Part shown: piece after piece, positions 1 through 64,000 of the stretch
Layout: each line of letters begins with the position of its first letter
How positions within the stretch are numbered: position 1 is the stretch's first letter
Assembly: GCF_024628725.1 (NCBI RefSeq)
Contig: NZ_CP102409.1
Span: forward strand, 839,001 to 903,000
DNA from: Ruegeria sp. YS9
Lineage (GTDB): Bacteria > Pseudomonadota > Alphaproteobacteria > Rhodobacterales > Rhodobacteraceae
Direction: 5' to 3'
Length of the DNA: 64,000 nt
Notes under the pieces: model-generated
The model's input: only the letters and a program-made list of their open reading frames with translations
What the model was told of the DNA's origin: nothing
Databases searched by the model: none
Made by a program: the position numbers and the translations under genes

Positions 1-761
1 TCGATCCAGTCATACGGGCGGGCTCCGGCCGCACCTGTCACGAAATTGGCGGGAATTGTGCGCCCGTCCTGCAATGCGACGTGATCCGAAGCGATCCGGC
101 TGATTGCCGCGTTTTCGATCACCTTTACACCAAGATTCTGCATGGCTTGCCGGATCGTCGCTGCCGCCTTGGGTTTGGTGGCGGTCAGGGCGAAGGCATT
201 GTCGATCAGTGTAACCTGTGCTGTCCGACCTTTGGCCCTGAGCGCGTGAGTCATCGCCATGACCAGTTCAACTCCGGCGACTCCACCGCCGATTACGACG
301 ACCGAGGCAGGGCCGCTGCCTTCCAGATAAGCGGCCCACTTTGCCGCGAATGGCCCCAGTGGTTTGGCCGGTACCGCATGTTCCGCAAAGCCGGGCATTG
401 CGGGCATGTCCGACGTGATGCCAACATTGACCGATGCCACGTCGAAACCAACCGGAGGATGCCCGGGAACATGGATTTCCTGACGATCGGTATCGAGTCC
501 GTCGGCCGAGCCCAGAATGACCCGTGCGCCTGCAAAACGCGCCAGTTTGACAAGATCGATGTCCAGTTCCCACCGGTCATAATGCCCGGCGATGTAACCT
601 GGCAACATTCCGGAATAAGGGGCCGTCGGGCCGGGGTTGATCACGGTCACCCGTGCCCCGGGCAAAGGGTTCATCCCCCATTTGCGCAGCAGCAGCGCGT
701 GGGTGTGACCTCCGCCAACCAGAACCAGATCGCGGGTCAGGGGCAGTGGGGGAATATGCAT
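1..761 (-). CDS. selD: Selenide, water dikinase with N-terminal FAD domain (5' part only)
   Basis: The reading frame starts at the ATG at 761 and stays open to the window edge, so only about 253 N-terminal residues are seen. Two dinucleotide-binding motifs are visible: GGGHTH at residues 16-21 and VVIGGGVAGVE near residue 155. They mark a pyridine-nucleotide-disulfide oxidoreductase fold. In Rhodobacteraceae this N-terminus, with its characteristic opening DLVLVGGGHTHALLLRKWG, is normally fused to the selenophosphate synthetase domain, which makes selenophosphate from selenide and ATP. That C-terminal domain would lie outside the window, so the SelD assignment is inferred from the N-terminus. 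The gene starts 5 bases after the mrpG stop and may be read through from the Mrp operon. Confidence 0.8.
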   Translation of the reverse strand, partial: MHIPPLPLTRDLVLVGGGHTHALLLRKWGMNPLPGARVTVINPGPTAPYSGMLPGYIAGHYDRWELDIDLVKLARFAGARVILGSADGLDTDRQEIHVPGHPPVGFDVASVNVGITSDMPAMPGFAEHAVPAKPLGPFAAKWAAYLEGSGPASVVVIGGGVAGVELVMAMTHALRAKGRTAQVTLIDNAFALTATKPKAAATIRQAMQNLGVKVIENAAISRIASDHVALQDGRTIPANFVTGAAGARPYDWI

Positions 762-766
762 AGGTT

Positions 767-1153
767 TCAATTCGCGCTATGGTCCGGGACGTCCTCGACC
801 TGCTCGACGGCGTGGGTGGCCCAAAGCTCATCTTCGCCAGCATCCGGCAGGTCTTCTGGTTTTTCATGACGGTGTATGTGCCATTTTGCAATGAACAGGG
901 CCGTGATCGGAGCGGTCAGGAACAGGAATAGCGTGATGAGCAGTTCGTGCAGGGACAGCTTTCCTTCCAGAAAAACAGAATGTGCGATCGAGGCCAAAAG
1001 CACGCCACCCACCCCCAACGTCGTTGCCTTGGTCGGCGCGTGCAGGCGGGACATTGGGTCTTTCAACTTGATCATGCCAAAAGACCCGACAAAGCCGAAG
1101 ATACCCGAGACAATCAGGAAAAAGGCGATCAGCAGTTCCACGATGAATGTCAT
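767..1153 (-). CDS. mrpG: Na+/H+ antiporter subunit G (MrpG/MnhG)
   Basis: A 128-residue membrane protein, last subunit of the Mrp antiporter complex. I chose the ATG at 1153, giving MTFIVELLIAFFLIVSG, over upstream in-frame codons because this start opens directly into the first membrane helix. The core GSFGMIKLKDPMSRLHAPTK is the conserved MrpG signature. Three hydrophobic segments are visible, followed by a polar, acidic C-terminal tail of about 30 residues. It lies 7 bases downstream of mrpF and 5 bases upstream of selD. Confidence 0.93.
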   Translation of the reverse strand: MTFIVELLIAFFLIVSGIFGFVGSFGMIKLKDPMSRLHAPTKATTLGVGGVLLASIAHSVFLEGKLSLHELLITLFLFLTAPITALFIAKWHIHRHEKPEDLPDAGEDELWATHAVEQVEDVPDHSAN

Positions 1154-1160
1154 CCCGCCC

Positions 1161-1430
1161 TCACTCGATAATATTGCCGCGCAACATGAAGCGCGCGTAG
1201 GCCACGGTGGAGACAAAACCAAGCATGGCTATGATCATGGCGGCCTCGAAGAAGATCTCGGTGCCCTGATCCAGCCCATATAGGATCATCAGGGCGATGG
1301 TGTTGATCACCATCGTGTCCAAGGCCAGAACCCGAGTGCCAACCCCGTCAGCGGTGATGATCCGCCACAGACACATCATGATCGCCGCACCGAAACAGGC
1401 AAATGCAAAATAAATCGCGTAGTCGATCAT
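1161..1430 (-). CDS. mrpF: Na+/H+ antiporter subunit F (MrpF/MnhF)
   Basis: An 89-residue hydrophobic protein of the usual MrpF size, with three membrane segments and the conserved stretch GVGTRVLALDTMVINTIAL. It is a small accessory subunit of the multi-subunit Na+/H+ antiporter in the inner membrane. Its ATG overlaps the mrpE stop codon as ATGA, which points to translational coupling. Confidence 0.93.
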   Translation of the reverse strand: MIDYAIYFAFACFGAAIMMCLWRIITADGVGTRVLALDTMVINTIALMILYGLDQGTEIFFEAAMIIAMLGFVSTVAYARFMLRGNIIE

Positions 1431-1927
1431 TCGAAAATCTCCTTCAGGCGACGTTCATAGCGCTGCTTGATCTGGTCTCGCACCTCGCCAGGGTTCGGTG
1501 CGTCGAGGCAATGTACCAGCAGGTTGTGCCCCTGCGCCGAAAGATCGCAACTGACGGTGCCGGGAGTCATCGTGATGGTCCCGGCCAGAAAGGTGATTGC
1601 TTCGGGGGTGCGCAGCTCAAGCGGGACACAGACCCAGTTGGGCTGGCGGTCATCATTGCGCTTGAACAGGATGATCCGGGCCACTGTTACGTTTGCAACC
1701 ACGATATCCCAAAGCACCACCAGCATGTATTCCACAACCATTGGCCAGTTGCGCACTTTGGGACGATCCGGCCAGTATGGCTGTGTGATGAAAGGAATGA
1801 TGATCCCGAGGATCAGGCCAAAGACCAGAGAGTTCAGCGAAGGCTTGTTCGCCAGCAGAATCCAGACCAGCGTCAGCAAAATCGTCAGGTGTGGGTGCGG
1901 GAAAATCCGGCGCAGCAGTTTCATCAC
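1427..1927 (-). CDS. mrpE: Na+/H+ antiporter subunit E (MrpE/MnhE)
   Basis: A 166-residue protein with an N-terminal basic segment, two membrane helices and a soluble C-terminus, as in MrpE. The conserved TPEAITFLAGTITMTPGT block lies in the middle. The start is ATGATG; the first ATG (1927) overlaps the mrpD stop as ATGA, and the second (1924) is also possible. MrpE is needed for assembly or full activity of the complex but is not itself thought to carry protons. Confidence 0.93.
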   Translation of the reverse strand: MMKLLRRIFPHPHLTILLTLVWILLANKPSLNSLVFGLILGIIIPFITQPYWPDRPKVRNWPMVVEYMLVVLWDIVVANVTVARIILFKRNDDRQPNWVCVPLELRTPEAITFLAGTITMTPGTVSCDLSAQGHNLLVHCLDAPNPGEVRDQIKQRYERRLKEIFE

Positions 1928-3468
1928 TCTTCCCTTCCCAATACGGCAGAGATGTAGTTTTCAGGCGTAAACAACTGCTCTGCGGTTTTGCTCGTGTACT
2001 CCAGAGCTGGACCTGCGAACAGGGTCAGCAGGATCAGACCTGCCACGGCCCCGAACACAGCCGTAAAGGCAAGGCCGGGTTGCGGTTCGGGGGCGGCGGG
2101 AGCAGGCGCCTCATCGCCTTCGGCGGTTTCATCGGCTGTGACAACCTCAGCGTCGTAGCTTTTCCAGAAAATCAGCGTCCCGGCGCGGGCGAGCCCGACG
2201 ATGGTGACGAATGATCCAATCAGGATAACCGCCCAGACCGTGGTGGCATCGGATGCATCGCGCGAAGCGTCCAGAACCAAAAGCTTGCCTACAAAGCCGG
2301 ACAGCGGCGGCATTCCAGCCATCGCGATGGCGCCGACAAAGAACAATGCAGCTATCAACCCGCTTTGCGGCATCGGTGGCTTGGGGGCTATGGCACCTCC
2401 CTGCCGTTCCATGATCAGGTCAGCAATGAGAAACAGCAACGCGGTCGCAAGTGTCGAATGAAAAACGTAATAAAGGGCGGCTGCCGTCGCGCCGGGCGTG
2501 AATTGCGAAATCGCGATCAGCAAAGTACCCATGGACGCGATGGCGCAGAAGGCAACCATGCGGGCAATATGCTGCGATCCCAGAATGCCGACGGCACCGA
2601 CCGCAAGCGTCAGCAGCGCCGCAGGTTGCAGCCACTCGCCAACCAGACCCTGCGTGACTTCGATGTCGGGGCCGAAGGCCAGCGTGTACATTCGCAGGAT
2701 CGAATAGGCCCCGACCTTGGTCATGATTGCAAACAGGGCCGCAACAGGCAGCGGAGCGTTGGCATAGCTGGCGGGCAGCCAGAAATGCAGCGGCAGAACG
2801 GCAGCCTTGATGCAGAAGACCAGCAGCAACAGTACTGCGCCAACCCGCAGCAATGCGGTATCTTCGGCCGGAATTTCTGCAACGCGCACGGCGATGTCCG
2901 CCATGTTCAGCGTGCCGGTCACGCCATAGATCGTACCGAGGGCAAACAGAAACAGGGTCGACCCCAACAGGTTATACGCCACATACTGCACACCCGCTTT
3001 CAACCGCACCGCGCCACCGCCATGTGTCATCAGGCCGTAAGAGGCGATCAGCAGAACCTCGAAGAACACGAAAAGGTTGAAGGCGTCGCCGGTCAGGAAG
3101 GCCCCGCAGACGCCCATGAGTTGGAAATGGAACAGCGCGTGGAAATGCTTGCCCCGGTCATCCCAGCCCGACGCAATGGCATACAGCACGATCGGCAGGG
3201 CCAGCAGGGCGGTCAGCAGAACCATCATTGCGGACATGCGGTCCAGCACCATGACAATGCCAAAGGGGGCGGGCCAGTCGCCAAGCTCGTACACCTGAAT
3301 GTCCCCGCCCGAGGCCTGAGCCGTGATCGTCAGCGCAATCCCAAGCAAAGCCACGACACCCGCGACCGAGAAGATACGTTGCAGGTCCAGGTGGTATCGC
3401 AGGACCATGATGATAAACGGGGCCAGAATCGCGGGCAGGACGATCGGCGCAACGATCCAGTGGTTCAT
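1924..3468 (-). CDS. mrpD: Na+/H+ antiporter subunit D (MrpD/MnhD)
   Basis: A 514-residue polytopic protein homologous to the NuoM/NuoN antiporter-like subunits of complex I. Conserved features include a loop rich in FFEVLLIASYGLM and the helix with KAAVLPLHFWLPASYANAP, which holds the functional lysine and histidine of the proton path. There is an acidic and proline-rich insert (TAEGDEAPAPAAPEPQPG) near residue 450. The start overlaps mrpC by 4 bases and the stop overlaps mrpE by 4 bases. Confidence 0.95.
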   Translation of the reverse strand: MNHWIVAPIVLPAILAPFIIMVLRYHLDLQRIFSVAGVVALLGIALTITAQASGGDIQVYELGDWPAPFGIVMVLDRMSAMMVLLTALLALPIVLYAIASGWDDRGKHFHALFHFQLMGVCGAFLTGDAFNLFVFFEVLLIASYGLMTHGGGAVRLKAGVQYVAYNLLGSTLFLFALGTIYGVTGTLNMADIAVRVAEIPAEDTALLRVGAVLLLLVFCIKAAVLPLHFWLPASYANAPLPVAALFAIMTKVGAYSILRMYTLAFGPDIEVTQGLVGEWLQPAALLTLAVGAVGILGSQHIARMVAFCAIASMGTLLIAISQFTPGATAAALYYVFHSTLATALLFLIADLIMERQGGAIAPKPPMPQSGLIAALFFVGAIAMAGMPPLSGFVGKLLVLDASRDASDATTVWAVILIGSFVTIVGLARAGTLIFWKSYDAEVVTADETAEGDEAPAPAAPEPQPGLAFTAVFGAVAGLILLTLFAGPALEYTSKTAEQLFTPENYISAVLGREE

Positions 3469-3824
3469 GCGTCATCTCCCGGCGCGTCAACACTGTCCTG
3501 GGCGGTCATGTCGATATGGTCGTCTTTGGCGGACAGGTATGCGCTGAGTGAGATCATCACGATCACGGCGGTCATCCCGAACGAGATCACGATAGCCGTC
3601 AGGACCAGCGCCTGTGGCAGAGGGTCGGTATAGGGCACGTCCTTGTACTTGTTCAGAACCGCTGGCGCGTTCAGCGCCAGTCGTCCGGTCGCGAACAGGA
3701 AGACGTTCACCGCGTATGTGATCAGAGACAGGCCGAGAATGACCGGAAACGTCCGGCGGCGCAGGATCAGGAAGATCCCGGCGGCAGTCATGATGCCAAC
3801 GGCGGAGGCTACGAGCGCTTCCAT
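3465..3824 (-). CDS. mrpC: Na+/H+ antiporter subunit C (MrpC/MnhC)
   Basis: A 119-residue NuoK-like membrane protein with three helices. The motif DPLPQALVLTAIVISFG is the family hallmark. Its first base coincides with the last base of the mrpA stop, and its stop overlaps the mrpD start as ATGA, so it is embedded in the polycistronic Mrp message. It is of usual family size with no sign of damage. Confidence 0.94.
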   Translation of the reverse strand: MEALVASAVGIMTAAGIFLILRRRTFPVILGLSLITYAVNVFLFATGRLALNAPAVLNKYKDVPYTDPLPQALVLTAIVISFGMTAVIVMISLSAYLSAKDDHIDMTAQDSVDAPGDDA

Positions 3825-6694
3825 CAGGACTGCTCCTTCTCTTGTTTTTCTTCCAGAAGATCATCCCGCAGTGGGTTGATATCCATCGGGAATTCCTGAG
3901 CCATTCCCGGCTGCCACGCAAAGCGGGACAGGCTGTCCAATGCAAGCATGACCGCACCCAGAACCGCCAGGAATACGCCTGTATCAAACAGCATGGCGGT
4001 GGCCCATTCGAACTCCTCCAGCGGAGGCCAGTCGATGTAGCCGAAATCGCTGGTCAGGAAAGGACGATCGTTGAACCATGCACCCAGTCCGGTTGCTGCG
4101 GCGATCAGAACGCCCCAGCCGATGGTGCCGTGGTAATAGAACCTCTGCCGCTCGATGGCCCAGGTATAACCGCTGGCCATGTACTGCATCAGGTAAGCGA
4201 TGGCGACGATAAGTCCGGCGATAAAGCCACCGCCGGGCTGGTTGTGCCCGCGGAAGAAGATGTAAGCCCCGACCATAAGTGCGATCGGCATCATGACGCG
4301 GGTGACAACAACCATCATCAAGGGATGAGAGTCGCCGGATTGAGGCCAGTGCGGTTTGCGGTTCAGCAGATAGCTGCGGACGTTGGTGCTGAGCACGGAT
4401 TCCGTCAGCGCAAAGATGATCAGTGCAGCGATGCCCAGAACGATGATCTCGCCAAAGGTGTCAAAACCCCGGAAGTCGACAAGGATCACATTGACCACAT
4501 TGGTGCCGCCGCCGCCTTTGTAGGAATTGGCCAGATGGAACTCTGAAATCGTCGGGAAAGCGAAATCGCGCATCATCATCGCGTAGATCAGCGCACCGGT
4601 ACCAAGGCCCGCGACCACGGAAATCGCCGCGTCCCGCCAGCGCCGCGCCGCCGAACTGTCCCAGGGCGTTTCGGTCGGCAGAAAGTTCAGCGACAGCAAC
4701 AAAAGGATCATTGTCACCACCTCGACCGAGATTTGCGTCAAAGCAAGGTCAGGGGCCGAGAGATAGTTGAAGGCAATCGAAACGATCAGGCCGACGACAC
4801 CGATCAATACCAGCGACAGAAGACGATTCCGGTGGAACCACATGATGCCCAGCGTCGCACCCACAAGGCAGATCCAGCCAATGATCGGAATGATCTGAGC
4901 CGGCAGCGGAACGCGGGTTTCAATACCAATTGTCCCGGTCGAATACGCGTAATAACCCAGGCCAACGGTAAAGGCGACAAAGATGATGGCATAGCGGCTG
5001 AGGACCCCGTTGTGCAATTCATCCGTGATCCAGCGGCTCAACCTGGTCAGCGCTTCTATGATTGCTTCGAAGATCTGTTTGGCTTCGGGGCGGGGCAGGG
5101 CGTTCCAGATCTGCTCACCCCGTTTGTGCAGCGCCAGCAGGAACAGACCGCCCAGAGTCGCCACGACCGACATGTAAAGGGCCGGTGTGAAGCCATGCCA
5201 GAGTTTCAGCGAGTAATACGGAAGCTTCTCGCCGCCAATCACTGCGCTTGACACCACTGCAACCAGAGGTCCGACAATGGCAGCGGAATAGAGGCCGATC
5301 AGGATGACAAGTACGACCAGGAATGCAGGCGCGATCCACAACCCAACGGGCGGGTCATGCGGATGAGCCGGATAGTCTTCCCTCTGTGGACCAAGGAAAA
5401 CGTGACTCACAAAGCGGAAGGAATAGGCAGCCGAGAACAACGCAGCCAACAGCGCCAGCCCCGGCACCAGGTAATGAGAGTGAAGCCATGTGGTATGCAC
5501 GGTCTCCTCAAGCATCATCTCTTTGGACAGGAAGCCGTTCAAGGGCGGCAGCCCGGCCATCGAGAGGGCGGCAATCGTGCCAATGGTGAAGGTGATCGGC
5601 ATCAGGTGGCGCAAGCCGCCCAGCCTTTTGATGTCGCGCGTGCCGGTCTCGTGATCCACGATCCCGGCGGTCATGAACAAGGCGGCTTTGAACGTCGCGT
5701 GGTTGATGATGTGGAACACGGCAGCGACGGCTGCAATCTTTGTGCCAAAGCCCAGCAGCATGGTGATCAGGCCCAGATGCGATACGGTCGAAAACGCCAG
5801 CAATGCCTTCAGATCGTCCTTGAACAACGCGATAGACGCGCCGATCAGCATGGTAACCAGACCCGTGGTGGCCACGATATAGAACCACGCATCCGTACCG
5901 GCCAGAACCGGCCACATCCGTGCCATCAGAAACAAGCCGGCTTTCACCATGGTGGCAGAGTGCAGATAGGCCGAAACCGGTGTCGGCGCGGCCATGGCGT
6001 GCGGCAGCCAGAAATGAAACGGGAACTGCGCCGACTTGGTAAAACAGCCCAGCAGGATGAGGATCAGCGCCGGCATGTAGTAGGGTGAAGCCTGGATCAG
6101 TTCTTTGTTCTGCAAAATGACGCTGAGGTCGTAGGACCCCACGATATTGCCGAGGATCAGCATCCCGGCAATCATCGCCAAGCCGCCAGAGCCAGTGACA
6201 GCCAAGGCCATGCGCGCGCCCTGACGACCTTCGGGAAGGTGCTTCCAATAGCCGATCAGCAGGAATGAGCTGAGCGATGTAAGTTCCCAGAAAATAAGCA
6301 GAAGCAGGATATTGTCGGACAGGACAATCCCGACCATCGCGCCCTGAAACAGCAAAAGATAGGTAAAGAACTGCCCCATCGGGTCTTCGCGCGACAGATA
6401 GAACCTTGCATAAAGGATGATCAGCAACCCTATGCCCAGGATCAGCAACGCGAACAAAAAGCCCAATCCGTCCAGCATGAAATTTGCGTTCAGACCCAGC
6501 CCCGGTATCCAATCGAACCGGGCGGTCACCACCTCTCCGCGCATCACTGACGGGATATGAATCAACAAGCCCATCAGGGCCAGGAATGTGGTCAACCCGG
6601 CGGCGGAGGCGGCTGCGTTCCGGCCTGCCCGGATCAGCAGGGCGGGAAAAACAGCGCCAAGGAAGGGAAGGGCCGCGATAAGGAATAGGGACAA
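3824..6694 (-). CDS. mrpA: Na+/H+ antiporter subunit A fused to subunit B (MrpAB)
   Basis: A large polytopic subunit of about 956 residues. The N-terminal two thirds are NuoL-like MrpA, containing FPFHFWLPHAMAAPTPVSAY. The last 140 residues are an MrpB domain with TRVMMPIALMVGAYIFFRGH and GGGFIAGL, so A and B are one polypeptide, as in other alphaproteobacteria. I place the start at the TTG at 6694, giving MSLFLIAALPFLGAVFP. A GGAG lies 8 bases upstream (6703-6706), and codons further upstream encode a non-membrane stretch typical of an untranslated leader. It is the first gene of the operon and divergent from the rhodanese gene. Confidence 0.93.
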   Translation of the reverse strand: MSLFLIAALPFLGAVFPALLIRAGRNAAASAAGLTTFLALMGLLIHIPSVMRGEVVTARFDWIPGLGLNANFMLDGLGFLFALLILGIGLLIILYARFYLSREDPMGQFFTYLLLFQGAMVGIVLSDNILLLLIFWELTSLSSFLLIGYWKHLPEGRQGARMALAVTGSGGLAMIAGMLILGNIVGSYDLSVILQNKELIQASPYYMPALILILLGCFTKSAQFPFHFWLPHAMAAPTPVSAYLHSATMVKAGLFLMARMWPVLAGTDAWFYIVATTGLVTMLIGASIALFKDDLKALLAFSTVSHLGLITMLLGFGTKIAAVAAVFHIINHATFKAALFMTAGIVDHETGTRDIKRLGGLRHLMPITFTIGTIAALSMAGLPPLNGFLSKEMMLEETVHTTWLHSHYLVPGLALLAALFSAAYSFRFVSHVFLGPQREDYPAHPHDPPVGLWIAPAFLVVLVILIGLYSAAIVGPLVAVVSSAVIGGEKLPYYSLKLWHGFTPALYMSVVATLGGLFLLALHKRGEQIWNALPRPEAKQIFEAIIEALTRLSRWITDELHNGVLSRYAIIFVAFTVGLGYYAYSTGTIGIETRVPLPAQIIPIIGWICLVGATLGIMWFHRNRLLSLVLIGVVGLIVSIAFNYLSAPDLALTQISVEVVTMILLLLSLNFLPTETPWDSSAARRWRDAAISVVAGLGTGALIYAMMMRDFAFPTISEFHLANSYKGGGGTNVVNVILVDFRGFDTFGEIIVLGIAALIIFALTESVLSTNVRSYLLNRKPHWPQSGDSHPLMMVVVTRVMMPIALMVGAYIFFRGHNQPGGGFIAGLIVAIAYLMQYMASGYTWAIERQRFYYHGTIGWGVLIAAATGLGAWFNDRPFLTSDFGYIDWPPLEEFEWATAMLFDTGVFLAVLGAVMLALDSLSRFAWQPGMAQEFPMDINPLRDDLLEEKQEKEQS

Positions 6695-6742
6695 GTGCGA
6701 TACTCCGATCTGGGCGGTCAGTGTGAAGCCAATTTTGTAAGG

Positions 6743-6771
6743 ATATTTTCCCGACTGTCCAGATATTGTAA
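6743..6771 (-). promoter_or_regulatory. Possible sigma-70 promoter of the Mrp operon
   Basis: In the 224-base divergent gap, the minus strand reads TTACAA (6766-6771), 17 bases of spacer, then AAATAT (6743-6748). The spacing is ideal but the hexamers only partly match consensus. It sits about 50 bases upstream of the mrpA start. Confidence 0.25.
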
Positions 6772-6918
6772 CTTTTTTACAGAGTCCTAATGGCCCGGTC
6801 AGGAATTCTGCCATGTTGCGAAAAAATGACGCGATCTTGATGCGGGTCGGAGTTTTTCAACGCCCCCGTTTCAGACCATCTGTGATAGAACAAATCTCAG
6901 CGAACAGGAGGCTGAATC

Positions 6919-7392
6919 TTGGCCGAGAAAGTGAACCGAGCCCGAAGATGGATGTTGATCGGCGTTTGTGCTGCGATCGCAGGCGGGTTTGCGATCAGGG
7001 AATACCGTTTGATCCCCGAAGACCACGGCGGCGGCCGGATCAGCGTAGCCGTTGCTCATGAACAGGCATCAGACGGGCGCATTCTGCTGGTCGATATCCG
7101 CACGCCGCGCGAATGGCGGGCATCCGGAATTGGCGAGGGTGCTGTGCCGCTGGACATGCGGCGAGAAGATTTCGTCAATGCACTGGTGGAATTGACCGGC
7201 GGCAATCAGGCAGCGCCAGTGGCGCTGATCTGCGCGCGCGGTGTGCGTTCAGCACGCCTGAGCAACCACCTGATTCAGGCTGGATTCACCAATGTGATTG
7301 ACGTGCCAGAGGGTATGCTGGGTTCGGCCGCAGGGCCGGGATGGGTTCGGGCCGGATTGCCGGTGCGCAAATATGATGAGGATGCAGGATGA
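6919..7392 (+). CDS. Membrane-anchored rhodanese-like protein
   Basis: A 157-residue protein with a basic N-terminus and one membrane segment (about residues 11-26), then a rhodanese fold. The region LLVDIRTPREWRASG (56-70) is the typical entry motif, and ALICARGVRSARL places the catalytic cysteine at residue 105 in a CxxGxRS loop. The fold transfers sulfur via a cysteine persulfide; the acceptor is unknown. The start is TTG at 6919, chosen because AGGAGG precedes it with good spacing. It shares an ATGA overlap with the next gene, so the two are probably made together, most likely acting at or outside the inner membrane. Confidence 0.85.
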   Translation: MAEKVNRARRWMLIGVCAAIAGGFAIREYRLIPEDHGGGRISVAVAHEQASDGRILLVDIRTPREWRASGIGEGAVPLDMRREDFVNALVELTGGNQAAPVALICARGVRSARLSNHLIQAGFTNVIDVPEGMLGSAAGPGWVRAGLPVRKYDEDAG

Positions 7393-8213
7393 TCCGGCAG
7401 TTCAGCCTGGCTTTGGCCTTGTCAGTGACCGGGCAGAGCGCTTTCGCGGGGTGTGCCGGCCAAGAGGATACCTGTGAGACTCCCATGGGAGCCTACCACA
7501 TCGAACTGCCCGATGCGGACAATGCGCCCATGGTGGTGTTCCTGCACGGGTATGGCGGCAGCGGGTCGGGTACGATGCGCAATCGCGGGATGGTCGAACC
7601 GCTGTTGAAACGCGGGTATGCGGTGATGGCCCCTGAGGGGCTGGAACGGCCCGACCGGGGCGGAATCAAAAGCTGGAATTTCTATCTAGGCTTTGGGGAT
7701 CGGGACGAAACCGCCTTTCTGACCGAAGTGGTGCAAGACGCGGCAAAGCGGTTTGGTATCGACGCCGACCGTGTCTTGCTGGGCGGGTTTTCCGCTGGCG
7801 CTTTCATGGTGAACTATCTGGCTTGCAAGGCCCCCGATGCGTTCTCGGCCTATGTTCCGGTGTCCGGTGGTTTCTGGCGCCCGCACCCTGATGCCTGCAA
7901 AGGTCCGATCCGCATGTTCCATACGCATGGCTGGACCGACAATGTGGTGCCGCTGGAAGGGCGCCTGCTGGGCGGAGGGCGCTTTCAGCAGGGGGATATC
8001 TACGCGGGCCTGGAAATCTGGCGTGATGCCAACGGTTGTGTCGATCACAAACCGGCCGGGTTCAGCACGACGGGTGAATTCATGCGCCGCCGCTGGACCA
8101 ATTGTGCCGAAGGCAGCGCGCTGGAATTTGCTTTGTTTCCCGGAGGGCACACCGTTCCCGCGGGCTGGGCCGACATGATGGTCGATTGGTATGAAGGGCT
8201 TCCCGGCAGCTGA
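7389..8213 (+). CDS. Exported alpha/beta-hydrolase, PHB-depolymerase/feruloyl-esterase type
   Basis: A 274-residue protein with a signal peptide ending near AFA (residues 18-20). The serine hydrolase machinery is complete: HGYGG oxyanion loop (53-57), nucleophile elbow GGFSAGA with Ser135, Asp185 in HGWTDNVVP, and His255 in FPGGHTVP. This layout is that of the LpqC/polyhydroxybutyrate-depolymerase family. Substrate cannot be told from sequence; short polyester or aryl-ester cleavage in the periplasm or outside the cell is plausible. Its stop TGA directly abuts the stop of the convergent opgH, leaving no base between them. Confidence 0.83.
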   Translation: MIRQFSLALALSVTGQSAFAGCAGQEDTCETPMGAYHIELPDADNAPMVVFLHGYGGSGSGTMRNRGMVEPLLKRGYAVMAPEGLERPDRGGIKSWNFYLGFGDRDETAFLTEVVQDAAKRFGIDADRVLLGGFSAGAFMVNYLACKAPDAFSAYVPVSGGFWRPHPDACKGPIRMFHTHGWTDNVVPLEGRLLGGGRFQQGDIYAGLEIWRDANGCVDHKPAGFSTTGEFMRRRWTNCAEGSALEFALFPGGHTVPAGWADMMVDWYEGLPGS

Positions 8214-10085
8214 TCACTCGGCCGGGGTCATGTTGCCTTTGCCTTCGACCAGTCGCTTCAGTTCATCGCGATAGCGGCGCGCTGACCGGGTAATGGCGGG
8301 TTCGCTGAAATCCTCTCGCATTCCGACCATCTTGCGGGCGGCACCTGCCGAGACACCGCTGAGCGCCGACAACGGGATAGCCAGCGCCAGGCTGACGGCG
8401 ATCGGGGCCAGCCAGATCGACACCAGACCGGACAGGATACCGACGCTCAGCGCCACTCCGCTTACGGTTTCAAGCGCGTGGCACAGGATCAGCGTTCGCA
8501 GACCATAGGTGCCACCGTCGCGGGCCTGTGGCGACCAGCCGTGCTGAATGCCAAAAGCCGTACGGAAAACAGCGATCATCTGTTGCACCATCAGGATCGG
8601 AGCGTAAAGGATCGACAACAGAACCTCGGCCAGGAAAGAGCCGAGGAATTTGCGCCCGCCACCGAAATCCGCATAGCGTACACCGCTCAGCGGCAGGGCC
8701 AGAACGCCCAGAACCTTGGGGGCCAAAAGCATCGCGTACATGACCAGAATGATCAGCACGTGACGGGTTTCCGACATCTCGGGCCATTGCGGGAACAGAG
8801 GATTGTCGGGGCTGAAATAATGCAGGACAGAGGCATCCTGACCCTGACCGATCAGCGCCCACATCAACAATAGTGCAAACCACAACGGGGACATCAGATA
8901 GCCGACTGCGCCATGGAACATGTGGAACCGCGACACGGCACGGAATCCGGAAGAACCCAGCAGTTTCAGGTGTTGCAGGTTGCCCTGACACCAGCGGCGG
9001 TCCCGCATGGCGTGATCGATGAGGGTGGGCGGTGTTTCTTCATATGACCCGCGTATACGCGGCAGGAAGCGCACGGCCCATCCGGCACGGCGCAGCAGGC
9101 CGGCCTCGACGAAATCGTGGCTCATGATCAGCTTGTCCTGACCGCTGAACGAACGCAGCTTGGGCAGTCCGGCGCTGGTGGCAAAGGCCTTGGTGCGGAT
9201 AATCGCGTTGTGGCCCCAATAGTTGCCCTCTTGCCCGCACCAACGGGCCAGACCTTCGGCAAAGGCGATGCCATAGACGCCATTTGCGAATTGCTGCATC
9301 CGGGCAAAGACCGACTGCGCGCCGATCAACTGCGGATAGCTTTGAATCAAGCCCGCACCCGGATCGCATGCCAGTGCATCAGTCAGGCGATGGATCGCGC
9401 GCCCGGTCATCAGGCTGTCGGCATCCAGCACCAGCATGGCATCCCAATCCGCGCCCCAGCGGCTGACCCAGTCGGCAATGTTGCCCACTTTGCGATCGGT
9501 ATTCTGTTCGCGGCGGCGATAGTACAGCTCAAGCCCAGGTGCCAGCGTGGTGCGCAGCGCCTCGACGCTGGCCTGTTCCTGCGCCGCAATCTCGGGGTCG
9601 CGCGTGTCCGACAGAATGAACATGGCATAATGATGTTTCCCGCCGCGTGCCTGAAGATCCTCCAGCATGGTGCGGGCATTGCCCAGTACGTTCCAGGGGA
9701 CCTCGTTGTACACCGGGGTCAGCAGGGCCACCCGCAGGGGTTGCGCTGCGGTCAGGCGCTCGGGACGTTCCTGTTTTGCCAGCGATACCATGCCCAGCAA
9801 AACGGTGCAGACGGTGAAGGAAATCCAGAAGAAGTTGAACGAAATCAAAGTTAAAAGGATGCCTTCAATCACGTTGATGCCTTCCGCACCGAACCAATCG
9901 CTCATGACCCATAGCAAGGCCAGAGTGGCGGCCATTGCAGGCGAAAAGGCCAGTGCGCGCCAGAATCCGGCAGATGATTTGTGTTGACCGGAAGGTGCAT
10001 CCGCATCCCGGAACCGTGCGCTGAAGTTCTGCGCAGGCATCGCCAGGGGCGCCTCGGGCGGCATGATATGCAGATCGCTGCTCAT
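8214..10085 (-). CDS. opgH: Glucans biosynthesis glucosyltransferase OpgH/MdoH
   Basis: A membrane glycosyltransferase of family GT2 that polymerises glucose from UDP-glucose into the backbone of osmoregulated periplasmic glucan. About 623 residues are seen. An N-terminal pair of membrane helices is followed by the catalytic domain with MLVLDADSLMTG (DxD-type) and RRWCQGNLQHLK (the Q/RxxRW-like motif), and then several C-terminal helices. I use the ATG at 10085, which overlaps the opgG stop as ATGA; a second ATG three codons upstream (10094) is possible. It is the last gene of the opg operon. Confidence 0.92.
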   Translation of the reverse strand: MSSDLHIMPPEAPLAMPAQNFSARFRDADAPSGQHKSSAGFWRALAFSPAMAATLALLWVMSDWFGAEGINVIEGILLTLISFNFFWISFTVCTVLLGMVSLAKQERPERLTAAQPLRVALLTPVYNEVPWNVLGNARTMLEDLQARGGKHHYAMFILSDTRDPEIAAQEQASVEALRTTLAPGLELYYRRREQNTDRKVGNIADWVSRWGADWDAMLVLDADSLMTGRAIHRLTDALACDPGAGLIQSYPQLIGAQSVFARMQQFANGVYGIAFAEGLARWCGQEGNYWGHNAIIRTKAFATSAGLPKLRSFSGQDKLIMSHDFVEAGLLRRAGWAVRFLPRIRGSYEETPPTLIDHAMRDRRWCQGNLQHLKLLGSSGFRAVSRFHMFHGAVGYLMSPLWFALLLMWALIGQGQDASVLHYFSPDNPLFPQWPEMSETRHVLIILVMYAMLLAPKVLGVLALPLSGVRYADFGGGRKFLGSFLAEVLLSILYAPILMVQQMIAVFRTAFGIQHGWSPQARDGGTYGLRTLILCHALETVSGVALSVGILSGLVSIWLAPIAVSLALAIPLSALSGVSAGAARKMVGMREDFSEPAITRSARRYRDELKRLVEGKGNMTPAE

Positions 10086-11581
10086 GTGGTCCAACGGTAT
10101 AGCCAGACCTCTGAGGCAGGCTGTTTGTCTTTCAGCAACTGCGCCCGCAATTCCACATGGTTACGCTCGCCGGGCTGGAATGAGAACGCCAGACGCAGGC
10201 CACCGGTATCCGGGTTGCGTTGCAAGACGCCTTCCGAGGTTTCCGCATGGGGGGAATCCACGAAAATCGTGATCGCGTCTATATCCGCGAACAAATCGCT
10301 TTCTTCAAAGTCGATGACGGCCAACCGGCCTTCGCCAAAAGTGTTTTCGCCCATCGCGGTGTTGATCACGCGTGGCATCGGTGTGCGCTGGGGTTCTTCC
10401 CCCCAGATCAGGCGATAGGACAGGTCGACCTGACTGCCTGCCGCATAGGGTTCAGCGGGCCGCCAATAGGCAACGATGTTGTCATAGATTTCCTGATCTG
10501 CCGGGATCTCGACCAGCGTGACCGAGCCTTTGCCCCAATCTTCACGGGGCTCGACCCACAGGCCCGGGCGCTTGTGGTAATTGGCTTCAAGATCGGCATA
10601 GTCCGAAAACTCTCGTTTGCGCTGCATCAGACCAAACCCGCGCGGGTTTGTGTCGACGAAGGATGAAACCTGCAAGCGGGTCGGGTTGGCCAACGGACGC
10701 CACAGCACTTCGCCTGCGCCATTGCGGATCAGCAGGCCGTCGCTGTCGTGCACAGCAGGGCGGAAATCGTCGAACCGGCTGTGGTTGGTCTGGTCGAACA
10801 GGAACATCGAAGTTCCCGGAGCGATGCCCACATGGGACAGGTCTTCGCGCGGGAACAGCGTTGCCTCGATATCCATGATGCAATCCGCGCCCGCCGTGAC
10901 GTTGAAACGATAGGCGCCGGTCACGCTGGGGCTGTCCAGCAATGCATGCACGACCATGTTGCGTTGGCCCGGTTCGGGACGCTCCAGCCAGAACCGGATG
11001 AATTCGGGGAATTCCTCGCCATCCGGATCGCCGGTTTTCAACGCCAGACCCCGCGCGGACAGTCCGTAAACCTCATGCAGGCCAATGGCGCGGAAATAGC
11101 TGGCCCCCTGCCAGACGCAGAATTCATCTGTCTTGCCGGGGCGGTGCATTTCAGTGCGCAGGCGCAGGCCCGAGAAGCCCAGCGTGTCATCGATCGGCAG
11201 TTGCGGCACGTCTTCGGACTTGTCGAACATTTCCAGATCGAAGGCGACCGGCTTGGTCATGCCGTTCTCGACCGTCTCCACCTTTACGGTGCGGGGGAAA
11301 TACAGGCCGGGGGTGAAGAAATCGACATTGAATGGCGTCTCGGTTTCATACCACAGCGCCCGATCAAGTCGGAACCGGATGGAGCGGTATTGCTGATAGG
11401 TCAGGTCCTGCCATTCCTGCGGTACCATCTCGCGTTCCACATAGGGGCGGCTGGCCAGATCGCGGGCCATTTTGATCACATAGTCGCGGTCAAAAGGCGT
11501 TTCACCGCCCGTCGCGTACGCGGTCGGGGCAAAGGCCAAAGCAGTCGTCGAGACGAGGAATGCGCGGCGGGTGAATTTCAT
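10082..11581 (-). CDS. opgG: Glucan biosynthesis protein G, Tat-exported
   Basis: About 499 residues. The N-terminus MKFTRRAFLVSTTALAFAP carries a twin-arginine signal (TRRAFLV), so the protein is exported folded to the periplasm, where OpgG acts on the growing glucan, probably in branching or release. Family hallmarks include NVDFFTPGLYFPRTVKVETV and the C-terminal VDLSYRLIWGEEPQRTP. The reading frame is open far upstream, but the ATG at 11581 is chosen because it creates the signal peptide and an ATGA overlap with opgC. Confidence 0.93.
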   Translation of the reverse strand: MKFTRRAFLVSTTALAFAPTAYATGGETPFDRDYVIKMARDLASRPYVEREMVPQEWQDLTYQQYRSIRFRLDRALWYETETPFNVDFFTPGLYFPRTVKVETVENGMTKPVAFDLEMFDKSEDVPQLPIDDTLGFSGLRLRTEMHRPGKTDEFCVWQGASYFRAIGLHEVYGLSARGLALKTGDPDGEEFPEFIRFWLERPEPGQRNMVVHALLDSPSVTGAYRFNVTAGADCIMDIEATLFPREDLSHVGIAPGTSMFLFDQTNHSRFDDFRPAVHDSDGLLIRNGAGEVLWRPLANPTRLQVSSFVDTNPRGFGLMQRKREFSDYADLEANYHKRPGLWVEPREDWGKGSVTLVEIPADQEIYDNIVAYWRPAEPYAAGSQVDLSYRLIWGEEPQRTPMPRVINTAMGENTFGEGRLAVIDFEESDLFADIDAITIFVDSPHAETSEGVLQRNPDTGGLRLAFSFQPGERNHVELRAQLLKDKQPASEVWLYRWTT

Positions 11582-12795
11582 TTCTTCGACTTCCAGGGTT
11601 GTGACTTGAACCAAGCTGCCAGATAGGCAACGCCGATGATCATCGCAAACCCAATCATGTTGGCGACAAAGACAGTGGCGACATCCCGCCCAGCCTGATC
11701 CAGCGCGACGCCGATCAGCCGGGCCGCGGCCATGGAAAACACAAAGACGGCAAGGGATTGCTGGCCGACTTTGGTGACAACGGCCAGCAGGAATTGCCAG
11801 ATACGTGCGCCCACACCATGGCCTGTCGCGATCAGACGGTGGCCGTGCTCGCCCGCTGCAACCCATCCCAGATAGGCCAGCGACAGAAAGTGGACATATC
11901 GCAGAAGGCCGAACTCGGTCTTGCCGCGCAGCTCTTCGGTCAGGGGCCAGCCCTTGCGGATCATTGCGCCAAGCTCGGGCGCAGCCGTATTGATCCAGGT
12001 GAAGACCTTCCAAGACCCGAACGGGGCTGACAATACGACAAAGGCAATCGCCACCCAGATCAAAGATTTCGACACGGGCGGGGCCGGAATCCAACCGCGC
12101 ATGAAGGCAAAACCGGTGAAGAACAGCAATTGCCAGCCAAAAGGGTTGAAGAACCACTGGCGCGCGGACCAGGGTTCAGCGGGAAGGGCCAGCGCGCCGG
12201 TTTGTGCGATGAACCAGATGGCCACGCAAACTGCCGCCATCAGCCAGAAACTGACGCGATGGAGCGCCATGTAAAGCGGCATCAGCGCCAGTACGACCAG
12301 ATACATCGGCAGGATATCGAAGTAGTTCGGAACATAGGTCAGAGTGAAAATCCCGACCATTTGCGGCGCTGGATCATTGAAGAAATGCTGTAGGTTCAGC
12401 GACGAGACATAGGTTTTCTCGAACGCGCCAGTCTGATCCAGCGCGGCCATTGTCATGGCAACAAAGAAGAACAGGGCAATATGTGCCCAATAGACCTGCC
12501 AAATGCGGTACGCGACACGTGCGGTTCCCATCCACCAGCCTTTGCGCAGAAATGCACCTCCAAATGCGATGGCCGAGGCCATGCCCGAACAGAACACAAA
12601 GATCTCGGTTGCATCGGAATAGCCAAACCGCGCGGGAATCCATTTGGCCCAGGGATCGTTTGGAATATGGGCGATCAGGATGATGAACATCGCAATGCCG
12701 CGATAGAAATCCAGACGCGGATCGCGCGTGCTGGCAGGGGCAGCGGCCGGGGCCGCAGCGGGTACATAATCAGAAGCGGGCGATATGGTCGCCAT
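11578..12795 (-). CDS. opgC: OpgC-type acyltransferase of periplasmic glucans
   Basis: About 405 residues with some ten membrane helices. The start RDPRLDFYRGIAMFIILIAH and the segment GYSDATEIFVFCSGMASAI are typical of the OpgC family, which transfers succinyl groups to periplasmic glucans at the inner membrane. I prefer the ATG at 12795, preceded by AAGGA ten bases upstream, over the ATG at 12852, which would add a lysine-rich tail and overlap the preceding gene. A low-complexity Ala/Pro stretch (residues 12-22) precedes the first helix. Confidence 0.88.
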   Translation of the reverse strand: MATISPASDYVPAAAPAAAPASTRDPRLDFYRGIAMFIILIAHIPNDPWAKWIPARFGYSDATEIFVFCSGMASAIAFGGAFLRKGWWMGTARVAYRIWQVYWAHIALFFFVAMTMAALDQTGAFEKTYVSSLNLQHFFNDPAPQMVGIFTLTYVPNYFDILPMYLVVLALMPLYMALHRVSFWLMAAVCVAIWFIAQTGALALPAEPWSARQWFFNPFGWQLLFFTGFAFMRGWIPAPPVSKSLIWVAIAFVVLSAPFGSWKVFTWINTAAPELGAMIRKGWPLTEELRGKTEFGLLRYVHFLSLAYLGWVAAGEHGHRLIATGHGVGARIWQFLLAVVTKVGQQSLAVFVFSMAAARLIGVALDQAGRDVATVFVANMIGFAMIIGVAYLAAWFKSQPWKSKK

Positions 12796-12823
12796 ACGTT
12801 TTCTGTCCTTCTTGGTCTTTTTG

Positions 12824-14194
12824 TTATTCTGCGGGAACGCTTTGTGCGTCACCGCTGTCGCGGGCCGCGTCGATCAGGGCGCGGCGCGCGATGGCATAAT
12901 TGTCTTCGCCCCCGGCGCGCTTGGCCCGGCGATCATCCAGAATACGCTCGACTGCATCGAGGCGCCCGGCCCGAAGACCGGAATCGATGGTAATGCGTTC
13001 AAATACATCACGTTGCGCATGGCTGCCACCGGCCAGTTGCATGGAATCGCGTGCCGTCAAAAGATGATCAAAGGCCGTGGCGTAATGACCGTCACCAAAG
13101 GCCTCGAGGCCCATGGCAGCGGCAACACCGGGGTCTGCCATGCGGCGGGTCATGTCGTCATTGGCGCGCGCTGCATCCTTGTTCATGCGGCTCAGCATCT
13201 TGGCCGTGGCGTCGGCGCGGTTATCGCCGGTCAGCGCCAGCATATAGTGTAGATCCGCAAAGATCAGGCAGCCGTCTTCTGTTCGTGCGGCACTCAGATC
13301 AGCCAGTTCTTCCCAGCGGTTCCCAACATCTATGCCTTCGAGCTCAAGCCGAGACAGAAGTGAAGTTGCGTTCGAGATGTCCCGGTAATCGTCGGTTTTG
13401 TCCTTGCGAATATGGGCGTCATACAGTTCCATCACCTGATCGACCTGACCCAGATCCAGATGCATCAGCGCCTTGTGCCACCACACGTGGTAACGGAAAT
13501 TGTTGCAGTGGGACCAGGCGGCCTCACGCCCGGCCAGCCAGTCAAGGCCCAGCTGCGCATTGCCCGTCATCTCATGGACATGGGCCACCGCGTGCAGGCC
13601 CCAGGCATCATCGGACACCATCCACAGCGCCTGACGGCCCGCGATTTCGGCCTTTTCGTAAGCGCCTGTTTCTTCCAGTGCGAAGGAATGACAGCCCAGC
13701 AGATAGCCGCGCCCCGGATGATCGGGTTCATAAGCGGGCAACACCCGCTCGATCGAGCGGCGCATCCCATTGGCGTCACCCAGGACAAAGCGGGTTGCGT
13801 GGCTTAGTTTCATCGCCAGCGTGTCCTGCGGGTGATCGCGCAGAATCGTTTCGAATTTCTGAACCGCCTGCGTCTGTTGCCCCGCCAGATAGAGGGCAAG
13901 CGACTCCACATAAAGACGCTCACGCGTGGTGACGGGCTGGCGTTCCATCGCCGCGTGGGCAGCAGCCAGCGCTTCGACGGCAACGGCCATCATCTCGCGC
14001 CGCCCAAGCAGCGCCATGAACAGACCTTTGATCGCATGACCCAGCGCGAAGTCGGGCTCGAGTTCAAGCACTTTGCCCAAATGCTGAGGCGTGACAGCGG
14101 CATGAGCCATGAACCCAAGCAGAACACCATTCCACGCTTCGACGGCCGCCGGCTGGGTCAGGGTGTTCATCTGTCCGAAAACGTCTTGTTTCAT
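12824..14194 (-). CDS. Tetratricopeptide-repeat protein (TTC38-like)
   Basis: About 456 residues, almost entirely helical, with repeated TPR-like units such as AVQKFETILRDHPQDTLAMK and an alanine-rich N-terminus. It resembles the tetratricopeptide repeat protein 38 family common in Rhodobacteraceae. No signal peptide is seen, so it is probably cytoplasmic. The ATG at 14194 is used because it starts the region of TPR character. It sits 28 bases upstream of opgC on the same strand and probably heads the operon. A role in glucan synthesis is only inferred from this position. Confidence 0.7.
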   Translation of the reverse strand: MKQDVFGQMNTLTQPAAVEAWNGVLLGFMAHAAVTPQHLGKVLELEPDFALGHAIKGLFMALLGRREMMAVAVEALAAAHAAMERQPVTTRERLYVESLALYLAGQQTQAVQKFETILRDHPQDTLAMKLSHATRFVLGDANGMRRSIERVLPAYEPDHPGRGYLLGCHSFALEETGAYEKAEIAGRQALWMVSDDAWGLHAVAHVHEMTGNAQLGLDWLAGREAAWSHCNNFRYHVWWHKALMHLDLGQVDQVMELYDAHIRKDKTDDYRDISNATSLLSRLELEGIDVGNRWEELADLSAARTEDGCLIFADLHYMLALTGDNRADATAKMLSRMNKDAARANDDMTRRMADPGVAAAMGLEAFGDGHYATAFDHLLTARDSMQLAGGSHAQRDVFERITIDSGLRAGRLDAVERILDDRRAKRAGGEDNYAIARRALIDAARDSGDAQSVPAE

Positions 14195-14373
14195 GCTTGG
14201 GTCCAATCTGATTGCGATATTTGACACTGTTCGATGTAACAGAGTGTGCAAGAGCGGCGTAACAGTATCGACGCTGCTCTCGAATTGGTGAAATGACGTG
14301 TGCGAAAAAGACGAAAAAAACCGCCGATTCAAGGGCATGTTTCAGCGACTTGCCGCCTAATTGTGCAAGTATT

Positions 14374-15558
14374 TCAATCCTCGAACGGGTTTTTTGCGCT
14401 CAGAACGGCCGCGGTATCGGCTCCACAGACCGGTGGAGCGTTTCGATATGTTACAGGCGTGCGAGACAGGTTCAGAGGATTCCCGATCAGGTTGACCTGA
14501 CCCGGCTGGGCCTGCATGGCAATCTGCATTCGTCTTGCGGCCACCTGTTCCGTGTTGAACACCTGATCCAGCGTCTGAACCGGGCCGACGGGCACTTTGA
14601 CAGCTTCGAGGCCGGAAATGACGGTCTGGGTGTCCAGCGCCTTCACTGCGGGGCGAAGGATGGAATTCAGTGCATCACGATGTTCCAGACGGGCCGGGTT
14701 GGTCGCGAATCTCGGATCGCCTGCCAGTTCAGGAGCATTGATTAAGGCGCAGAGCTTTCTGAACTGGCCGTCATTTCCAACCGCGAGAATCACGTGCCCA
14801 TCAGCGGTTTCGTAGACGTCATAGGGGACGATATTCGGGTGCCCGTTGCCGCGTCTTTGCGGAACATCGCCTGACGTCAGATAGTTGACGCCTTCATTGA
14901 TCAGCCAGGCAATCTGAGAATCCACCAGCGCCAGATCGATCTGCTGGCCTTCGCCGGTCAGGTCGCGGTGGCGCAGCGCGGCCAGGATACCAACAGTCGC
15001 ATACATCCCGCACATAACGTCGGCGATGCCAACACCCACTTTCATGGGGGCGCCCTCGGGGTCTCCGGTCAGCGACATGATCCCGCCATAGCCTTGCGCC
15101 ATCAGGTCATAGCCGGGCTTGCTGGCATTCGGCCCGGTTTGACCGTAGCCCGAGATTGAACAGTACACGAGGCTTGGAAACTCTTGCGACAGGGTGGCGT
15201 AGTCCAGCCCATACTTGGCCAAGCCGCCCGGTTTGAAGTTCTCGATCAGAATGTCCGCGTGTGACGCCAACCGTCTGATTTCCGCCTGACCCTCGGCCGA
15301 GGAGATATCCAGCGCGACGGATTTCTTGTTGCGGTTGGCCGACATGAAATAGGCGCTCAGGTCCGAGCGGTTGCCCTCGGCATCGCTCACGTAGGGCGGG
15401 CCCCATTGCCGCGTGTCATCGCCCCCGGTTGCCGGGTTTTCGATCTTGATGACGCTTGCACCCAGATCGCCCAGCAGTTGCGTGCAGGTGGGGCCTGCCA
15501 GAATCCGGCTAAGATCCAGAACCTTGACACCCTTCAACGGGCCTTCAGATGCGGCCAT
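14374..15558 (-). CDS. CaiB/BaiF family CoA-transferase
   Basis: About 394 residues of a class III CoA-transferase. The N-terminus VKVLDLSRILAGPTCTQLLG is typical, and the conserved aspartate that carries the CoA-thioester intermediate is Asp151 in KPGYDLMAQGYGGIMSLTG. Acyl donor and acceptor are unknown. The ATG at 15558 has GGAGG five bases upstream and overlaps the end of the preceding TPP-enzyme gene, so the two are co-transcribed and perhaps consecutive in one catabolic pathway. A formyl-CoA transferase/oxalyl-CoA decarboxylase pair is one analogy but is not proven by motifs. Confidence 0.85.
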   Translation of the reverse strand: MAASEGPLKGVKVLDLSRILAGPTCTQLLGDLGASVIKIENPATGGDDTRQWGPPYVSDAEGNRSDLSAYFMSANRNKKSVALDISSAEGQAEIRRLASHADILIENFKPGGLAKYGLDYATLSQEFPSLVYCSISGYGQTGPNASKPGYDLMAQGYGGIMSLTGDPEGAPMKVGVGIADVMCGMYATVGILAALRHRDLTGEGQQIDLALVDSQIAWLINEGVNYLTSGDVPQRRGNGHPNIVPYDVYETADGHVILAVGNDGQFRKLCALINAPELAGDPRFATNPARLEHRDALNSILRPAVKALDTQTVISGLEAVKVPVGPVQTLDQVFNTEQVAARRMQIAMQAQPGQVNLIGNPLNLSRTPVTYRNAPPVCGADTAAVLSAKNPFED

Positions 15559-17164
15559 CATAGCCTCCACGCTCAACTTCTGCAGCAATCACCGTAAATG
15601 TCTCAGCCTTTACAGCAGCTTCCAGTGCGGTACGCAACTCTGTCCTGTTATGAACCGTATGGCCATTGCCGCCAAAGGCCCGGCCCATGGCGGCAAAGTC
15701 ATGATGGCCGAAATCGACGCCCGTGTTGCCCATCTGCCGCTGGCGCTGTTTCAGCTCGATCAGGGCAAGGCTGGCATCCACGAAGACCAGAAAAATCGGG
15801 TTGCCGCCCATTTCAGCAGCAGTCGACAACTCGCCCGCAACCATAAGGAACCCGGCATCGCCCGAGAAGCTGATCACCGGGCGGTCCGGTTCGGCCAGTT
15901 TCAGGCCAATGGCCATCGGAACAGCGCAGCCCATGGTGCAGAGCGCCGAGGATTGGATCAACCCGCGTTCTTCGTTGCACGCCCACATCTGGCTCAGCAG
16001 AATGCGATGCGCGCCACTGTCGGCCGTGGCCAATGTTTCAGGCGGCAGGACGGCACGGGTTTCGGCAATGACGGCAGCGGGGCCCCAGCTTTCATCGGCG
16101 GGGAAGGCCTTTGCCAGCGCGGCTTTGACCTGCGCGGGTTCGTTGCCCGGCCATGTTTCATGGGCCGGGTTGCCTTTGGCTATTGCCTCCAATGTCTCGC
16201 CCGTGTCGGCGACAAGGTTCAATCCAGCCTGATGCATGTAGTGGTCGTTGACCACGGCAGAGATATCGATGACGCGCTTTTCTTCCGGATCCCAGATCTC
16301 ACGCCAGCCGGGGCGCATTTCGATCGGGTCATATCCCAGACACAATACCAGATCCGATTGTTCGATCAGAGGCACAAGATGCTTGTCAGCCAGCGGCGAC
16401 AGCCCCGCGCCACCCAGACAAAGCGCGTGATCCTCGGGCACGACGCCTTTGGCCTTGTAGGTCGTCACGAAAGGAATACCAAAATGTTCCAGGAACGCCT
16501 GTACCACACTGCGCGAGTCGTCATAGAGGACATCCAGGCCGATGATGGCGATGGGGCGTTCGGCCTCGGCCACCCAGCGGCGGGCCTTTTCCAGGCATTC
16601 GCCACCGGGGCTGACCGGCGCAACCTTGGCCAGCCGGCGGCGTTTCACGCCGGTAACAGGCGTATCGGCAACCGAGATCGGGACATCGATATGAACCGGG
16701 CCCGGTCGTGGCTGCATGGCCAATGACACCGCCTTGTCAGCAATGACATCCGCGCCTTTGGCTGTCAGCGTATAAGTGCCTTTGGTGATCGAGCGATAAA
16801 CCCGGCTGTGATCCATGACCTGATGGGTATAGGTCAACGCTTCGTCGGCATCGACGCATCCGGTCAGAACGACCATCGGCACACGATCCTGCAAAGCGTT
16901 CGCCACCACATTGATCCCGTTCATTGCACCCGGACCCAGGGTGGCCACCAGAATCGCAGGTGCTCCGTCGCGATGATGAACGGCCTCGGCCATGAACCCG
17001 GCAGAGTTTTCGTGCTTGGTCAGATGAAAGGTGATCCCAGCCTTTTCCAGCGCATCGACCAGCGTCAGGACCTCGCCCCCCGGCATCCCAAAGGCGTGAC
17101 GACAGCCCGCTTCATAAAGACGTTGGGCCAGAAGATCCGCAGCGCGGGGCGAGGGGTCCTGCAT
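15545..17164 (-). CDS. Thiamine-pyrophosphate-dependent enzyme, acetolactate-synthase-like
   Basis: A 539-residue protein with the three-domain layout of the acetolactate synthase/benzoylformate decarboxylase superfamily. The catalytic glutamate is Glu52 in LTKHENSAGFMAEA. The C-terminal cofactor region reads GDAGFLMVAGEL from residue 435, followed about 28 residues on by VDAS where most relatives have a metal-binding NN pair. That change suggests a divergent subfamily. Reaction unknown: decarboxylase or C-C ligase/lyase. Its stop overlaps the CoA-transferase gene by 14 bases. Confidence 0.8.
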   Translation of the reverse strand: MQDPSPRAADLLAQRLYEAGCRHAFGMPGGEVLTLVDALEKAGITFHLTKHENSAGFMAEAVHHRDGAPAILVATLGPGAMNGINVVANALQDRVPMVVLTGCVDADEALTYTHQVMDHSRVYRSITKGTYTLTAKGADVIADKAVSLAMQPRPGPVHIDVPISVADTPVTGVKRRRLAKVAPVSPGGECLEKARRWVAEAERPIAIIGLDVLYDDSRSVVQAFLEHFGIPFVTTYKAKGVVPEDHALCLGGAGLSPLADKHLVPLIEQSDLVLCLGYDPIEMRPGWREIWDPEEKRVIDISAVVNDHYMHQAGLNLVADTGETLEAIAKGNPAHETWPGNEPAQVKAALAKAFPADESWGPAAVIAETRAVLPPETLATADSGAHRILLSQMWACNEERGLIQSSALCTMGCAVPMAIGLKLAEPDRPVISFSGDAGFLMVAGELSTAAEMGGNPIFLVFVDASLALIELKQRQRQMGNTGVDFGHHDFAAMGRAFGGNGHTVHNRTELRTALEAAVKAETFTVIAAEVERGGYDGRI

Positions 17165-17243
17165 CAGTCATGCTCCGAGAAAACTGTTTCGAAGCAGATT
17201 GCGGAGGACGCCTCTGGACGCAAGGCGGTTCACGGCAGTGTGA

Positions 17244-17702
17244 CTATTTGACTGCGCGTTCAGCGATCGATTGAAACTTTGTGTCAAGCTCGGCGGCAAT
17301 ATTCAGCAGGTCTTGCCCACCTTCCGGGGCGTAAGGCGCAAAGACAAAGCTGGGGGTCTTGTAAGACAGGGTCGCCGTCCCGTCCTGGTTCTCGGTTACG
17401 TAAAACCGGATCGGAGCCTCGATCATCGCGTGGACCGAGGTCTCCAGAACCCGCACGGCGTAGTCATTGTTGAAGGCCCCGATCACGCGATTTCCGGGAA
17501 TCGAAATCCCACGTGCTGCCGCCGCTTTGGTCGGGCCCGCCTGTGTCACGACGATCAACCCGTTTTCCTTGATCGCGGCTTTGGTTGCGTCAACCAGTTC
17601 TGCATACGGTTTCTGGGTTGGGTATACGGCCCAGCCCTCGGGCGCATTCTGAGCCCACAGAGGGAAAGCGATCAGGCAGAGCAGGGGAATGAGAGCTTTC
17701 AT
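17244..17702 (-). CDS. Exported DUF302 protein
   Basis: A 152-residue protein with an N-terminal signal peptide (MKALIPLLCLIAFPLWAQ). The body matches DUF302: early GWAVYPTQKPYAELVDATKA and later FYVTENQDGTATLSYKTPS. The ATG at 17702 has GGAG eight bases upstream. DUF302 proteins have no firmly known function. It lies alone between the TPP gene and cobF, with short gaps on both sides, and is probably periplasmic. Confidence 0.8.
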   Translation of the reverse strand: MKALIPLLCLIAFPLWAQNAPEGWAVYPTQKPYAELVDATKAAIKENGLIVVTQAGPTKAAAARGISIPGNRVIGAFNNDYAVRVLETSVHAMIEAPIRFYVTENQDGTATLSYKTPSFVFAPYAPEGGQDLLNIAAELDTKFQSIAERAVK

Positions 17703-17760
17703 CAACGCGTCTCCGGTATCTTGCTTTGACCTGTGTGCCAGACTTGAGGGTTCTGCGCAG

Positions 17761-18531
17761 TCACGAATCCGTGTTCACCGCGCGCTGCTGCCCCCCGCGT
17801 TTCTTCAGCAAGTAGATATCCATGATCCAGCCATGGTCGGCTCGGGCGCGGGCGCGTGTGTCAAGGATCCGCTGCGCGACCTGGTCCAAAGGGCCGCTGA
17901 TCAGCAGTTCTTCTTTCATGCCCACATAGGCCCCCCACCAGATGTCATACTCTGCCATCCTGAGGGACTGGAACGAGCATTCCCCGTCCAGCATGACGGC
18001 GACTTTCGAAGCGGCTTCAGGCCAGCCTTCATCCCTGATACGGCGTCCGGTGGTCACGACATAGGGTGCGCCCAGATCATTGATCGGGATCGCATGAGCC
18101 GCGGTCAAAGCCTGCAAGGCCGTGATGCCCGGGATCACCTTTGTGTTGGGCCTGGGGTCCAGCCGCGCCGCGATTCGCAGCGAACTGTCATACAGGGACG
18201 GATCGCCCCAAATCAGCAGCGCAATGTGCTGCGCCTCCGGGTGGGCCGCGATCGCCTCCTGCCAGCGCAGTGCAATGGCGTCATGCCATTCGTCTACGCC
18301 GCGCAGATAGCCGTCATCCGCCCGGCGCTTGGGAATGTCAAAATAGGCTATCCTTGGCGGTGTCTCGGTTACCCGATCGATGATGTCCTCTCGCAGCCCG
18401 GCCAGATCAGCTTTGTTTTCACCCTTGCGCGGGATCAGGATCAGATCGGCCGACCTGATCGCCTGTGCACCCTGAAAGGTCACATGATCCGGGTTGCCGG
18501 TGCCGATGCCAATCAGGCTCAGGTCAATCAT
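17761..18531 (-). CDS. cobF: Precorrin-6A synthase (deacetylating)
   Basis: About 256 residues of an SAM-dependent tetrapyrrole methyltransferase. The opening MIDLSLIGIGTGNPDHVTFQ and IPRKGENKADLAGLR are typical of CobF, which methylates C1 and removes the acetyl group of precorrin-5 in the aerobic cobalamin route. The ATG at 18531 is chosen since it starts the Rossmann-like strand; it overlaps the cobA end by 8 bases. It is the last gene of the cob cluster. Confidence 0.9.
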   Translation of the reverse strand: MIDLSLIGIGTGNPDHVTFQGAQAIRSADLILIPRKGENKADLAGLREDIIDRVTETPPRIAYFDIPKRRADDGYLRGVDEWHDAIALRWQEAIAAHPEAQHIALLIWGDPSLYDSSLRIAARLDPRPNTKVIPGITALQALTAAHAIPINDLGAPYVVTTGRRIRDEGWPEAASKVAVMLDGECSFQSLRMAEYDIWWGAYVGMKEELLISGPLDQVAQRILDTRARARADHGWIMDIYLLKKRGGQQRAVNTDS

Positions 18532-19252
18532 CTTCGCACTCCGCCAGCGGCCCATAAAGGATCAGGGCCGGAGCTGTGCCGATCTCGGATTTCAGCTGTT
18601 CGGCCAAGGCGCCGATGGTGGCGCGCGTCAGCTTCTGATCCGGGGTCGAAACCGATTCAGCCATCAGGGCGGGCGTATCCAAAGGCAGGCCGTGTGAATG
18701 CAGCGCTTCTGCCAGAAGCGGGAAAGTTCGTTTGCCCATGAATACGACAGTGGTGGCCTGAGAATCGGCCAGTGCGGTCAGGTTCAGATCGTCCGGCAAC
18801 GCGCCGCTGACGTCATGTCCCGTTACGAACTGCACCCGCCGTGCGGTCAGACGACGCGTCAGAGGAATGCCAGCGGCAGCTGCGGCGGCCACGGCAGACG
18901 GGATGCCGGGAATGATCTCGAATTCAATGCCTGCATCACGAAGGGCAACAAGCTCTTCTTCCAGGCGCCCGAACATGCCGCCATCGCCGGACTTCAGCCG
19001 CACGACATGCTGGCCGGTCTGGGCGTAGTCCACAAGCAACCGGCTGACATGGTCCTGCTTGGGGGACGGTCGACCAGCCCGTTTGCCCACGCCCACAAGA
19101 TCCGCGTCTTCGCGCGCGTGGCTCAATATCGGCCCGCTGCTGAGGTCATCGAACAAAACCGCATCGGCCTTTTGCAGGCGATCCACGGCCTTCAGTGTCA
19201 GCAATTCCGGATCGCCAGGGCCGGATCCGACGAAAGAGACAAATCCGGTCAT
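18524..19252 (-). CDS. cobA: Uroporphyrinogen-III C-methyltransferase
   Basis: A 242-residue SUMT enzyme that makes precorrin-2 from uroporphyrinogen III with two SAM. Motifs seen are VGSGPGDPELLTLKAVDRL at the N-terminus, then GVGKRAG and VVRLKSGDGGMFGRLEEEL. There is no CysG-type oxidase/ferrochelatase domain, so it is a stand-alone cobalamin-type enzyme. The start overlaps the cobB stop as ATGA. Confidence 0.93.
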   Translation of the reverse strand: MTGFVSFVGSGPGDPELLTLKAVDRLQKADAVLFDDLSSGPILSHAREDADLVGVGKRAGRPSPKQDHVSRLLVDYAQTGQHVVRLKSGDGGMFGRLEEELVALRDAGIEFEIIPGIPSAVAAAAAAGIPLTRRLTARRVQFVTGHDVSGALPDDLNLTALADSQATTVVFMGKRTFPLLAEALHSHGLPLDTPALMAESVSTPDQKLTRATIGALAEQLKSEIGTAPALILYGPLAECEDD

Positions 19253-20565
19253 TCAGATGCCTCCGCAATCAGGTGAAAGAACGTACCGGTGACATTGCCC
19301 CGAACAGAGCCGGTCTGAGGTCCTTCTGCGCCTTCGGCATCGAACACACGGGCCAGCGGCGCGTCAGGCTGATCCACGATCGAGGAATAGTGGAACTCAT
19401 GCCCGCGCAGCGCCGTATTCTGTGCAAATCCCGGCATCGGGGCCAAGAGTTCCGCTTTGCGATAGCCCAGGTTGAATTTGCGTTTTTGGTACGACGTCAC
19501 CAGCCCCAGCAAGCCAGCCATTTCATGCCGCACGCCATCCTTGTCGATCAGCGCATGACCCAGCGCCATATACCCACCGCATTCGCCATGCACAGGCCTT
19601 GTTTCCGCGTGCTTGCGCAGACCCGCAAGGAACGTTTGGGCAGCAGCCAACGTCCCGGCATGCAGTTCCGGATATCCGCCGGGCAGCCAGACCAGATCGG
19701 CATCCGCCGCCGGCGCTTCGTCGGCCAGAGGCGAGAAGGGCAGGATTTCGGCCCCAGCTGCGCGCCAGCCTTCCAGCAAATGTGGATAGGTAAAGGAAAA
19801 TGCCGCGTCCCGTGCCAGTGCAATCCGCTGGGCCGGAGGGCGCGGCAGCGCGTCTGACGATGGCCCAATGGGGCCTGAGGAAGCCGCCCGTTTGATCGCC
19901 TCGAGATCCACATGTTCGCGCAGAAATGCGGCATAGCCTACGATGGCGCTTTCCAGATCCGGGTGTTCGACGGCCTGGATCAACCCCAGATGCCGCTCGG
20001 GGAGGGTCAGATCGCCTCGGCGCGGCAGCACACCCAGAACCGGCAGGCCGGCGCGTTCCATCCCCAGCCGGGTCAGGCGCTCGTGCCGGGGGCTGGCGCA
20101 GCGGTTCAGGATCACTCCCGCAAAGGGAAGATCGGGGTTGTATATCTTGAACCCCAGCGCTGTGGCCGCCGCAGATTGCGCCTGACCGCCAACATCCAGA
20201 ACCAGTACGACCGGCCAACCCATCCGTGCGGCAGTCTCGGCGCTTGACCCATGACCCAACTCGCCCGGCTTAGCCACGCCATCGAACAGGCCCATCGAGC
20301 CTTCGGCCACCACGATGTCAGCGCCTTCGGCCTGAGCTGAAATTGCGTTCAACAGCGGGTCACCCATCGCCCAACTGTCCAGATTAAACGAAGCCCGCCC
20401 AGCCGCTGCTCGGTGGAAGGCGGGGTCAATATAATCCGGTCCGCTCTTGAACGGTTGAACGGTCAGGCCATCCTCGGCCAGCGCTCGCAACAGGCCCAGC
20501 ATGACCGTTGTCTTGCCCGTGCCCGAGGACGGTGCGGAGATCAGAAGGCCAGGAGGGTTAATCAT
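19249..20565 (-). CDS. cobB: Cobyrinate a,c-diamide synthase
   Basis: About 438 residues in two domains. The N-terminal domain has an ATP-binding loop in [20 protein letters not shown]. The C-terminal glutamine amidotransferase domain has the nucleophile cysteine in [14 protein letters not shown]. In the aerobic pathway it amidates hydrogenobyrinic acid on side chains a and c, which makes the substrate of cobaltochelatase. I choose the ATG at 20565, eight bases after GGAG, rather than two upstream in-frame starts. It overlaps cobM by 8 bases. Confidence 0.93.
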
Positions 20566-21352
20566 CACCATGGCTCCAGCTTGACCAGGGGCTCTCGGCG
20601 CTTTGCGGGCGATAGCGGCGGTCGTAATCTTTCGAATACAGACAGCTCTCGTCGAAACCTTCGCCCGCCAGGGCCGGACCGACCATGATCAACGCAGTCC
20701 GCGAGATGCCGTCGTCCAGGGCTTCCTTGAGCGTTTCCAGCGTCGCGCGGATGATCCGTTCATCCGGCCAGCTTGCGCGATAGACCACGGCGACCGGACA
20801 GTCGGCCCCATAGGCCGGGGTCAGATCGGCAATGACCTTGTCCAGATTGCCGATCGACAGATGAATGGCAAGTGTCGCCCCTGTGCGTGCGAAATTCTCC
20901 AACGTCTCGCCTTCGGGCATGGAAGATGCACGGCCCGGGGTCCGGGTCAGAACCACGGATTGCGCCAGCCCGGGCAGAGTAAGTTCGGTTCCCAAAGCCG
21001 CCGCAGCCGCCGCAAAGGACGGAACGCCCGGAGTTACGCTGACCGGGATGCCCATTTCCTTGAGGCGGCGGATCTGTTCCCCCATCGCCGACCAGACCGA
21101 CAGGTCGCCCGAATGCAGACGGGCCACATCCTGGCCGGCCTGATGTGCGGCCTCGATCTCTGCCATGATCTGATCCAGGTCCATTGGCGCGGTGTTCACG
21201 ATCCTTGCGCCTTCGGGGCAGTGGCCGAGGATTTCTTCAGGAACCAGGGAACCTGCATAGAGGCAAACGGGGCAGGATGCGATGATGTCGCGTCCACGCA
21301 GTGTCAACAGGTCGGCAGCGCCCGGTCCGGCGCCGATGAAATGAACGGTCAT
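20558..21352 (-). CDS. cobM: Precorrin-4 C11-methyltransferase
   Basis: A 264-residue SAM methyltransferase of the tetrapyrrole family. [20 protein letters not shown] and [20 protein letters not shown] are the CobM signatures. It converts precorrin-4 to precorrin-5. The start overlaps the cobE stop as ATGA, and the end overlaps cobB. The last 15 residues are serine- and tryptophan-rich and may be a non-conserved tail. Confidence 0.93.
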
Positions 21353-21729
21353 GTCTGTCCTCCGATGGCAATGGCGCAGGTCGCCAGCCGGTCGTCTGAA
21401 ATCTGTCTGGGTGAAAGCAGCCGCGCGCCCGGGCCAAAAAGCTTTCCGGCGGCGGCCAATGCGGATGCTTCGGCCACGCTTCCGGTGCCATAGGTGGCGC
21501 GGCTGCGGGTCGAGCAGGTTAGCGTGCGTTGACTGGCCAGATCGGCGGCGGCAACGAAATGCAGTGGAAGGGACAGTTCTTCGGCAAAAACTGTCAGGGC
21601 GGAATGACCTTCCTTGTCGGCAACGGATGCCAGGGCGGCGACATCGTGGTTTGCGGCCGCCGTGTCAAATACGGCGCGCAAGCTGTCAACCGTGGCGGCG
21701 GACGAGAATCCCAAACCGGCAACGATCAT
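21349..21729 (-). CDS. cobE: Cobalamin biosynthesis protein CobE (CbiG C-terminal domain)
   Basis: A 126-residue protein matching the C-terminal domain of CbiG: start [17 protein letters not shown] and later [19 protein letters not shown]. In aerobic producers CobE is found with the other cob genes but its exact step is unresolved. The start overlaps the cobL stop as ATGA. The small size is normal for the family. Confidence 0.85.
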
Positions 21730-22925
21730 AGCGTCACGCTCCACTGCACCACCGGATAGGCGGATTTCCAGCCGCGGCGCGGTCCAAGCGGCGCCGACTG
21801 CGCGAGTTCGATCCGCAGGAGTTCTCCGCCCAGCTTCTCATGCCAATGGGCCAACGTGGCCTCGCTTTCCAAAGTCACTGCATTGGCAACCAGGCGCGTG
21901 CCGGAAGGCAGGTTCTGGTGCAGCCAGTGCAGCAGGTCTGGATCAAGCCCTCCTCCGATGAACACCACGTCGGGGAATTCCAGCCCGTCCAAAGCGGCGG
22001 GCGCGGTGCCATGGATGACATTCAACCGATCCTGACCCAATGCATCGGCATTCCGACGAATGCGCTCAACCCTGTCAGCACGGGGTTCTATGCTGGTTGC
22101 GGTCAGGGTCGGATCACACATCAGCCATTCGATGCTGATCGAGCCGGTGCCCCCTCCGATATCCCACAGATGCTCGCCCCGTTGCGGAGCAAGCGCCGAG
22201 AGTGTCAGCGCGCGGATCGGGCGTTTGGTGATCTGCCCGTCCGTCTCGAAGATGGCGTCCGGTTTACCAGACGCCTTGGACAGGGCAGGTCCTGCACCGG
22301 AAACCTCCAGACCGACGCAGACCGGATGGTCGAACGTACCCAGCAGCGCCTCGGTCAAGGTGACTGTTCGGGTGTTTTCGCGCGGACCACCTAGGGCCTG
22401 CATCACATGCAGGGCCGAGTCGGCAAAGCCTGTCTCGGTCAGATACCGTGCCAGTTCCGCCACCGCCTTTCCGTCACGCAGCAACAGGATCGCGTGCGCT
22501 CCCGGTGCCAGATGAGGACGCAAACGGGTCAGCGGCGCGGCGTGCAGGCCGAAGGTCAGTGTGCTTTCCAAAGGCCAGCCGAGCCGGGCAGCGGCCAGCG
22601 AGAAGGTGGATTGGCCGGGCAGGGCAGCCCATTCACCGGCATCGAAATTGCGCGCAATGACAGAGCCTGCGCCAAACCAGAACGGATCGCCCGAGGCAAG
22701 AACAACGGTCTGCCGGCCACGCAATCCTTTCAGGATCGGCAGCCCATCCGAGAACGGCACAGGCCATTCGACACGTTCCGCCCCAGTTTCAAGCAGCAAC
22801 GACAGGTGACGGGGCGGCCCCATGATCACTTCGGCCCGGTCCAGCACTTGACGGCCGGATGGCGACAGGCCATCAAACCCACCTTCGCCCAATCCAAGAA
22901 CGGTCAGCCACGGAGATTCAGACAT
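21726..22925 (-). CDS. cobL: Precorrin-6Y C5,15-methyltransferase (decarboxylating)
   Basis: About 399 residues with two fused enzymes: an N-terminal CbiE-like methyltransferase (WLTVLGLGEGGFDGLSPSG, VVLASGDPFWFGAG) and a C-terminal CbiT-like domain (HLWDIGGGTGSISIEWLM). Together they methylate C5 and C15 and decarboxylate the acetate on C12. The start ATG at 22925 shares two bases with the start ATG of the divergent cobK, so any promoter for cobL must lie inside cobK, or transcription comes through from cobJ. Confidence 0.93.
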   Translation of the reverse strand: MSESPWLTVLGLGEGGFDGLSPSGRQVLDRAEVIMGPPRHLSLLLETGAERVEWPVPFSDGLPILKGLRGRQTVVLASGDPFWFGAGSVIARNFDAGEWAALPGQSTFSLAAARLGWPLESTLTFGLHAAPLTRLRPHLAPGAHAILLLRDGKAVAELARYLTETGFADSALHVMQALGGPRENTRTVTLTEALLGTFDHPVCVGLEVSGAGPALSKASGKPDAIFETDGQITKRPIRALTLSALAPQRGEHLWDIGGGTGSISIEWLMCDPTLTATSIEPRADRVERIRRNADALGQDRLNVIHGTAPAALDGLEFPDVVFIGGGLDPDLLHWLHQNLPSGTRLVANAVTLESEATLAHWHEKLGGELLRIELAQSAPLGPRRGWKSAYPVVQWSVTL

Positions 22926-23655
22926 GACAAACCTCCTGATCCTTGGCGGCACGACCGAGGCCAATGCGCTGGCCAAAGCTGTTTCGGAACAAGGGATTGC
23001 GGCTGTGTATTCCTACGCTGGACGGGTCGAAAACCCGCGTCCGCAGCCCTTGCCGGTAAGGGTTGGCGGTTTCGGCGGTCCGGAAGGTCTGGCCGCCTAT
23101 ATCCATGAGAACGCCATCACCCATGTCGTGGACGCGACCCATCCATTTGCGGCCCGGATGAGCCGGAACGCGATTGAAGCATGCACCGCGACGCGGACGC
23201 CATTGGCCGCGTTGACACGCGCGGCGTGGACACCGCAGCTCGGCGACAACTGGTATCGCGTCCCGGACCTTGCAGCGGCTGTCGACGCGTTGTCCGGCGA
23301 AGCCCGGCACGTTTTCCTCGCCGTTGGCCGTATGCACCTTGAAGACTTTGCCGCCCAGCCCCAGCACCGCTACCTGCTGCGTCTGGTGGATGACCCCGAC
23401 ACTGTGCCCTTGCCGAACGCAGAGGTTGTCGTTGCCCGAGGGCCGTTTACCGAAGCTGACGACCGGGCGCTGATGCAGCGCCACGGCACGCAGTTGGTCG
23501 TATCCAAGAACGCAGGCGGAACGGGCGCGCGCGCCAAGCTGGACGCGGCGCGGGCGCTGGGCCTGCCCGTGCTGATGATCGACCGCCCGGTTCTGCCGAA
23601 GCGGACCGAGCTTTCGCGGGTCGCACAGGTTCTGGACTGGCTGCTTCATCCCTGA
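22924..23655 (+). CDS. cobK: Precorrin-6A reductase
   Basis: A 243-residue NADPH-dependent reductase that turns precorrin-6A into precorrin-6B. NLLILGGTTEANALAKAVSE at the N-terminus and VVDATHPFAARMSRNA are family marks, and VVSKNAGGTGARAKLDAARA closes it. It is the only cob gene on the plus strand. It starts head-to-head with cobL on one CATG and ends tail-to-tail with a 10-base overlap into cobJ, so it lies antisense to any read-through from cobJ. Confidence 0.93.
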   Translation: MTNLLILGGTTEANALAKAVSEQGIAAVYSYAGRVENPRPQPLPVRVGGFGGPEGLAAYIHENAITHVVDATHPFAARMSRNAIEACTATRTPLAALTRAAWTPQLGDNWYRVPDLAAAVDALSGEARHVFLAVGRMHLEDFAAQPQHRYLLRLVDDPDTVPLPNAEVVVARGPFTEADDRALMQRHGTQLVVSKNAGGTGARAKLDAARALGLPVLMIDRPVLPKRTELSRVAQVLDWLLHP

Positions 23656-24410
23656 TCCTTATCAGGGGTGAAGCGCGGCGTGTAGACGATCGGTGCGCCG
23701 TTGCGTTCGATCACACGGGTGCGGGATGACCCCACGATCACCACGGTCTGCATATCCGCCATGTCGGGCGTGGCTTCGGCCAGTGTCGAAATACGCATCT
23801 CTTCATCGGCCCGCGATACGGCGCGGGCGAACAGGATCAGACGTTCGGGCTCACACTCTTCACGCAGGATTTCCAGCGTCTTTACAAAGCCTTCCGGGCG
23901 GGACTTCGAGCGTGGATTGTAAAAGGCCATCGAGAAATCCGCCTGTGCAGCAAGGCGCAGGCGTTTCTCGATCAATGACCATGGTTTGAGGTTGTCGCTG
24001 AGGTTGATGGCGCAGAAATCATGCCCCATCGGGGCGCCCGCGCGCGCGGATGCAGCCAACATCGCCGTGATCCCCGGCAGCACATCGATCTGAAGATCGC
24101 GCCATTCCACGGGGCCGTATTCCAGCGCTTCGAAGACGGCTGCCGCCATGGCAAACACGCCTGGATCACCCGAGGACACAACGACCACGCGTTTGCCTTC
24201 TGCGGCCATTTGCAACGCGTGTTGCGAACGGTCGATTTCGACCCGGTTGTCACTGGCATGCAGCGTAAGGCCCGGGCGCTCGGCAATACGCGCCACATAT
24301 GGGATATAGCCCACAACATCGGTGGCTTCGGCTAGCGCGGCCGTTACTTCCGGCGTTACAAGCGCCTCGTCACCCGGCCCAAGACCGGCAATTTTGACCC
24401 AGCCGCTCAT
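23646..24410 (-). CDS. cobJ: Precorrin-3B C17-methyltransferase
   Basis: A 254-residue tetrapyrrole methyltransferase. KIAGLGPGDEALVTPEVTAA, VVVVSSGDPGVFAMAAAVFE and AINLSDNLKPWSLIEKRL match CobJ, which performs ring contraction with methylation at C17, giving precorrin-4. The start overlaps the cobI stop as ATGA. Its last ten bases overlap the end of cobK on the other strand. Confidence 0.93.
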   Translation of the reverse strand: MSGWVKIAGLGPGDEALVTPEVTAALAEATDVVGYIPYVARIAERPGLTLHASDNRVEIDRSQHALQMAAEGKRVVVVSSGDPGVFAMAAAVFEALEYGPVEWRDLQIDVLPGITAMLAASARAGAPMGHDFCAINLSDNLKPWSLIEKRLRLAAQADFSMAFYNPRSKSRPEGFVKTLEILREECEPERLILFARAVSRADEEMRISTLAEATPDMADMQTVVIVGSSRTRVIERNGAPIVYTPRFTPDKDQG

Positions 24411-25135
24411 GGTCGCCGCCCCTGACCGTGCACGACGATGATCGAGAAATACGGGGTAATCTTCTCGCAGGCTTCAGACAGCTTGGTCACCGTCTGGTTT
24501 GGCATCTGCGCATATTCCACGATCCATGCCCGGTCATACAGGCCAGCGGTCTTCAGGGCGCGTTTCACCTTGTCGATGTTGCGCCCGATTTTCATCACGA
24601 CCAGTGCATCGGTTTGAGCCATGCGTTCAGCCAGCGTGTCTTCGGGCAGAGTGCCAACCAGCACGGTCAGAACGTCATCACCCCAGGTGATCGGGTCTCC
24701 TGTCGCTGTCCAGGCGCCGGACATGCCGGTAATGGCGGGTACAACTTCGACCGGCGCGTCTTCGCGCAGGCGACTGTAAAGATGCATGAACGAGCCATAG
24801 AAGAACGGATCACCCTCGCACAGAACAACCACGTCCTCACCCTGTTCGGACAGGGCCCTGAGATGCTTGGTGCAGTCTTCGTAGAACGCCGCCAGCAATT
24901 CGTTGTAGCGCGGATCTGTGACCGGGATCTCGGTGGTCACGGGATATTCCATAGGGAACTCGATCGCACCTTCGGGGATCATCCCGTTGACGATCTTGCG
25001 GGCCTGGCCGCTGCGACCGGGTTTGCGGAAGAACGCCACATGCTTTGCATTGCGCAGCAGGCGATCAGCCCGGACGCTCATCAAATCCGGGTCGCCGGGG
25101 CCAAGGCCCACACCGTATATGGTGCCCATCTTCAT
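24407..25135 (-). CDS. cobI: Precorrin-2 C20-methyltransferase
   Basis: About 242 residues. GTIYGVGLGPGDPDLMSVRA and VVLCEGDPFFYGSFMHLYSR are CobI signatures. The enzyme makes precorrin-3A. The open frame extends far upstream, but the ATG at 25135 overlaps the cobH stop as ATGA and begins the conserved N-terminal strand. It belongs to the riboswitch-led operon. Confidence 0.93.
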   Translation of the reverse strand: MKMGTIYGVGLGPGDPDLMSVRADRLLRNAKHVAFFRKPGRSGQARKIVNGMIPEGAIEFPMEYPVTTEIPVTDPRYNELLAAFYEDCTKHLRALSEQGEDVVVLCEGDPFFYGSFMHLYSRLREDAPVEVVPAITGMSGAWTATGDPITWGDDVLTVLVGTLPEDTLAERMAQTDALVVMKIGRNIDKVKRALKTAGLYDRAWIVEYAQMPNQTVTKLSEACEKITPYFSIIVVHGQGRRP

Positions 25136-25761
25136 TCCGCCCGGCTTGCGATGGCGTTGACGGCCGCCACCGTGATGGCGCTGCCGCCCAGACGACCTTT
25201 GACGATGCAGGACGGCACCGGTTGCGCCTGCCACAGCGCATCCTTGGATTCCACCGCACCGACAAAGCCAACCGGGCAGCCGATGATCGCGGCAGGGCGC
25301 GGGCAATCCGGGTCTTCCAGCATGTTCAGCAAATGGAACAGTGCGGTGGGCGCATTGCCGATGGCGACCAGCGCGCCCTCCAGATGCGGCCGCCACAGCT
25401 CCAGCGCAGCGGCGGAACGGGTGTTGCTCATCTCGGCGGCCAGCGGGCGTACGCGTTCATCGTGCAGGGTACAGATCACCTGGTTGTCGGCGGGCAGGCG
25501 GAAGCGGGTGACGCCTTCGCTGACCATGCGCGCATCGCACAGGATCGGTGCACCGTTTTCCAAAGCAGCGCGGGCCGTTTGCACGAAGCCGGGCGAGAAA
25601 TGCACGAACTCTTCCAGCCCGACCATACCCGCGGCGTGGATCATGCGAACGGCAACCTGCTCTTCATCGGCATCAAACCGGGCCAGATCAGCCTCGGACC
25701 GGATGGTGGCAAAGCTTTCCTTGTAGATCGCTGCGCCATCGGTTTCGTATGTATAGGGCAT
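25132..25761 (-). CDS. cobH: Precorrin-8X methylmutase
   Basis: A 209-residue enzyme that moves the C11 methyl group to C12, giving hydrogenobyrinic acid. Visible motifs are VRMIHAAGMVGLEE, the catalytic-histidine region, and ALVAIGNAPTALFHLLNML. It overlaps cobG by one base at the start and cobI by four at the end. Confidence 0.94.
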   Translation of the reverse strand: MPYTYETDGAAIYKESFATIRSEADLARFDADEEQVAVRMIHAAGMVGLEEFVHFSPGFVQTARAALENGAPILCDARMVSEGVTRFRLPADNQVICTLHDERVRPLAAEMSNTRSAAALELWRPHLEGALVAIGNAPTALFHLLNMLEDPDCPRPAAIIGCPVGFVGAVESKDALWQAQPVPSCIVKGRLGGSAITVAAVNAIASRAE

Positions 25762-26882
25762 CAGGTGAAGTCCATGGTCATGAGTGTTTGGGGGTCAAGC
25801 CCGCGCTGGCAGGGCTCATCCCCCGCGCGGCCCTGTTTGACAAGATCAAATCGTCCGTTATCGCCTACCAATGTGATGTCCGCAGTACCCATGCGAGCGC
25901 ATCCCTTGCTACAGCCTGAAACATGGAGGCGTCCGGAAACCCGCGAAGCCAACGCCCGGGCGATGTCGCGCGTCTCTGCCTGCGCCTGCGGGCAGAACGG
26001 CGCGCCGGGGCAGGCGTCGGTGGTCATCAACGGATCGGTTCCATCTTCGACAAAGGCCGGGGCAGGTATCGCCGCCCCGCCTTCCAGCAGGATCAGCCGC
26101 CACGGGGTGACGCGCAGGGCGCAAGCACCGCTATCTTCGATCAGATCATACAGCTTGCGCGCCGGCAGCGACCCAAAAGCCGCGCCGTACAGAGCACCCA
26201 GTTCGCAGGGGCCGGGTTGAAGCCTTGCGCCAACTGATCCGGGCGCACAGCCTTGCCATTCCTGTGGAAGGGAGTCGATGACACGCGCCATGCGGCGCCT
26301 CTCGGGCGTGTAGGTTTCAGCAAACCACATTGCCAACGCGATCGCGTGGTCAATGGCGTCGGTCTCGGTCACGCTCCGCCCGGTTTCGCACCCGTCAGCG
26401 CGCAGGATCAGGCCGTCCGCACCGGCTTCCAGACGAATATCCGCCGAATCCGACGCCAGCAGACGTTCGGGGCCCGTGTCGATGGCAAAGCCGAATTTTG
26501 CGGGCAGGGCCGGCAGCTCCGCAAGCCGGTCGATCAGGTCACGGGTCAGTCGAGCGGTCAAATCGCCCGCCTGATAGAGCGGTGTAACCAGAATATTCCG
26601 GCGTATCTCGATACCGGGTTCCGCATCCAGCAGGTTCAGCGCGGCAAGCTCTTTGAGCAGGGGCTGGTGGTCTTCCTCTTCCACGCCCCGCAATTGCAGG
26701 TTGGCGCGATTGGTCAAATCGATCGAGCCGTTGCCAAAACGGTCCGCCAGATCGCACAGTCCCAGAGCCTGATCGGCGTCCAGACGCGCCAGCCGGGGCC
26801 TGACCCTGACGACCAGACCGTCACCGGACATCATCGGACGATGGGCGCCCGGGCACCAGCCCTGAACAATCGGAGCACTCAT
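25761..26882 (-). CDS. cobG: Precorrin-3B synthase
   Basis: A 373-residue protein of the nitrite/sulfite reductase fold. It adds the C20 hydroxyl and gamma-lactone to precorrin-3A using O2, which marks this as the oxygen-dependent pathway. The N-terminal half carries NLTNRANLQLRG-like residues (IDLTNRANLQLRGVEE). The Fe-S ligands are likely the cysteines in TTDACPGAPFCPQA and HVSGCSKGCAR. The start overlaps the cobN stop as ATGA. Confidence 0.92.
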   Translation of the reverse strand: MSAPIVQGWCPGAHRPMMSGDGLVVRVRPRLARLDADQALGLCDLADRFGNGSIDLTNRANLQLRGVEEEDHQPLLKELAALNLLDAEPGIEIRRNILVTPLYQAGDLTARLTRDLIDRLAELPALPAKFGFAIDTGPERLLASDSADIRLEAGADGLILRADGCETGRSVTETDAIDHAIALAMWFAETYTPERRRMARVIDSLPQEWQGCAPGSVGARLQPGPCELGALYGAAFGSLPARKLYDLIEDSGACALRVTPWRLILLEGGAAIPAPAFVEDGTDPLMTTDACPGAPFCPQAQAETRDIARALASRVSGRLHVSGCSKGCARMGTADITLVGDNGRFDLVKQGRAGDEPCQRGLDPQTLMTMDFT

Positions 26883-29800
26883 CTCAATCCCTCCAGATCA
26901 GCCCGGATGGAATTCCGGCGCGTGTTCCAAAGCCCGGCCTCAAGCAGCGCGCGGAACCGGTCCTGCATGGCTTGATGAGCTTTGGGATTGGCCTCTTGCA
27001 GGAACGCGTCCACCTCTTCGTTGCCCAGCGTGGCATCATGGTAGAGGTCAAAAAGATGCGGTGCGACCGTGCCGGACAGATGCGCGAATGAGGCCATATG
27101 ATCCAGCGTTGCCGCGATTTCAGCCGCCCCCCGGAAACCATGGCGTTGCATCCCGGCGATCCAGTTGGGATTTGCGGCCCGGGCGTGGACGACACGGCTG
27201 ATTTCTTCGCGCAAAGTACGGGCACGCGGATTTTCGGGGTTGGTGTTGTCCAGATGGTAAAGCTGCGCGGTTCCGCCGGCGATCTTCTTGGCGGCGGCAA
27301 AACCCGCCTCGTGTGTGGCATAATCGTTGGCCAGAAGAAGATCGGTTTCGGTCAGGTCCTGCAAGTGGACAAAACTGTCTGCATTTGCAACGCGTTGGGT
27401 GATGCCGTCCTTGTCCTGCGCGATGTGTTCGCCTTCCAATGCAAAGGAACTGGCCTCAAGCCACGCCTCACCGGCCTGTGCACGGGCCTCGTCGGTATAC
27501 ACCTCGGAAAGCTCGGTCATGTTGACGCCATAGCTTCCGGGCGCAGGTCCATAGACACGCGCTGCCGGCTCCTGCCCGGCATAGGGGTTCCAGTCCGTCG
27601 CTTCATCGCGCGCGGCCAATGCGCGAACCGCTTGGCCAAACAAAGCGGACAGCGTCGGGAATACATCCCGGAACAGGCCCGAGACCCGCAAGGTCACGTC
27701 CAGGCGCGGGCGGCTCAGGTCAGTGATCGGCAGAACCTCGATGCCGGAAACCCGCTCGGACCCTTTGTCCCATACGGGTTTGACGCCCAGCAGGTGCAAG
27801 GCCATGGCAAATTCCTCGCCGGCCGTGCGCATGGTGGCTGACCCCCACAGATCGACGATCAGCCCTTTTGGGTAATCGCCTTCTTCCTGAAGATGGCGTC
27901 GCACCAGTTCCTCGGCCAGTTTCACGCCTTGGGCATAGGCCGCACGGGTCGGGACCGACCGCGGATCGGTGGTGTAAAGGTTCCGCCCGGTGGGCAGAAC
28001 ATCTGACCGACCACGATAGGGTGAACCCGAAGGCCCGGCATCGATCCGTTTGCCTTCGAGCGCTTTGATCAGCGCGTCGCGTTCCGCATGGGCTGACGGG
28101 GCCGGATCGAAATTGCCCGTCACCTCGGGCACGCGCCCGAAGATGTGCAGCCCGTCGCCAAACTGGCTTTCCTTGATGTCACAGACAAAGCGGTCGATGC
28201 GGGTGATCGCTTCGGCGGTGCAGGTTGCCTGATCAAGGCCGAGATCGCTTTCCAAGCCAATGGCCTGCGCTTCACCACGGATATCTTCCTGCAAGCGGTC
28301 ACGGCGTTTGGGGTCAAGCCCGTCGGCGTTGGAAAACTCATCCAGCAGCGATTCAAGCCGCACCATCCGATCCGGCGTGCCGCTGTCCTTCATCGGCGGT
28401 GGGATGTGGCCCAGCGTGACGGCTCCGATCCGGCGCTTGGCTTGCGCGGCCTCGCCCGGGTCGTTCACGATAAACGGGTATATCACCGGCAGATCGCCGA
28501 TCAGCGCCTCGGGCCAGCAAGCGGCAGACAAGGCGACCGATTTTCCGGGCAACCATTCCAGCGTTCCATGTGCGCCGATATGGATCAGCGCATCCGCACC
28601 CAACCCTTTGCGCAGCCACAAATAGAAGGCGACATACCCGTGGCGCGGGGTGCGCGAGAGGTCATGATAGTCGTCATCCCGCAGCTCGGGCGTGCCGCGT
28701 TCGGGTTGCAGCGCGACCAGCGCCTTGCCGCGTCGCATTGCGGTGAAATGGAAGGCCCCATCGGCACAGGCCGGATCATCTTGGGGCGCGCCCCATACGG
28801 TGTGCAGATCGGTGCGCAGGGTTTCGGGCAATTCCGCGAGCGCATCCAGATAATCCCCGAGCGACAACGAAATCCGGGCGTCCAGAAGAATGTCGGCAAT
28901 CGGTTCGCCAGTCGCGATGTCATAGCCTTCTTCGTCAAGATCGGACAGCATCGCCTCGGCCGAGGCCAGCGCGTCAAGGCCAACCGCATGGGCCATCTGC
29001 CAGTCTTTGCCGGGATAGGTGGACAGGACCAGCGCGGGAATCTGATCTGCCTTGGGTTTGTCGTTCAGTGCAAGCCAGCCCGATACACGGTCGACGATCG
29101 CTTCGATCCGGTCCGGTTCGGGCCGATGTGCAAAGCGCGCGTATTCCAGATGCGGATCACGTTTGCCTGGTTCCTTGAAAGACGCGATTCCCGCCGAAAT
29201 CCGCCCATCGACCTCGGGCAGTACCACATGCATGGCCAGATCGGCGGGGGACAGCCCGCGTTCCGCCTCGGCCCAGGCTTTGCGGCGCGAGGTGGCGAGG
29301 GCGACCTGAAACACCGGCACTCCTGCCGCGTCCAGAGGCGATGTTCCCGACGCGCCTTTGCCCGAAAATGAAGTGGCATTGACAATGGCGGATGGGTTCA
29401 GCGCAACAACCTGGTCCCGCAACCAGTCGGCGGCTACAGGCGCCTTGAGCGACGGGGCAAACAGGCCCACCGCCTCGAACCCACGGGCGCGCAGGCTGCG
29501 GATCAGGGCCGCGATCGGGGCGGTGTCCGCCGAGGTCAGGTAAGCGCGGTAGAAGGTGACGAGGATGCGTTTGGCGTTACCTTCGAACGCGGTTTCCACC
29601 GGGATTACGCCGCGATCCGGACACCACGCGCCACATTCGGGCAAGGTCTTGGCGCCCATCACCGGCCCGGCATAAAGCCCCGCCGCCAGCGCCATCTGCG
29701 CCAGCGCCGCCTGTGCCGCGACCTCGCCGCCGGTATCGCACAGATGCGCCAGCCGCCGCAGGGTGGAAACGGGCAGGGTGGAATAGTCGTCCAGCCGCGT

Positions 29801-30172
29801 GTCCTCGCGCCCGTCGGCGGGCAGCACCGCCAGCGCGATGCCTTTGGCCTGTGCCAGCGCCAGCACCTGCTGCAACCCGTAGGACCAGTAGGGAACCCCG
29901 CCGATCAGACGGATCAGAATGCCCTTGGCGCCCTCCAACGTCTGTTCGACATAGGTATCGACCGACAGGGGGTGTTTCAGCGCCGTCAGGTTGGCCAGCC
30001 GCAACGAGGGCATCCGCCCCTCGGGCCCGCCACCACGATGCCAGCCCGCCGCGAAAGCACCCAGGTCGCTGTCCGAAAAGGACAGCACCACCAGATCCGC
30101 CGGGCTCTGGCCCAGATCGGTCGGGGTCTCGGTTTCCTCGAGCCCGTGACTTTCGCGGAAGACGACGTGCAT
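26879..30172 (-). CDS. cobN: Cobaltochelatase subunit CobN
   Basis: A 1097-residue large subunit of the ATP-dependent cobaltochelatase, which inserts cobalt into hydrogenobyrinic acid a,c-diamide together with CobS and CobT. CobS and CobT are not in this window. Typical blocks are DALIHIGAHGTLEWLPGKSV, AYAQGVKLAEELVRRHLQEE and LIVDLWGSATMRTAGEE. It is slightly shorter than many CobN proteins (about 1200-1270) but shows no frameshift. It starts 5 bases after cobW. Confidence 0.95.
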   Translation of the reverse strand: MHVVFRESHGLEETETPTDLGQSPADLVVLSFSDSDLGAFAAGWHRGGGPEGRMPSLRLANLTALKHPLSVDTYVEQTLEGAKGILIRLIGGVPYWSYGLQQVLALAQAKGIALAVLPADGREDTRLDDYSTLPVSTLRRLAHLCDTGGEVAAQAALAQMALAAGLYAGPVMGAKTLPECGAWCPDRGVIPVETAFEGNAKRILVTFYRAYLTSADTAPIAALIRSLRARGFEAVGLFAPSLKAPVAADWLRDQVVALNPSAIVNATSFSGKGASGTSPLDAAGVPVFQVALATSRRKAWAEAERGLSPADLAMHVVLPEVDGRISAGIASFKEPGKRDPHLEYARFAHRPEPDRIEAIVDRVSGWLALNDKPKADQIPALVLSTYPGKDWQMAHAVGLDALASAEAMLSDLDEEGYDIATGEPIADILLDARISLSLGDYLDALAELPETLRTDLHTVWGAPQDDPACADGAFHFTAMRRGKALVALQPERGTPELRDDDYHDLSRTPRHGYVAFYLWLRKGLGADALIHIGAHGTLEWLPGKSVALSAACWPEALIGDLPVIYPFIVNDPGEAAQAKRRIGAVTLGHIPPPMKDSGTPDRMVRLESLLDEFSNADGLDPKRRDRLQEDIRGEAQAIGLESDLGLDQATCTAEAITRIDRFVCDIKESQFGDGLHIFGRVPEVTGNFDPAPSAHAERDALIKALEGKRIDAGPSGSPYRGRSDVLPTGRNLYTTDPRSVPTRAAYAQGVKLAEELVRRHLQEEGDYPKGLIVDLWGSATMRTAGEEFAMALHLLGVKPVWDKGSERVSGIEVLPITDLSRPRLDVTLRVSGLFRDVFPTLSALFGQAVRALAARDEATDWNPYAGQEPAARVYGPAPGSYGVNMTELSEVYTDEARAQAGEAWLEASSFALEGEHIAQDKDGITQRVANADSFVHLQDLTETDLLLANDYATHEAGFAAAKKIAGGTAQLYHLDNTNPENPRARTLREEISRVVHARAANPNWIAGMQRHGFRGAAEIAATLDHMASFAHLSGTVAPHLFDLYHDATLGNEEVDAFLQEANPKAHQAMQDRFRALLEAGLWNTRRNSIRADLEGLR

Positions 30173-30177
30173 GGGTC

Positions 30178-31233
30178 TTACTCGGCAGCCTCACGCACAC
30201 CCACGAGGATTTCGCGGATTTCCGCCTCTTTGATATCGTCATGCTCGGCGATGACGACCAGACGCGAACGGCGTTCTTCGCCGGGTTCCCACGGACGGTC
30301 ATACTGGTGCCGTACCCGCGCACCGACCGCCTGAACCAGCAGGCGCATGGGTTTGCCCTGAACGGCAGCATACCCTTTGACCCGCAGGATGTTCAGCTCG
30401 TTCGCCAGACGCTCGATATTGGCCACCAGTTGGGTCGGATCGGCTTGCTCGGGCAACTCGACGATGATGCTTTCGAAATCGTCATGCTCGTGATCATGGT
30501 GGCCGTCGTGATGCGAGGGTCGGGCGTCCATGTCATCCTCGGCGGCGGCTTCCAGACCCAACACGACGCGAACGTCCACGGCACCTTCGGCCACTTCGAC
30601 CACGGGCAGGGGGCGCGGCGCCTCGGCTGCGATGATCTCGCGCGCCTTCGCCACGCCTTCGGGGCCGGCGAGGTCGGGCTTGGTCAGCAGGATGATGTCG
30701 GCGCACGAGATCTGATCCTCGAACACCTCGGACAGGGGCGTTTCGTGGTCGATCGAGTCATCGGCCATGCGCTGGGCGTCCACCGCTTCGACATTGGGCG
30801 CGAAACGACCGGCGGCCACGGCCTCGGCATCGGCCAGGGCAATCACGCCGTCCACGGTGATCCTGGAACGGATATCGGGCCAGTCGAACGCCTTGAGCAA
30901 TGGTTTGGGAAGCGCCAGTCCCGAGGTTTCGATCAGGATGTGATCCGGGCGCGGGTCCAGCGCCATCAGAGCCTCGATGGTGGGAATGAAATCATCGGCC
31001 ACGGTGCAGCAGATGCAGCCATTGGCCAGTTCCATGATGTTTTCCGCCGGGCAATCCGGGATGGCGCAGGATTTCAGGATGTCGCCATCGACGCCTACAT
31101 CGCCGAACTCGTTGACCACGACAGCAAGGCGCTTGCCCTGCGGGTTCTGCATCAGGTGACGCACCAAAGTGGTTTTGCCCGAGCCAAGAAAGCCGGTGAT
31201 CACTGTGACGGGGAGTTTTTCGAGGTTCGACAT
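30178..31233 (-). CDS. cobW: Cobalamin biosynthesis GTPase CobW (metal chaperone)
   Basis: About 351 residues of the COG0523 family. The P-loop is GFLGSGKTT (residues 14-22), the metal-binding motif NGCICC is at 71-76, and a histidine-rich loop with HHDGHHDHEHDD lies between the GTPase and C-terminal domains. CobW is thought to deliver cobalt to the chelatase. The ATG at 31233 is the family start; it directly follows the DUF1636 gene and precedes cobN by 5 bases. Confidence 0.93.
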   Translation of the reverse strand: MSNLEKLPVTVITGFLGSGKTTLVRHLMQNPQGKRLAVVVNEFGDVGVDGDILKSCAIPDCPAENIMELANGCICCTVADDFIPTIEALMALDPRPDHILIETSGLALPKPLLKAFDWPDIRSRITVDGVIALADAEAVAAGRFAPNVEAVDAQRMADDSIDHETPLSEVFEDQISCADIILLTKPDLAGPEGVAKAREIIAAEAPRPLPVVEVAEGAVDVRVVLGLEAAAEDDMDARPSHHDGHHDHEHDDFESIIVELPEQADPTQLVANIERLANELNILRVKGYAAVQGKPMRLLVQAVGARVRHQYDRPWEPGEERRSRLVVIAEHDDIKEAEIREILVGVREAAE

Positions 31234-31234
31234 G

Positions 31235-31609
31235 TCAGGCTCCAATCGGGGGAATGCGCGAGGCACAGTTCTTGCGAAAATGTTCGGGGCGTTCGCGCCA
31301 TTTCACCAAACCATCTTCAGTGGCCAGATACTTGGTCGCACCGTCGACAATGACGTCGACATGATCTGTTTCGCTCAGGTTTTCGTACACGAAGGTCCAG
31401 CGGCCCGGCCCGCCGCGCAATACGATCGAACAGCCTTGATCGCAGTTTGACAGGCATTCAACGGCTTTCAGGGTGACACCGTCGGGCAGGTCCGCCTGTT
31501 CCAGGGCCTTGTGCAATAAAGCGCCCGGGCGTTGCGCGTCATCTTCGACAGGCAGGCCGCGACGGCAGGTGGTACAGACCAGCAACTCGACTGGTGCGGT
31601 CTCGGTCAT
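31235..31609 (-). CDS. DUF1636 cysteine-rich protein of the cobalamin operon
   Basis: About 124 residues, first gene after the riboswitch. It has CTTCRRG near the N-terminus and ECLSNCDQGCSIV in the middle, five cysteines in the pattern of a thioredoxin-like ferredoxin fold. That suggests metal or Fe-S binding. The start may be the ATG at 31609 or 31618; both have G-rich Shine-Dalgarno sequence. Function is unknown; the position next to cobW suggests a role in cobalt handling. Confidence 0.8.
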   Translation of the reverse strand: MTETAPVELLVCTTCRRGLPVEDDAQRPGALLHKALEQADLPDGVTLKAVECLSNCDQGCSIVLRGGPGRWTFVYENLSETDHVDVIVDGATKYLATEDGLVKWRERPEHFRKNCASRIPPIGA

Positions 31610-31708
31610 GTCTCTCATCCCCCCAAATCCTCTTCGCGGGGGACGGGGTTTCATGCGGGCCACGATTGGTCATGGACCCGACACCGGAACACCCCGCCCG
31701 GTTTCAAC

Positions 31709-31896
31709 TTCGGTTGTTGGCAGGTCTCCCGGCTTGCGGATGCCAGAGGCGGGCCTCTGTCGGATGTCCCGCCTTCCCGGCTTTCGGGCCAGTGGCATTG
31801 GGCATCCTCTCCGTTCACGGTCGCGGGGGCGGCTGCGTTTGGCGGCATGACCGTTGACGCATTCCCTTTTCATCGGCTGTCACCGACACCAACGAA
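31709..31896 (-). promoter_or_regulatory. Cobalamin (adenosylcobalamin) riboswitch
   Basis: Read on the minus strand, the element shows the conserved core in order: GATGAAAAGGGAATGCG, then GCCGCCCCCGCGACCGTGA, then GCCACTGG, a purine-rich GGGAAGGCGG, and the B12 box AAGCCGGGAGACCTGCC. The ends pair as a P1 stem (GTTGG near 31890 with CCAAC near 31718). It lies 100 bases upstream of the DUF1636-cobW-cobN operon, so high adenosylcobalamin should shut this operon down. Confidence 0.93.
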
Positions 31897-32134
31897 AGGG
31901 ACATGCGGCACCGCTGGCCTGCTTGTCAAGCGAGTCGCGCGCAACAATGATGCAGAGGAGTAGAAAGCGACCTGTGGGCGTCGATGGGCGGCATGTCGTG
32001 CGGGGTTCAGCCTGAGATGGGCCCAGAGACCAACGGTATCTCTGCCAGGGTCGTACACTGTGGTGAGCGGGTGGCTCAAGGGAACCTGTCCCGATGATGG
32101 GAAAAGAACACCGAATACCCCGGATCCTCTCGCG

Positions 32135-34018
32135 CTAATAAATGACGTTGATCATGAGCAGCGAGACGACCAGAAACAGCACAGTCATGATCCCTCCGGA
32201 CCGCACGAAATCCATCACCTTGTATCCTGCCGGCCCCATGATCAAGGCGTTTACCTGATGGGTTGGGATGATGAAGCTGTTCGATGTGGAAATGGCGACG
32301 GTCAGGGCAAAGACGGCCGGATTCCCGCCAGCCGCTATCGCAATCGATACCGCCAGAGGCACCAGCAGAACCGTGGCCCCCACATTTGACATGACCAAAG
32401 AAAAGGCCGTCGCCAGAATGGCGATGCCGGTTTGCAGCGACCATAGCGGCCAGCCGTCCAGAATTATCATGATCTGCTGGGCGATCCACGCAGCGGTGCC
32501 TGTGTTCTGTACGGCTTGTCCCAACGGTATGAGGCAGGCGAGCAGGAAAACGGTGTTCCAGCCGACCGCGCGGTATGCCTCATCCACGCTGAGCACACGA
32601 GTCAACATCATGCCCACCGCTCCGGTAAGAAGGCAGAGTGAAAGCCGGACATCCGTGAACAGGATCAACGACAGCGAAATGGCGAAAAATGCCAGGGCCC
32701 AGCCGACTTTTTGCGGCCTCAGCTCGTCCTGTGGAAAGTCCGTTGTCACAACGACGAAATCCGGATCTCGTTTGATCCGCATCAGGTTGTCCCATCTGGT
32801 ATGCGCCACGAGCATGTCGCCCGCCTGAAACTTTTCGAGCCCGATCTGAGTGGATTCGTGATCCTCGGTCTCGACATGGCTCAGCGTCTCTTCGCCGCGG
32901 TGAATGGCCAGCAGCGACATCCCGTAGGTCTTGCGAAACAAAAGCTCGCGGGGGCATTTGCCGATCAGCTTGCTGTCGGGCGTGATGACCACCTCGGCCA
33001 CGCCTGCATTGGTTGGGGCGAACTCTTCGACGAAAACGTCCAAGTCGGGAAGAACGGTCAGCCCGTATTTCTCGGCGAATTTCTCGACCTCCCAACGGCG
33101 GCCGACGATGGCCAGCCGACACGGCGCTGCAATTTCCGCTGTCAAAACCTGAACCATCGAGGTTTTGCCGCGATAGAAGGTGGAAATGATGTACAGGTGG
33201 TTTTCGTGGTTGATGTCGGCCAGAATCTTGCCGACCAGGGGGCTGTCCTCGGGCACCACGACTTCGAACACATCGGCTTTGAGGCCATAGACCCTTTGCA
33301 GGTATTCCTGTGTCCCTTGTCCGGTACCCGTATTGTCAGGCTCTTCAGCCTCGGGCAAAACCCAGCGTCCCAACAGCAGAAAGTAACCAATTCCGGTCAG
33401 GATCAGAACCGCACCGATCGGCGTGACCGAAAACAGGCCGAAGGGCTCCATTTTCTGAGAGGTCGGCAGACTGTCATTTGCCGTCAGGATCAGATCGTTC
33501 AGCAGGATAAGAGGAGACGACCCGACCATTGTCATTGTGCCGCCCAGAATGGCGCAGAATCCCATCGGCATCAGCAGGCGCGACAGCGGTATACCTGACC
33601 GTGAAGATATTCGGCTGACAACGGGAAGAAACAGAGCAGCGGCGCCGACATTCTGCATGAACGAGGAAATGACGCCAACGGTTCCGGAGATGATGGGAAC
33701 GACCCTGCCTTCCGATTTGCCGCCGTATTTGAGGATGACGGCAGCCACCTTGTTCATGATCCCCGTCTTGTCCAGACCAGCCCCGACGATCATGACCGCT
33801 ATGATCGAGATGACGGCATTGGATGCGAAGCCGTCGAACAGAAGGGTGACATCCGCCAGATTTCCCAGCCCGGGCGCGTAGCTGAGCAAACCTATGAGAA
33901 CCAGAACCAATATGGCGGAAAGGTCGATCCTGATGATCTCGGAAACGAACAAGAAAACGGTGAAAGCCAGAAGGGTGCAAACGACCCCCATCTCGAAGGT
34001 AAAGGCAATGTGTTCCAC
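32135..34018 (-). CDS. SLC13-family permease with two TrkA-C domains
   Basis: A 627-residue inner-membrane protein. About five helices come first, then a soluble middle part (roughly residues 215-400) holding two RCK/TrkA-C regulatory domains, then another group of helices ending in a conserved NSFIIPTHQVNALIMGPAGY. This is the SLC13/DASS-type architecture (CitT-like halves separated by TrkA-C), usually transporting sulfate, dicarboxylates or other anions with Na+. The start is a GTG at 34018. Substrate is not deducible. Confidence 0.85.
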   Translation of the reverse strand: MEHIAFTFEMGVVCTLLAFTVFLFVSEIIRIDLSAILVLVLIGLLSYAPGLGNLADVTLLFDGFASNAVISIIAVMIVGAGLDKTGIMNKVAAVILKYGGKSEGRVVPIISGTVGVISSFMQNVGAAALFLPVVSRISSRSGIPLSRLLMPMGFCAILGGTMTMVGSSPLILLNDLILTANDSLPTSQKMEPFGLFSVTPIGAVLILTGIGYFLLLGRWVLPEAEEPDNTGTGQGTQEYLQRVYGLKADVFEVVVPEDSPLVGKILADINHENHLYIISTFYRGKTSMVQVLTAEIAAPCRLAIVGRRWEVEKFAEKYGLTVLPDLDVFVEEFAPTNAGVAEVVITPDSKLIGKCPRELLFRKTYGMSLLAIHRGEETLSHVETEDHESTQIGLEKFQAGDMLVAHTRWDNLMRIKRDPDFVVVTTDFPQDELRPQKVGWALAFFAISLSLILFTDVRLSLCLLTGAVGMMLTRVLSVDEAYRAVGWNTVFLLACLIPLGQAVQNTGTAAWIAQQIMIILDGWPLWSLQTGIAILATAFSLVMSNVGATVLLVPLAVSIAIAAGGNPAVFALTVAISTSNSFIIPTHQVNALIMGPAGYKVMDFVRSGGIMTVLFLVVSLLMINVIY

Positions 34019-34380
34019 AATACGTCCAGAACTTTTTCTTTGTTAGATTCCTAGTTCATCCTTCCCTGCTTGTCATGAAGTTTCGTTTTTCGATCGCCTG
34101 GGGACATTATATTTCTCAAGGAATAGCGGTTTGAGTAATGGTAAAGACCTTGTTTGACGAACCTGTCAGATAGAGGCGTTTGCCAATTCGCATGAGGCAG
34201 CCCCCGAACCTGGCATGAGAGGTGCAGTCCTCACATGGTCGAAGCAGAGCAAACGGAAGGGGTTGAAACACGACCCGGACAACAGACGATCCGGAAATGT
34301 GAAAGCCCGCAGCACACGACTTGCCCAAGGGTCTTTTGCGGTTGCCCGAACAAGACCAGAGCTGCGAGCAAAAGCGGCTG
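34019..34380. other. Intergenic region, no gene seen
   Basis: A 362-base stretch between the permease and the merA remnant. Apart from a consensus -10 hexamer for the permease I see no gene, repeat or tRNA. Weak open frames here have no coding character. This is where the left end of the older integrated element could lie, but I found no second tRNA-Cys fragment. Confidence 0.6.
34106..34111 (-). promoter_or_regulatory. Consensus -10 hexamer upstream of the permease
   Basis: The minus strand carries a perfect TATAAT 88 bases upstream of the GTG start of the SLC13 permease. No good -35 sits at 16-18 bases; TTGAGA lies too close. It is therefore only a candidate promoter. Confidence 0.3.
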
Positions 34381-35097
34381 TCAGCCCGCGCAGCAGGACA
34401 GCTTGCCAACGTCTTTCTCAAATGTCTGCGCGGCCAGTTTCAGGCCCTCGACCGTCGTGAGGTATGGAAAGATCATGTCACCCAAGTCGTCGTAGGTCAT
34501 ACCCATTTTCAGAGCCATCGCAGCGGTCTGGATTGTGTCTGATCCTTCGGGCGCGATGATATGGGCACCAAGCAGTTTCTTGCTTTGTTTGTCCGCCACC
34601 AGCTTGATCAGGCCGCGCGTATCGCGGGCCGCAAGCGCGCGTGGGACGTGCTCCAGGCCCAATACGGATGTGATGACGTCATGGCCCTGAGCAGCAGCCT
34701 GCGCTTCAGTTGCACCGACGCTGGCGACTTGAGGATCTGAAAAGACCACAGAAGGCATGACGCTATTGTCATAGCTCAGCGAGTTTCCGTTCATGGCATT
34801 CTTTGCCGCCAGCTTTGCGCCATAGGCAGCCATATAGACGAACTGGTCATTGCCGGTTACGTCACCAGCGGCATATACACCCTCGCGGGAACTGTTCATC
34901 GCAGGATCGACGATTACTCCGCCTCTTTCGTCCGTCGCAATCCCTGCGACATCAAGCGCGAGGGATCCGGTGTTCGGGACGCGCCCTGTCGCCAGCATCA
35001 GTTTTTCTGCATCCACTGTCACCGGCTGGCCGTTTCGGGTGGCGTGCAACCGAACTACGCCATCCATGGCTTCCAACCGGTCGTAGGACAGGCCATC
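34381..35097 (-). pseudogene. merA: Mercuric reductase, 3' remnant
   Basis: About 235 C-terminal residues of MerA remain, from near DGLSYDRLEAMDG to the end. Clear motifs are LMLATGRVPNTGSLALD, GVYAAGDVTGNDQFVYMAAY, the dimerisation region with MIFPYLTTVEGLKLAAQTF, and the C-terminal vicinal cysteines KLSCCAG that hand Hg(II) to the active site. The FAD-binding N-terminal half with the redox-active CVNVGCVP loop is gone, so the product cannot reduce mercury. The break at about 35097 joins directly to an integrase gene fragment. No merR, T or P is nearby. Confidence 0.85.
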
Positions 35098-35254
35098 AAG
35101 ATGCAAGAAAGCGTGCCAGATCACCAGCCCTATGCGGGCAGCGAGTTCGTAGCGATATTCTTACAGATGTTCGCTTTTGCTCATAAGACGGAGGGATAGG
35201 CCACCGGAAATAATAAACACCATGTCTTGAAAGGCTTAGGTAGGATGACTGCAT
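35098..35254 (-). pseudogene. Tyrosine integrase, 5' remnant
   Basis: Starting at the ATG at 35254, the frame encodes about 52 residues beginning MQSSYLSLSRHGVYYFRWPI and continuing to SLRTRCPHRAGDLARFLA. This is the N-terminal arm-binding region of Roseobacter-type tyrosine recombinases (DUF6538-like). The catalytic domain (R...HxxR...Y) is missing: the frame runs into the merA remnant and ends at a stop. It lies 70 bases from the tRNA-Cys fragment, exactly where an integrase gene is expected in a tRNA-targeted island. Confidence 0.65.
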
Positions 35255-35324
35255 CATTGTAGGTGTGTCCCACTTTGTGTCACACCCGAGCACCACAGGG
35301 CTAAGTCAATGATTTAGAATAAAA

Positions 35325-35372
35325 TGGAGGCGAGTACCGGAATCGAACCGGTGTACACGGATTTGCAATCCG
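35325..35372 (-). other. tRNA-Cys(GCA) 3' fragment, attachment site
   Basis: On the minus strand the 48 bases encode the anticodon loop TTGCAAA, the T arm CCGGTTCGATTCCGG, and the acceptor end ACTCGCCTCCA with encoded CCA. The 5' half (acceptor strand, D arm) is absent: beyond 35372 the sequence no longer looks like tRNA. This is the typical direct-repeat remnant left by integration into a tRNA 3' end. Its orientation puts the associated element on the right, with the intact tRNA-Cys expected at that element's far end. Confidence 0.85.
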
Positions 35373-35608
35373 GAAAATTTCGTTGATTTAAAAGGGCAAG
35401 ATTGTAAACGTACTTGTTTCGTTCAGGGTCACTTTTCAATAGGTTACGAGGCCCAAGTAAACGGTTTTTCACAGGCTCTTGCTCTGGCGAAAAGGCAAAG
35501 AAAAACCGCTGAGGGGGCGGCCACCCACCTCAACGGCATAGAAGAATATTTCCGTCTCCAAACATATGGCATTTCCGGTCTGACCTCAACCCAAATGGCG
35601 GTGAGATC

Positions 35609-36472
35609 ATGAGCTGGCGCATCGCAAATGAATGCGCCGAGCGTCGCTTTGGCAGCGCCGCGCGCAAGCAGATCATCATGTTCTTGGCCGACAAGGCGAG
35701 CGATGACGGCTCTGGCATCTGGTGTTCCAAAGGGACGATCCAGCGCCACACAGAGCTCAGCGAGAGCACGGTCAAGCGCACCATCATCGACTTCCTGCGC
35801 GAAGGCATTCTGATCGAGACGGGGCGGCGGCACTGCAAGAATGGCTACACCGTCATTTACCGCATCGTTCTTGAGCGCGTGGCCGCGCTCGAGCCCACGG
35901 CTGAGCCCGACATCGACACGGGGGTCACTGTGAACCCCGTCCAGCCTGAACCCGGTACGGGGTCCACGGTGAACGGGGTACGGGGTTCACGGTGGACCCC
36001 AAACCATCCTAAAACCATCCATAAACCACCTACGCGCAGGCGCGAGGCGGCGGAGGAGGTTGACGATCTTGAATCTGAGAAGATCTTGGCGGCCTATCCC
36101 GAAGACAGGATCCGAGACAAACGAACTACTCTGCGCTTGATCGCTGCATCATTGAAAGCCGGTGTGGAGCCCGATGACCTTCTGCTGGCGGTCAAAGCCT
36201 ATGCCAAGGAAAGCGAAGGCTACACACGCAGCAAGGTCTGCTTCTCAGACAACTGGTTCAAGATGCGCCGATGGGAGAAGGGACTGGCCCAGATACAAGC
36301 GGATCGTGAGAAAGCGCGAGAGTCCGAAGCCAAAGGACGCGCCAGCCTCGCCGAGTGGATCCATGAGCGCCATCCCCTGTGCCGCCACATCACCAACCGG
36401 CAGATCGAAGATTTGATTGCGTCAAAACTGGTGACGCCCGAGCAGGTGCGCGCGGCGGGGCTGCAGGCATGA
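35609..36472 (+). CDS. Helix-turn-helix replication initiator, phage O-like
   Basis: A 287-residue protein. Residues 1-95 form a winged-helix domain (AARKQIIMFLADKASDDGSG, then TELSESTVKRTIIDFLREG) like the DNA-binding part of phage replication organisers. Residues 105-135 are a proline- and glycine-rich linker whose DNA contains palindromic repeats. The C-terminal part (from about 150) is helical, with LLAVKAYAKESEGYTRSKVC and a basic HPLCRHITNRQ tail region. This split is that of lambda O-type initiators whose origin lies inside the gene. No helicase loader gene follows directly. The replication role is inferred from layout and fold. Confidence 0.65.
   Translation: MSWRIANECAERRFGSAARKQIIMFLADKASDDGSGIWCSKGTIQRHTELSESTVKRTIIDFLREGILIETGRRHCKNGYTVIYRIVLERVAALEPTAEPDIDTGVTVNPVQPEPGTGSTVNGVRGSRWTPNHPKTIHKPPTRRREAAEEVDDLESEKILAAYPEDRIRDKRTTLRLIAASLKAGVEPDDLLLAVKAYAKESEGYTRSKVCFSDNWFKMRRWEKGLAQIQADREKARESEAKGRASLAEWIHERHPLCRHITNRQIEDLIASKLVTPEQVRAAGLQA
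35921..36030 (+). repeat. Iteron-like palindromes plus A-rich direct repeats inside the initiator gene
   Basis: Three related near-palindromes occur: GGGGTCACTGTGAACCCC (35921-35938), GGGGTCCACGGTGAAC (35959-35974, right arm decayed) and GGGGTTCACGGTGGACCCC (35982-36000). The consensus is GGGGTYCACNGTGRACCCC. Directly after come three copies of AAACCATCC/AAACCACC (36001-36030), an A-rich stretch. Size, dyad symmetry and flanking A-rich tract resemble the iterons and unwinding element of lambdoid origins. Confidence 0.6.
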
Positions 36473-36576
36473 CTTTCGAAGGAAGGCAACGCAATGGTTT
36501 CGTTCGAGCAGACGAGTTGTATGAGTGCGGTGAGGCAACGAGGCCATGTTTCGTACTGGTAACCTTAATTCTCTCG

Positions 36577-36675
36577 ATGTTATGTAGAGATAACATAAAC
36601 CTTGGTGCGAGCTGGGGTGTTGGATCGTCAGGTTAAGCGATGAAATTTGACATTAATGTTTTCTCAGCGTAACAT
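36577..36675. promoter_or_regulatory. Two 20-bp operator-like palindromes upstream of hipBA
   Basis: Site 1 (36577-36596) is ATGTTAT, six bases, ATAACAT, a perfect inverted repeat. Site 2 (36656-36675) is ATGTTTT, six bases, GTAACAT. Both have the same arm length and spacer, and site 2 ends 32 bases before the hipB start codon. This is how autoregulated hipBA operons are built, with HipB dimers binding paired operators. Binding by this HipB is inferred. Confidence 0.6.
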
Positions 36676-36707
36676 ATTTGTGCTTAGTGTCACTTGGAGA
36701 TATCATT

Positions 36708-37010
36708 ATGGCTGTTCCGATCAAAATGCCCAGGGCGGCGCGTAAGGAGCTCGTGGCACTTGGGGAAAACATTCGTGTTGCACGACTGCGCCGCAAACTG
36801 ACCGCTGAGATTGTTGCGCAGCGTGCTGGCACAACGCGGCAGACCATCGCCAAGATCGAAAGCGGCAACCCCGCAGTCAAGATCGGCACTTACGTGGCCG
36901 TGTTGCAGGCGCTCGGCCTTCTGAAAGGTTGGGGGGATATCGACGATCCGGTTGGCGAGCAGATGGCCCTGGATGACCTCCCGCAGCGTGCGAGACTGAA
37001 AAATGGTTGA
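36708..37010 (+). CDS. hipB: HipB-like antitoxin, XRE-family repressor
   Basis: A 100-residue protein with a Cro/XRE helix-turn-helix (NIRVARLRRKLTAEIVAQRA then TTRQTIAKIESG). The ATG at 36708 has GGAG eight bases upstream. It would neutralise HipA and repress the operon through the two upstream palindromes. Its stop overlaps the hipA start by 8 bases, the standard antitoxin-first arrangement. Confidence 0.88.
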   Translation: MAVPIKMPRAARKELVALGENIRVARLRRKLTAEIVAQRAGTTRQTIAKIESGNPAVKIGTYVAVLQALGLLKGWGDIDDPVGEQMALDDLPQRARLKNG

Positions 37011-38223
37011 GGTCTGGATCGACTGGAAGGGGCTGAAACGGGTCGGCACGCTCCACCGCACAGCGGGGCGCGGCCGAGAGCGGGTGTCCTTTACCTATCA
37101 TGACGGCTGGCTTGCCGACGAAAATGCCTTTGGGCTTTCGCCGGACATGCCTCTCGTCAGAGGGCAATTCGTGCCTGAGGCAGGGCAGGACATGCTTGCA
37201 CCGCTTGGGGATTCTGCCCCTGATACCTGGGGCAGAACGGTCATGCGGCGTTTTGAGGGTCGCATGGCAGAGGCCGAGGGGCGACGTCCGAGAGTGCTGC
37301 AAGAAACCGACTACCTGCTTGGCGTGAATGACGAGACCCGTTTGGGTGCGCTGCGCTTCAGGGTTGAAGGAGTGTTTCAAGCGCGCGAGGGCATTGGCGT
37401 GCCTGCGCTCGTGAGCCTCGGGGATTTGCTTCATGCGTCTCAGCGCGTTCTGCGCGGGGAGGAGACTGCTGAGGACCTCAAGATGCTGTTTGCACCGGGA
37501 AGTTCTCTGGGTGGCGCACGGCCGAAGGCCAGCATCCTTGACCAACACGGCCGTCTGTCCGTCGCCAAGTTCCCGAAAGAGACCGACACCTATTGCGTGG
37601 AACGCTGGGAGGCCATAGCGCTGGAGCTGGCAAGGCGCGCTGGAATTACGGTCTCGGATCACACGCTTGAGATGGCTGGCGACAAGCCTGTTTTCCTGTC
37701 CCATCGGTTTGACCGGAACGAGGACGGCAGGATCCCGTTCATCTCAGCTATGGCGATGCTGGGCGGCAAGGATGGCGAAAGCTACAGCTATTTGGACCTA
37801 GCCGATATCATCACTTCAGAAAGCGTAACGCCCGACCAAGACCGCGAGGAACTCTACCGGCGGGTTGCCTTTTCCATTCTCGTGACGAACCTCGATGACC
37901 ATATGCGCAATCACGGGTTTCTGCGTGGGCGTGGCGGATGGCATCTCTCACCAGCCTACGACATCAACCCTGTGCCGAACCAACCGCGTGTGCTAAAGAG
38001 CTATGTCGACGATGACAACCCGGATGCCAGTATCGCCCTGCACCGCGTGCAACATGACTCCTATCTTCTCGAACGCGGCGAGGCAGATCGCATCATTGCC
38101 GAGGTGGCCGAAGCGACTATTGCTTGGCGTGATGTTGCCCGTGCCTTGGGGGCTCCGGAGCGAGAGATCAGGGAGATGGCAACAGCCTTCGAGCACGAGG
38201 AAGCGGATCTGGCGCGTGCGTGA
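37003..38223 (+). CDS. hipA: HipA-like serine/threonine kinase toxin
   Basis: A 406-residue protein with an N-terminal HipA_N domain and C-terminal kinase core. Visible are the glycine-rich loop GSSLGGARPKA (166-176), the ATP-contacting lysine in AKFP (Lys189), HRFDR (234-238), the catalytic loop NLDDHMRNH (296-304, Asp298/Asn303) and YDINP (319-323, in the position of the Mg-binding aspartate). All key residues are present, so it is probably active. Known HipA toxins phosphorylate aminoacyl-tRNA synthetases and cause dormancy; the target here is unknown. Confidence 0.88.
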   Translation: MVEVWIDWKGLKRVGTLHRTAGRGRERVSFTYHDGWLADENAFGLSPDMPLVRGQFVPEAGQDMLAPLGDSAPDTWGRTVMRRFEGRMAEAEGRRPRVLQETDYLLGVNDETRLGALRFRVEGVFQAREGIGVPALVSLGDLLHASQRVLRGEETAEDLKMLFAPGSSLGGARPKASILDQHGRLSVAKFPKETDTYCVERWEAIALELARRAGITVSDHTLEMAGDKPVFLSHRFDRNEDGRIPFISAMAMLGGKDGESYSYLDLADIITSESVTPDQDREELYRRVAFSILVTNLDDHMRNHGFLRGRGGWHLSPAYDINPVPNQPRVLKSYVDDDNPDASIALHRVQHDSYLLERGEADRIIAEVAEATIAWRDVARALGAPEREIREMATAFEHEEADLARA

Positions 38224-38530
38224 GCTGGGGCCGCTGTTGAATTAGATTGACCGAAAGCCGTTTGGCTGCAGCGAGATTTTGAGGTCCTTGGCCATTCCGA
38301 TGCGTGATGACGTGGCAGGTCGATTTTGGAGTGCCGAACTCAGACCCTCAACGCTGTGTTTCTGATTGCTGAACATAAGCGGGCAGCCGTGCCGGACGCG
38401 GGGCAAGCCCCGCTTCAACAAGAAAATTCCCCTGCGCCAGCGCATTCCTCGCGAGGCAAGTTTCTCGCTGACAGCCCCTGGGTGCCAGCTTTGGTCATGT
38501 TCATCGAAACACTCAAAGTGAGGATCAAAA
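38224..38530. other. Intergenic leader of the 65-aa gene
   Basis: A 307-base gap. It contains a perfect short hairpin GCGGGG-CAAG-CCCCGC (38398-38413), and a 17-base stretch at 38443-38459 that matches, with one mismatch, part of the leader in front of ardC (50956-50972), followed by TGACAGCCCC as in that leader. So part of the same leader family appears here. No gene is seen. Confidence 0.5.
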
Positions 38531-38728
38531 ATGGCTACTCAAACTCTGAAACTGAACGTCAAATCCGGCGAAAAAGACGGCAAGAACTTCTGGGACCGCT
38601 GCGGCGTCCTCTTCGTCAACACCGACGACAGCGGCAACATTACCTCGATCAACGTCAAACACAGCATGTTTCCCGACGTCGAAATGGTCGCCTTTCCGCG
38701 CCGCGATGAAGATCCAGTCACCGAGTGA
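38531..38728 (+). CDS. Small hypothetical protein, 65 aa
   Basis: A 65-residue soluble protein (MATQTLKLNVKSGEKDGKNF to FPRRDEDPVTE) with beta-rich character, a single cysteine and mixed charge. GAGGA lies six bases before the ATG, and codon use looks coding. I recall similar small proteins on Roseobacter plasmids but know no function. It is followed by a strong hairpin and faces the defence block tail-to-tail. Confidence 0.7.
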   Translation: MATQTLKLNVKSGEKDGKNFWDRCGVLFVNTDDSGNITSINVKHSMFPDVEMVAFPRRDEDPVTE

Positions 38729-38736
38729 CCTCAGTT

Positions 38737-38759
38737 CCAGGGCGGGTTCTCCGCCCTGG
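38737..38759. terminator. Strong hairpin between convergent genes
   Basis: A perfect 9-base stem CCAGGGCGG / CCGCCCTGG with a 5-base loop lies 8 bases after the 65-aa gene and 28 bases before the end of the DUF4268 gene. There is no clear T-run, so it may be a bidirectional terminator or only an mRNA-stabilising stem. Confidence 0.5.
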
Positions 38760-38787
38760 CCTTCATCGGCGAAAACAAGGTTGCCAG

Positions 38788-39927
38788 CTAGGTTGCTTCG
38801 TCTTGAGAGCGGACCTGCCGGTTCAGGCGCGTAAGCGGTTCGCTGAAAGCCGTTTCCAGTTTTTGGATATGAGCCGCAAGCCAACCAATCATCTCGGGCC
38901 ACGCTTCTCTGTTGAAGCCGTCAAAAGGTTGAGCGTAGACGATGCGGCTTGCCTTCTTATCGTCCATGCGCCGCCAATCGAGTTCGGCCCCAAAAGCTGT
39001 TTCGATGGCATCTTTCTGGCCATAGAGCTGATCGAACAACCATTTGTTCTCTGCGGTTTCAGAGCGCTGCAAGCTTATCTCGACCCGCGCTTCATCTCTC
39101 GAGAAGATCATCTGATAGGGGCAAGACCGGGTCCCAGATCCTGCGCTGAGCCAATGATCCTTGGTCGGGCTGATATTCTGGTAAAGTGTAACGCCGTCGA
39201 CACGCAGCTGTTCAAGGGCCGCTTCCCAGAAGTCCAAGCGCAGTTTGTGTCGCTTTTTCTGCGTGTCCTGGACGGCTTTCTCTTCGTTTTCTTTGCTCGA
39301 CATCCCGATCATGAAGTCCGCCGCCTCAGGCGTGGGTATGATCTGTTGAATGTCGACCATCAGCTCGTCGCCAAACGAATACGGAGTCACCTTAAAGCAC
39401 TGTGCGCGAATTCCGCGGCTGAGGAGCCACAGGACTGTTGCCGTGACCTCGCGACGAAAATTCGCTGCGATGAATATCATCCTTTGGTCATTGCCTGGGT
39501 TTAGAACGGTCTCTTCGAGCTCTTCAACTTCCATGAACTCGCAAATCCGCACGGCCGCATTGCCGCCGCCCGCATAGCGGTCGAGGTATTGCTGATAGAT
39601 GTCGACGATTTGCGTCTTGGTCAGGCCGGAGACGTAGGCGGTGTACTTCAGCGCCTGCCACGTCACATCTCTCCCGCTGTCATCAAGCTTGTTCTCGATC
39701 ACAACGAGGTTGCCGTCCTTGTCGAGCGCCAAGAGATCTAGGCGTTCTCGGGTTTCATCAAACCCGTCGAACTCTTTCTGAATGATCAGCAATTCTTCAC
39801 CGAGGGCGTCAGGCTGGTTGGCCAGCCACTCCTGCAGATGGTCGCGCTCGCGCAGGTTCAACTCAGAAAAGCGCATTTGGGACAGGCGGGACAAACGGTT
39901 TTGGCTTAAGTCAACTCGGAACATCAC
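38788..39927 (-). CDS. DUF4268 protein with N-terminal PD-(D/E)xK nuclease domain
   Basis: A 379-residue protein. The N-terminal part resembles NucS/DUF91-type nucleases: GEELLIIQKEFDG, RLDLLALDKDG (Asp64) and LVVIENKLDDSGRD (Glu78-x-Lys80), with Q91/K94 in QALKYTAYV. The C-terminal half is a DUF4268 domain (KLRLDFWEAALEQL; RVEISLQRS). Such proteins are common in defence islands and are probably DNA nucleases. The start overlaps the preceding gene as ATGA. It is the last gene of the minus-strand defence block. Confidence 0.78.
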   Translation of the reverse strand: MMFRVDLSQNRLSRLSQMRFSELNLRERDHLQEWLANQPDALGEELLIIQKEFDGFDETRERLDLLALDKDGNLVVIENKLDDSGRDVTWQALKYTAYVSGLTKTQIVDIYQQYLDRYAGGGNAAVRICEFMEVEELEETVLNPGNDQRMIFIAANFRREVTATVLWLLSRGIRAQCFKVTPYSFGDELMVDIQQIIPTPEAADFMIGMSSKENEEKAVQDTQKKRHKLRLDFWEAALEQLRVDGVTLYQNISPTKDHWLSAGSGTRSCPYQMIFSRDEARVEISLQRSETAENKWLFDQLYGQKDAIETAFGAELDWRRMDDKKASRIVYAQPFDGFNREAWPEMIGWLAAHIQKLETAFSEPLTRLNRQVRSQDEAT

Positions 39928-40673
39928 TCACCTCGAAAATCGGAGAAATCTATAATCGCAACACCAGCCAGATCATGCTTGAGAATGTACTGCGACATAA
40001 AAGTACGGTCGCGGATGCGCTCAAAAATCTGACGCCTATCCCCTGGCATCGAGCGATCTGCCTCGCCAAAATCAATGCCCAGTGCGCCCATAGCGTTACA
40101 GTTGCCGGACGGTGTGAATAGGCGGTGCCAGGGCTTTGAGTGCTTCTTCAACTTGCTTAGAGCGTTACTCTTTTCTGCTTCAACTTTCTTTGCACACGCG
40201 ATCGAGCACCCCCAATAGCTTCGCCCCCGATAGGGGTGTTCGCCGCCCCCATTGAGGAGGCTGGAGTTAGTGCCGTGGTCGTGGTTGAAGAAAACATAGA
40301 GCGGGATGCTGGTCCCCGCGTTGGCAATCAATTTTGCCGATTGCCCCGATTTGGGGTCTAGACCGCCATAATCCGTTCCTTTGCTGGCGTGATACAATCT
40401 CTTGGCCTGGACACGGAGGCCCAGATCGCACCACGGCGTTCGCACGATCCATTCCCAGTCGGCACCGTTGATGCCTTCCTCGGTTTTATTGAACATCGTG
40501 ACGCTCAAGCCGTGTTTGGCATGATCGCGGGCCATGCGAAGCAAAAGCATTTCGGTAAGAGTCTCTTCCTGAAGTGATAAGCCCTGCTTGAAAGCATGAC
40601 CCTGTTCGTTCCAAACCCACGCGGCGCGTCGACGCAAATAGTCGCGAAGTGTTATGGGGGCAGCCATTGTCAA
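39924..40673 (-). CDS. Putative nuclease, DUF6615-like
   Basis: A 249-residue soluble protein. The N-terminal half has a pattern suggestive of a PD-(D/E)xK fold: QEETLTEMLLLRM (Glu37/Glu41), then INGADWEWIV (Asp72, Glu74) and LGLRVQAKRLY (Gln89, Lys91). The C-terminal half has two cysteines in GCSIACAKKVEAE. It resembles what I recall as the DUF6615 family, but that is from memory and moderately sure. It overlaps both neighbours as ATGA, so it is translationally tied to the unknown 246-aa protein and the DUF4268 nuclease. Confidence 0.6.
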   Translation of the reverse strand: MTMAAPITLRDYLRRRAAWVWNEQGHAFKQGLSLQEETLTEMLLLRMARDHAKHGLSVTMFNKTEEGINGADWEWIVRTPWCDLGLRVQAKRLYHASKGTDYGGLDPKSGQSAKLIANAGTSIPLYVFFNHDHGTNSSLLNGGGEHPYRGRSYWGCSIACAKKVEAEKSNALSKLKKHSKPWHRLFTPSGNCNAMGALGIDFGEADRSMPGDRRQIFERIRDRTFMSQYILKHDLAGVAIIDFSDFRGE

Positions 40674-41410
40674 ACCTCGACAGAAACCGAGTCAGAATCG
40701 TCGCTTTTCATTTTGTCGATGAACCACTTCACGATCCCAGGAAGTTTATCCGTGCCGCCAGTCAACGCGGTGACGCCAAGGTTAATTGCCTGCTTTCCAA
40801 CTTCATTGCCTGCACCTTTAACAGCATGCTCAAAGAATAGGCGGACAAGGTTCTGATTGTCTTGAGCGTGCAATGCTTCTTTGTGTTCATTAAGCTCCGT
40901 TTCGATCTTCTCGCGCGCAGATTCCGGCATCACCTCAAATGCAATTGCCAAGAACTTGTCGCCGGAGAGCACTAGGATCGAGCTGTTAAAAGATGAGTCG
41001 ACGATCCCAAAATCTTTCTGAACCAGATCCTTTGCAAACTCTCGAAGAAATCCATCCTCGATCTGGATGCGGACCTTATTGTTTTCAAAAAGCTCTTCAC
41101 CTTCCTCACGCACGCGATCCGTGATGATCTTGCGTAGTCGTTTTCGGGCCGTGTCTTCATTCGCGAGGTGGCGAAAGGAAATTTCGTCCATCATGGACCG
41201 CATTTTGCTTCTTGTGGCACGCAACTCCTGAGACAAAGCAAAGGCGCTCGGCGGCTCTTCCCAGGACCAACTTTCACGATGCTCGATCAACATGCGCAAT
41301 ACTAGTAGGTCGATTTCCCGTTTCGGCATGGTCGTGTAGCCATTCTCTAGGTAGGTTTCGAGAAAGGCTTTGGCGAAGGCCTCAAGGTCTATTTCTTCGG
41401 TCAGTTTCAT
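40670..41410 (-). CDS. Unknown protein of the defence block, 246 aa
   Basis: I do not recognise this family. The first 60 residues are helical with TMPKREIDLLVLRMLIEH and may form a winged-helix or adaptor-like region. The middle is highly charged (ARKRLRKIITDRVREEGEEL). The C-terminal part has a glycine/alanine-containing amphipathic stretch GNEVGKQAINLGVTALTGG followed by IVKWFIDKM, which could meet a membrane. It is coupled (ATGA) to the putative nuclease gene. A sensor or regulator role for that nuclease is conceivable but only inferred. Confidence 0.6.
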   Translation of the reverse strand: MKLTEEIDLEAFAKAFLETYLENGYTTMPKREIDLLVLRMLIEHRESWSWEEPPSAFALSQELRATRSKMRSMMDEISFRHLANEDTARKRLRKIITDRVREEGEELFENNKVRIQIEDGFLREFAKDLVQKDFGIVDSSFNSSILVLSGDKFLAIAFEVMPESAREKIETELNEHKEALHAQDNQNLVRLFFEHAVKGAGNEVGKQAINLGVTALTGGTDKLPGIVKWFIDKMKSDDSDSVSVEV

Positions 41411-41454
41411 TGGTCTGTTCCCTAAATCTATGCGCTCGAACTCTGGCCATGATG

Positions 41455-41483
41455 AAAAAACTGTGGTGACGCTGTAAAGCGTC
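41455..41483 (-). terminator. Weak terminator-like stem between res and the unknown gene
   Basis: On the minus strand, a 5-base stem GACGC / GCGTC (41468-41483) is followed seven bases later by six Ts (41455-41460). The stem is short, so termination would be partial at best. It lies in the 168-base gap separating res from the three distal genes. Confidence 0.25.
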
Positions 41484-41578
41484 GCAGCCTGATGGATTCG
41501 CAGGGTGCTTTTGCGAAAGGCGAGAAAATTTTATCTCGCTCAAATCAACGTGGATCAAAGGCTACCCCTCAAGCACGG

Positions 41579-44500
41579 CTAGTTGCCCCGAACTGCAGAC
41601 ATGAGCTCAGAAAAGTCTGACACAACATCATACTTTACCCGGTCATTCGGGACGCTGTTCGCAATCTCCTCGAAAAACTTTCTGGCGCACTTGATTTTTT
41701 CTCGCTCCAACTCGCGGAACTTGAGGGACGGCTGGGAGCCCTTTGTTTCCGCAACAAAATAGATGTGCTGCACGGATTGCTCTTTGAAAGCTATCGCCCA
41801 GTCGGGATTGTAGTCACCGACGGGCGTAGGGATGAGAAACCCCTGCGGTAGCTTCGAATAGACGACGATTTCATCGCTTGTATCCAGATCTTCAACAAAT
41901 TTGCGTTCGACCCCAGAGTCGACCACCGCATAGTCATAGATGTGGTTTCGCAACTTCCCGACGGCCTGCGTCAGATCAGTGCCACTCTGGGTCGCGGGGA
42001 AAATATCGGTGTCGTATCTGTCGGCAGTTGCATCATAGGTCAGATGCTCGATGACAGTCGTGGCCTTCTGCTCTTTGATTATGCGTGAGGCCTCAGAGAT
42101 GAACTGTTCAGGGTTGGCCTGGAACGTCGAGAACTTCGCAGCGCTCATTCCGGTCAGAATTTTCCCGATCGTCCCACGCGTCAAGTCTGCTCCTTCGGCA
42201 AGTTTGCCGATGACATCATATGAAACCAGCGAGTGGGCAGAGCTGCTTTCCTCACTGCGTATAGCCGATTGCTTGAACGCAGCTCCGGTGCGAAGCTGAG
42301 CCTCAGTCAGCTCATCCGAAAGTTTGCCTTCGGTGACGACGTATTGCAGAGGCGAGACAACGAGATCCCGGTCCAAAGCATCGATGCAGCGTCTGACCAG
42401 GTCATTGGAGTCAAATTCGACCTGATAAACAGCCTTGCGGTTGATGCGCTGCCAAAGTTCCTGAAACTCCTTCTTTTCGAAGTTCTTGTTTCGCGGGATT
42501 GCTTTGGGCTTGCGGCCATCGCCCATCATATTCTCGAGCTGGCTTCCGTTGAACACGGTGTCGACCAGTTGCAGGATCTGTTCCTGTTGGTCCAGCAGTT
42601 CTTCGGGCAACGCAGCCAGCGTGCCCGCCTCACGCGCGTCATGATACGCTTGAGTGATGCCATCATTATCATCGATGTAGTCGTTCTTGACGAGATACCG
42701 CTCGATGCGTTTGGCCATGTCCTTGGTTACAGTGGTTTCACTGCCATTGACCGTGATCGACTTGCCTTCGAAGTACTCGGCGTTCGCTTGGCGCGGGCGC
42801 TCCGACAGGTTTTCAGCGATTTCCTTCTGAAGCCCGCCGACAAAGTCTTTATAGCTTTCGCTGGCCACCACGGTCAGGACGTTGATGTCATGCACGGTTG
42901 CCGCGTGATCCATACGATCGCCGTTTTTGTTGACCGAAATGCGGAGGCCCCGGCCAACCTCCTGGCGACGCGATATGGTGTTGTCGCTGTGCTTGAGCAT
43001 GCACATCACAAAGACGTTCGGGTTGTCCCAGCCCTCGCGCAACGCGGAGTGGGAGAAGATGAACCGCGTCGGTTCTTCGAAGGAAAGCAGCCGCTCCTTG
43101 TCCTTCAGGATCAGATCGTAGGCTGAAACGTCATCCGTCAAACCGGCGAACTCACCACGCGCTTTGACCTTTGGATCAACCAGCTTGCCCTTCTTGTCGA
43201 TCGAGAAATAGCCGTTGTGGGTCGCACCGACGTCGATGCTGTCCAGGTGCTTTCGGTAAGCCTCATCCTCCAAGGGCAACTCGCCGAGGTATTCGGCTTT
43301 CAGTGCTTCGTATTCTTCCTCGAAGACACGCGCATATTCGCCTTTTTCGTCCTCAGCGTCGTAGTCCCGATACTTTGCCACCTCGTCGATGAAGAACAGG
43401 GACAGCACCTTGATGCCCTTGGCGAACAGCTGCTTTTCACGCTCCAGATGGGCCGCGATGGTCTCGCGGATCTGAATGCGGCGAATGTCACGTTCGGTGA
43501 TGTCACCACTGGCTTCACCGGCCTGCAAAACCGCGCCGTTGGTGAAATGCACCTCGTCCACGCGTGCGTCGATGTCAGAGACGACGAAATCCCGGTACTG
43601 ATCGAGACCCTTGGATAGATCGAACAGGTTGCGACCTTTTTCGACCTTGCGCAGCACCCGCTTGATGCCGGAGTTGGTTTTGACCTCCATCTCAACCCGC
43701 GCTACCGGGTCGCTTTTGGAGATCTGTATGCCTTCCAGATAGAGATACGCATTCGTTCCGGTCAGACCCTTGGCCTGAATGCCGCGCACTTCGATCTTCT
43801 TGACCAGCTTCTGGCTGAACGCGTCGACCGCATCCAGGCGATGCACCTTGTTATGGATCGTCTTGTGGGTTGCGGAGTAGCGCAGGATGAACAGCGGGTT
43901 GAACTTGGGCAGGGCGTTCTGGGTTGCCGTGCCTTCCATCTTCTGCGGCTCGTCGAGGATAAGGATGGGTCGGTTCTTGGCAATCACGTCGATGGGGCGG
44001 CGCGACTGGAAATCATCCAGCTCTTCGTAAATCCGCCGGTTGTCAGCGCCCGACGCGTTGAACGCCTGCACGTTGATCACCATCACGTTGATGCCTGCGT
44101 CCGAGGAAAAGCTCTCCAACTCATGCAGCCGCTTGGAGTTATAGATGAAGAACCGCGCCTTTTTGCCGTAGCTTTCGACGAAATGCTCTGCCGTCATCTC
44201 CAGCGACTTGGCCACGCCTTCGCGGATCGCGATTGACGGCACCATGATGATGAACTTGGACCAGCCATAGCGTTTGTTCATCTCGAAGATGGACTTGATA
44301 TAGCAATAGGTCTTGCCCGTGCCGGTCTCCATCTCGATGTCGAGGTTGATGGCCGCGCCCGCCTTATAGCTGGCCTTCTTGGGCTTGCCCTTGTCATCTA
44401 CAAAGGTGCTTAGGCTTTCGGACAGGGGCAGGTTCTGGCGCTGCTGCACCTTGCGGATGTTTTCCAGCACTTGGCTCGCAGGCATGGCAATATCAGCGTT

Positions 44501-44653
44501 GCGGAAGCCGTCTTCATCCGCCCGCATCTGCGCGCGGACACCGGGGTCGATCCGATAGACTTGCGCCGCCGTGTTGGGCTGACCTTCGAAACAATCGACC
44601 ACGGCCTCGACCGCCGCTGTCTGATAGGGTTGCGACTTGAACTTGATCTTCAT
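41579..44653 (-). CDS. res: Type III restriction enzyme, Res subunit
   Basis: A 1024-residue SF2 helicase-nuclease. Walker A is METGTGKTY (108-116) and Walker B/motif II DEPQ (234-237). Motif VI-like residues appear in [17 protein letters not shown]. The C-terminal endonuclease has PD (950-951) followed by ETK (969-971), a complete PD-(D/E)xK site. With Mod it would cut unmodified DNA after ATP-driven translocation or diffusion between two recognition sites. It starts 4 bases after mod; motifs are intact, so it is likely active. Confidence 0.92.
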
Positions 44654-44657
44654 GGGG

Positions 44658-46637
44658 TCAAATCGCCTTCACTTCGGTCTCAGGCGAGATGGCCTTGAAG
44701 ATCTGGCGCACGTTGATCTTGGTCTGGTCGTCGGCAAAGCCTGTGTCCTTGAACACGATCCGCATGGGGGCGTGGCCTGCCAGCTCTTTGACGAGGTCCT
44801 CGGAAATACCATCGTCGAAACAGGCCATCAGGGCGGTGTCGGCTACGAAGAAGACGGTTTTGCCCTGAACCGTCTCGCGGCGGATGGGCAGGGTCAGGTC
44901 AACGCCCCAATCGAGCAGAACTTGGAACAGCAAATCCTCGGCCGTGCGGTCGGGTTTGATATTGTCCACGCGGGACAGCAGATCGGCCTGAGAGGTTTGA
45001 TCTGGTGTGTAGAACACATCGGCCATGTTGGAGCTGTCGATCTTGAGCACGCGGAAGCCGACATCCTTGTTCCAATCGGGGTGACATTCGCCTTCGAGGA
45101 TTTTCTGCCCCGCGCGGCGGATGCGTTCTTTGGTGATATCTGATATTTTTTGGAAGCCGGCCCGATATGTTTCGGTGTCTTCCGGGACGTCCTCTGGAAT
45201 CTGAACCGAAAGGCTGTTTAGGTTCAGGCCGCTTGCTGACCCGATATCCATCGTAAAATGAGCGGTTGTGCCTGATCCAGCAAAGAAATCCATCACTGTG
45301 TCGCCATCAGAAAGCGGCACAATAGAGGCCAACTCTTTCAAGAGGCGGAGCGGTTTCTTGCCGCTACGGAAATCAATTCCTCCTTCATGGCGGCAGTTTC
45401 CAAAGTCGGCTGCTAGATCGAGATAGGTGACAATTGGTTTTTGCTTCAAAGAGTCAGTCTCTAGTTTTCCAGAGGGAACGCCTTGGTAGTATTTTCCTTT
45501 GGTAGCGCCTTCTCTCTTCGGACCTGTGAAATATCGATAGTCCAGTTGATCGTCTCCGATACCCCAAACCTTGTAGAGTACGCCAAGACCATCATCTGCA
45601 GCACGTCCTCCTAGGTAGTCTCGAAAAAAACGGCCAGAAGAGTTTCCGTCAAGAATTGTTCCAGTAGCCCAAATTTCTTTCAATGCAGAGGCGCTTGGTT
45701 CGACTTTGTTTATTGAGAACGAACCCGGTTCAAATACGTCGACTCGTTTGCCGCCCAGTTCGATAGTCTGCGGTTCGCCAACTTCAGAGACGTTCCATTC
45801 AAATTTGTCGTAGCTGTAGTCTTCTGTTGGTTGAACCAACGAAACGTGTGCTCGTGACTTGGCGTATACAACGATATTTTCGACAACTTTTTGGAAGAGC
45901 ATATCCTCGACGAGCGTCTTACCCTCATATCTCACTTTGATGGTGTAAGTAGCTAAATGGTTCTCATGGCCAAAAACGTCGTCGCAGACCTTGGTCAAAT
46001 TCGAGAGTTCATTGTCGTCGATGCTTGCAAAGAAGACCCCGTCGTCTGCCAGAAAATTTCGAGCCAAACGAAGTCTTGGATAGATCATTGAAAGCCAGTC
46101 GGAATGGAATCTACCGTTGCTAGTCGGGTTGGAAACTAGCCGGTTTCCTTCACCGTCCGTTTGGTTCGAACGCTCGAAGTATTCGTCGGTTTGTTCCGCA
46201 AAATTGTCTCGATAAACGAAGTCCTTCCCGGTGTTATACGGCGGGTCGATGTAGATCATCTTGACCTTGCCCAGATAGGTCTCTTGCAGCAGCTTCAGCG
46301 CCTCTAGGTTGTCACCTTCGATGAACAGGTTCTGGGTGGTGTCGAAATCCACGCTTTCGTTGCGCGCGGGGCGCAGGGTTTTGGCGATGGGGGCGTTGGC
46401 GGTGATCAGCGCTTCGCGCTTGCCCGGCCAGTTCAGGTGATAGCGTTCCTGCGGCCCCTCGACGATGCTGTCGGACAGCTCTTGGCGCAGCTGGTCAAAA
46501 TCCACCGCCAGTCGCAGCTTGCCATCCTCGCCCGCCGCTTCGGTCACGCAGCTGGGGAACAGCGCGCGGATATTGGCGATGTTGTCCTGCGTCAGGTCAG
46601 GGCTGTGCATTTTCAGCTTTTCGATCTCGTTACTCAT
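44658..46637 (-). CDS. mod: Type III DNA methyltransferase, Mod subunit
   Basis: A 659-residue N6-adenine methyltransferase of the beta order: DPPY (131-134) comes before the SAM-binding [14 protein letters not shown] (about residue 445). The region between is the target recognition domain. That central region (about 45150-46230) is clearly more AT-rich than the rest: 26 of 60 G+C in 45901-45960 against 40 of 60 in 46381-46440. Specificity exchange by recombination is likely. It lies between the DUF4391 gene and res on the same strand. Confidence 0.92.
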
Positions 46638-46649
46638 TTCTTCCCCTGC

Positions 46650-47318
46650 CTATTCCGGCTTTTTCAGATGCTCGAAGTCCGCCTGCGCCTCACGCAGTTG
46701 ACTGTGCAGTGTCATTTTGATGTTGAATTGCGTCTCGCGTTTCAACCTGGATTTCAGCTGGCTGATCTCACGCTCTTTGGTTTTGAGGGCGTGCGTCCGG
46801 TCCATCCGCGCGCTCAAGGATTCCGCCGTTTGCGGCACAATCGGCATGAGCGCCGTCAGGATCTGTTCATAAAGCACGCCAAGGTTCAGCGCCACTGGCA
46901 ATAGGCTGCGGGGCGTGTCGATGGGAAGCCAGTCCGAGCGCAGATAGTCCGAGAGCACCCATTTGGCCGCGTCCGCCTCTGACGGGCGTTTGTGGGCGGC
47001 GGCGATCTGGATCTGGCCGTCCTGTTCCAGTTCGAACAGGATCGGAAAGGGGATGGCGCGGTCGATGGCTTTAAGCACGTCGTCTTGCACCGCGCTCGAT
47101 TTCAGCGTGACGCGGAAGACCTGTATCTCTGGCACGGATTTGGTGGCAGGCAGGTTGATCGTTTCCGGGGCCAGCTTGGCGCGCCATGTGATCTGGTCAA
47201 CTTGGGCGACGAATTTGTCCTTGAGCGTTGTGGTGGCCTGGACGCGGTCATAGATCCGCGTCTTGGGCACGACGCGCTTCAGGAGCGTTGATTTGGGGTA
47301 GTCGTAGAGCGCAGTCAT
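46650..47318 (-). CDS. DUF4391 protein of the type III system
   Basis: A 222-residue protein. The N-terminus MTALYDYPKSTLLKRVVPK and QVDQITWRAKLAPETINLP match DUF4391, a family repeatedly found next to helicase and type III modification genes. The C-terminal 60 residues are strongly charged and helical (ALKTKEREISQLKSRLKRE), likely a coiled coil. Function unknown; it may bridge the helicase and methylase. Its start overlaps the helicase stop as ATGA. Confidence 0.8.
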   Translation of the reverse strand: MTALYDYPKSTLLKRVVPKTRIYDRVQATTTLKDKFVAQVDQITWRAKLAPETINLPATKSVPEIQVFRVTLKSSAVQDDVLKAIDRAIPFPILFELEQDGQIQIAAAHKRPSEADAAKWVLSDYLRSDWLPIDTPRSLLPVALNLGVLYEQILTALMPIVPQTAESLSARMDRTHALKTKEREISQLKSRLKRETQFNIKMTLHSQLREAQADFEHLKKPE

Positions 47319-50300
47319 GCGGGATCCCTCACGATGATGAAGGCGAGCAGTTCAAAGTCATCGAGACCGGCGATGGTGTGGGTCAGCGCGGTGGTGTGGC
47401 CACCGGAAAAGAGGCTGTCGAGGTCACGCTCTTCCTTCACCTCGATCATGGATTTGATCGCGTCGCTGAGCAGTTCGGAATACTTGCCCATCTCACGCCC
47501 GTCGCGGGTTTCGGAGTTGAAGGCGTCGCAGAGCGCCTTGATCGGTTTGTCCAGACCTTTGCTGCTGGAGCGGATCAGGTCGAGCAGGCGCTTCACCTCG
47601 GTATGGTCGGCGATGACGTTCGCGTCGTTGTCGAGGTAAATCAGGTAGTAGGGGTGCAGCCGGTTCTGCTGGTTGACGTTCACATCAGGGTGGATGTTGC
47701 GCAGAGCGAAGATCACACCAGGCTGCAAGCCTTTTGCGGGGTTGGACGGGACGATGGCGTGCAGGCCTTTTGGTTGGCCCGCCAGATCGCCATGTTCCTT
47801 GGTGTAGTTCAGGAGGTCCATACGGAAGTCGTTCAGGCCCAGGTCTGTGATGGAAACGCCGGTTTTGACGTCTTCGAGCTCGATCACTTCTTCCTGCAGG
47901 CGCTGTAACTGGTCCTTGCGATAGGCGACGTCACTGCTTTTCGCCGTCAGCACGTTGTCTTCGCCGGTGCCAGTGAGGTCGACGATGTGCATCCGGTTTT
48001 CGACCCGTTCCTTGAGGTTGATGTACTCGTCGAGCGAGATGTCGGGCCAGTAGTTGACCAGCTGAATGGCGGTGTTGGGCGAGCCGATCCGGTCAACCCG
48101 GCCAAAGCGCTGCACGATGCGAACCGGGTTCCAGTGGATGTCGTAGTTGATCAGGTAGTCGCAATCCTGAAGGTTTTGCCCTTCGGAAATGCAGTCTGTT
48201 CCGATCAAGATATCCAGCTCATCTGGCACCTCCGGCATGATCAGCGCCTTCTCTTTCGCCCTGGGGGCAAAAAGGGTCAGAACCGACTGGAAGTCATAGT
48301 GAGGCTTCAAGGTCGTCTTGGGGTTCCCTGAGCCCGTGACGATGCCTGTCTCGGAGCCCATCGCGCCTTTGAGGGTGGGCGCGACGTGGCGATAAAGATA
48401 TTCGGCGGTATCCGCGTAGGCGGTAAAGATCAGAACCTTGCGATTGCCTGGATTCAAAGGCGACGCCATCTTTTTCGTGATGACGTCGATAAGGTGCTGG
48501 AGCTTAGCATCCTCTCCAACGCCAACCTTGTTCATCTCGGTCAAGAGGCCTTGAATGATCTCACGGTCGCCGCCCAAGTCAGCTTTCCACGTCGGGATAT
48601 CCATATCAGCGAGGTCGATTTGGATCTTCTTGCCGATTGTGAATTCGCCAAGTCCCGACAGGTCGTCATCGTCGGTATCCAAGTTGTCCACGTCATTGAA
48701 GACGTCTTCGATCCTGCCATTGCCGCCACTCGCCTCGAACCGGTCGATGGCCTCCAGCATCGCGCCGATGTTTCGGTCAAGCGCGCCAAGTGTGAGACGG
48801 AATGCCTCTACTGAGCTTTCAAGGCGCTTTAGAAGGTTCGTCGTCATCAGCGCTTGCAGGCTGCGCTCGCGATCGGCCTGGCGCAACGTACCTTTGGAGC
48901 CTTCTGTCTTGGTGTCGTAGAGCTCTTCATATTTTCTAAGGCGGCTCGGTTGGATGTAGTTCACCGGTGCGTAGACAGCCATTTTTAGAAGGGATAGGTC
49001 GCTGTAAATCTCGTCAAATCCCACGACATCTTCGCGGAACGTGATCGGGAGGTGATGGGAAATTGGCTTCTTACGCTCGGGGAATTGCCCGATGTCGGCA
49101 GTGTCGTAGAATTGCTCAATATGCTTACGAGAACGCGCAATTGTCACCGAATCCAGGAGCTCAAAGAAATCAAGATCCAGCGCTCTAAGAATGGATTGCG
49201 CCGTGCGTTCCGCTGGAGGGAGCTCCGACCAAGTATTGAAAGCGGTTTGAGCCTTCCGGAAAATCTCTTCAACACTGGATTTGGTCTTTAGGTTTCGGCT
49301 CAAAGTGTCCGAATGCCCCTCGTATGCCAATGCGAGCTGGTTGCGTAGGTCGGTGAACCTGTTGTTAACGGGGGTCGCGGAAAGCATCAGAACTTTTGTC
49401 TTCACGCCGGATCTGATGACCTTGTTCATCAGCTTCTGGTACCGAGTTTCCCGATCTTTGTAGACGTCGTTGTTTCGGAAGTTGTGAGACTCATCGATGA
49501 CGACCAGATCATAATTGCCCCAATTGACCCGATCGAGCGGGATGCCCAGAGACTCGCCGGATGTTCTGGAAAGGTCAGTGTGGCAGAGGACATCGTAGTT
49601 AAAGCGGTCGGCCGCAAACAGGTTTGTCTTGAGGTTCGTGTTGTAGTTCCGCCAATTGTCAGCAAGCTTTTTTGGGCAGAGAACCAGAACAGATTTGTTC
49701 CTTAGTTCATAATATTTGACTACCGCGAGCGCAGTGAAGGTCTTTCCCAAGCCGACGCTGTCCGCAAGGATGCAGCCGTTATAGGTTTCCAGCTTGTTAA
49801 TTACCCCAGTTGCAGCGTCTCGTTGATAGTTGAACAGCTTGTTCCAGACGAGGCTGTCCAGGTACCCTGTTTGGTCATTGGGCAGTACATCCTCATCGAC
49901 CTCCTCAAGGAACTCCCTGAAGATGTTGTACAGGATCAGGAAGTAAATCCTTTGCGGCGAATTCTCCTGGTAAACGGCCTCAATGTGCTGAAGGACTTGA
50001 TCCGTCACATCTTGAACGTTTGCGGGGTTGGCCCAAACCTGATCAAACAACGAAAGATAAGTTTTTGCCGAAAGGTCGTCCTCGAAGGCATGCGTGAAAT
50101 TCGAAACAGCGTTGCCAGGCTGGTAGCCCAAATCAACGGCGGAAAATCCACTGATAGGCGAGAAAACCTTGTTTCCCTTGCGCGCTTCGATGGTCGCGAA
50201 TTGCTGCATCGGGGCGTCAGTAGCGTTGGATTTAAAGGTGGCTTTCCTCCGGATCCAGTCTGCGCACTGTTTTGCAATGGCCTTTTGAGTTAATTTGTTC

Positions 50301-50647
50301 CGAAGATGAATCTCAAATTCTGTGCCGTAAAGAGCGGTTTCCCTGAGCTGTTTCGGGATAAAGAACTCTCGTTTCTCTTTCCTTGAACGCCCGAGAGCTT
50401 CGTTCGGAATAAACGTCGGATCTGTCAGTATGAACTCGAGCTCTTTGACGCTTTCCAGTTCATTCCGCAGTGCTTCATATGCAAAGATTGAGAAGCAACT
50501 GGCCGCCACCCGGATTTTCGCACCTGCTTCGGACCCCGCTTTCAGCTCATCTCCCAAGAGGACAGAAATGTTGTCGATGATTTTCAAAAGATTGCCCTGA
50601 ATTCGAACGGTTTTTTGTAAACGTATCGCGTAACGGCCTGTGTTCAC
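47315..50647 (-). CDS. SNF2-type helicase with PLD-like N-terminus
   Basis: A 1110-residue protein. Residues 1-200 look like the phospholipase-D-like domain of a family of phage-defence helicases (FSIFAYEALRNELESVKELE; HLRNKLTQKAIAKQCADWI). Then follows an SF2/SNF2 motor: Walker A DSVGLGKTF (296-304), DESH (385-388), LMLSATPVNNRFTDLRNQL, and C-terminal IGTDCISEGQNLQ and QRFGRVDRIGS. Start is GTG at 50647. It heads the operon with DUF4391, mod and res. The 5' two thirds of the gene (about 48.5-50.6 kb) appear lower in GC than the 3' part. DNA surveillance or translocation is the likely role. Confidence 0.85.
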   Translation of the reverse strand: MNTGRYAIRLQKTVRIQGNLLKIIDNISVLLGDELKAGSEAGAKIRVAASCFSIFAYEALRNELESVKELEFILTDPTFIPNEALGRSRKEKREFFIPKQLRETALYGTEFEIHLRNKLTQKAIAKQCADWIRRKATFKSNATDAPMQQFATIEARKGNKVFSPISGFSAVDLGYQPGNAVSNFTHAFEDDLSAKTYLSLFDQVWANPANVQDVTDQVLQHIEAVYQENSPQRIYFLILYNIFREFLEEVDEDVLPNDQTGYLDSLVWNKLFNYQRDAATGVINKLETYNGCILADSVGLGKTFTALAVVKYYELRNKSVLVLCPKKLADNWRNYNTNLKTNLFAADRFNYDVLCHTDLSRTSGESLGIPLDRVNWGNYDLVVIDESHNFRNNDVYKDRETRYQKLMNKVIRSGVKTKVLMLSATPVNNRFTDLRNQLALAYEGHSDTLSRNLKTKSSVEEIFRKAQTAFNTWSELPPAERTAQSILRALDLDFFELLDSVTIARSRKHIEQFYDTADIGQFPERKKPISHHLPITFREDVVGFDEIYSDLSLLKMAVYAPVNYIQPSRLRKYEELYDTKTEGSKGTLRQADRERSLQALMTTNLLKRLESSVEAFRLTLGALDRNIGAMLEAIDRFEASGGNGRIEDVFNDVDNLDTDDDDLSGLGEFTIGKKIQIDLADMDIPTWKADLGGDREIIQGLLTEMNKVGVGEDAKLQHLIDVITKKMASPLNPGNRKVLIFTAYADTAEYLYRHVAPTLKGAMGSETGIVTGSGNPKTTLKPHYDFQSVLTLFAPRAKEKALIMPEVPDELDILIGTDCISEGQNLQDCDYLINYDIHWNPVRIVQRFGRVDRIGSPNTAIQLVNYWPDISLDEYINLKERVENRMHIVDLTGTGEDNVLTAKSSDVAYRKDQLQRLQEEVIELEDVKTGVSITDLGLNDFRMDLLNYTKEHGDLAGQPKGLHAIVPSNPAKGLQPGVIFALRNIHPDVNVNQQNRLHPYYLIYLDNDANVIADHTEVKRLLDLIRSSSKGLDKPIKALCDAFNSETRDGREMGKYSELLSDAIKSMIEVKEERDLDSLFSGGHTTALTHTIAGLDDFELLAFIIVRDPA

Positions 50648-51181
50648 AGCCCAAATTCAACCTATGTACACGGATTATCTTTCGGATCATCGCCAAGGCT
50701 GTTTGACGATCAGAAGTGCCGCAACAGGTCGTTGCGACACGCCAAGCTGATGTTCGTCTTGTTTCGAGCCCACGCCTAATCGCGCGGGCAACATCTCCCA
50801 GTAGACTGCACCGAGGCTCAACGGGCCGTTGGCCCGCTCACCCCGGTCCAGGCATCATTCCTTTTGTTTGGTCCGCCCAACATCCCTGACCGTGGCGGTC
50901 AACCTTAGTCCATCCCCAAAATCAGCCACCAATTTCCCCTGTCTCACAGGCGAGCCATTCCTCGCGCGGCAAATTGGCGTCCGATTTTGACGCAGACATT
51001 TTCTTCGCAAATGTGGCCGATTGACAGCCCCGTTCAGGGCCGTGGGTCGGGCTTTGCCCTCTCCCACTCTGTTCCGCCGAATACATGCGTATTCGGTCAG
51101 ATCAGGTGGCCGAGGCGCAGCCCATCGGCGGAAAGGGGGCGCGAAGCCTCACCCGCGTCACTTTGATCGAGGAGGCCACAA
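50648..51181 (+). repeat. Non-coding leader upstream of ardC, copy 1 of a duplicated element
   Basis: A 534-base region without a gene. From the left it holds the GTG-proximal start of the helicase gene, a hairpin CGGGCC-GTT-GGCCCG (50822-50836), TTGGTCCGCCCAACATCCCTG (50868-50888), a block from about 51037 to 51117 with the perfect hairpin CCGAATAC-ATGC-GTATTCGG (51077-51096), CAGCCCATCGGCGGAAAGGG, and finally GGAGGCCACAAATGGC over the ardC start. All these blocks recur in the same order at 52738-53030. A conserved regulatory leader is the simplest reading; a single-strand promoter is a tempting one. Confidence 0.7.
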
Positions 51182-52060
51182 ATGGCACCAAAGTTTGATG
51201 TTTATGCCCATGTCACCGACACCATTATTGCAGAGATCGAGGCGGGCACGCCGCCATGGCGCAAACCGTGGACAGGAAGCGCGTCCGGCGTTGCCCTGCC
51301 GATCCGACACAACGGGGAGGAGTATCGCGGAATTAACGTCCTGATGCTCTGGGTCATGGCGGCCAAGCATGGTTATGTGTCCAGCCGCTGGATGACCTAC
51401 AAGCAGGCTCAGGAGCTGGGTGGACAGGTCCGCAAAGGTGAAACGTCGTCGACCGTGGTCAAATACGGGACGTTCACCCGAGAGAACGAGCAGGGCATTG
51501 AGGAAGAACTGCCCTATGCGCGCGCATACCGCGTGTTCAATGCCGATCAGATCGAAGGTTTGCCGGAGGAGTACTATATCCGGCCCGAGGCCCCGCGCGA
51601 TCTTGGGACGGCGGAAGATCCAGCGCTTGAGGCGTTTTTCAGCCGAACGGGGGCGGAGATCCTCACCAGCGACGACCCACGCGCTTATTACAGCCCCGCC
51701 AAAGATCACATCCACATGCCGCCGATTGCCACGTTTCACTATGCGTCACGCTATTATGGGACATTGGCGCATGAGTTGATCCATTGGACTGGCAGCGAAA
51801 AGCGGCTGGAGCGGATCAAGAAATTTGCGAACCGCGAGGCCTATGCCTTTGAAGAGTTGGTGGCGGAAATCGGGGCTTGTTTCCTTGGGGCTCAGATTGG
51901 CGTTCCACCGGAGTTTGACCAAAGCGCCGCCTATGTCGAAGGGTGGTTGAAAGCGCTCAAAGAGGACAAACGGGCGATTTTTCGCGCGGCGTCCGAGGCG
52001 CAGAAGGCCGCCGATTTTGTCCTAGCAGCCGCTGATCAAGAGAAAGCGACCGCAGCATGA
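51182..52060 (+). CDS. ardC: ArdC-type anti-restriction protein with zincin domain
   Basis: A 292-residue protein. The N-terminal half is an ssDNA-binding ArdC_N/DUF1738-type domain (FDVYAHVTDTIIAEIEAGTP; GEEYRGINVLMLWVMA). The C-terminal half is a zincin metallopeptidase with HELIH (197-201) and a downstream glutamate in EELVAEIGA as the third ligand. ArdC proteins protect incoming plasmid DNA from restriction. GGAGG lies six bases before the ATG. It sits between the oriT-like site and a resident type III system, a fitting place for a leading-region gene. Confidence 0.88.
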   Translation: MAPKFDVYAHVTDTIIAEIEAGTPPWRKPWTGSASGVALPIRHNGEEYRGINVLMLWVMAAKHGYVSSRWMTYKQAQELGGQVRKGETSSTVVKYGTFTRENEQGIEEELPYARAYRVFNADQIEGLPEEYYIRPEAPRDLGTAEDPALEAFFSRTGAEILTSDDPRAYYSPAKDHIHMPPIATFHYASRYYGTLAHELIHWTGSEKRLERIKKFANREAYAFEELVAEIGACFLGAQIGVPPEFDQSAAYVEGWLKALKEDKRAIFRAASEAQKAADFVLAAADQEKATAA

Positions 52061-52236
52061 GCGGCCGCGCAATCCTGCCCCAGATGACGTATCGCAAATG
52101 CGGCACGTCAAACCCGGTGATCTTTCTCGCGCCGGTCATCGTGAAAGTCAGTGGCACCTGTATTTGCTTGGATTGCGCAGAGGCGCGCAATTGGCTGGAT
52201 CCGGACGGAAACTTGAAGGCCGGTGTTGAACTTTGA
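52057..52236 (+). CDS. Small cysteine-containing protein, 59 aa
   Basis: The ATG overlaps the ardC stop as ATGA and encodes 59 residues starting MSGRAILPQMTYRKCGTSNP and containing SGTCICLDCAEARNWLDPDG. The cysteines (one early, three in CxCxxC) suggest metal binding. I recall similar tiny genes after ardC in Roseobacter elements, but no function is known. Co-translation with ardC is likely. Confidence 0.65.
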   Translation: MSGRAILPQMTYRKCGTSNPVIFLAPVIVKVSGTCICLDCAEARNWLDPDGNLKAGVEL

Positions 52237-52361
52237 GCACCTGCGGCCCGCCTCATGTGGCGGGGCGCGAGGTCAAACTCAACGCGGTTCTTTTGAGCAT
52301 TGTGGGGTTTCCCTCTCGGTCGTAAGGTGCCGAAAAATATGATTTTCAGAAGGAATTCCAG

Positions 52362-52613
52362 ATGCCTCTTTTTTCACGGTTCGGCGCAAAGAAGAACCCT
52401 TCGGATCACCCAATGTTTGAAAGACTTCGCGAGCTGCTCTCCGATGAACAATGTGACCATTATTTTGTGATGGCGCTTTTCTCAGACAAAGTTCAGGTGC
52501 CCCTGTCTCATGGATTAAAGGTTCAGGAAGCGCTCTCATTGGCAAGAGAGATTTCGAAAGCCACCGGCGTCACTGCAGAAAAGCTATACGAAGACATACA
52601 AGAACAAAGCTGA
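52362..52613 (+). CDS. Small hypothetical protein, 83 aa
   Basis: An 83-residue soluble, mostly helical protein (MPLFSRFGAKKNPSDHPMFE; GLKVQEALSLAREISKATGV). AAGGA precedes the ATG with good spacing. It resembles no family I know. GC appears lower than in ardC, suggesting a separate origin. A strong hairpin follows 24 bases after the stop. Confidence 0.6.
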   Translation: MPLFSRFGAKKNPSDHPMFERLRELLSDEQCDHYFVMALFSDKVQVPLSHGLKVQEALSLAREISKATGVTAEKLYEDIQEQS

Positions 52614-52637
52614 TCTCCAGACAGGCTTAGAAATTGT

Positions 52638-52661
52638 GGCCCGTGCTGCTGCGCACGGGCC
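52638..52661. terminator. Strong hairpin after the 83-aa gene
   Basis: A perfect 9-base stem GGCCCGTGC / GCACGGGCC with a 6-base loop lies just downstream of the 83-aa gene, at the head of the second leader copy. No T-run follows. It could terminate transcription or be part of the leader structure. Confidence 0.45.
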
Positions 52662-52737
52662 GCCCTGAGAAACGGACTGTGCGGAGGATCGACTGGCTTT
52701 CAGCCCGCTCACCTCCTTCAGGCTTCTTTCAATTTGA

Positions 52738-53025
52738 TTGGTCCGCCCAACATCCCTGTCGTGTCCCGTCAATGGGCAAGCGCCGCGCGGGCGCGTCGTC
52801 AAAGCCTGCAACCCGTGTCCTCGCGCGGGGCGCGCTGCGGGCCGCACCAGTTGCGGGCTTTGACCCATTGACTGGCCGCGCCAGGGGCGTGGGTCGGGCT
52901 TTGCCCCCCACCCACTCTGTTCCGCCGAATACATGCGTATTCGGTCAGATCAGATTGGCCGGTGTGCAGCCCATCGGCGGAAGGGGAGCCAAGCCCCGAC
53001 CGCAGCACCCAAAAGGAGGCCACAA
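52738..53025 (+). repeat. Non-coding leader, copy 2 of the duplicated element
   Basis: This copy repeats the blocks of the ardC leader: TTGGTCCGCCCAACATCCCTG (52738-52758), then from about 52886 a GTGGGTCGGGCTTTGCCC block, the identical hairpin CCGAATAC-ATGC-GTATTCGG (52925-52944), CAGCCCATCGGCGGAA, and GGAGGCCACAAATGGC over the next start codon. The middle part differs from copy 1 in sequence. The preserved elements are the flanks and the hairpin, which argues for selection on structure. Confidence 0.7.
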
Positions 53026-53331
53026 ATGGCTCACAAATATCAGCCCCCGAAATTCTGGACCTGCGACTGTGATCGCACTACCGGCGGTCACATCATCGAC
53101 GGGCTCTATAGCACCTGCGTCTATTGCGGAAAGCATCGGCACGAGCTGAAAGAGATCGTTGTTCCGTCAGGTTTGGGCGGTGTGTTCTGCGTCGAGATCC
53201 TCAGCGTCGAGGGCGATTGCGCCAAGGTGAAGGTGGCCAAGAGCTCGAACGGCTTTGACGCGCTGCCGCCCTTCACTGTGCCGTTCAAAGACATCGCCCC
53301 GCGTTGGAAGCACAAGGCGGGAGAAATCTGA
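53026..53331 (+). CDS. Small zinc-finger-like protein, 101 aa
   Basis: A 101-residue protein starting MAHKYQPPKFWTCDCDRTTG, with CDC and later CVYCGKHRHEL, a plausible zinc site (Cys and His pairs). The C-terminal half is a beta-rich domain (VFCVEILSVEGDCAKVKVAK). The start is fixed by AGGAGG and by the conserved leader running into it. Function is unknown. It overlaps the next gene by one base. Confidence 0.65.
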   Translation: MAHKYQPPKFWTCDCDRTTGGHIIDGLYSTCVYCGKHRHELKEIVVPSGLGGVFCVEILSVEGDCAKVKVAKSSNGFDALPPFTVPFKDIAPRWKHKAGEI

Positions 53332-53534
53332 TGACCCCAGACTATCGCAGCGATGATTTCGCGACCGCGCGTCTGGAAGATACCGTCAGCTTGCGAAGCG
53401 CCGCCAGAGAGGCGCGCGCCACGCTTTACGCGGTGTTGAACCGGCTGGAGCTGAACGATCTGGACGGCGAAGAACAGCCTTTTATCGACGATTGTCTTGG
53501 GGCTCTCGCAATCCTTGAGGAGGCGTTGCGATGA
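53331..53534 (+). CDS. Small helical hypothetical protein, 67 aa
   Basis: Starts at the ATG that overlaps the previous stop (TGATG) and encodes 67 acidic, helical residues (LRSAAREARATLYAVLNRLE). Coupled on both sides by short overlaps, so it is part of a small operon run by leader copy 2. No known family. Confidence 0.6.
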   Translation: MTPDYRSDDFATARLEDTVSLRSAAREARATLYAVLNRLELNDLDGEEQPFIDDCLGALAILEEALR

Positions 53535-53752
53535 CGGCGGAAGAAATCAAAGCAGCAGTGGACGCGGGCAACCGCGTTCACTTCACGGTTTGGGGCGAGT
53601 TGTCGGCATCGGCTTGGTGGTGGGGAGGGTTCTTGTGCTCCTTAATCCTCTGCTCCAGTCGAGACGGAAAACTCGAAACCTCAGCTGCAAACCTAATCGA
53701 TTTTGGGATTTTGGGTCGCACCTCGCCTTTTTTGTCAGAGGCGGCACATTGA
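53531..53752 (+). pseudogene. Truncated small gene, 5' part only
   Basis: The first 20 residues, MTAEEIKAAVDAGNRVHFTV, look like the start of a small conserved plasmid protein (typically continuing with a tryptophan- and tyrosine-rich body). After about 53590 the sequence changes to lower GC and the frame continues only by chance to 53752. The gene thus seems cut by an inserted segment that carries a minus-strand reading frame. The ATG overlaps the preceding stop as ATGA. Confidence 0.5.
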
Positions 53753-54099
53753 GCCGCATAGGAGGAAAGAATCCGATTAGCTTTCTTTCTTTGCCTTCCC
53801 ACTTTTTGGCGGAACGGTTTGTGGTACCCGTTGCTTTTCGCATCCATAAGTGGGTTCCGACGCTCGTCGTTACTGACGCTAGGCCATTCAATGCCCAAAA
53901 TTCTGCAGCAGGCACACGATAGGGAAAAGTGCTCTAGAAAGTCATCGTTCGTCGGTGCGTTTTTGGGCTTCTTGGCTTTGGCTTTCTTCTTGCCTTTCTG
54001 CCGCTTGGTTCCAGGCATCGGAGAAAGCGGGTCATAAGACCAACCCCGCCCGCCAGGGTAAATGATTGTGCTACCACCTGAATAGCCGCCGCGCCCCAT
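53578..54099 (-). CDS. Hypothetical basic protein on a low-GC insert, 173 aa
   Basis: I choose the ATG at 54099 (GAGG six bases upstream), giving a start MGRGGYSGGSTIIYPGGRGW, glycine-rich, followed by a lysine-rich segment (KRQKGKKKAKAKKPKNAP) and a cysteine cluster CACC. GC is about 45% (27 of 60 in 53761-53820) against 67% (40 of 60 in 53401-53460). The last residues are encoded antisense to the truncated upstream gene, so the true end may have been lost. No family recognised. Confidence 0.45.
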   Translation of the reverse strand: MGRGGYSGGSTIIYPGGRGWSYDPLSPMPGTKRQKGKKKAKAKKPKNAPTNDDFLEHFSLSCACCRILGIEWPSVSNDERRNPLMDAKSNGYHKPFRQKVGRQRKKANRILSSYAAQCAASDKKGEVRPKIPKSIRFAAEVSSFPSRLEQRIKEHKNPPHHQADADNSPQTVK

Positions 54100-54197
54100 C
54101 TCGAACCTCACAAAACAAAAATCAATACCGCCAGTGTAGCGCTGGTCTTTGTCAGCGCAAGTATTGGCGGTCGCAGCCTATGGCTGCTCCAAACGGA

Positions 54198-54269
54198 ATA
54201 CAGGCAGTTGATGCAATATTATAATATTGAATCAATTATAGCGAAATGCCATAACAGGGCTGCCTGTAT
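54198..54269. other. Candidate oriT: nested inverted repeats
   Basis: A perfect 10-base inverted repeat, ATACAGGCAG (54198-54207) and CTGCCTGTAT (54260-54269), encloses a 28-base near-perfect palindrome (54208-54235, one mismatch per arm) centred on AATATTATAATATT. The 203-base gap between the low-GC gene and mobC is otherwise non-coding and also has GCAGCC-TAT-GGCTGC just upstream. AT-rich nested repeats directly before a mobC-relaxase operon are typical for a transfer origin or relaxosome operator. Confidence 0.6.
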
Positions 54270-54302
54270 GATGCTGGCAAGAAATAGGGGTGATTACTTC
54301 AC

Positions 54303-54893
54303 ATGGGCCGACCGCGCGCACCACGGCACAAACGACTGACGCAGAACCAGCGTTTTGCCATCGTGCGCAAGCGTGCCGAGGGGGTGCCGGTCGAAGATCT
54401 GGCCCGCGAATTCGGCGTCACGACCCGCAGCATTTTCTACACGTTGAAAGCCGATCAAAGCCGCAAACTTGATGCGCGCGTGCGCTCTGAGTTGGTGAAT
54501 GTCCGGCTCACACCGAAGGAGCTTGCGGGCTTTGATGCGGTGCTGACGCGGCATGATATCGCCAGCCGGGCGGAAGGGCTGCGTCGGCTAATCCATGCCT
54601 CGAACGATCTCTTTGTCCCTGATGATGAACTGGCCAATCAGATGCAGGGATTGTCGGCCTCTCTCAATCGCACCGGCAACAACATCAACCAAATTGCGCA
54701 GCGCCTGAACGAGGCAAAGCGCCAGGGAAAAACGCCGCCCTATGGCAACTCTGCCCATGGCCAGGTTCGTGCTTTGGCCGGGCTGATCTTCGATATCGCC
54801 GACCAGGTTCAAGACATGGCGCAGCGCCGCCGAAGTGCGCTGTCTGGCGAGGTTGCTCGCGTTCTGGGAGGCTTTGCCGATGGCCCGGAATAG
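54303..54893 (+). CDS. mobC: Relaxosome accessory protein, MobC-like
   Basis: A 196-residue basic DNA-binding protein. The N-terminal 60 residues contain a helix-turn-helix (KRAEGVPVEDLAREFGVTTR SI region, residues about 23-45). The C-terminal part has the MobC signature with SLNRTGNNINQIAQRLNEAK. MobC binds near oriT and helps the relaxase open the strand. It lies just right of the candidate oriT and overlaps the relaxase gene by 14 bases. Confidence 0.85.
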   Translation: MGRPRAPRHKRLTQNQRFAIVRKRAEGVPVEDLAREFGVTTRSIFYTLKADQSRKLDARVRSELVNVRLTPKELAGFDAVLTRHDIASRAEGLRRLIHASNDLFVPDDELANQMQGLSASLNRTGNNINQIAQRLNEAKRQGKTPPYGNSAHGQVRALAGLIFDIADQVQDMAQRRRSALSGEVARVLGGFADGPE

Positions 54894-56688
54894 CGCCGTT
54901 GCCGCCGCGCAGGAGGCCTTCTTCGATCGCGACTGGAGCCGCATTCGCGGCAGCGTGCCGCGTGCCCGCGCGAAGCAGATGGCGCGCGCCGCCATGGGGC
55001 ATTCCCCCGCGATCTTCAAAGCCATTCGCGACGGGGGCACACACAACAAAACACAGCTGCGCAACCAGCTGGAATACCTGACCACCAAGTCGAGCTTCAT
55101 CGTCGACAGCCGTGGTACCTATGACGGCCAAAGCGTTCTGTCAGCCAAAGAGATCGAGCAGGTCACACGCCGATTTTCAGCGCAATGGAATGAGGGGTTT
55201 CATCCCAAGCTGGGACATACCTCGCACCTCTTGATGGCGTTCCCAATTGGCACGCGTGGCGAAGATGTTGCCGAGATCACGCGCGAGATTTGCGAACGGT
55301 TCTTTCAGGGCGAAGGCAGCCACTTCGACTACATCGCAGCCGTGCATGAGGACCGGGATCACCCGCACGCGCATATCGTCCTGAACCGGCGCAGCAAGGA
55401 CGGTGAATTCTTCTTTCTGAAAGAAGGGCACCATTTCAACTACGACAGTTTTCGCGAGGCGATGGTGGAGGTGTCAGACCGCTATGGGCTGCGCCTTGAG
55501 GCGACGCGAAAGCTCGAGCGTGGGGTCACGACGAAGAGGCCGAGCGATGTAGATCAGCGTCGCGCGGAAGCCACGGGCCAGAAGCTGACCGAACGTGACC
55601 GCGTGGGGCCGGAGCTTGACCGTGCCTTGGTTGAGGTGGCGCAGAACGCGCGGCTTTATCGCGGCCTGGCTGCCGAGGCCTCGCGCGAGAACCAGCATGA
55701 CATTGCAGCAGCCTTGGACAAGGCCGCGACGCTCTTGGCGCAGGGTAAACCAATTGAAGCAGATGGAAAGGTATATGGCATGGCCGAAGAACAGCATTCG
55801 TTTGATGAGGTCGTGGATGCCTTTCACGACAAGATCCATCAGGTCGAACGGATCGTCGCGGACGCTCCGGTTGAACGGCGGGCGGCGCTCGAGCATGAGC
55901 TCAACGACATCTATCGCTCACTGTCACATCTGAGCCCAATGGGAACGCAGTCCCACACCTTGCTCGAAGACGCGTCCCAAAGTGGTATCTATTCGGCCGC
56001 GAATATACGGGCCGAGGCCCAAGGAGCTTTGCAGGCTCCAGCTTTGGCAGAGCGTCTTCAGCAGGCTTTGAAAGGCACCGGCATTGACGCGCAAGAGGTG
56101 ACGCGTCGTGTCGAAATAGGCGCGGGCAATGCCGCGCTGGAGCGGCAATGGCTTGGACAGGATCTGAAGGTGATTGCCGAGAAGGAAGGCTATGACCTGT
56201 CTCGCGCCGATGAGCTTGAGAAAGCAATCGATCGCCTCGACCAGGTGCACGGTGATCTGGGTCGTTTGTTGGCCGGTGCTGACGTTCTCAAGGATAGTGG
56301 GTCGGTGGAGGCTGACCGGCAGGAAGCCATCACCGACCGGCTTCCGCCGATCACTGCTGAAATCCTGAGCCGTATGAGGGACGACCCAACCGCAGATCCA
56401 TTCCGCAGCGATCTGGAGCGCGAGACCTTGAGGGCCGAACTGGAGGATCTGGCCGGAGAAGAAAACACCCCGGACTTGGCAATTGGCGATGAGACTGCGT
56501 TGGAGGAACATATCGAAGACCGCCTGGACCGGCTTTATGCGGCCAAAGCCTATCTGCAGAGTGATGCCGCTCTGGCGAGCAGCGTGGCGATGGAGCACGT
56601 CCTCGACGAGATCGCCAATGAAGAAATCGACGTTCAACGCGAGCGGCATGTCGATAGCGATGGCGAAAAGGGTGTGACGCATGGGTAA
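54880..56688 (+). CDS. Relaxase, VirD2/MobP type
   Basis: About 602 residues. The N-terminal nicking domain has a candidate catalytic tyrosine in LEYLTT (Tyr66) and the metal-binding histidine motif HEDRDHPHAHIVLNRR (His161, His163, His165). The remaining 400 residues are helical and charged, probably for coupling and transport. It would nick oriT and pilot the strand into the recipient. The start at 54880 gives MARNSAVAAAQEAFFDRDW. It overlaps the T4CP gene by 8 bases. Confidence 0.88.
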   Translation: MARNSAVAAAQEAFFDRDWSRIRGSVPRARAKQMARAAMGHSPAIFKAIRDGGTHNKTQLRNQLEYLTTKSSFIVDSRGTYDGQSVLSAKEIEQVTRRFSAQWNEGFHPKLGHTSHLLMAFPIGTRGEDVAEITREICERFFQGEGSHFDYIAAVHEDRDHPHAHIVLNRRSKDGEFFFLKEGHHFNYDSFREAMVEVSDRYGLRLEATRKLERGVTTKRPSDVDQRRAEATGQKLTERDRVGPELDRALVEVAQNARLYRGLAAEASRENQHDIAAALDKAATLLAQGKPIEADGKVYGMAEEQHSFDEVVDAFHDKIHQVERIVADAPVERRAALEHELNDIYRSLSHLSPMGTQSHTLLEDASQSGIYSAANIRAEAQGALQAPALAERLQQALKGTGIDAQEVTRRVEIGAGNAALERQWLGQDLKVIAEKEGYDLSRADELEKAIDRLDQVHGDLGRLLAGADVLKDSGSVEADRQEAITDRLPPITAEILSRMRDDPTADPFRSDLERETLRAELEDLAGEENTPDLAIGDETALEEHIEDRLDRLYAAKAYLQSDAALASSVAMEHVLDEIANEEIDVQRERHVDSDGEKGVTHG

Positions 56689-58573
56689 GACGCGGATCGC
56701 ACTCGGCGTCTTGAGCTTTGCTCTTCTGGGAGCGGTGTTGGGCTATGTCCTGGCGTCGGCCTTTCTGACATTCCGCTGGTTTGGGGTCGGGGCGGACATC
56801 GATTTTCTGATGTTGGCACGCAGCTATGGGGTTCTCCGAATGACCCATCCGGCCGATATGCAGATTGTTCACCTGATCGTGGGGGGCAATGCAGCAGCCG
56901 GTGTTTTGCTCAGTGCGATCTTGATGAACGACGCGCTGACCAAATTTGGGGAAACCCACTGGCAGCACATGTCAGAGATGAAGCGGAACGGCTTTTTCGG
57001 CAAGCCTGGCCACGGCTTTGTCCTCGGCAAAATGGGCAAGCCTAAGAGTCGCAAACCCTTCGTGATGTCCAAGGTGTTCCCCCATGCCCTGATCGTCGCC
57101 CCGACCGGACGCGGCAAAACGACGGGGTTCGTCATCCCGAACCTGCTTACCTATCAGGGCAGCGCGGTGGTGTTGGACGTGAAGGGTGAGAACTTCGAGG
57201 CGACGGCGCGCCATAGGGCCGCGCAAGGCGACAAGGTGTTTCGGTTTGCGCCCACTGATTGGAAGGACGGCCGCTCGCACCGGTACAATCCTTTGCTGCG
57301 AATATCGGCGCTGGAAAACGTCGACCGCCAACAGATGGAGCTGCAACTCCTGGCCTCGCTGTTTCTGCAAGCAGATAACGACCGCGTCCAAGGGCTCCTC
57401 GACGGCGGTATCGATCTGTTCGTGGCGGCAGGGCTTTTGGCGTTCGAGCGAAAGCGGCCGACCCTGGGCGAGATCTATCGCATCACCGCATCAGGCGGAG
57501 ACAAGCAGAAAGAGTACCGCCGCCGTGCAGACGAGGTGGTCAATCCAGCCGCCAAACTGATTTTCATGCGCATGGCCTCGACCAACAACGACACGCTGAC
57601 GTCTTACCTGTCGCTTCTCATGACCTCGGGCCTCAAGCAATGGTCGAACCCCGCCATCGATCGGGCGACCGCAACGTCAGACTTCGATTTTCGCGACATC
57701 CGAAAGACGCCGTTTTCCGTCTATCTGGTGGTCGAGCCGCTGATGGTGAAACCGCTCGCGCCGCTGATCCGCCTGTTCTTCTCGGACTTGCTGGCATCGC
57801 TACAAGACCATGAACCTGGCAAGGATGAGCCTTGGCCGGTGATGATTATGCTCGATGAGTTCAACCGCCTCGGCAAAATGCCGATCGTTCTGGACAGCAT
57901 TGAAACACTGCGATCTTACCGGGCGAATCTCGCGATCGTCACACAGACGATCCCAGCTTTGGATGAGATCTACGGCGAAAATGCCCGGCGTGCCCTGCAG
58001 GGCAACGCGGGCATCAAGCTCTATCTCACGCCCTCAGATGAGAAGACCATTGAAGAGCTCAGCAAAGCCGTCGGCAAAACCACCAAACGGGTTGTGACCC
58101 GCTCGCGCTCGGTCGGCCGCAACCCATTTACCGGGCGCAGCATGTCTGAACGAACGGAAGAAACCGCGTTGCTGCCAGAGGATGAGGCGCGGCGCATGGA
58201 TCTTGATGACATCGTTCTGGTGGTCGACGCGCAAATGCCCGTCCGCGCCAAGCGGATCAAATACTATGAGGATCGGTTTTTTAAGCAGATCTTCGACAAG
58301 CAGACCGGCGATCTGCCGTACCCCACAGCCGGGGACCAAATGCGCGGGCTGCAGGGGCAGATCAAGGCACTGGAGGCGAAGATCGGGGCACTTGAGGTGC
58401 CGAGAGCGGTTTCAGATGACGGGTCTGAGGGTGGTGGGAAACGGCGTGATGAGATTGATAGTCTGGCCAGCGAAAAGCGGGGCGAGCCGAACGAGGGCAA
58501 GCCAAGTACGGATGAGTATCGGGCAGGTGCCGAACGGGTGGAGAGATTTATGGAGGAGGCAGCTCGCGGATAA
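56681..58573 (+). CDS. traG: Type IV coupling protein, VirD4/TraG family
   Basis: A 630-residue protein with two N-terminal membrane helices (about 7-30 and 62-84), Walker A APTGRGKT (140-147) and Walker B VMIMLDEFNRLGKMP. It is the ATPase that brings the relaxase-DNA complex to the transfer channel. The C-terminal tail (from about 540) is charged and variable. No VirB channel genes accompany it, so it must rely on another element's channel, or those genes lie outside the window. Confidence 0.9.
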   Translation: MGKTRIALGVLSFALLGAVLGYVLASAFLTFRWFGVGADIDFLMLARSYGVLRMTHPADMQIVHLIVGGNAAAGVLLSAILMNDALTKFGETHWQHMSEMKRNGFFGKPGHGFVLGKMGKPKSRKPFVMSKVFPHALIVAPTGRGKTTGFVIPNLLTYQGSAVVLDVKGENFEATARHRAAQGDKVFRFAPTDWKDGRSHRYNPLLRISALENVDRQQMELQLLASLFLQADNDRVQGLLDGGIDLFVAAGLLAFERKRPTLGEIYRITASGGDKQKEYRRRADEVVNPAAKLIFMRMASTNNDTLTSYLSLLMTSGLKQWSNPAIDRATATSDFDFRDIRKTPFSVYLVVEPLMVKPLAPLIRLFFSDLLASLQDHEPGKDEPWPVMIMLDEFNRLGKMPIVLDSIETLRSYRANLAIVTQTIPALDEIYGENARRALQGNAGIKLYLTPSDEKTIEELSKAVGKTTKRVVTRSRSVGRNPFTGRSMSERTEETALLPEDEARRMDLDDIVLVVDAQMPVRAKRIKYYEDRFFKQIFDKQTGDLPYPTAGDQMRGLQGQIKALEAKIGALEVPRAVSDDGSEGGGKRRDEIDSLASEKRGEPNEGKPSTDEYRAGAERVERFMEEAARG

Positions 58574-58686
58574 ACGGGCGGGAAGCGGTCCTTCTCTGCT
58601 ACCTCGAACCCGTCAGCTCGAAAAGCTGGAAGCCGACGTTCAATCTAACCCAATCACTGTCTCCACTCTGCATCGCCGCGAGGCGC

Positions 58687-60405
58687 CTAGTACCCGATGA
58701 CTTCCCCCAACACTTCTCCTGCGGCGCCGTCGGGTGGGCGCGTATCTGCGATCGCGGCAAGCGTCAGCGCTAGGTCGACCGTGTGGACGCGGCGCGAGAC
58801 CCGCTGAGGCGCGAGGCCGAACCCGGCAAAGGCGATGGGCACGTGGGTGTCATAGCGCCAGGGCGAGCCGTGGGTGACAGTGACGGATAGGCCGTCGAAA
58901 TCGTTGATGAACCAGCCGGGGCTGGTGACGAGGTAGATGTCGCCCGAGCGGTCGGGGTTGTAGTTGTTGGCCACGGCCCGCATCAGCGCATTGTCGGGCA
59001 GGGCGCCCGTGCGAATGCGCGATGAGGGCACGGCGAAGGCGATGCCTTCGAAGGCCGAAAGCTCTTCGGCGATGGCGGTTTCCAGCGCGACAAGGTCAAT
59101 GTCTGTGCGGCTGTGCACCTCGTCCGAGAGGGTGAGATAAGGGTGGTCATAGCCCGCGATCAGCGGACCGGTCAGGCCAAAGCGTGCGCGGATGCGGTCG
59201 GCGGCGGGTTGGGTCGCCCAGTGCTCGGGGTTGACATAGCCGCCCATCTCTCCCAGCTCGGCCAGGTATCCCGGCGCCTCGGGCGTGCCGTGATCGGCGG
59301 AAAGGGCGATCAGGGTGTTCTCAAGCCCGATCTCGGCGTCGATGAAGGCGAAGAGATCGGCCAGGGTGCGGTCAAGCCGGATCAGGTTTTCCTCGGCCTC
59401 CAGGCTGGAGGGTCCGAAGCCGTGGCCGACATAGTCGGTCGCCGAAAAGCTGACCGACAGGTAATCGGTGATATCATCCTGGCCCAGCCCCTCGGCTGTG
59501 ATCAGGGTCTTGGCGAAATCGGCGGTAATCTCGTCCCCGGCAGGGCTGAAGGTGAGAAGCGTGGCGAAATAGGGGTCGTTCTTCCACGACAGCGGGTCGA
59601 TGGTGGAATAGGGGTGCGGAAAGGTGCGTCCGAACCCGGCAAGGTCGGTTTCCCATTCCTGATCGTCGCGGTCACCGAAGAGGTAGCTGTCGATGGGATG
59701 GGTCAGCTCCCAAGAGGTGTTAAGGTAATTCTGCAGGAAATCCTTGGCGTTCCAGTCGGTCACCCAAGAGGGGTAGCTGTCATAGTAGTAGCTGGAGGTG
59801 ACGAATTCGCCGGCGGATTTGGAGAACCAGAACGCCTTGCCCGTGTGGCCTGCCATTGAGACGGCGCCGCGATCCTTGACCGAGACGCCAAAGACCTTGG
59901 CGCGGCCCTGGGTGGCGATGGTGAGTTCATCGGAAAAGGTGGTGGTCAGGATGGCGCGGGGCGAGCGGCCATCGGAACTGGCGGCAAGCTGGGTGGGGTC
60001 GACCTCGGTCTCGGGGTTGACATCGGCACCCTGGGTGAGGAGCGGATAGGCGGCGTCCTCGACATTGTAGATGGTGCGCCCGGTGGCGCGGTCGTACCAG
60101 AGGTTGCCGACCATGCCGTGGGCCGCCGGATTGGCGCCGGTGGCCAGCGTGGTATGGCCGACGACGGTTTCGGTGTTGGCGTGGGCGTGGTGAGCGTTGT
60201 CGAAATAGACGCCCTGATCCATCAGATAGCGGAAACCGCCCGGGCCGAATTGGTCGTAGTGGCGAAATGGCAGGTCGCCGCGCAGTTGATCCACAGTGAT
60301 CTGGAGGATGAGGCGCGGCTTGTCCTCGGCGACTGCAGCGTTCGCCAAGAAAAACGCCAGGAACAAGATGCAACTGGCCATTTGGATAGGCTGTTTTACC
60401 AACAT
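58687..60405 (-). CDS. PafA-like alkaline phosphatase/phosphodiesterase
   Basis: A 572-residue exported protein; the signal peptide ends near VAEDKPR (residue 27). It belongs to the type I phosphodiesterase/nucleotide-pyrophosphatase superfamily: LILQITVDQLRGDL with the first metal-binding Asp, the nucleophile Thr in NTETVVGHTTLATG, SFSATDYVGHGFGPSS and ALSADHGTPEAPG. This is the PafA-type monoesterase pattern used to obtain phosphate outside the cytoplasm. AAGGAG precedes the ATG by six bases. It may sit in the element or in flanking chromosome. Confidence 0.87.
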   Translation of the reverse strand: MLVKQPIQMASCILFLAFFLANAAVAEDKPRLILQITVDQLRGDLPFRHYDQFGPGGFRYLMDQGVYFDNAHHAHANTETVVGHTTLATGANPAAHGMVGNLWYDRATGRTIYNVEDAAYPLLTQGADVNPETEVDPTQLAASSDGRSPRAILTTTFSDELTIATQGRAKVFGVSVKDRGAVSMAGHTGKAFWFSKSAGEFVTSSYYYDSYPSWVTDWNAKDFLQNYLNTSWELTHPIDSYLFGDRDDQEWETDLAGFGRTFPHPYSTIDPLSWKNDPYFATLLTFSPAGDEITADFAKTLITAEGLGQDDITDYLSVSFSATDYVGHGFGPSSLEAEENLIRLDRTLADLFAFIDAEIGLENTLIALSADHGTPEAPGYLAELGEMGGYVNPEHWATQPAADRIRARFGLTGPLIAGYDHPYLTLSDEVHSRTDIDLVALETAIAEELSAFEGIAFAVPSSRIRTGALPDNALMRAVANNYNPDRSGDIYLVTSPGWFINDFDGLSVTVTHGSPWRYDTHVPIAFAGFGLAPQRVSRRVHTVDLALTLAAIADTRPPDGAAGEVLGEVIGY

Positions 60406-60460
60406 CGAAGGCTCCTTCCTCTCGTCGGTCGGCCCACGCGGTGCGCGGGCCGTGGCGTTA

Positions 60461-61462
60461 TCAGTTTACGGGCAGTATATCCGGGAACACCCAACTGCCA
60501 TCAAGAACCTCGGCGCGCGGCTCATAGAGCCGGACCGTGTAGTTCCAACCCGACGTGACGGGGATGCAGTTGATACGCCCGTCCTCGCAGGCCCCAAAGT
60601 GAATGGTATAGGAGCCATCTGCGTTCGGCGTGGCGGAGGTGTTGTTGTAGCTGTTCCGCCCCAGATCGTTGGGTGCCAGGTAGCCCTCGGCGTCGTAGAT
60701 GGTGATCGACCAGAAGGCGTCCACCGGCACGTCCTGCAACGTCACCACATGGGGTGTCTCGCCATCATTCTGATCAACGCTACCGACGATGCCCTGCGCC
60801 GTGGATCCCGGTTGCCCAGCCCAGCCCGCCATGCCGATCAGGTGGTCGAGCGGGTCGATTTCGCCTGGGCGACCGAAGGAGGTGGTGGATTCAAGCCCAA
60901 CGACCGCTGCCAGGTCGCTGACGGCCTGGCGCGCCGCGGCGAGGGCGTCGAGATCCCAGTCCGGCGCCTCGAAGGGGCCCTCGCCGCCGCCGTCGAGGAC
61001 AATTCCGTCCTGCACGGCATGAGCGCGGGCGGCATCGTCCGGGTCGCCTGCGTCGATGAAGGTGCGGAACAATAGCATCGCGAAGCGCGTCCCGACCTCG
61101 TCCCCGGTCAGTTCATAGGCGCCGGGCTTGGCATAGGCGAAGTTGTAGTGATCCTGGCTGATCACCAGCACCGACTGGAACCGCCCGTCGCCCTCGGGCA
61201 GCGTCACCGTCACCGGCTCGGACAGGTCGATGATGGCGGCGGAATAGAGCGTGTCCTGATTGGGCCGGATCACCGGCTGCGGCCCATCGGCGGAGACAAC
61301 CTCGCGATCATGGGCGATCTCGCCCACGCCAATACCGTATGTCTGCATACCGAGCCGGAACATCGTATCGCTTTCGGCGCGCATCAGGGTCTGGATCGTG
61401 ATGTCCTCGGCGAGGAGTGGCAAAGGCGCGCAGAGCGCGAGGGCAAGAAGAAGGCGTCGCAT
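60461..61462 (-). CDS. Exported DUF1254/DUF1214 protein, first copy
   Basis: About 333 residues with a signal peptide (MRRLLLALALCAPLPLLAED). The N-terminal DUF1254 part has RPNQDTLYSAAIIDLSEPVT, the C-terminal DUF1214 part has DAFWSITIYDAEGYLAPN and GWNYTVRLYEPRAEVLDGSW. Function of these domains is unknown; both are often secreted. The start at 61462 lies 15 bases downstream of the paralogous gene, and the two proteins share clear similarity, so they arose by tandem duplication. Confidence 0.82.
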   Translation of the reverse strand: MRRLLLALALCAPLPLLAEDITIQTLMRAESDTMFRLGMQTYGIGVGEIAHDREVVSADGPQPVIRPNQDTLYSAAIIDLSEPVTVTLPEGDGRFQSVLVISQDHYNFAYAKPGAYELTGDEVGTRFAMLLFRTFIDAGDPDDAARAHAVQDGIVLDGGGEGPFEAPDWDLDALAAARQAVSDLAAVVGLESTTSFGRPGEIDPLDHLIGMAGWAGQPGSTAQGIVGSVDQNDGETPHVVTLQDVPVDAFWSITIYDAEGYLAPNDLGRNSYNNTSATPNADGSYTIHFGACEDGRINCIPVTSGWNYTVRLYEPRAEVLDGSWVFPDILPVN

Positions 61463-61476
61463 ATTCTGGGTCCTTT

Positions 61477-62538
61477 CTATCCGTTCACGGGCTGGACGGC
61501 AGGGAAGGTCCACGACCCGTCGAGGACCTCTGGCGCCGCCCTGTAGAGCCGCACGGTGTAGTTCCACCCCTCGACGAGCGGCAGGCAATTCACGCGCCCG
61601 TCCTCGCAGCCGCCCAGATGCACGGTCATGCTGCCGTCCTCGTTGTACGTCCCGCTGACGGAATTGATGACATAGGCATCGAGTGCGTTCGGGGCAAAAT
61701 AACGGTTCGCATCATAGACACTGACCGACCAGAAATCCTTGACCGGAACCTCGGCGGGTACCTCGAACTTGTATTCCCCGACCGGCAGGTTCGGCGTTTT
61801 TCCGACATAGAGCGCCTCATGCTCAGGCAACCCGCCCCAACCGCCGGCCGTGCCGATGAAATGCCGCACCGGGTCGACATCCCCCTTCTTGCCGAACATG
61901 CGAAAACTGTTCGGGACGTAAGAGTAGAAACCGACGGCGGCCCTTATGAGCCCCTCGTAGTTCTCTTCGTCATAGGGCGGGACGATGAAGGGGTCTGACG
62001 ATGCTGCGTCAATCGACATCTGGTCCTGGATCGCGTGCACGGCGGCCATGTCCGCCGGGTCGGTCGCATCCACGAGGATGCGCAGATAGACCGCGACGTA
62101 GTCGGTATCGAAGGTCTCCGTATTCAGCGTGTAGGTGCCGCCACCGTGGAACACCTCGTTGAGGTAGTGATCCTGGTTGATGACCATCGCCGACATGTAG
62201 CGGTCGCCGACATCCGGAAGGGTGAATGTGGCGCCCTCGCTGATATCGATGATCGCGGTGCTGTAGAGCGTATCTCGGTTCGCGCTGACGGTCGTCTGAT
62301 TGTCGACGGGCATCATCTCGCGGAAGTGGTAGAACCTGTTCACCCCTCCGGCGAGGGCAACATATTTGCCGAACTCGATATCGGTGGCGGCGCGGATGAA
62401 GTTGTCGACGTTAACCGGGATCTCGCGGGCGTCCACGAGGGCGTCGAGGTTGTCATCGGCGAACTGGGCCGAGGCGGGGGCGGCGCACAGGCTTGCGACA
62501 GCGGCCGCGATGGCAATGCTCTGAATTTGTTTCTTCAT
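61477..62538 (-). CDS. Exported DUF1254/DUF1214 protein, second copy
   Basis: A 353-residue protein with signal peptide MKKQIQSIAIAAAVASLCAA ending near ASA. It shares with its neighbour NRDTLYSTAIIDISEGATFT, MVINQDHYLNEVF, DFWSVSVYDANRYFAPN and GWNYTVRLYRAAPEVLDGSW. Probably periplasmic or outer-membrane associated. Located between an outer-membrane-like protein and its paralogue, all on the minus strand. Confidence 0.82.
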   Translation of the reverse strand: MKKQIQSIAIAAAVASLCAAPASAQFADDNLDALVDAREIPVNVDNFIRAATDIEFGKYVALAGGVNRFYHFREMMPVDNQTTVSANRDTLYSTAIIDISEGATFTLPDVGDRYMSAMVINQDHYLNEVFHGGGTYTLNTETFDTDYVAVYLRILVDATDPADMAAVHAIQDQMSIDAASSDPFIVPPYDEENYEGLIRAAVGFYSYVPNSFRMFGKKGDVDPVRHFIGTAGGWGGLPEHEALYVGKTPNLPVGEYKFEVPAEVPVKDFWSVSVYDANRYFAPNALDAYVINSVSGTYNEDGSMTVHLGGCEDGRVNCLPLVEGWNYTVRLYRAAPEVLDGSWTFPAVQPVNG

Positions 62539-62583
62539 CGGATTTTCCTTCTCAGAAGTGTTTGGGCAGACATGCGCTTCCCG

Positions 62584-63420
62584 TCATCTTTGGAACACAA
62601 ACTGGACCTGCAGGCGGAACCGCCAGCCCTTGGGCCCGCCGGCCGGGCTCTCAAGCCAATAGCCGGCGCCGGCCTGGAAATTGACGGGCCGCCCGGCAAT
62701 GAGGGCGAGTTTCGAGACCGACGCGTTGATCGGCACAGACCAGGCGTCGGCCTTCCAGTCATAGGTTGACTCGCTCTGCAGAGAGAAAGTCCAGGCGTCT
62801 TCGGTCGAATAGGCGACGAACGGCTGCAAGAAGGTGGCGCTGGTGGGCGTCGTGGGATTGCTTTCGACATCCCAAAGATGGTTGGCCAGGGCGCCATAGG
62901 TCCATGGGCCGGTCTGCTGAAGGGCGATGCCGGTGATGCCCGCCGCCCAGGTGTCCGTGGACACGTCGGACCCTGTCGGGATGCGGACAACGGGGCCGAT
63001 TCCCCATGTCAGGTCCGTCTCGGTCGTTCGCGAATACCACGCGCTAAAGAGCACGTCGCCGATGCCGCTCTGTGACGTGCCGGGGATCACGTTCTCCTGC
63101 CAGACATAGGGGATGATCGTGCGCGTCACGATGTTCGCCCCATTGTCCAACGCAAAGGGGATCACCGGCTGCAGGTTCAGCGTCGTCCGGCTTCCCTGAC
63201 CGGCGACGCCGATGTTCTGGTCATAGTTCAGCTGAAGCGGCACCGAGATGATGGCGGCCAGCGGGTTCGCAAGATCCTGCGCCAAATCAGCTGTGTCTTG
63301 CGCAGCGGCGGCAACTGGAAATAGCGTGCAGGCCGCGAGAAGACAGCGGCGCAAAAGCAGACACATAGACATCAGATACGCCTTCAGGGAAGCGTTTTTC
63401 GGGTCAGGCTGGCCGGTCAT
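62584..63420 (-). CDS. Outer-membrane beta-barrel-like protein
   Basis: A 278-residue protein with a signal peptide (LLLRRCLLAACTLFPVAAAA, cleavage before QDTAD). The body alternates polar and aromatic residues and ends in VQFVFQR, with a C-terminal F-x-R pattern close to that of barrels. It resembles the MetA-pathway/phenol-degradation transporter-like family. The ATG at 63420 overlaps the upstream stop as ATGA; the ATG at 63372 gives a more standard signal peptide. Confidence 0.65.
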   Translation of the reverse strand: MTGQPDPKNASLKAYLMSMCLLLRRCLLAACTLFPVAAAAQDTADLAQDLANPLAAIISVPLQLNYDQNIGVAGQGSRTTLNLQPVIPFALDNGANIVTRTIIPYVWQENVIPGTSQSGIGDVLFSAWYSRTTETDLTWGIGPVVRIPTGSDVSTDTWAAGITGIALQQTGPWTYGALANHLWDVESNPTTPTSATFLQPFVAYSTEDAWTFSLQSESTYDWKADAWSVPINASVSKLALIAGRPVNFQAGAGYWLESPAGGPKGWRFRLQVQFVFQR

Positions 63421-63797
63421 CCATCAAAGGCCGCCATCGTGTTCTTCACGGCGTCATCCACAGCGCCGGCGAGAAGCCGACCGGGATCGTCGTCGCAGGC
63501 GTCTTCCAGTTCCTCGGTGAACTCATCCCTCAGACCGGCGCGCTTGTCTTCGTCGGGCACCAGGGCCAGCACGTCGATCTGACGGTTGTAGAGCGAGACC
63601 GCGACCATCAGGCGGACGATCCCAGCAACCGCCTCGTCATCGTCGGGATAGGTCTCCAACACGCTTTCGCAGCTGTGATGCATGTGCGGCATCGCCTCGT
63701 CGAGCATGAGTTCCATTGCCTCATCGGCCTGGGCTGAGCATGCGAGAGTGACAAGACAGGCGGTAACGACCGCATGTTTCAAAACAGAATTCGGCAT
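63417..63797 (-). CDS. Small secreted acidic protein
   Basis: A 126-residue protein with signal peptide MPNSVLKHAVVTACLVTLAC ending near AQA. The mature part is helical and acidic (MELMLDEAMPHMHHSCESVL; EFTEELEDACDDDPGR) with two cysteines that may form a disulfide. I do not recognise a family. It is coupled by ATGA overlap to the outer-membrane-like gene. Confidence 0.65.
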   Translation of the reverse strand: MPNSVLKHAVVTACLVTLACSAQADEAMELMLDEAMPHMHHSCESVLETYPDDDEAVAGIVRLMVAVSLYNRQIDVLALVPDEDKRAGLRDEFTEELEDACDDDPGRLLAGAVDDAVKNTMAAFDG

Positions 63798-63834
63798 TAA
63801 GAAGCTTCCTTGCTGGGCCAGTTCAGGCTGCAAT

Positions 63835-64000
63835 TTATTTCGTGGCGCCTGCGATGGCGCCGACAATCGCCCCGGTCTGGACAGCGCCGCTCCCCCCAAC
63901 CAGAGCTCCGACGCCAGCTCCAATGAGCGCGCCGCCGATCGTGTTCTTGGTGCGCTGTCGCCCGGCATCCGCCGACATGGGCATTGCCATAAGCAAGGCC
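63835..64000 (-). CDS. Glycine-zipper protein, C-terminal end only
   Basis: The frame enters from the window edge and ends at the TAA at 63835. It encodes a segment with KNTIGGALIGAGVGALVGG and GAIVGAIAGATK, two glycine zippers typical of small outer-membrane or envelope-stress proteins (Gly-zipper_2/OmpA-linker type). The N-terminus is outside or near the window edge. It lies 37 bases upstream of the small secreted protein gene. Confidence 0.65.
   Translation of the reverse strand, partial: ALLMAMPMSADAGRQRTKNTIGGALIGAGVGALVGGSGAVQTGAIVGAIAGATK

Follow-up and report, generated by a model that had tools for sequence, protein, structure and literature searches.

A type III restriction-modification locus of Ruegeria sp. 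YS9 with a SNF2 helicase and a DUF4391 protein as recurring partners

Does a run of seven genes, lying between HipBA-like genes and an ArdC gene, form one defence machine, or is it a type III restriction-modification (RM) system to which other genes have been joined? The run is located in Ruegeria sp. YS9, in a stretch of 64,000 nucleotides (contig NZ_CP102409.1, positions 839,001 to 903,000; hereafter the window). The ORF check of the window returned the seven minus-strand genes of the initial annotation in one run and with exactly the same coordinates (Table 1), and the Pfam and HTH profile matches agree with its placement of HipBA on one flank and ArdC on the other. Only one of the four ATGA overlaps that it described, between the helicase and DUF4391 genes, has these letters; there are three 4-base overlaps in all, and the other two (246/249 and 249/379, named after the protein lengths) read TTGA and GTGA at the called starts, both with an ATG shortly after. 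Because Res and the 246-aa gene are separated by 168 bases, the run falls into a four-gene and a three-gene block. The helicase probably starts at the TTG in position 50587, which corresponds to residue 21 of the ORF as called and is aligned with the start of the relatives.

Table 1. Features of the gene run and its flanks (window coordinates)
Feature	Position	Strand	Length	Basis
SNF2-family helicase/translocase with N-terminal pseudo-PLD	47315..50647	-	1110 aa as called	PADLOC, Pfam, motor motifs
N-terminal PLD-fold domain without HKD motif	49973..50587	-		
DUF4391 protein, proposed adaptor	46650..47318	-	222 aa	PF14335, 194 bits
Mod, type III adenine methyltransferase	44658..46637	-	659 aa	PADLOC MTase_III, E 1.3e-193
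Mod target-recognition region	45150..46194	-		blastn alignment breaks among close relatives
Res, type III restriction subunit, PD-(D/E)XK end	41579..44653	-	1024 aa	PADLOC REase_III, 1114 bits
246-aa protein, cargo	40670..41410	-	246 aa	no family assigned
DUF6615, PD-(D/E)XK-like, cargo	39924..40673	-	249 aa	PF20320, E 1.1e-8
DUF4268 / PDC-S11, NucS-like PD-(D/E)XK N-terminus, cargo	38788..39927	-	379 aa	PF14088; PADLOC PDC-S11, 594 bits
ArdC antirestriction protein, flank	51182..52060	+		PF08401, PF18818
HipB-like and HipA-like genes, opposite flank	36678..38223	+		HTH families, PF07804
Relaxase and conjugative coupling protein beside the island	54835..58573	+		PF03432, PF02534

The four-gene block and its conservation

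Judged by their sequences, Mod and Res are type III subunits of the EcoP15I kind, and their motifs are intact. Mod resembles EcoP15I Mod (4zcf_A, E 5.8e-53) and has the make-up of a type III N6-adenine methylase, with DPPY and FxG placed around the recognition region; the DPPY motif is kept in 25/25 proteins. Between near-identical relatives this recognition region is exchanged as one block: in L009-L012, L014 and L016 the blastn alignment breaks there, while both sides align at 87-95%. Res is an SF2 helicase with a C-terminal PD-(D/E)XK domain (RE_endonuc, PF19778), similar to EcoP15I Res (4zcf_C, E 1.7e-70) with the PD..ETK residues aligned. A non-type-III effector mode, proposed in the initial annotation, is unsupported, since the nuclease motif is kept in 24 of 25 Res proteins and the remaining one is cut off.

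The helicase (Pfam SNF2-rel_dom and Helicase_C) matches the PADLOC candidate C3a139, 'HKD+Snf2', with an E value of 2e-124. The front of the model is left out of this match, which begins at position 144 of the profile and residue 181 of the helicase. The motor motifs GLGKT, DESH, SATP and QRFGR[VI]DR are kept in 25/25 helicases. The N-terminus has a PLD fold, whose nearest solved relative is SauUSI, and the HKD nuclease motif is missing from it: in 55 non-repeated helicases longer than 1000 aa, the N-terminal 320 residues give no HxKx4D match inside the fold. The two matches of the pattern (L150 and L185) align at about window residue 245, past the fold; in a larger count with repeats included, it is absent from 60 of 61 rows. 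By sequence, the protein combines an intact SNF2 motor with a PLD-fold domain that has lost the nuclease motif; a reading of 'PLD' in the initial annotation as a working nuclease is rejected on the missing HKD motif, the fold itself being kept.

The DUF4391 gene directly follows. Its protein is modelled (pLDDT 91.2) as an alpha/beta domain with a C-terminal helical hairpin that contains an ExQFN turn. A Foldseek search of the PDB returned nothing at E 0.001 and so assigned no known fold; the VIA-align rows show a common arrangement, mostly of the helical hairpin (160-222), with the alpha/beta part barely covered. No recognised catalytic motif or active site is seen in the sequence and, because of this and of the hairpin, we propose that DUF4391 is an adaptor.

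The helicase, DUF4391, Mod and Res genes (the quartet) are complete in 48 of 62 fetched loci with a helicase or DUF4391, on one strand and in the same order, and these 48 comprise 35 helicase clusters at 90% identity; the 62 loci were gathered mostly by DUF4391 and are not independent. The proposal that the type III core is constantly accompanied by the helicase and DUF4391 is borne out by this count, and random neighbourhoods of the two genes, which would have spoken against it, were not seen. The spacing between them is -4 to +6 bases in 49 of the 56 loci holding both. Among the 14 incomplete loci, eight have the helicase and DUF4391 (five of them with Mod) and all reach a contig end; where the contig continued, no helicase-DUF4391 pair without Mod was seen in the fetched loci. 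Four others have DUF4391, Mod and Res: L094 and L172 lie at contig ends, and L023 and L091 hold only a piece of DUF4391. The last two have broken helicases, the frame running into an Argonaute gene in L174 and a fragment lying beside transposase genes in L152.

In the survey of the class (289 genomes), the helicase is found at 360 bits or more in six genomes, all of which also have DUF4391; the latter exceeds its own threshold in seven genomes (Fisher p 6e-11, with the truncated helicase of genome G095 counted as helicase-only). G095 was rejected as a case of a helicase without DUF4391, for its gene is the front half of a helicase whose frame continues into a class II Argonaute, and the next gene encodes an Aga helical-REase. 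The pairwise distances of the helicase, DUF4391 and Res correlate at 0.95-0.99 (helicase-DUF4391 r 0.962, helicase-Res r 0.988, the tightest of all six pairs; 0/999 permutations), values which joint transfer alone would also give.

The quartet is spread over Proteobacteria, Firmicutes, Actinobacteria, Chlorobiaceae, Verrucomicrobia and one archaeon, and is also found on plasmids, on contigs of viral collections and in a phage record. Mod-Res pairs without the helicase and DUF4391 account for 12 of the 56 Res in the tree, so a type III system can do without the two added proteins; one such pair (L143) shows no visible damage and lies inside a group that has them.

Possible role of the helicase and DUF4391

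The usual account of type III restriction is of a two-gene enzyme that slides passively on DNA, needs ATP and two sites in opposite orientation, and cuts at a distance of 25-27 bases. We lean towards explaining the locus as a mobile type III RM system with two added core subunits, and it seems to be an undescribed variant of this type. The SNF2 motor and DUF4391 would be integral subunits of it, with DUF4391 linking the motor to constant parts of the Mod-Res complex. The motor may drive ATP-dependent movement, or the clearing of roadblocks, around Mod-bound, unmethylated sites, and Res would then cut more reliably than in the passively sliding two-gene system; the pseudo-PLD domain may serve for dimer or DNA contact, with no cleavage. 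A bolder version, which we regard as possible but doubtful, is that the helicase and DUF4391 make the type III enzyme translocate actively, so that it can cut unmethylated DNA where a site is single or the sites share one orientation, and also beyond roadblocks; the retired PLD domain would be a DNA clamp and the quartet a widespread chassis whose three slots collect and exchange whole defence modules.

The helicase and DUF4391 could instead be a separate two-gene defence that travels with type III systems and acts alone on DNA ends, forks or modified DNA. The overlap joining the two genes, the entry of cargo beside Mod and Res, the stand-alone action of the restriction enzyme SauUSI and the type III pairs that do without them are consistent with such independence; we consider it unlikely, as no pair lacked Mod where the contig continued, the PLD nuclease motif is lost, and the distance correlation is tightest between the helicase and Res.

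The two proteins might also control restriction, by restraining Res as long as Mod has still to methylate a new host or by alleviating self-cutting after DNA damage. Self-cutting on entry is a plausible hazard, because the quartet occurs on mobile elements and its recognition region is swapped among close relatives. However, Mod-Res pairs without the helicase and DUF4391 are likewise plasmid-borne, and a full SNF2 motor in 25/25 helicases seems, in our judgement, more than a brake requires, which makes control improbable.

Class 1 DISARM also has an SNF2 helicase beside an adenine methylase, and the helicase shows a weak similarity to DrmD, scoring 146 bits where the cut-off is 610. A DISARM-like hybrid, in which Mod marks self, the helicase blocks unmarked DNA without cutting and Res is a side activity, is nevertheless very unlikely, given the retained Res nuclease motif and the absence of DrmA, DrmB and DrmC from the other six proteins in PADLOC.

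Distal genes as exchangeable cargo

That all seven genes work as one machine, as their shared strand, short gaps and common island might suggest, is hardly credible, because among the six closest fetched relatives the distal trio is absent from L009, L011, L012 and L016 and partial in L010 (two genes) and L014 (one), and because DUF4268 occurs elsewhere with type I RM and in a BREX-like locus. The genes of the seven-gene defence block are real, and they are not a single machine: the first four are a conserved unit and the last three interchangeable cargo.

The 246-aa protein has no family in PADLOC, Pfam or NCBIfam at E 0.001 and no relative by tblastn in plasmids or viral contigs. It is present in 6 of 394 genomes of the family, its own included, and the alignment shows a conserved N-terminal segment around K30-R31 and a Gly-rich C-terminus; in L085 its relative adjoins DUF6615. 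The DUF6615 motif (E66, GAD72W, Q89-A-K91) is kept in 10/10 rows, which represent six distinct loci including the window. In DUF4268 (motif D64, E78-N-K80), D64 and E78 are kept in 32/32 rows, three of them the window's own, and K80 is replaced by Q in divergent rows. The parts of the literature consulted link DUF4268 to GmrSD.

Two putative nucleases had been assigned to the distal genes, and DUF6615 and DUF4268 do carry nuclease-like motifs; a cassette tied to the quartet they are not. The full trio was found together only in the window among the loci examined, and the suggested check of its co-occurrence turned out negative: it is absent or partial in the relatives, and the DUF6615-DUF4268 pair as well as DUF4268 alone is found in type I RM loci. 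A conserved cassette of three is thereby rejected, although the pair does recur, in 4 of 20 fetched DUF4268 loci. At the window's own site in a relative, a type I system replaces the quartet beside a 94% identical DUF4268; this protein thus adjoins type I and type III systems at one exchangeable site.

Cargo is found at three places of the quartet loci, behind DUF4391, between Mod and Res and downstream of Res, and includes PtuA-like, LmuB-like, RhuM, Schlafen-AlbA, PDC-S13, PDC-M59A and PDC-S46 genes. The 246-aa protein, DUF6615 and DUF4268, which occupy the slot after Res in the window, would most likely be a back-up nuclease module kept with RM complexes. With such slots, and with DUF4268 across type I, BREX-like and type III loci, the idea that interchangeable back-ups guard RM becomes directly testable.

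Comparison with known systems

EcoP15I (PDB 4zcf) shares with the quartet Mod, Res, the gene order, the motifs and the exchangeable recognition region, but it needs only Mod and Res, whereas here the SNF2 motor and DUF4391 are constant partners. This four-gene form contrasts with the usual two-gene description. Should the motor prove important for cutting, it might account for the way in which type III systems deal with phages avoiding opposed sites, and DUF4391 would gain a function. In the literature searched, which largely excluded subscription papers, bioRxiv preprints and supplementary tables, no description of the quartet as a system was found, though it may be listed elsewhere, and the parts seen mention DUF4391 only in a table row. 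A Cronobacter element holds a type III endonuclease, Mod, a helicase IV and an SNF2 helicase together, which are not called a system in the accessible text (PMC12757443).

The PLD fold of the helicase N-terminus is common to SauUSI (PDB 7clg) and NgoAVII R (4rct), and in SauUSI, according to the entry title, it is joined to an ATP-dependent helicase, as here. In both enzymes the PLD domain is the nuclease, SauUSI being modification-dependent; in the quartet the HKD motif is lost and cutting is left to Res.

With DrmD below its cut-off, no DrmA or DrmB, and no PglZ or BrxC for the seven proteins among the matches listed from PADLOC, Pfam and NCBIfam, the profile searches rule out membership in DISARM and BREX, in agreement with the initial annotation. 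Hma, defined in the text available by an HmaA helicase with an m5C methylase and an ATPase (PMC8565338), is ruled out as well, as HmaA reaches only 81 bits, on parts of the helicase, and the methylase is N6_N4. The BREX-related type-1 (BR) systems are similar in their theme of an ATPase, an adenine methylase and an SNF2 helicase; their DUF499 ATPase, DUF1156 methylase and TUDOR-SNF2 helicase, as given in the accessible part of the source (PMC12839542), are all missing from the Pfam matches, which excludes membership.

A PrrC-like guardian is kept silent by its RM complex until an antirestriction protein sets it free. DUF4268, alone or together with DUF6615, is attached to RM loci of types I and III, but in 10 of the 20 fetched DUF4268 loci no RM or BREX genes were recognised; by analogy the cargo module may be a guard of RM complexes in the way that PrrC is of EcoprrI. 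PrrC, according to the portion of the source seen, is an accessory defence gene inside the EcoprrI RM operon (PMC12707154), an arrangement comparable to the one described here, except that here the accessory genes are hosted by a type III system of four genes, which offers three or more slots.

Conservation and layout of the quartet

The quartet (SNF2 helicase, DUF4391, Mod and Res) is a conserved unit. The 185 loci in total (39 left out: repeated loci, short stretches and Res hits) include those gathered with DUF4391 (16 from genome contigs, 12 plasmid regions fetched from 81 matching records, 21 from viral contigs), Res (10 plasmid regions), and the helicase (2 plasmid regions and 1 phage record). 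DUF4391 is found in 9 of 289 genomes of the alphaproteobacterial survey at E 0.001 (7 above the family cut-off). The inclusion threshold (helicase >300 bits or DUF4391 >30 bits) gave 62 loci, and the association drawn by the initial annotation recurs as a full quartet in 48, always on the same strand and in the same order. The other 14 comprise helicase-DUF4391-Mod (5), helicase-DUF4391 (3), DUF4391-Mod-Res (4), and helicase only (2). The 48 quartets are not independent, because they form 35 helicase clusters at 90% identity (16 at 70%) and were mostly found via DUF4391. Among their hosts are Bacteria (Proteobacteria, Firmicutes, Actinobacteria, Chlorobiaceae, Verrucomicrobia) and an archaeon, Methanomethylovorans.

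The helicase/DUF4391 spacing is -4 to +6 bases in 49 of the 56 loci with both genes, and exactly -4 in 37. The exceptions are L020 and L021 (another called ORF in between), L015 (helicase split), and L022, L034, L093 and L163 (larger overlap from extended ORF calls). In Erysipelothrix phage phi1605 (L185), the chemotaxis annotation is probably due to a coiled coil.

The window's helicase and Res share 94-99% identity with those of six close relatives, against 62-66% for Mod. Mod residues 1-120 and 511-659 retain 80-100% identity, and residues ~210-450 show mostly <40%, often near 10%; the recognition region is swapped as a block, which marks the system as a diversifying one. The distance correlations are 0.95-0.99 among helicase, DUF4391 and Res, and 0.89-0.92 for each with Mod. 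The constant machinery therefore does not track the target sequence.

In the window, which comes from a 4.3 Mb genome, the seven minus-strand genes lie where the initial annotation had placed them, between HipBA-like genes and ArdC. Three neighbouring pairs have a 4-base overlap, but the ATGA described for four genes occurs in just one pair. The single run holds as to strand; the 168-base gap after Res splits it in two, the quartet and the three distal genes. The distal block may be transcribed separately from the quartet. The RM system and the antirestriction gene are carried on one apparently mobilizable element. The ArdC side is common to L010 and L014. The window Res is closest to those of Thalassovita, Paracoccus, and Jannaschia in a tree of 56 Res.

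Features of the window and of comparison loci (L-numbers)
Sequence	Coordinates	Feature	Setting
Window	35609-36472 and 38325-39923	Segments shared with L095 (the second with DUF4268, 94% identical)	
Window	41410-41578	Weak promoter-like site	168-base gap, ahead of distal block
Window	51182-52060	ArdC antirestriction	Beside RM genes
Window	54835-58573	Relaxase and conjugative coupling protein	Beside RM genes
L022	4980-6915	Septu PtuA-like ATPase, then 202-aa gene	Insertion separating DUF4391 from Mod
L091	3380-3535	DUF4391 C-terminus remnant	Immediately ahead of Mod
L095	1336-9920	Type I RM (HsdM, S, R, DUF6615)	In the quartet's place between the window's flanks
L154	13521-15524	Lamassu LmuB-like gene	Immediately downstream of Res
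L174 (G095)	8943-14552	Helicase front half (quartet family, ~680 residues) running in frame into class II prokaryotic Argonaute	Aga helical-REase gene next; upstream gene resembles L153 WYL regulator (by eye)
L180	2217-15155	Type III Mod/Res flanking DUF262-like gene (by eye)	Another SNF2 helicase, unlike the quartet's, immediately upstream; downstream, SIR2-like and HerA-like genes (both by eye)
L185	12189-12902	Gene annotated methyl-accepting chemotaxis protein	DUF4391 position of quartet

Distal genes and cargo

In alignments that include the window copies, DUF4268 shows the motif D64, E78-N-K80 (with Q in place of K in the divergent rows) and DUF6615 the motif E66, D72, Q89-A-K91. DUF4268 occurs in 38 of 394 genomes of the family, at 41 places, of which 20 were fetched (mostly the best-scoring, some skipped). 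Eight of the 20 lie in type I operons, judged from neighbours (L095, L098, L101, L102, L103, L107, L108, L111), with type I genes confirmed by Pfam in all five scanned. One is beside PglZ and BrxL (L106), one downstream of a quartet (L096, judged by its length to be the same contig as L010), and ten have other or unclear settings. At 4 of these 20 places the gene immediately before DUF4268 is DUF6615. Six of the 394 genomes, its own included, have the 246-aa protein, which is not next to Mod-Res at any of the five places outside the window; in L085 it is followed by DUF6615 without DUF4268. At the site that the window occupies, L014 has the quartet with DUF4268 only, and L010 with DUF6615 and DUF4268. 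Between L095 and the window, the break point is the DUF6615/DUF4268 junction. The nuclease cassette possibly linked to the quartet, as first proposed, is thus not upheld by these partial sets and by the type I and PglZ/BrxL settings of DUF4268; the distal genes are modules traded among RM systems.

Spacings >400 bases separate DUF4391 from Mod in 11 and Mod from Res in 17 of the 48 quartets, part of them being insertion sequences or split or doubled genes (L034, L044, L149, L151, L153). Of ten cargo proteins chosen by eye and scanned, one matched nothing; the others are a Septu PtuA-like ATPase, a Lamassu LmuB-like protein, RhuM (PDC-S05), Schlafen-AlbA and PLDc_2 proteins, a UvrD-like helicase, PDC-S13, PDC-M59A, and PDC-S46. 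A WYL protein lies upstream of the helicase in L153 (scanned) and L036 (by annotation).

Helicase-DUF4391 and its apparent dependence on Mod-Res

In the class survey, the helicase reaches at least 360 bits in 6 of 289 genomes, all six with DUF4391; four more, G095 among them, score 140-227 bits. Quartet-type Res is found in 13 of the 289, with the full quartet in five. G215 carries a second Res besides a DUF4391-Mod-Res set at a contig end, and G077 a DUF4391 remnant. No DUF4391 match was found in the other six survey genomes: in G168 Mod is adjoined by a different SNF2 helicase, in G130 another helicase-like gene separates a Mod-like gene from Res, and in G034, G084, G158 and G062 just Mod and Res are seen.

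In the Res tree (n=56; built by a quick method and rooted at the midpoint), 44 Res have helicase and/or DUF4391 beside them and 12 have neither, which requires at least six changes in the presence of the pair. Seven pair-less Res are outer branches, and five are nested in pair-bearing groups: L184 is truncated by the end of its contig, genes are broken in L145 and L178, insertion sequences flank L148, and L143 is apparently intact. From these distributions helicase-DUF4391 therefore appears to depend on Mod-Res, and not the reverse.

L091 is likely a decayed quartet. L174 is one defence system recombined into another, and in L180 type III has acquired an SNF2 motor a second time.

Comparison with known systems

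PADLOC entries already exist for the helicase (candidate C3a139) and DUF4268 (PDC-S11). No published description of the four-gene unit was found in the literature searched, whose coverage is limited. Gene order, motifs, modelled folds, and the exchange of recognition regions and cargo are directly supported. Two-gene type III enzymes slide passively and cut by an opposed-site rule. In the quartet, the motor and DUF4391 would join the Mod-Res complex, and the motor may assist cutting. By analogy, the distal nucleases could serve as back-up or guard; PrrC in EcoprrI (PMC12707154) is the precedent for this, and RM loci are already known to contain embedded defence genes. Tests for Hma and BREX-related membership were negative. 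The initial annotation had set the block apart from BREX and DISARM, and the membership tests for both were negative. By its testable features at the sequence level, the quartet system belongs to type III, with extra constant subunits.
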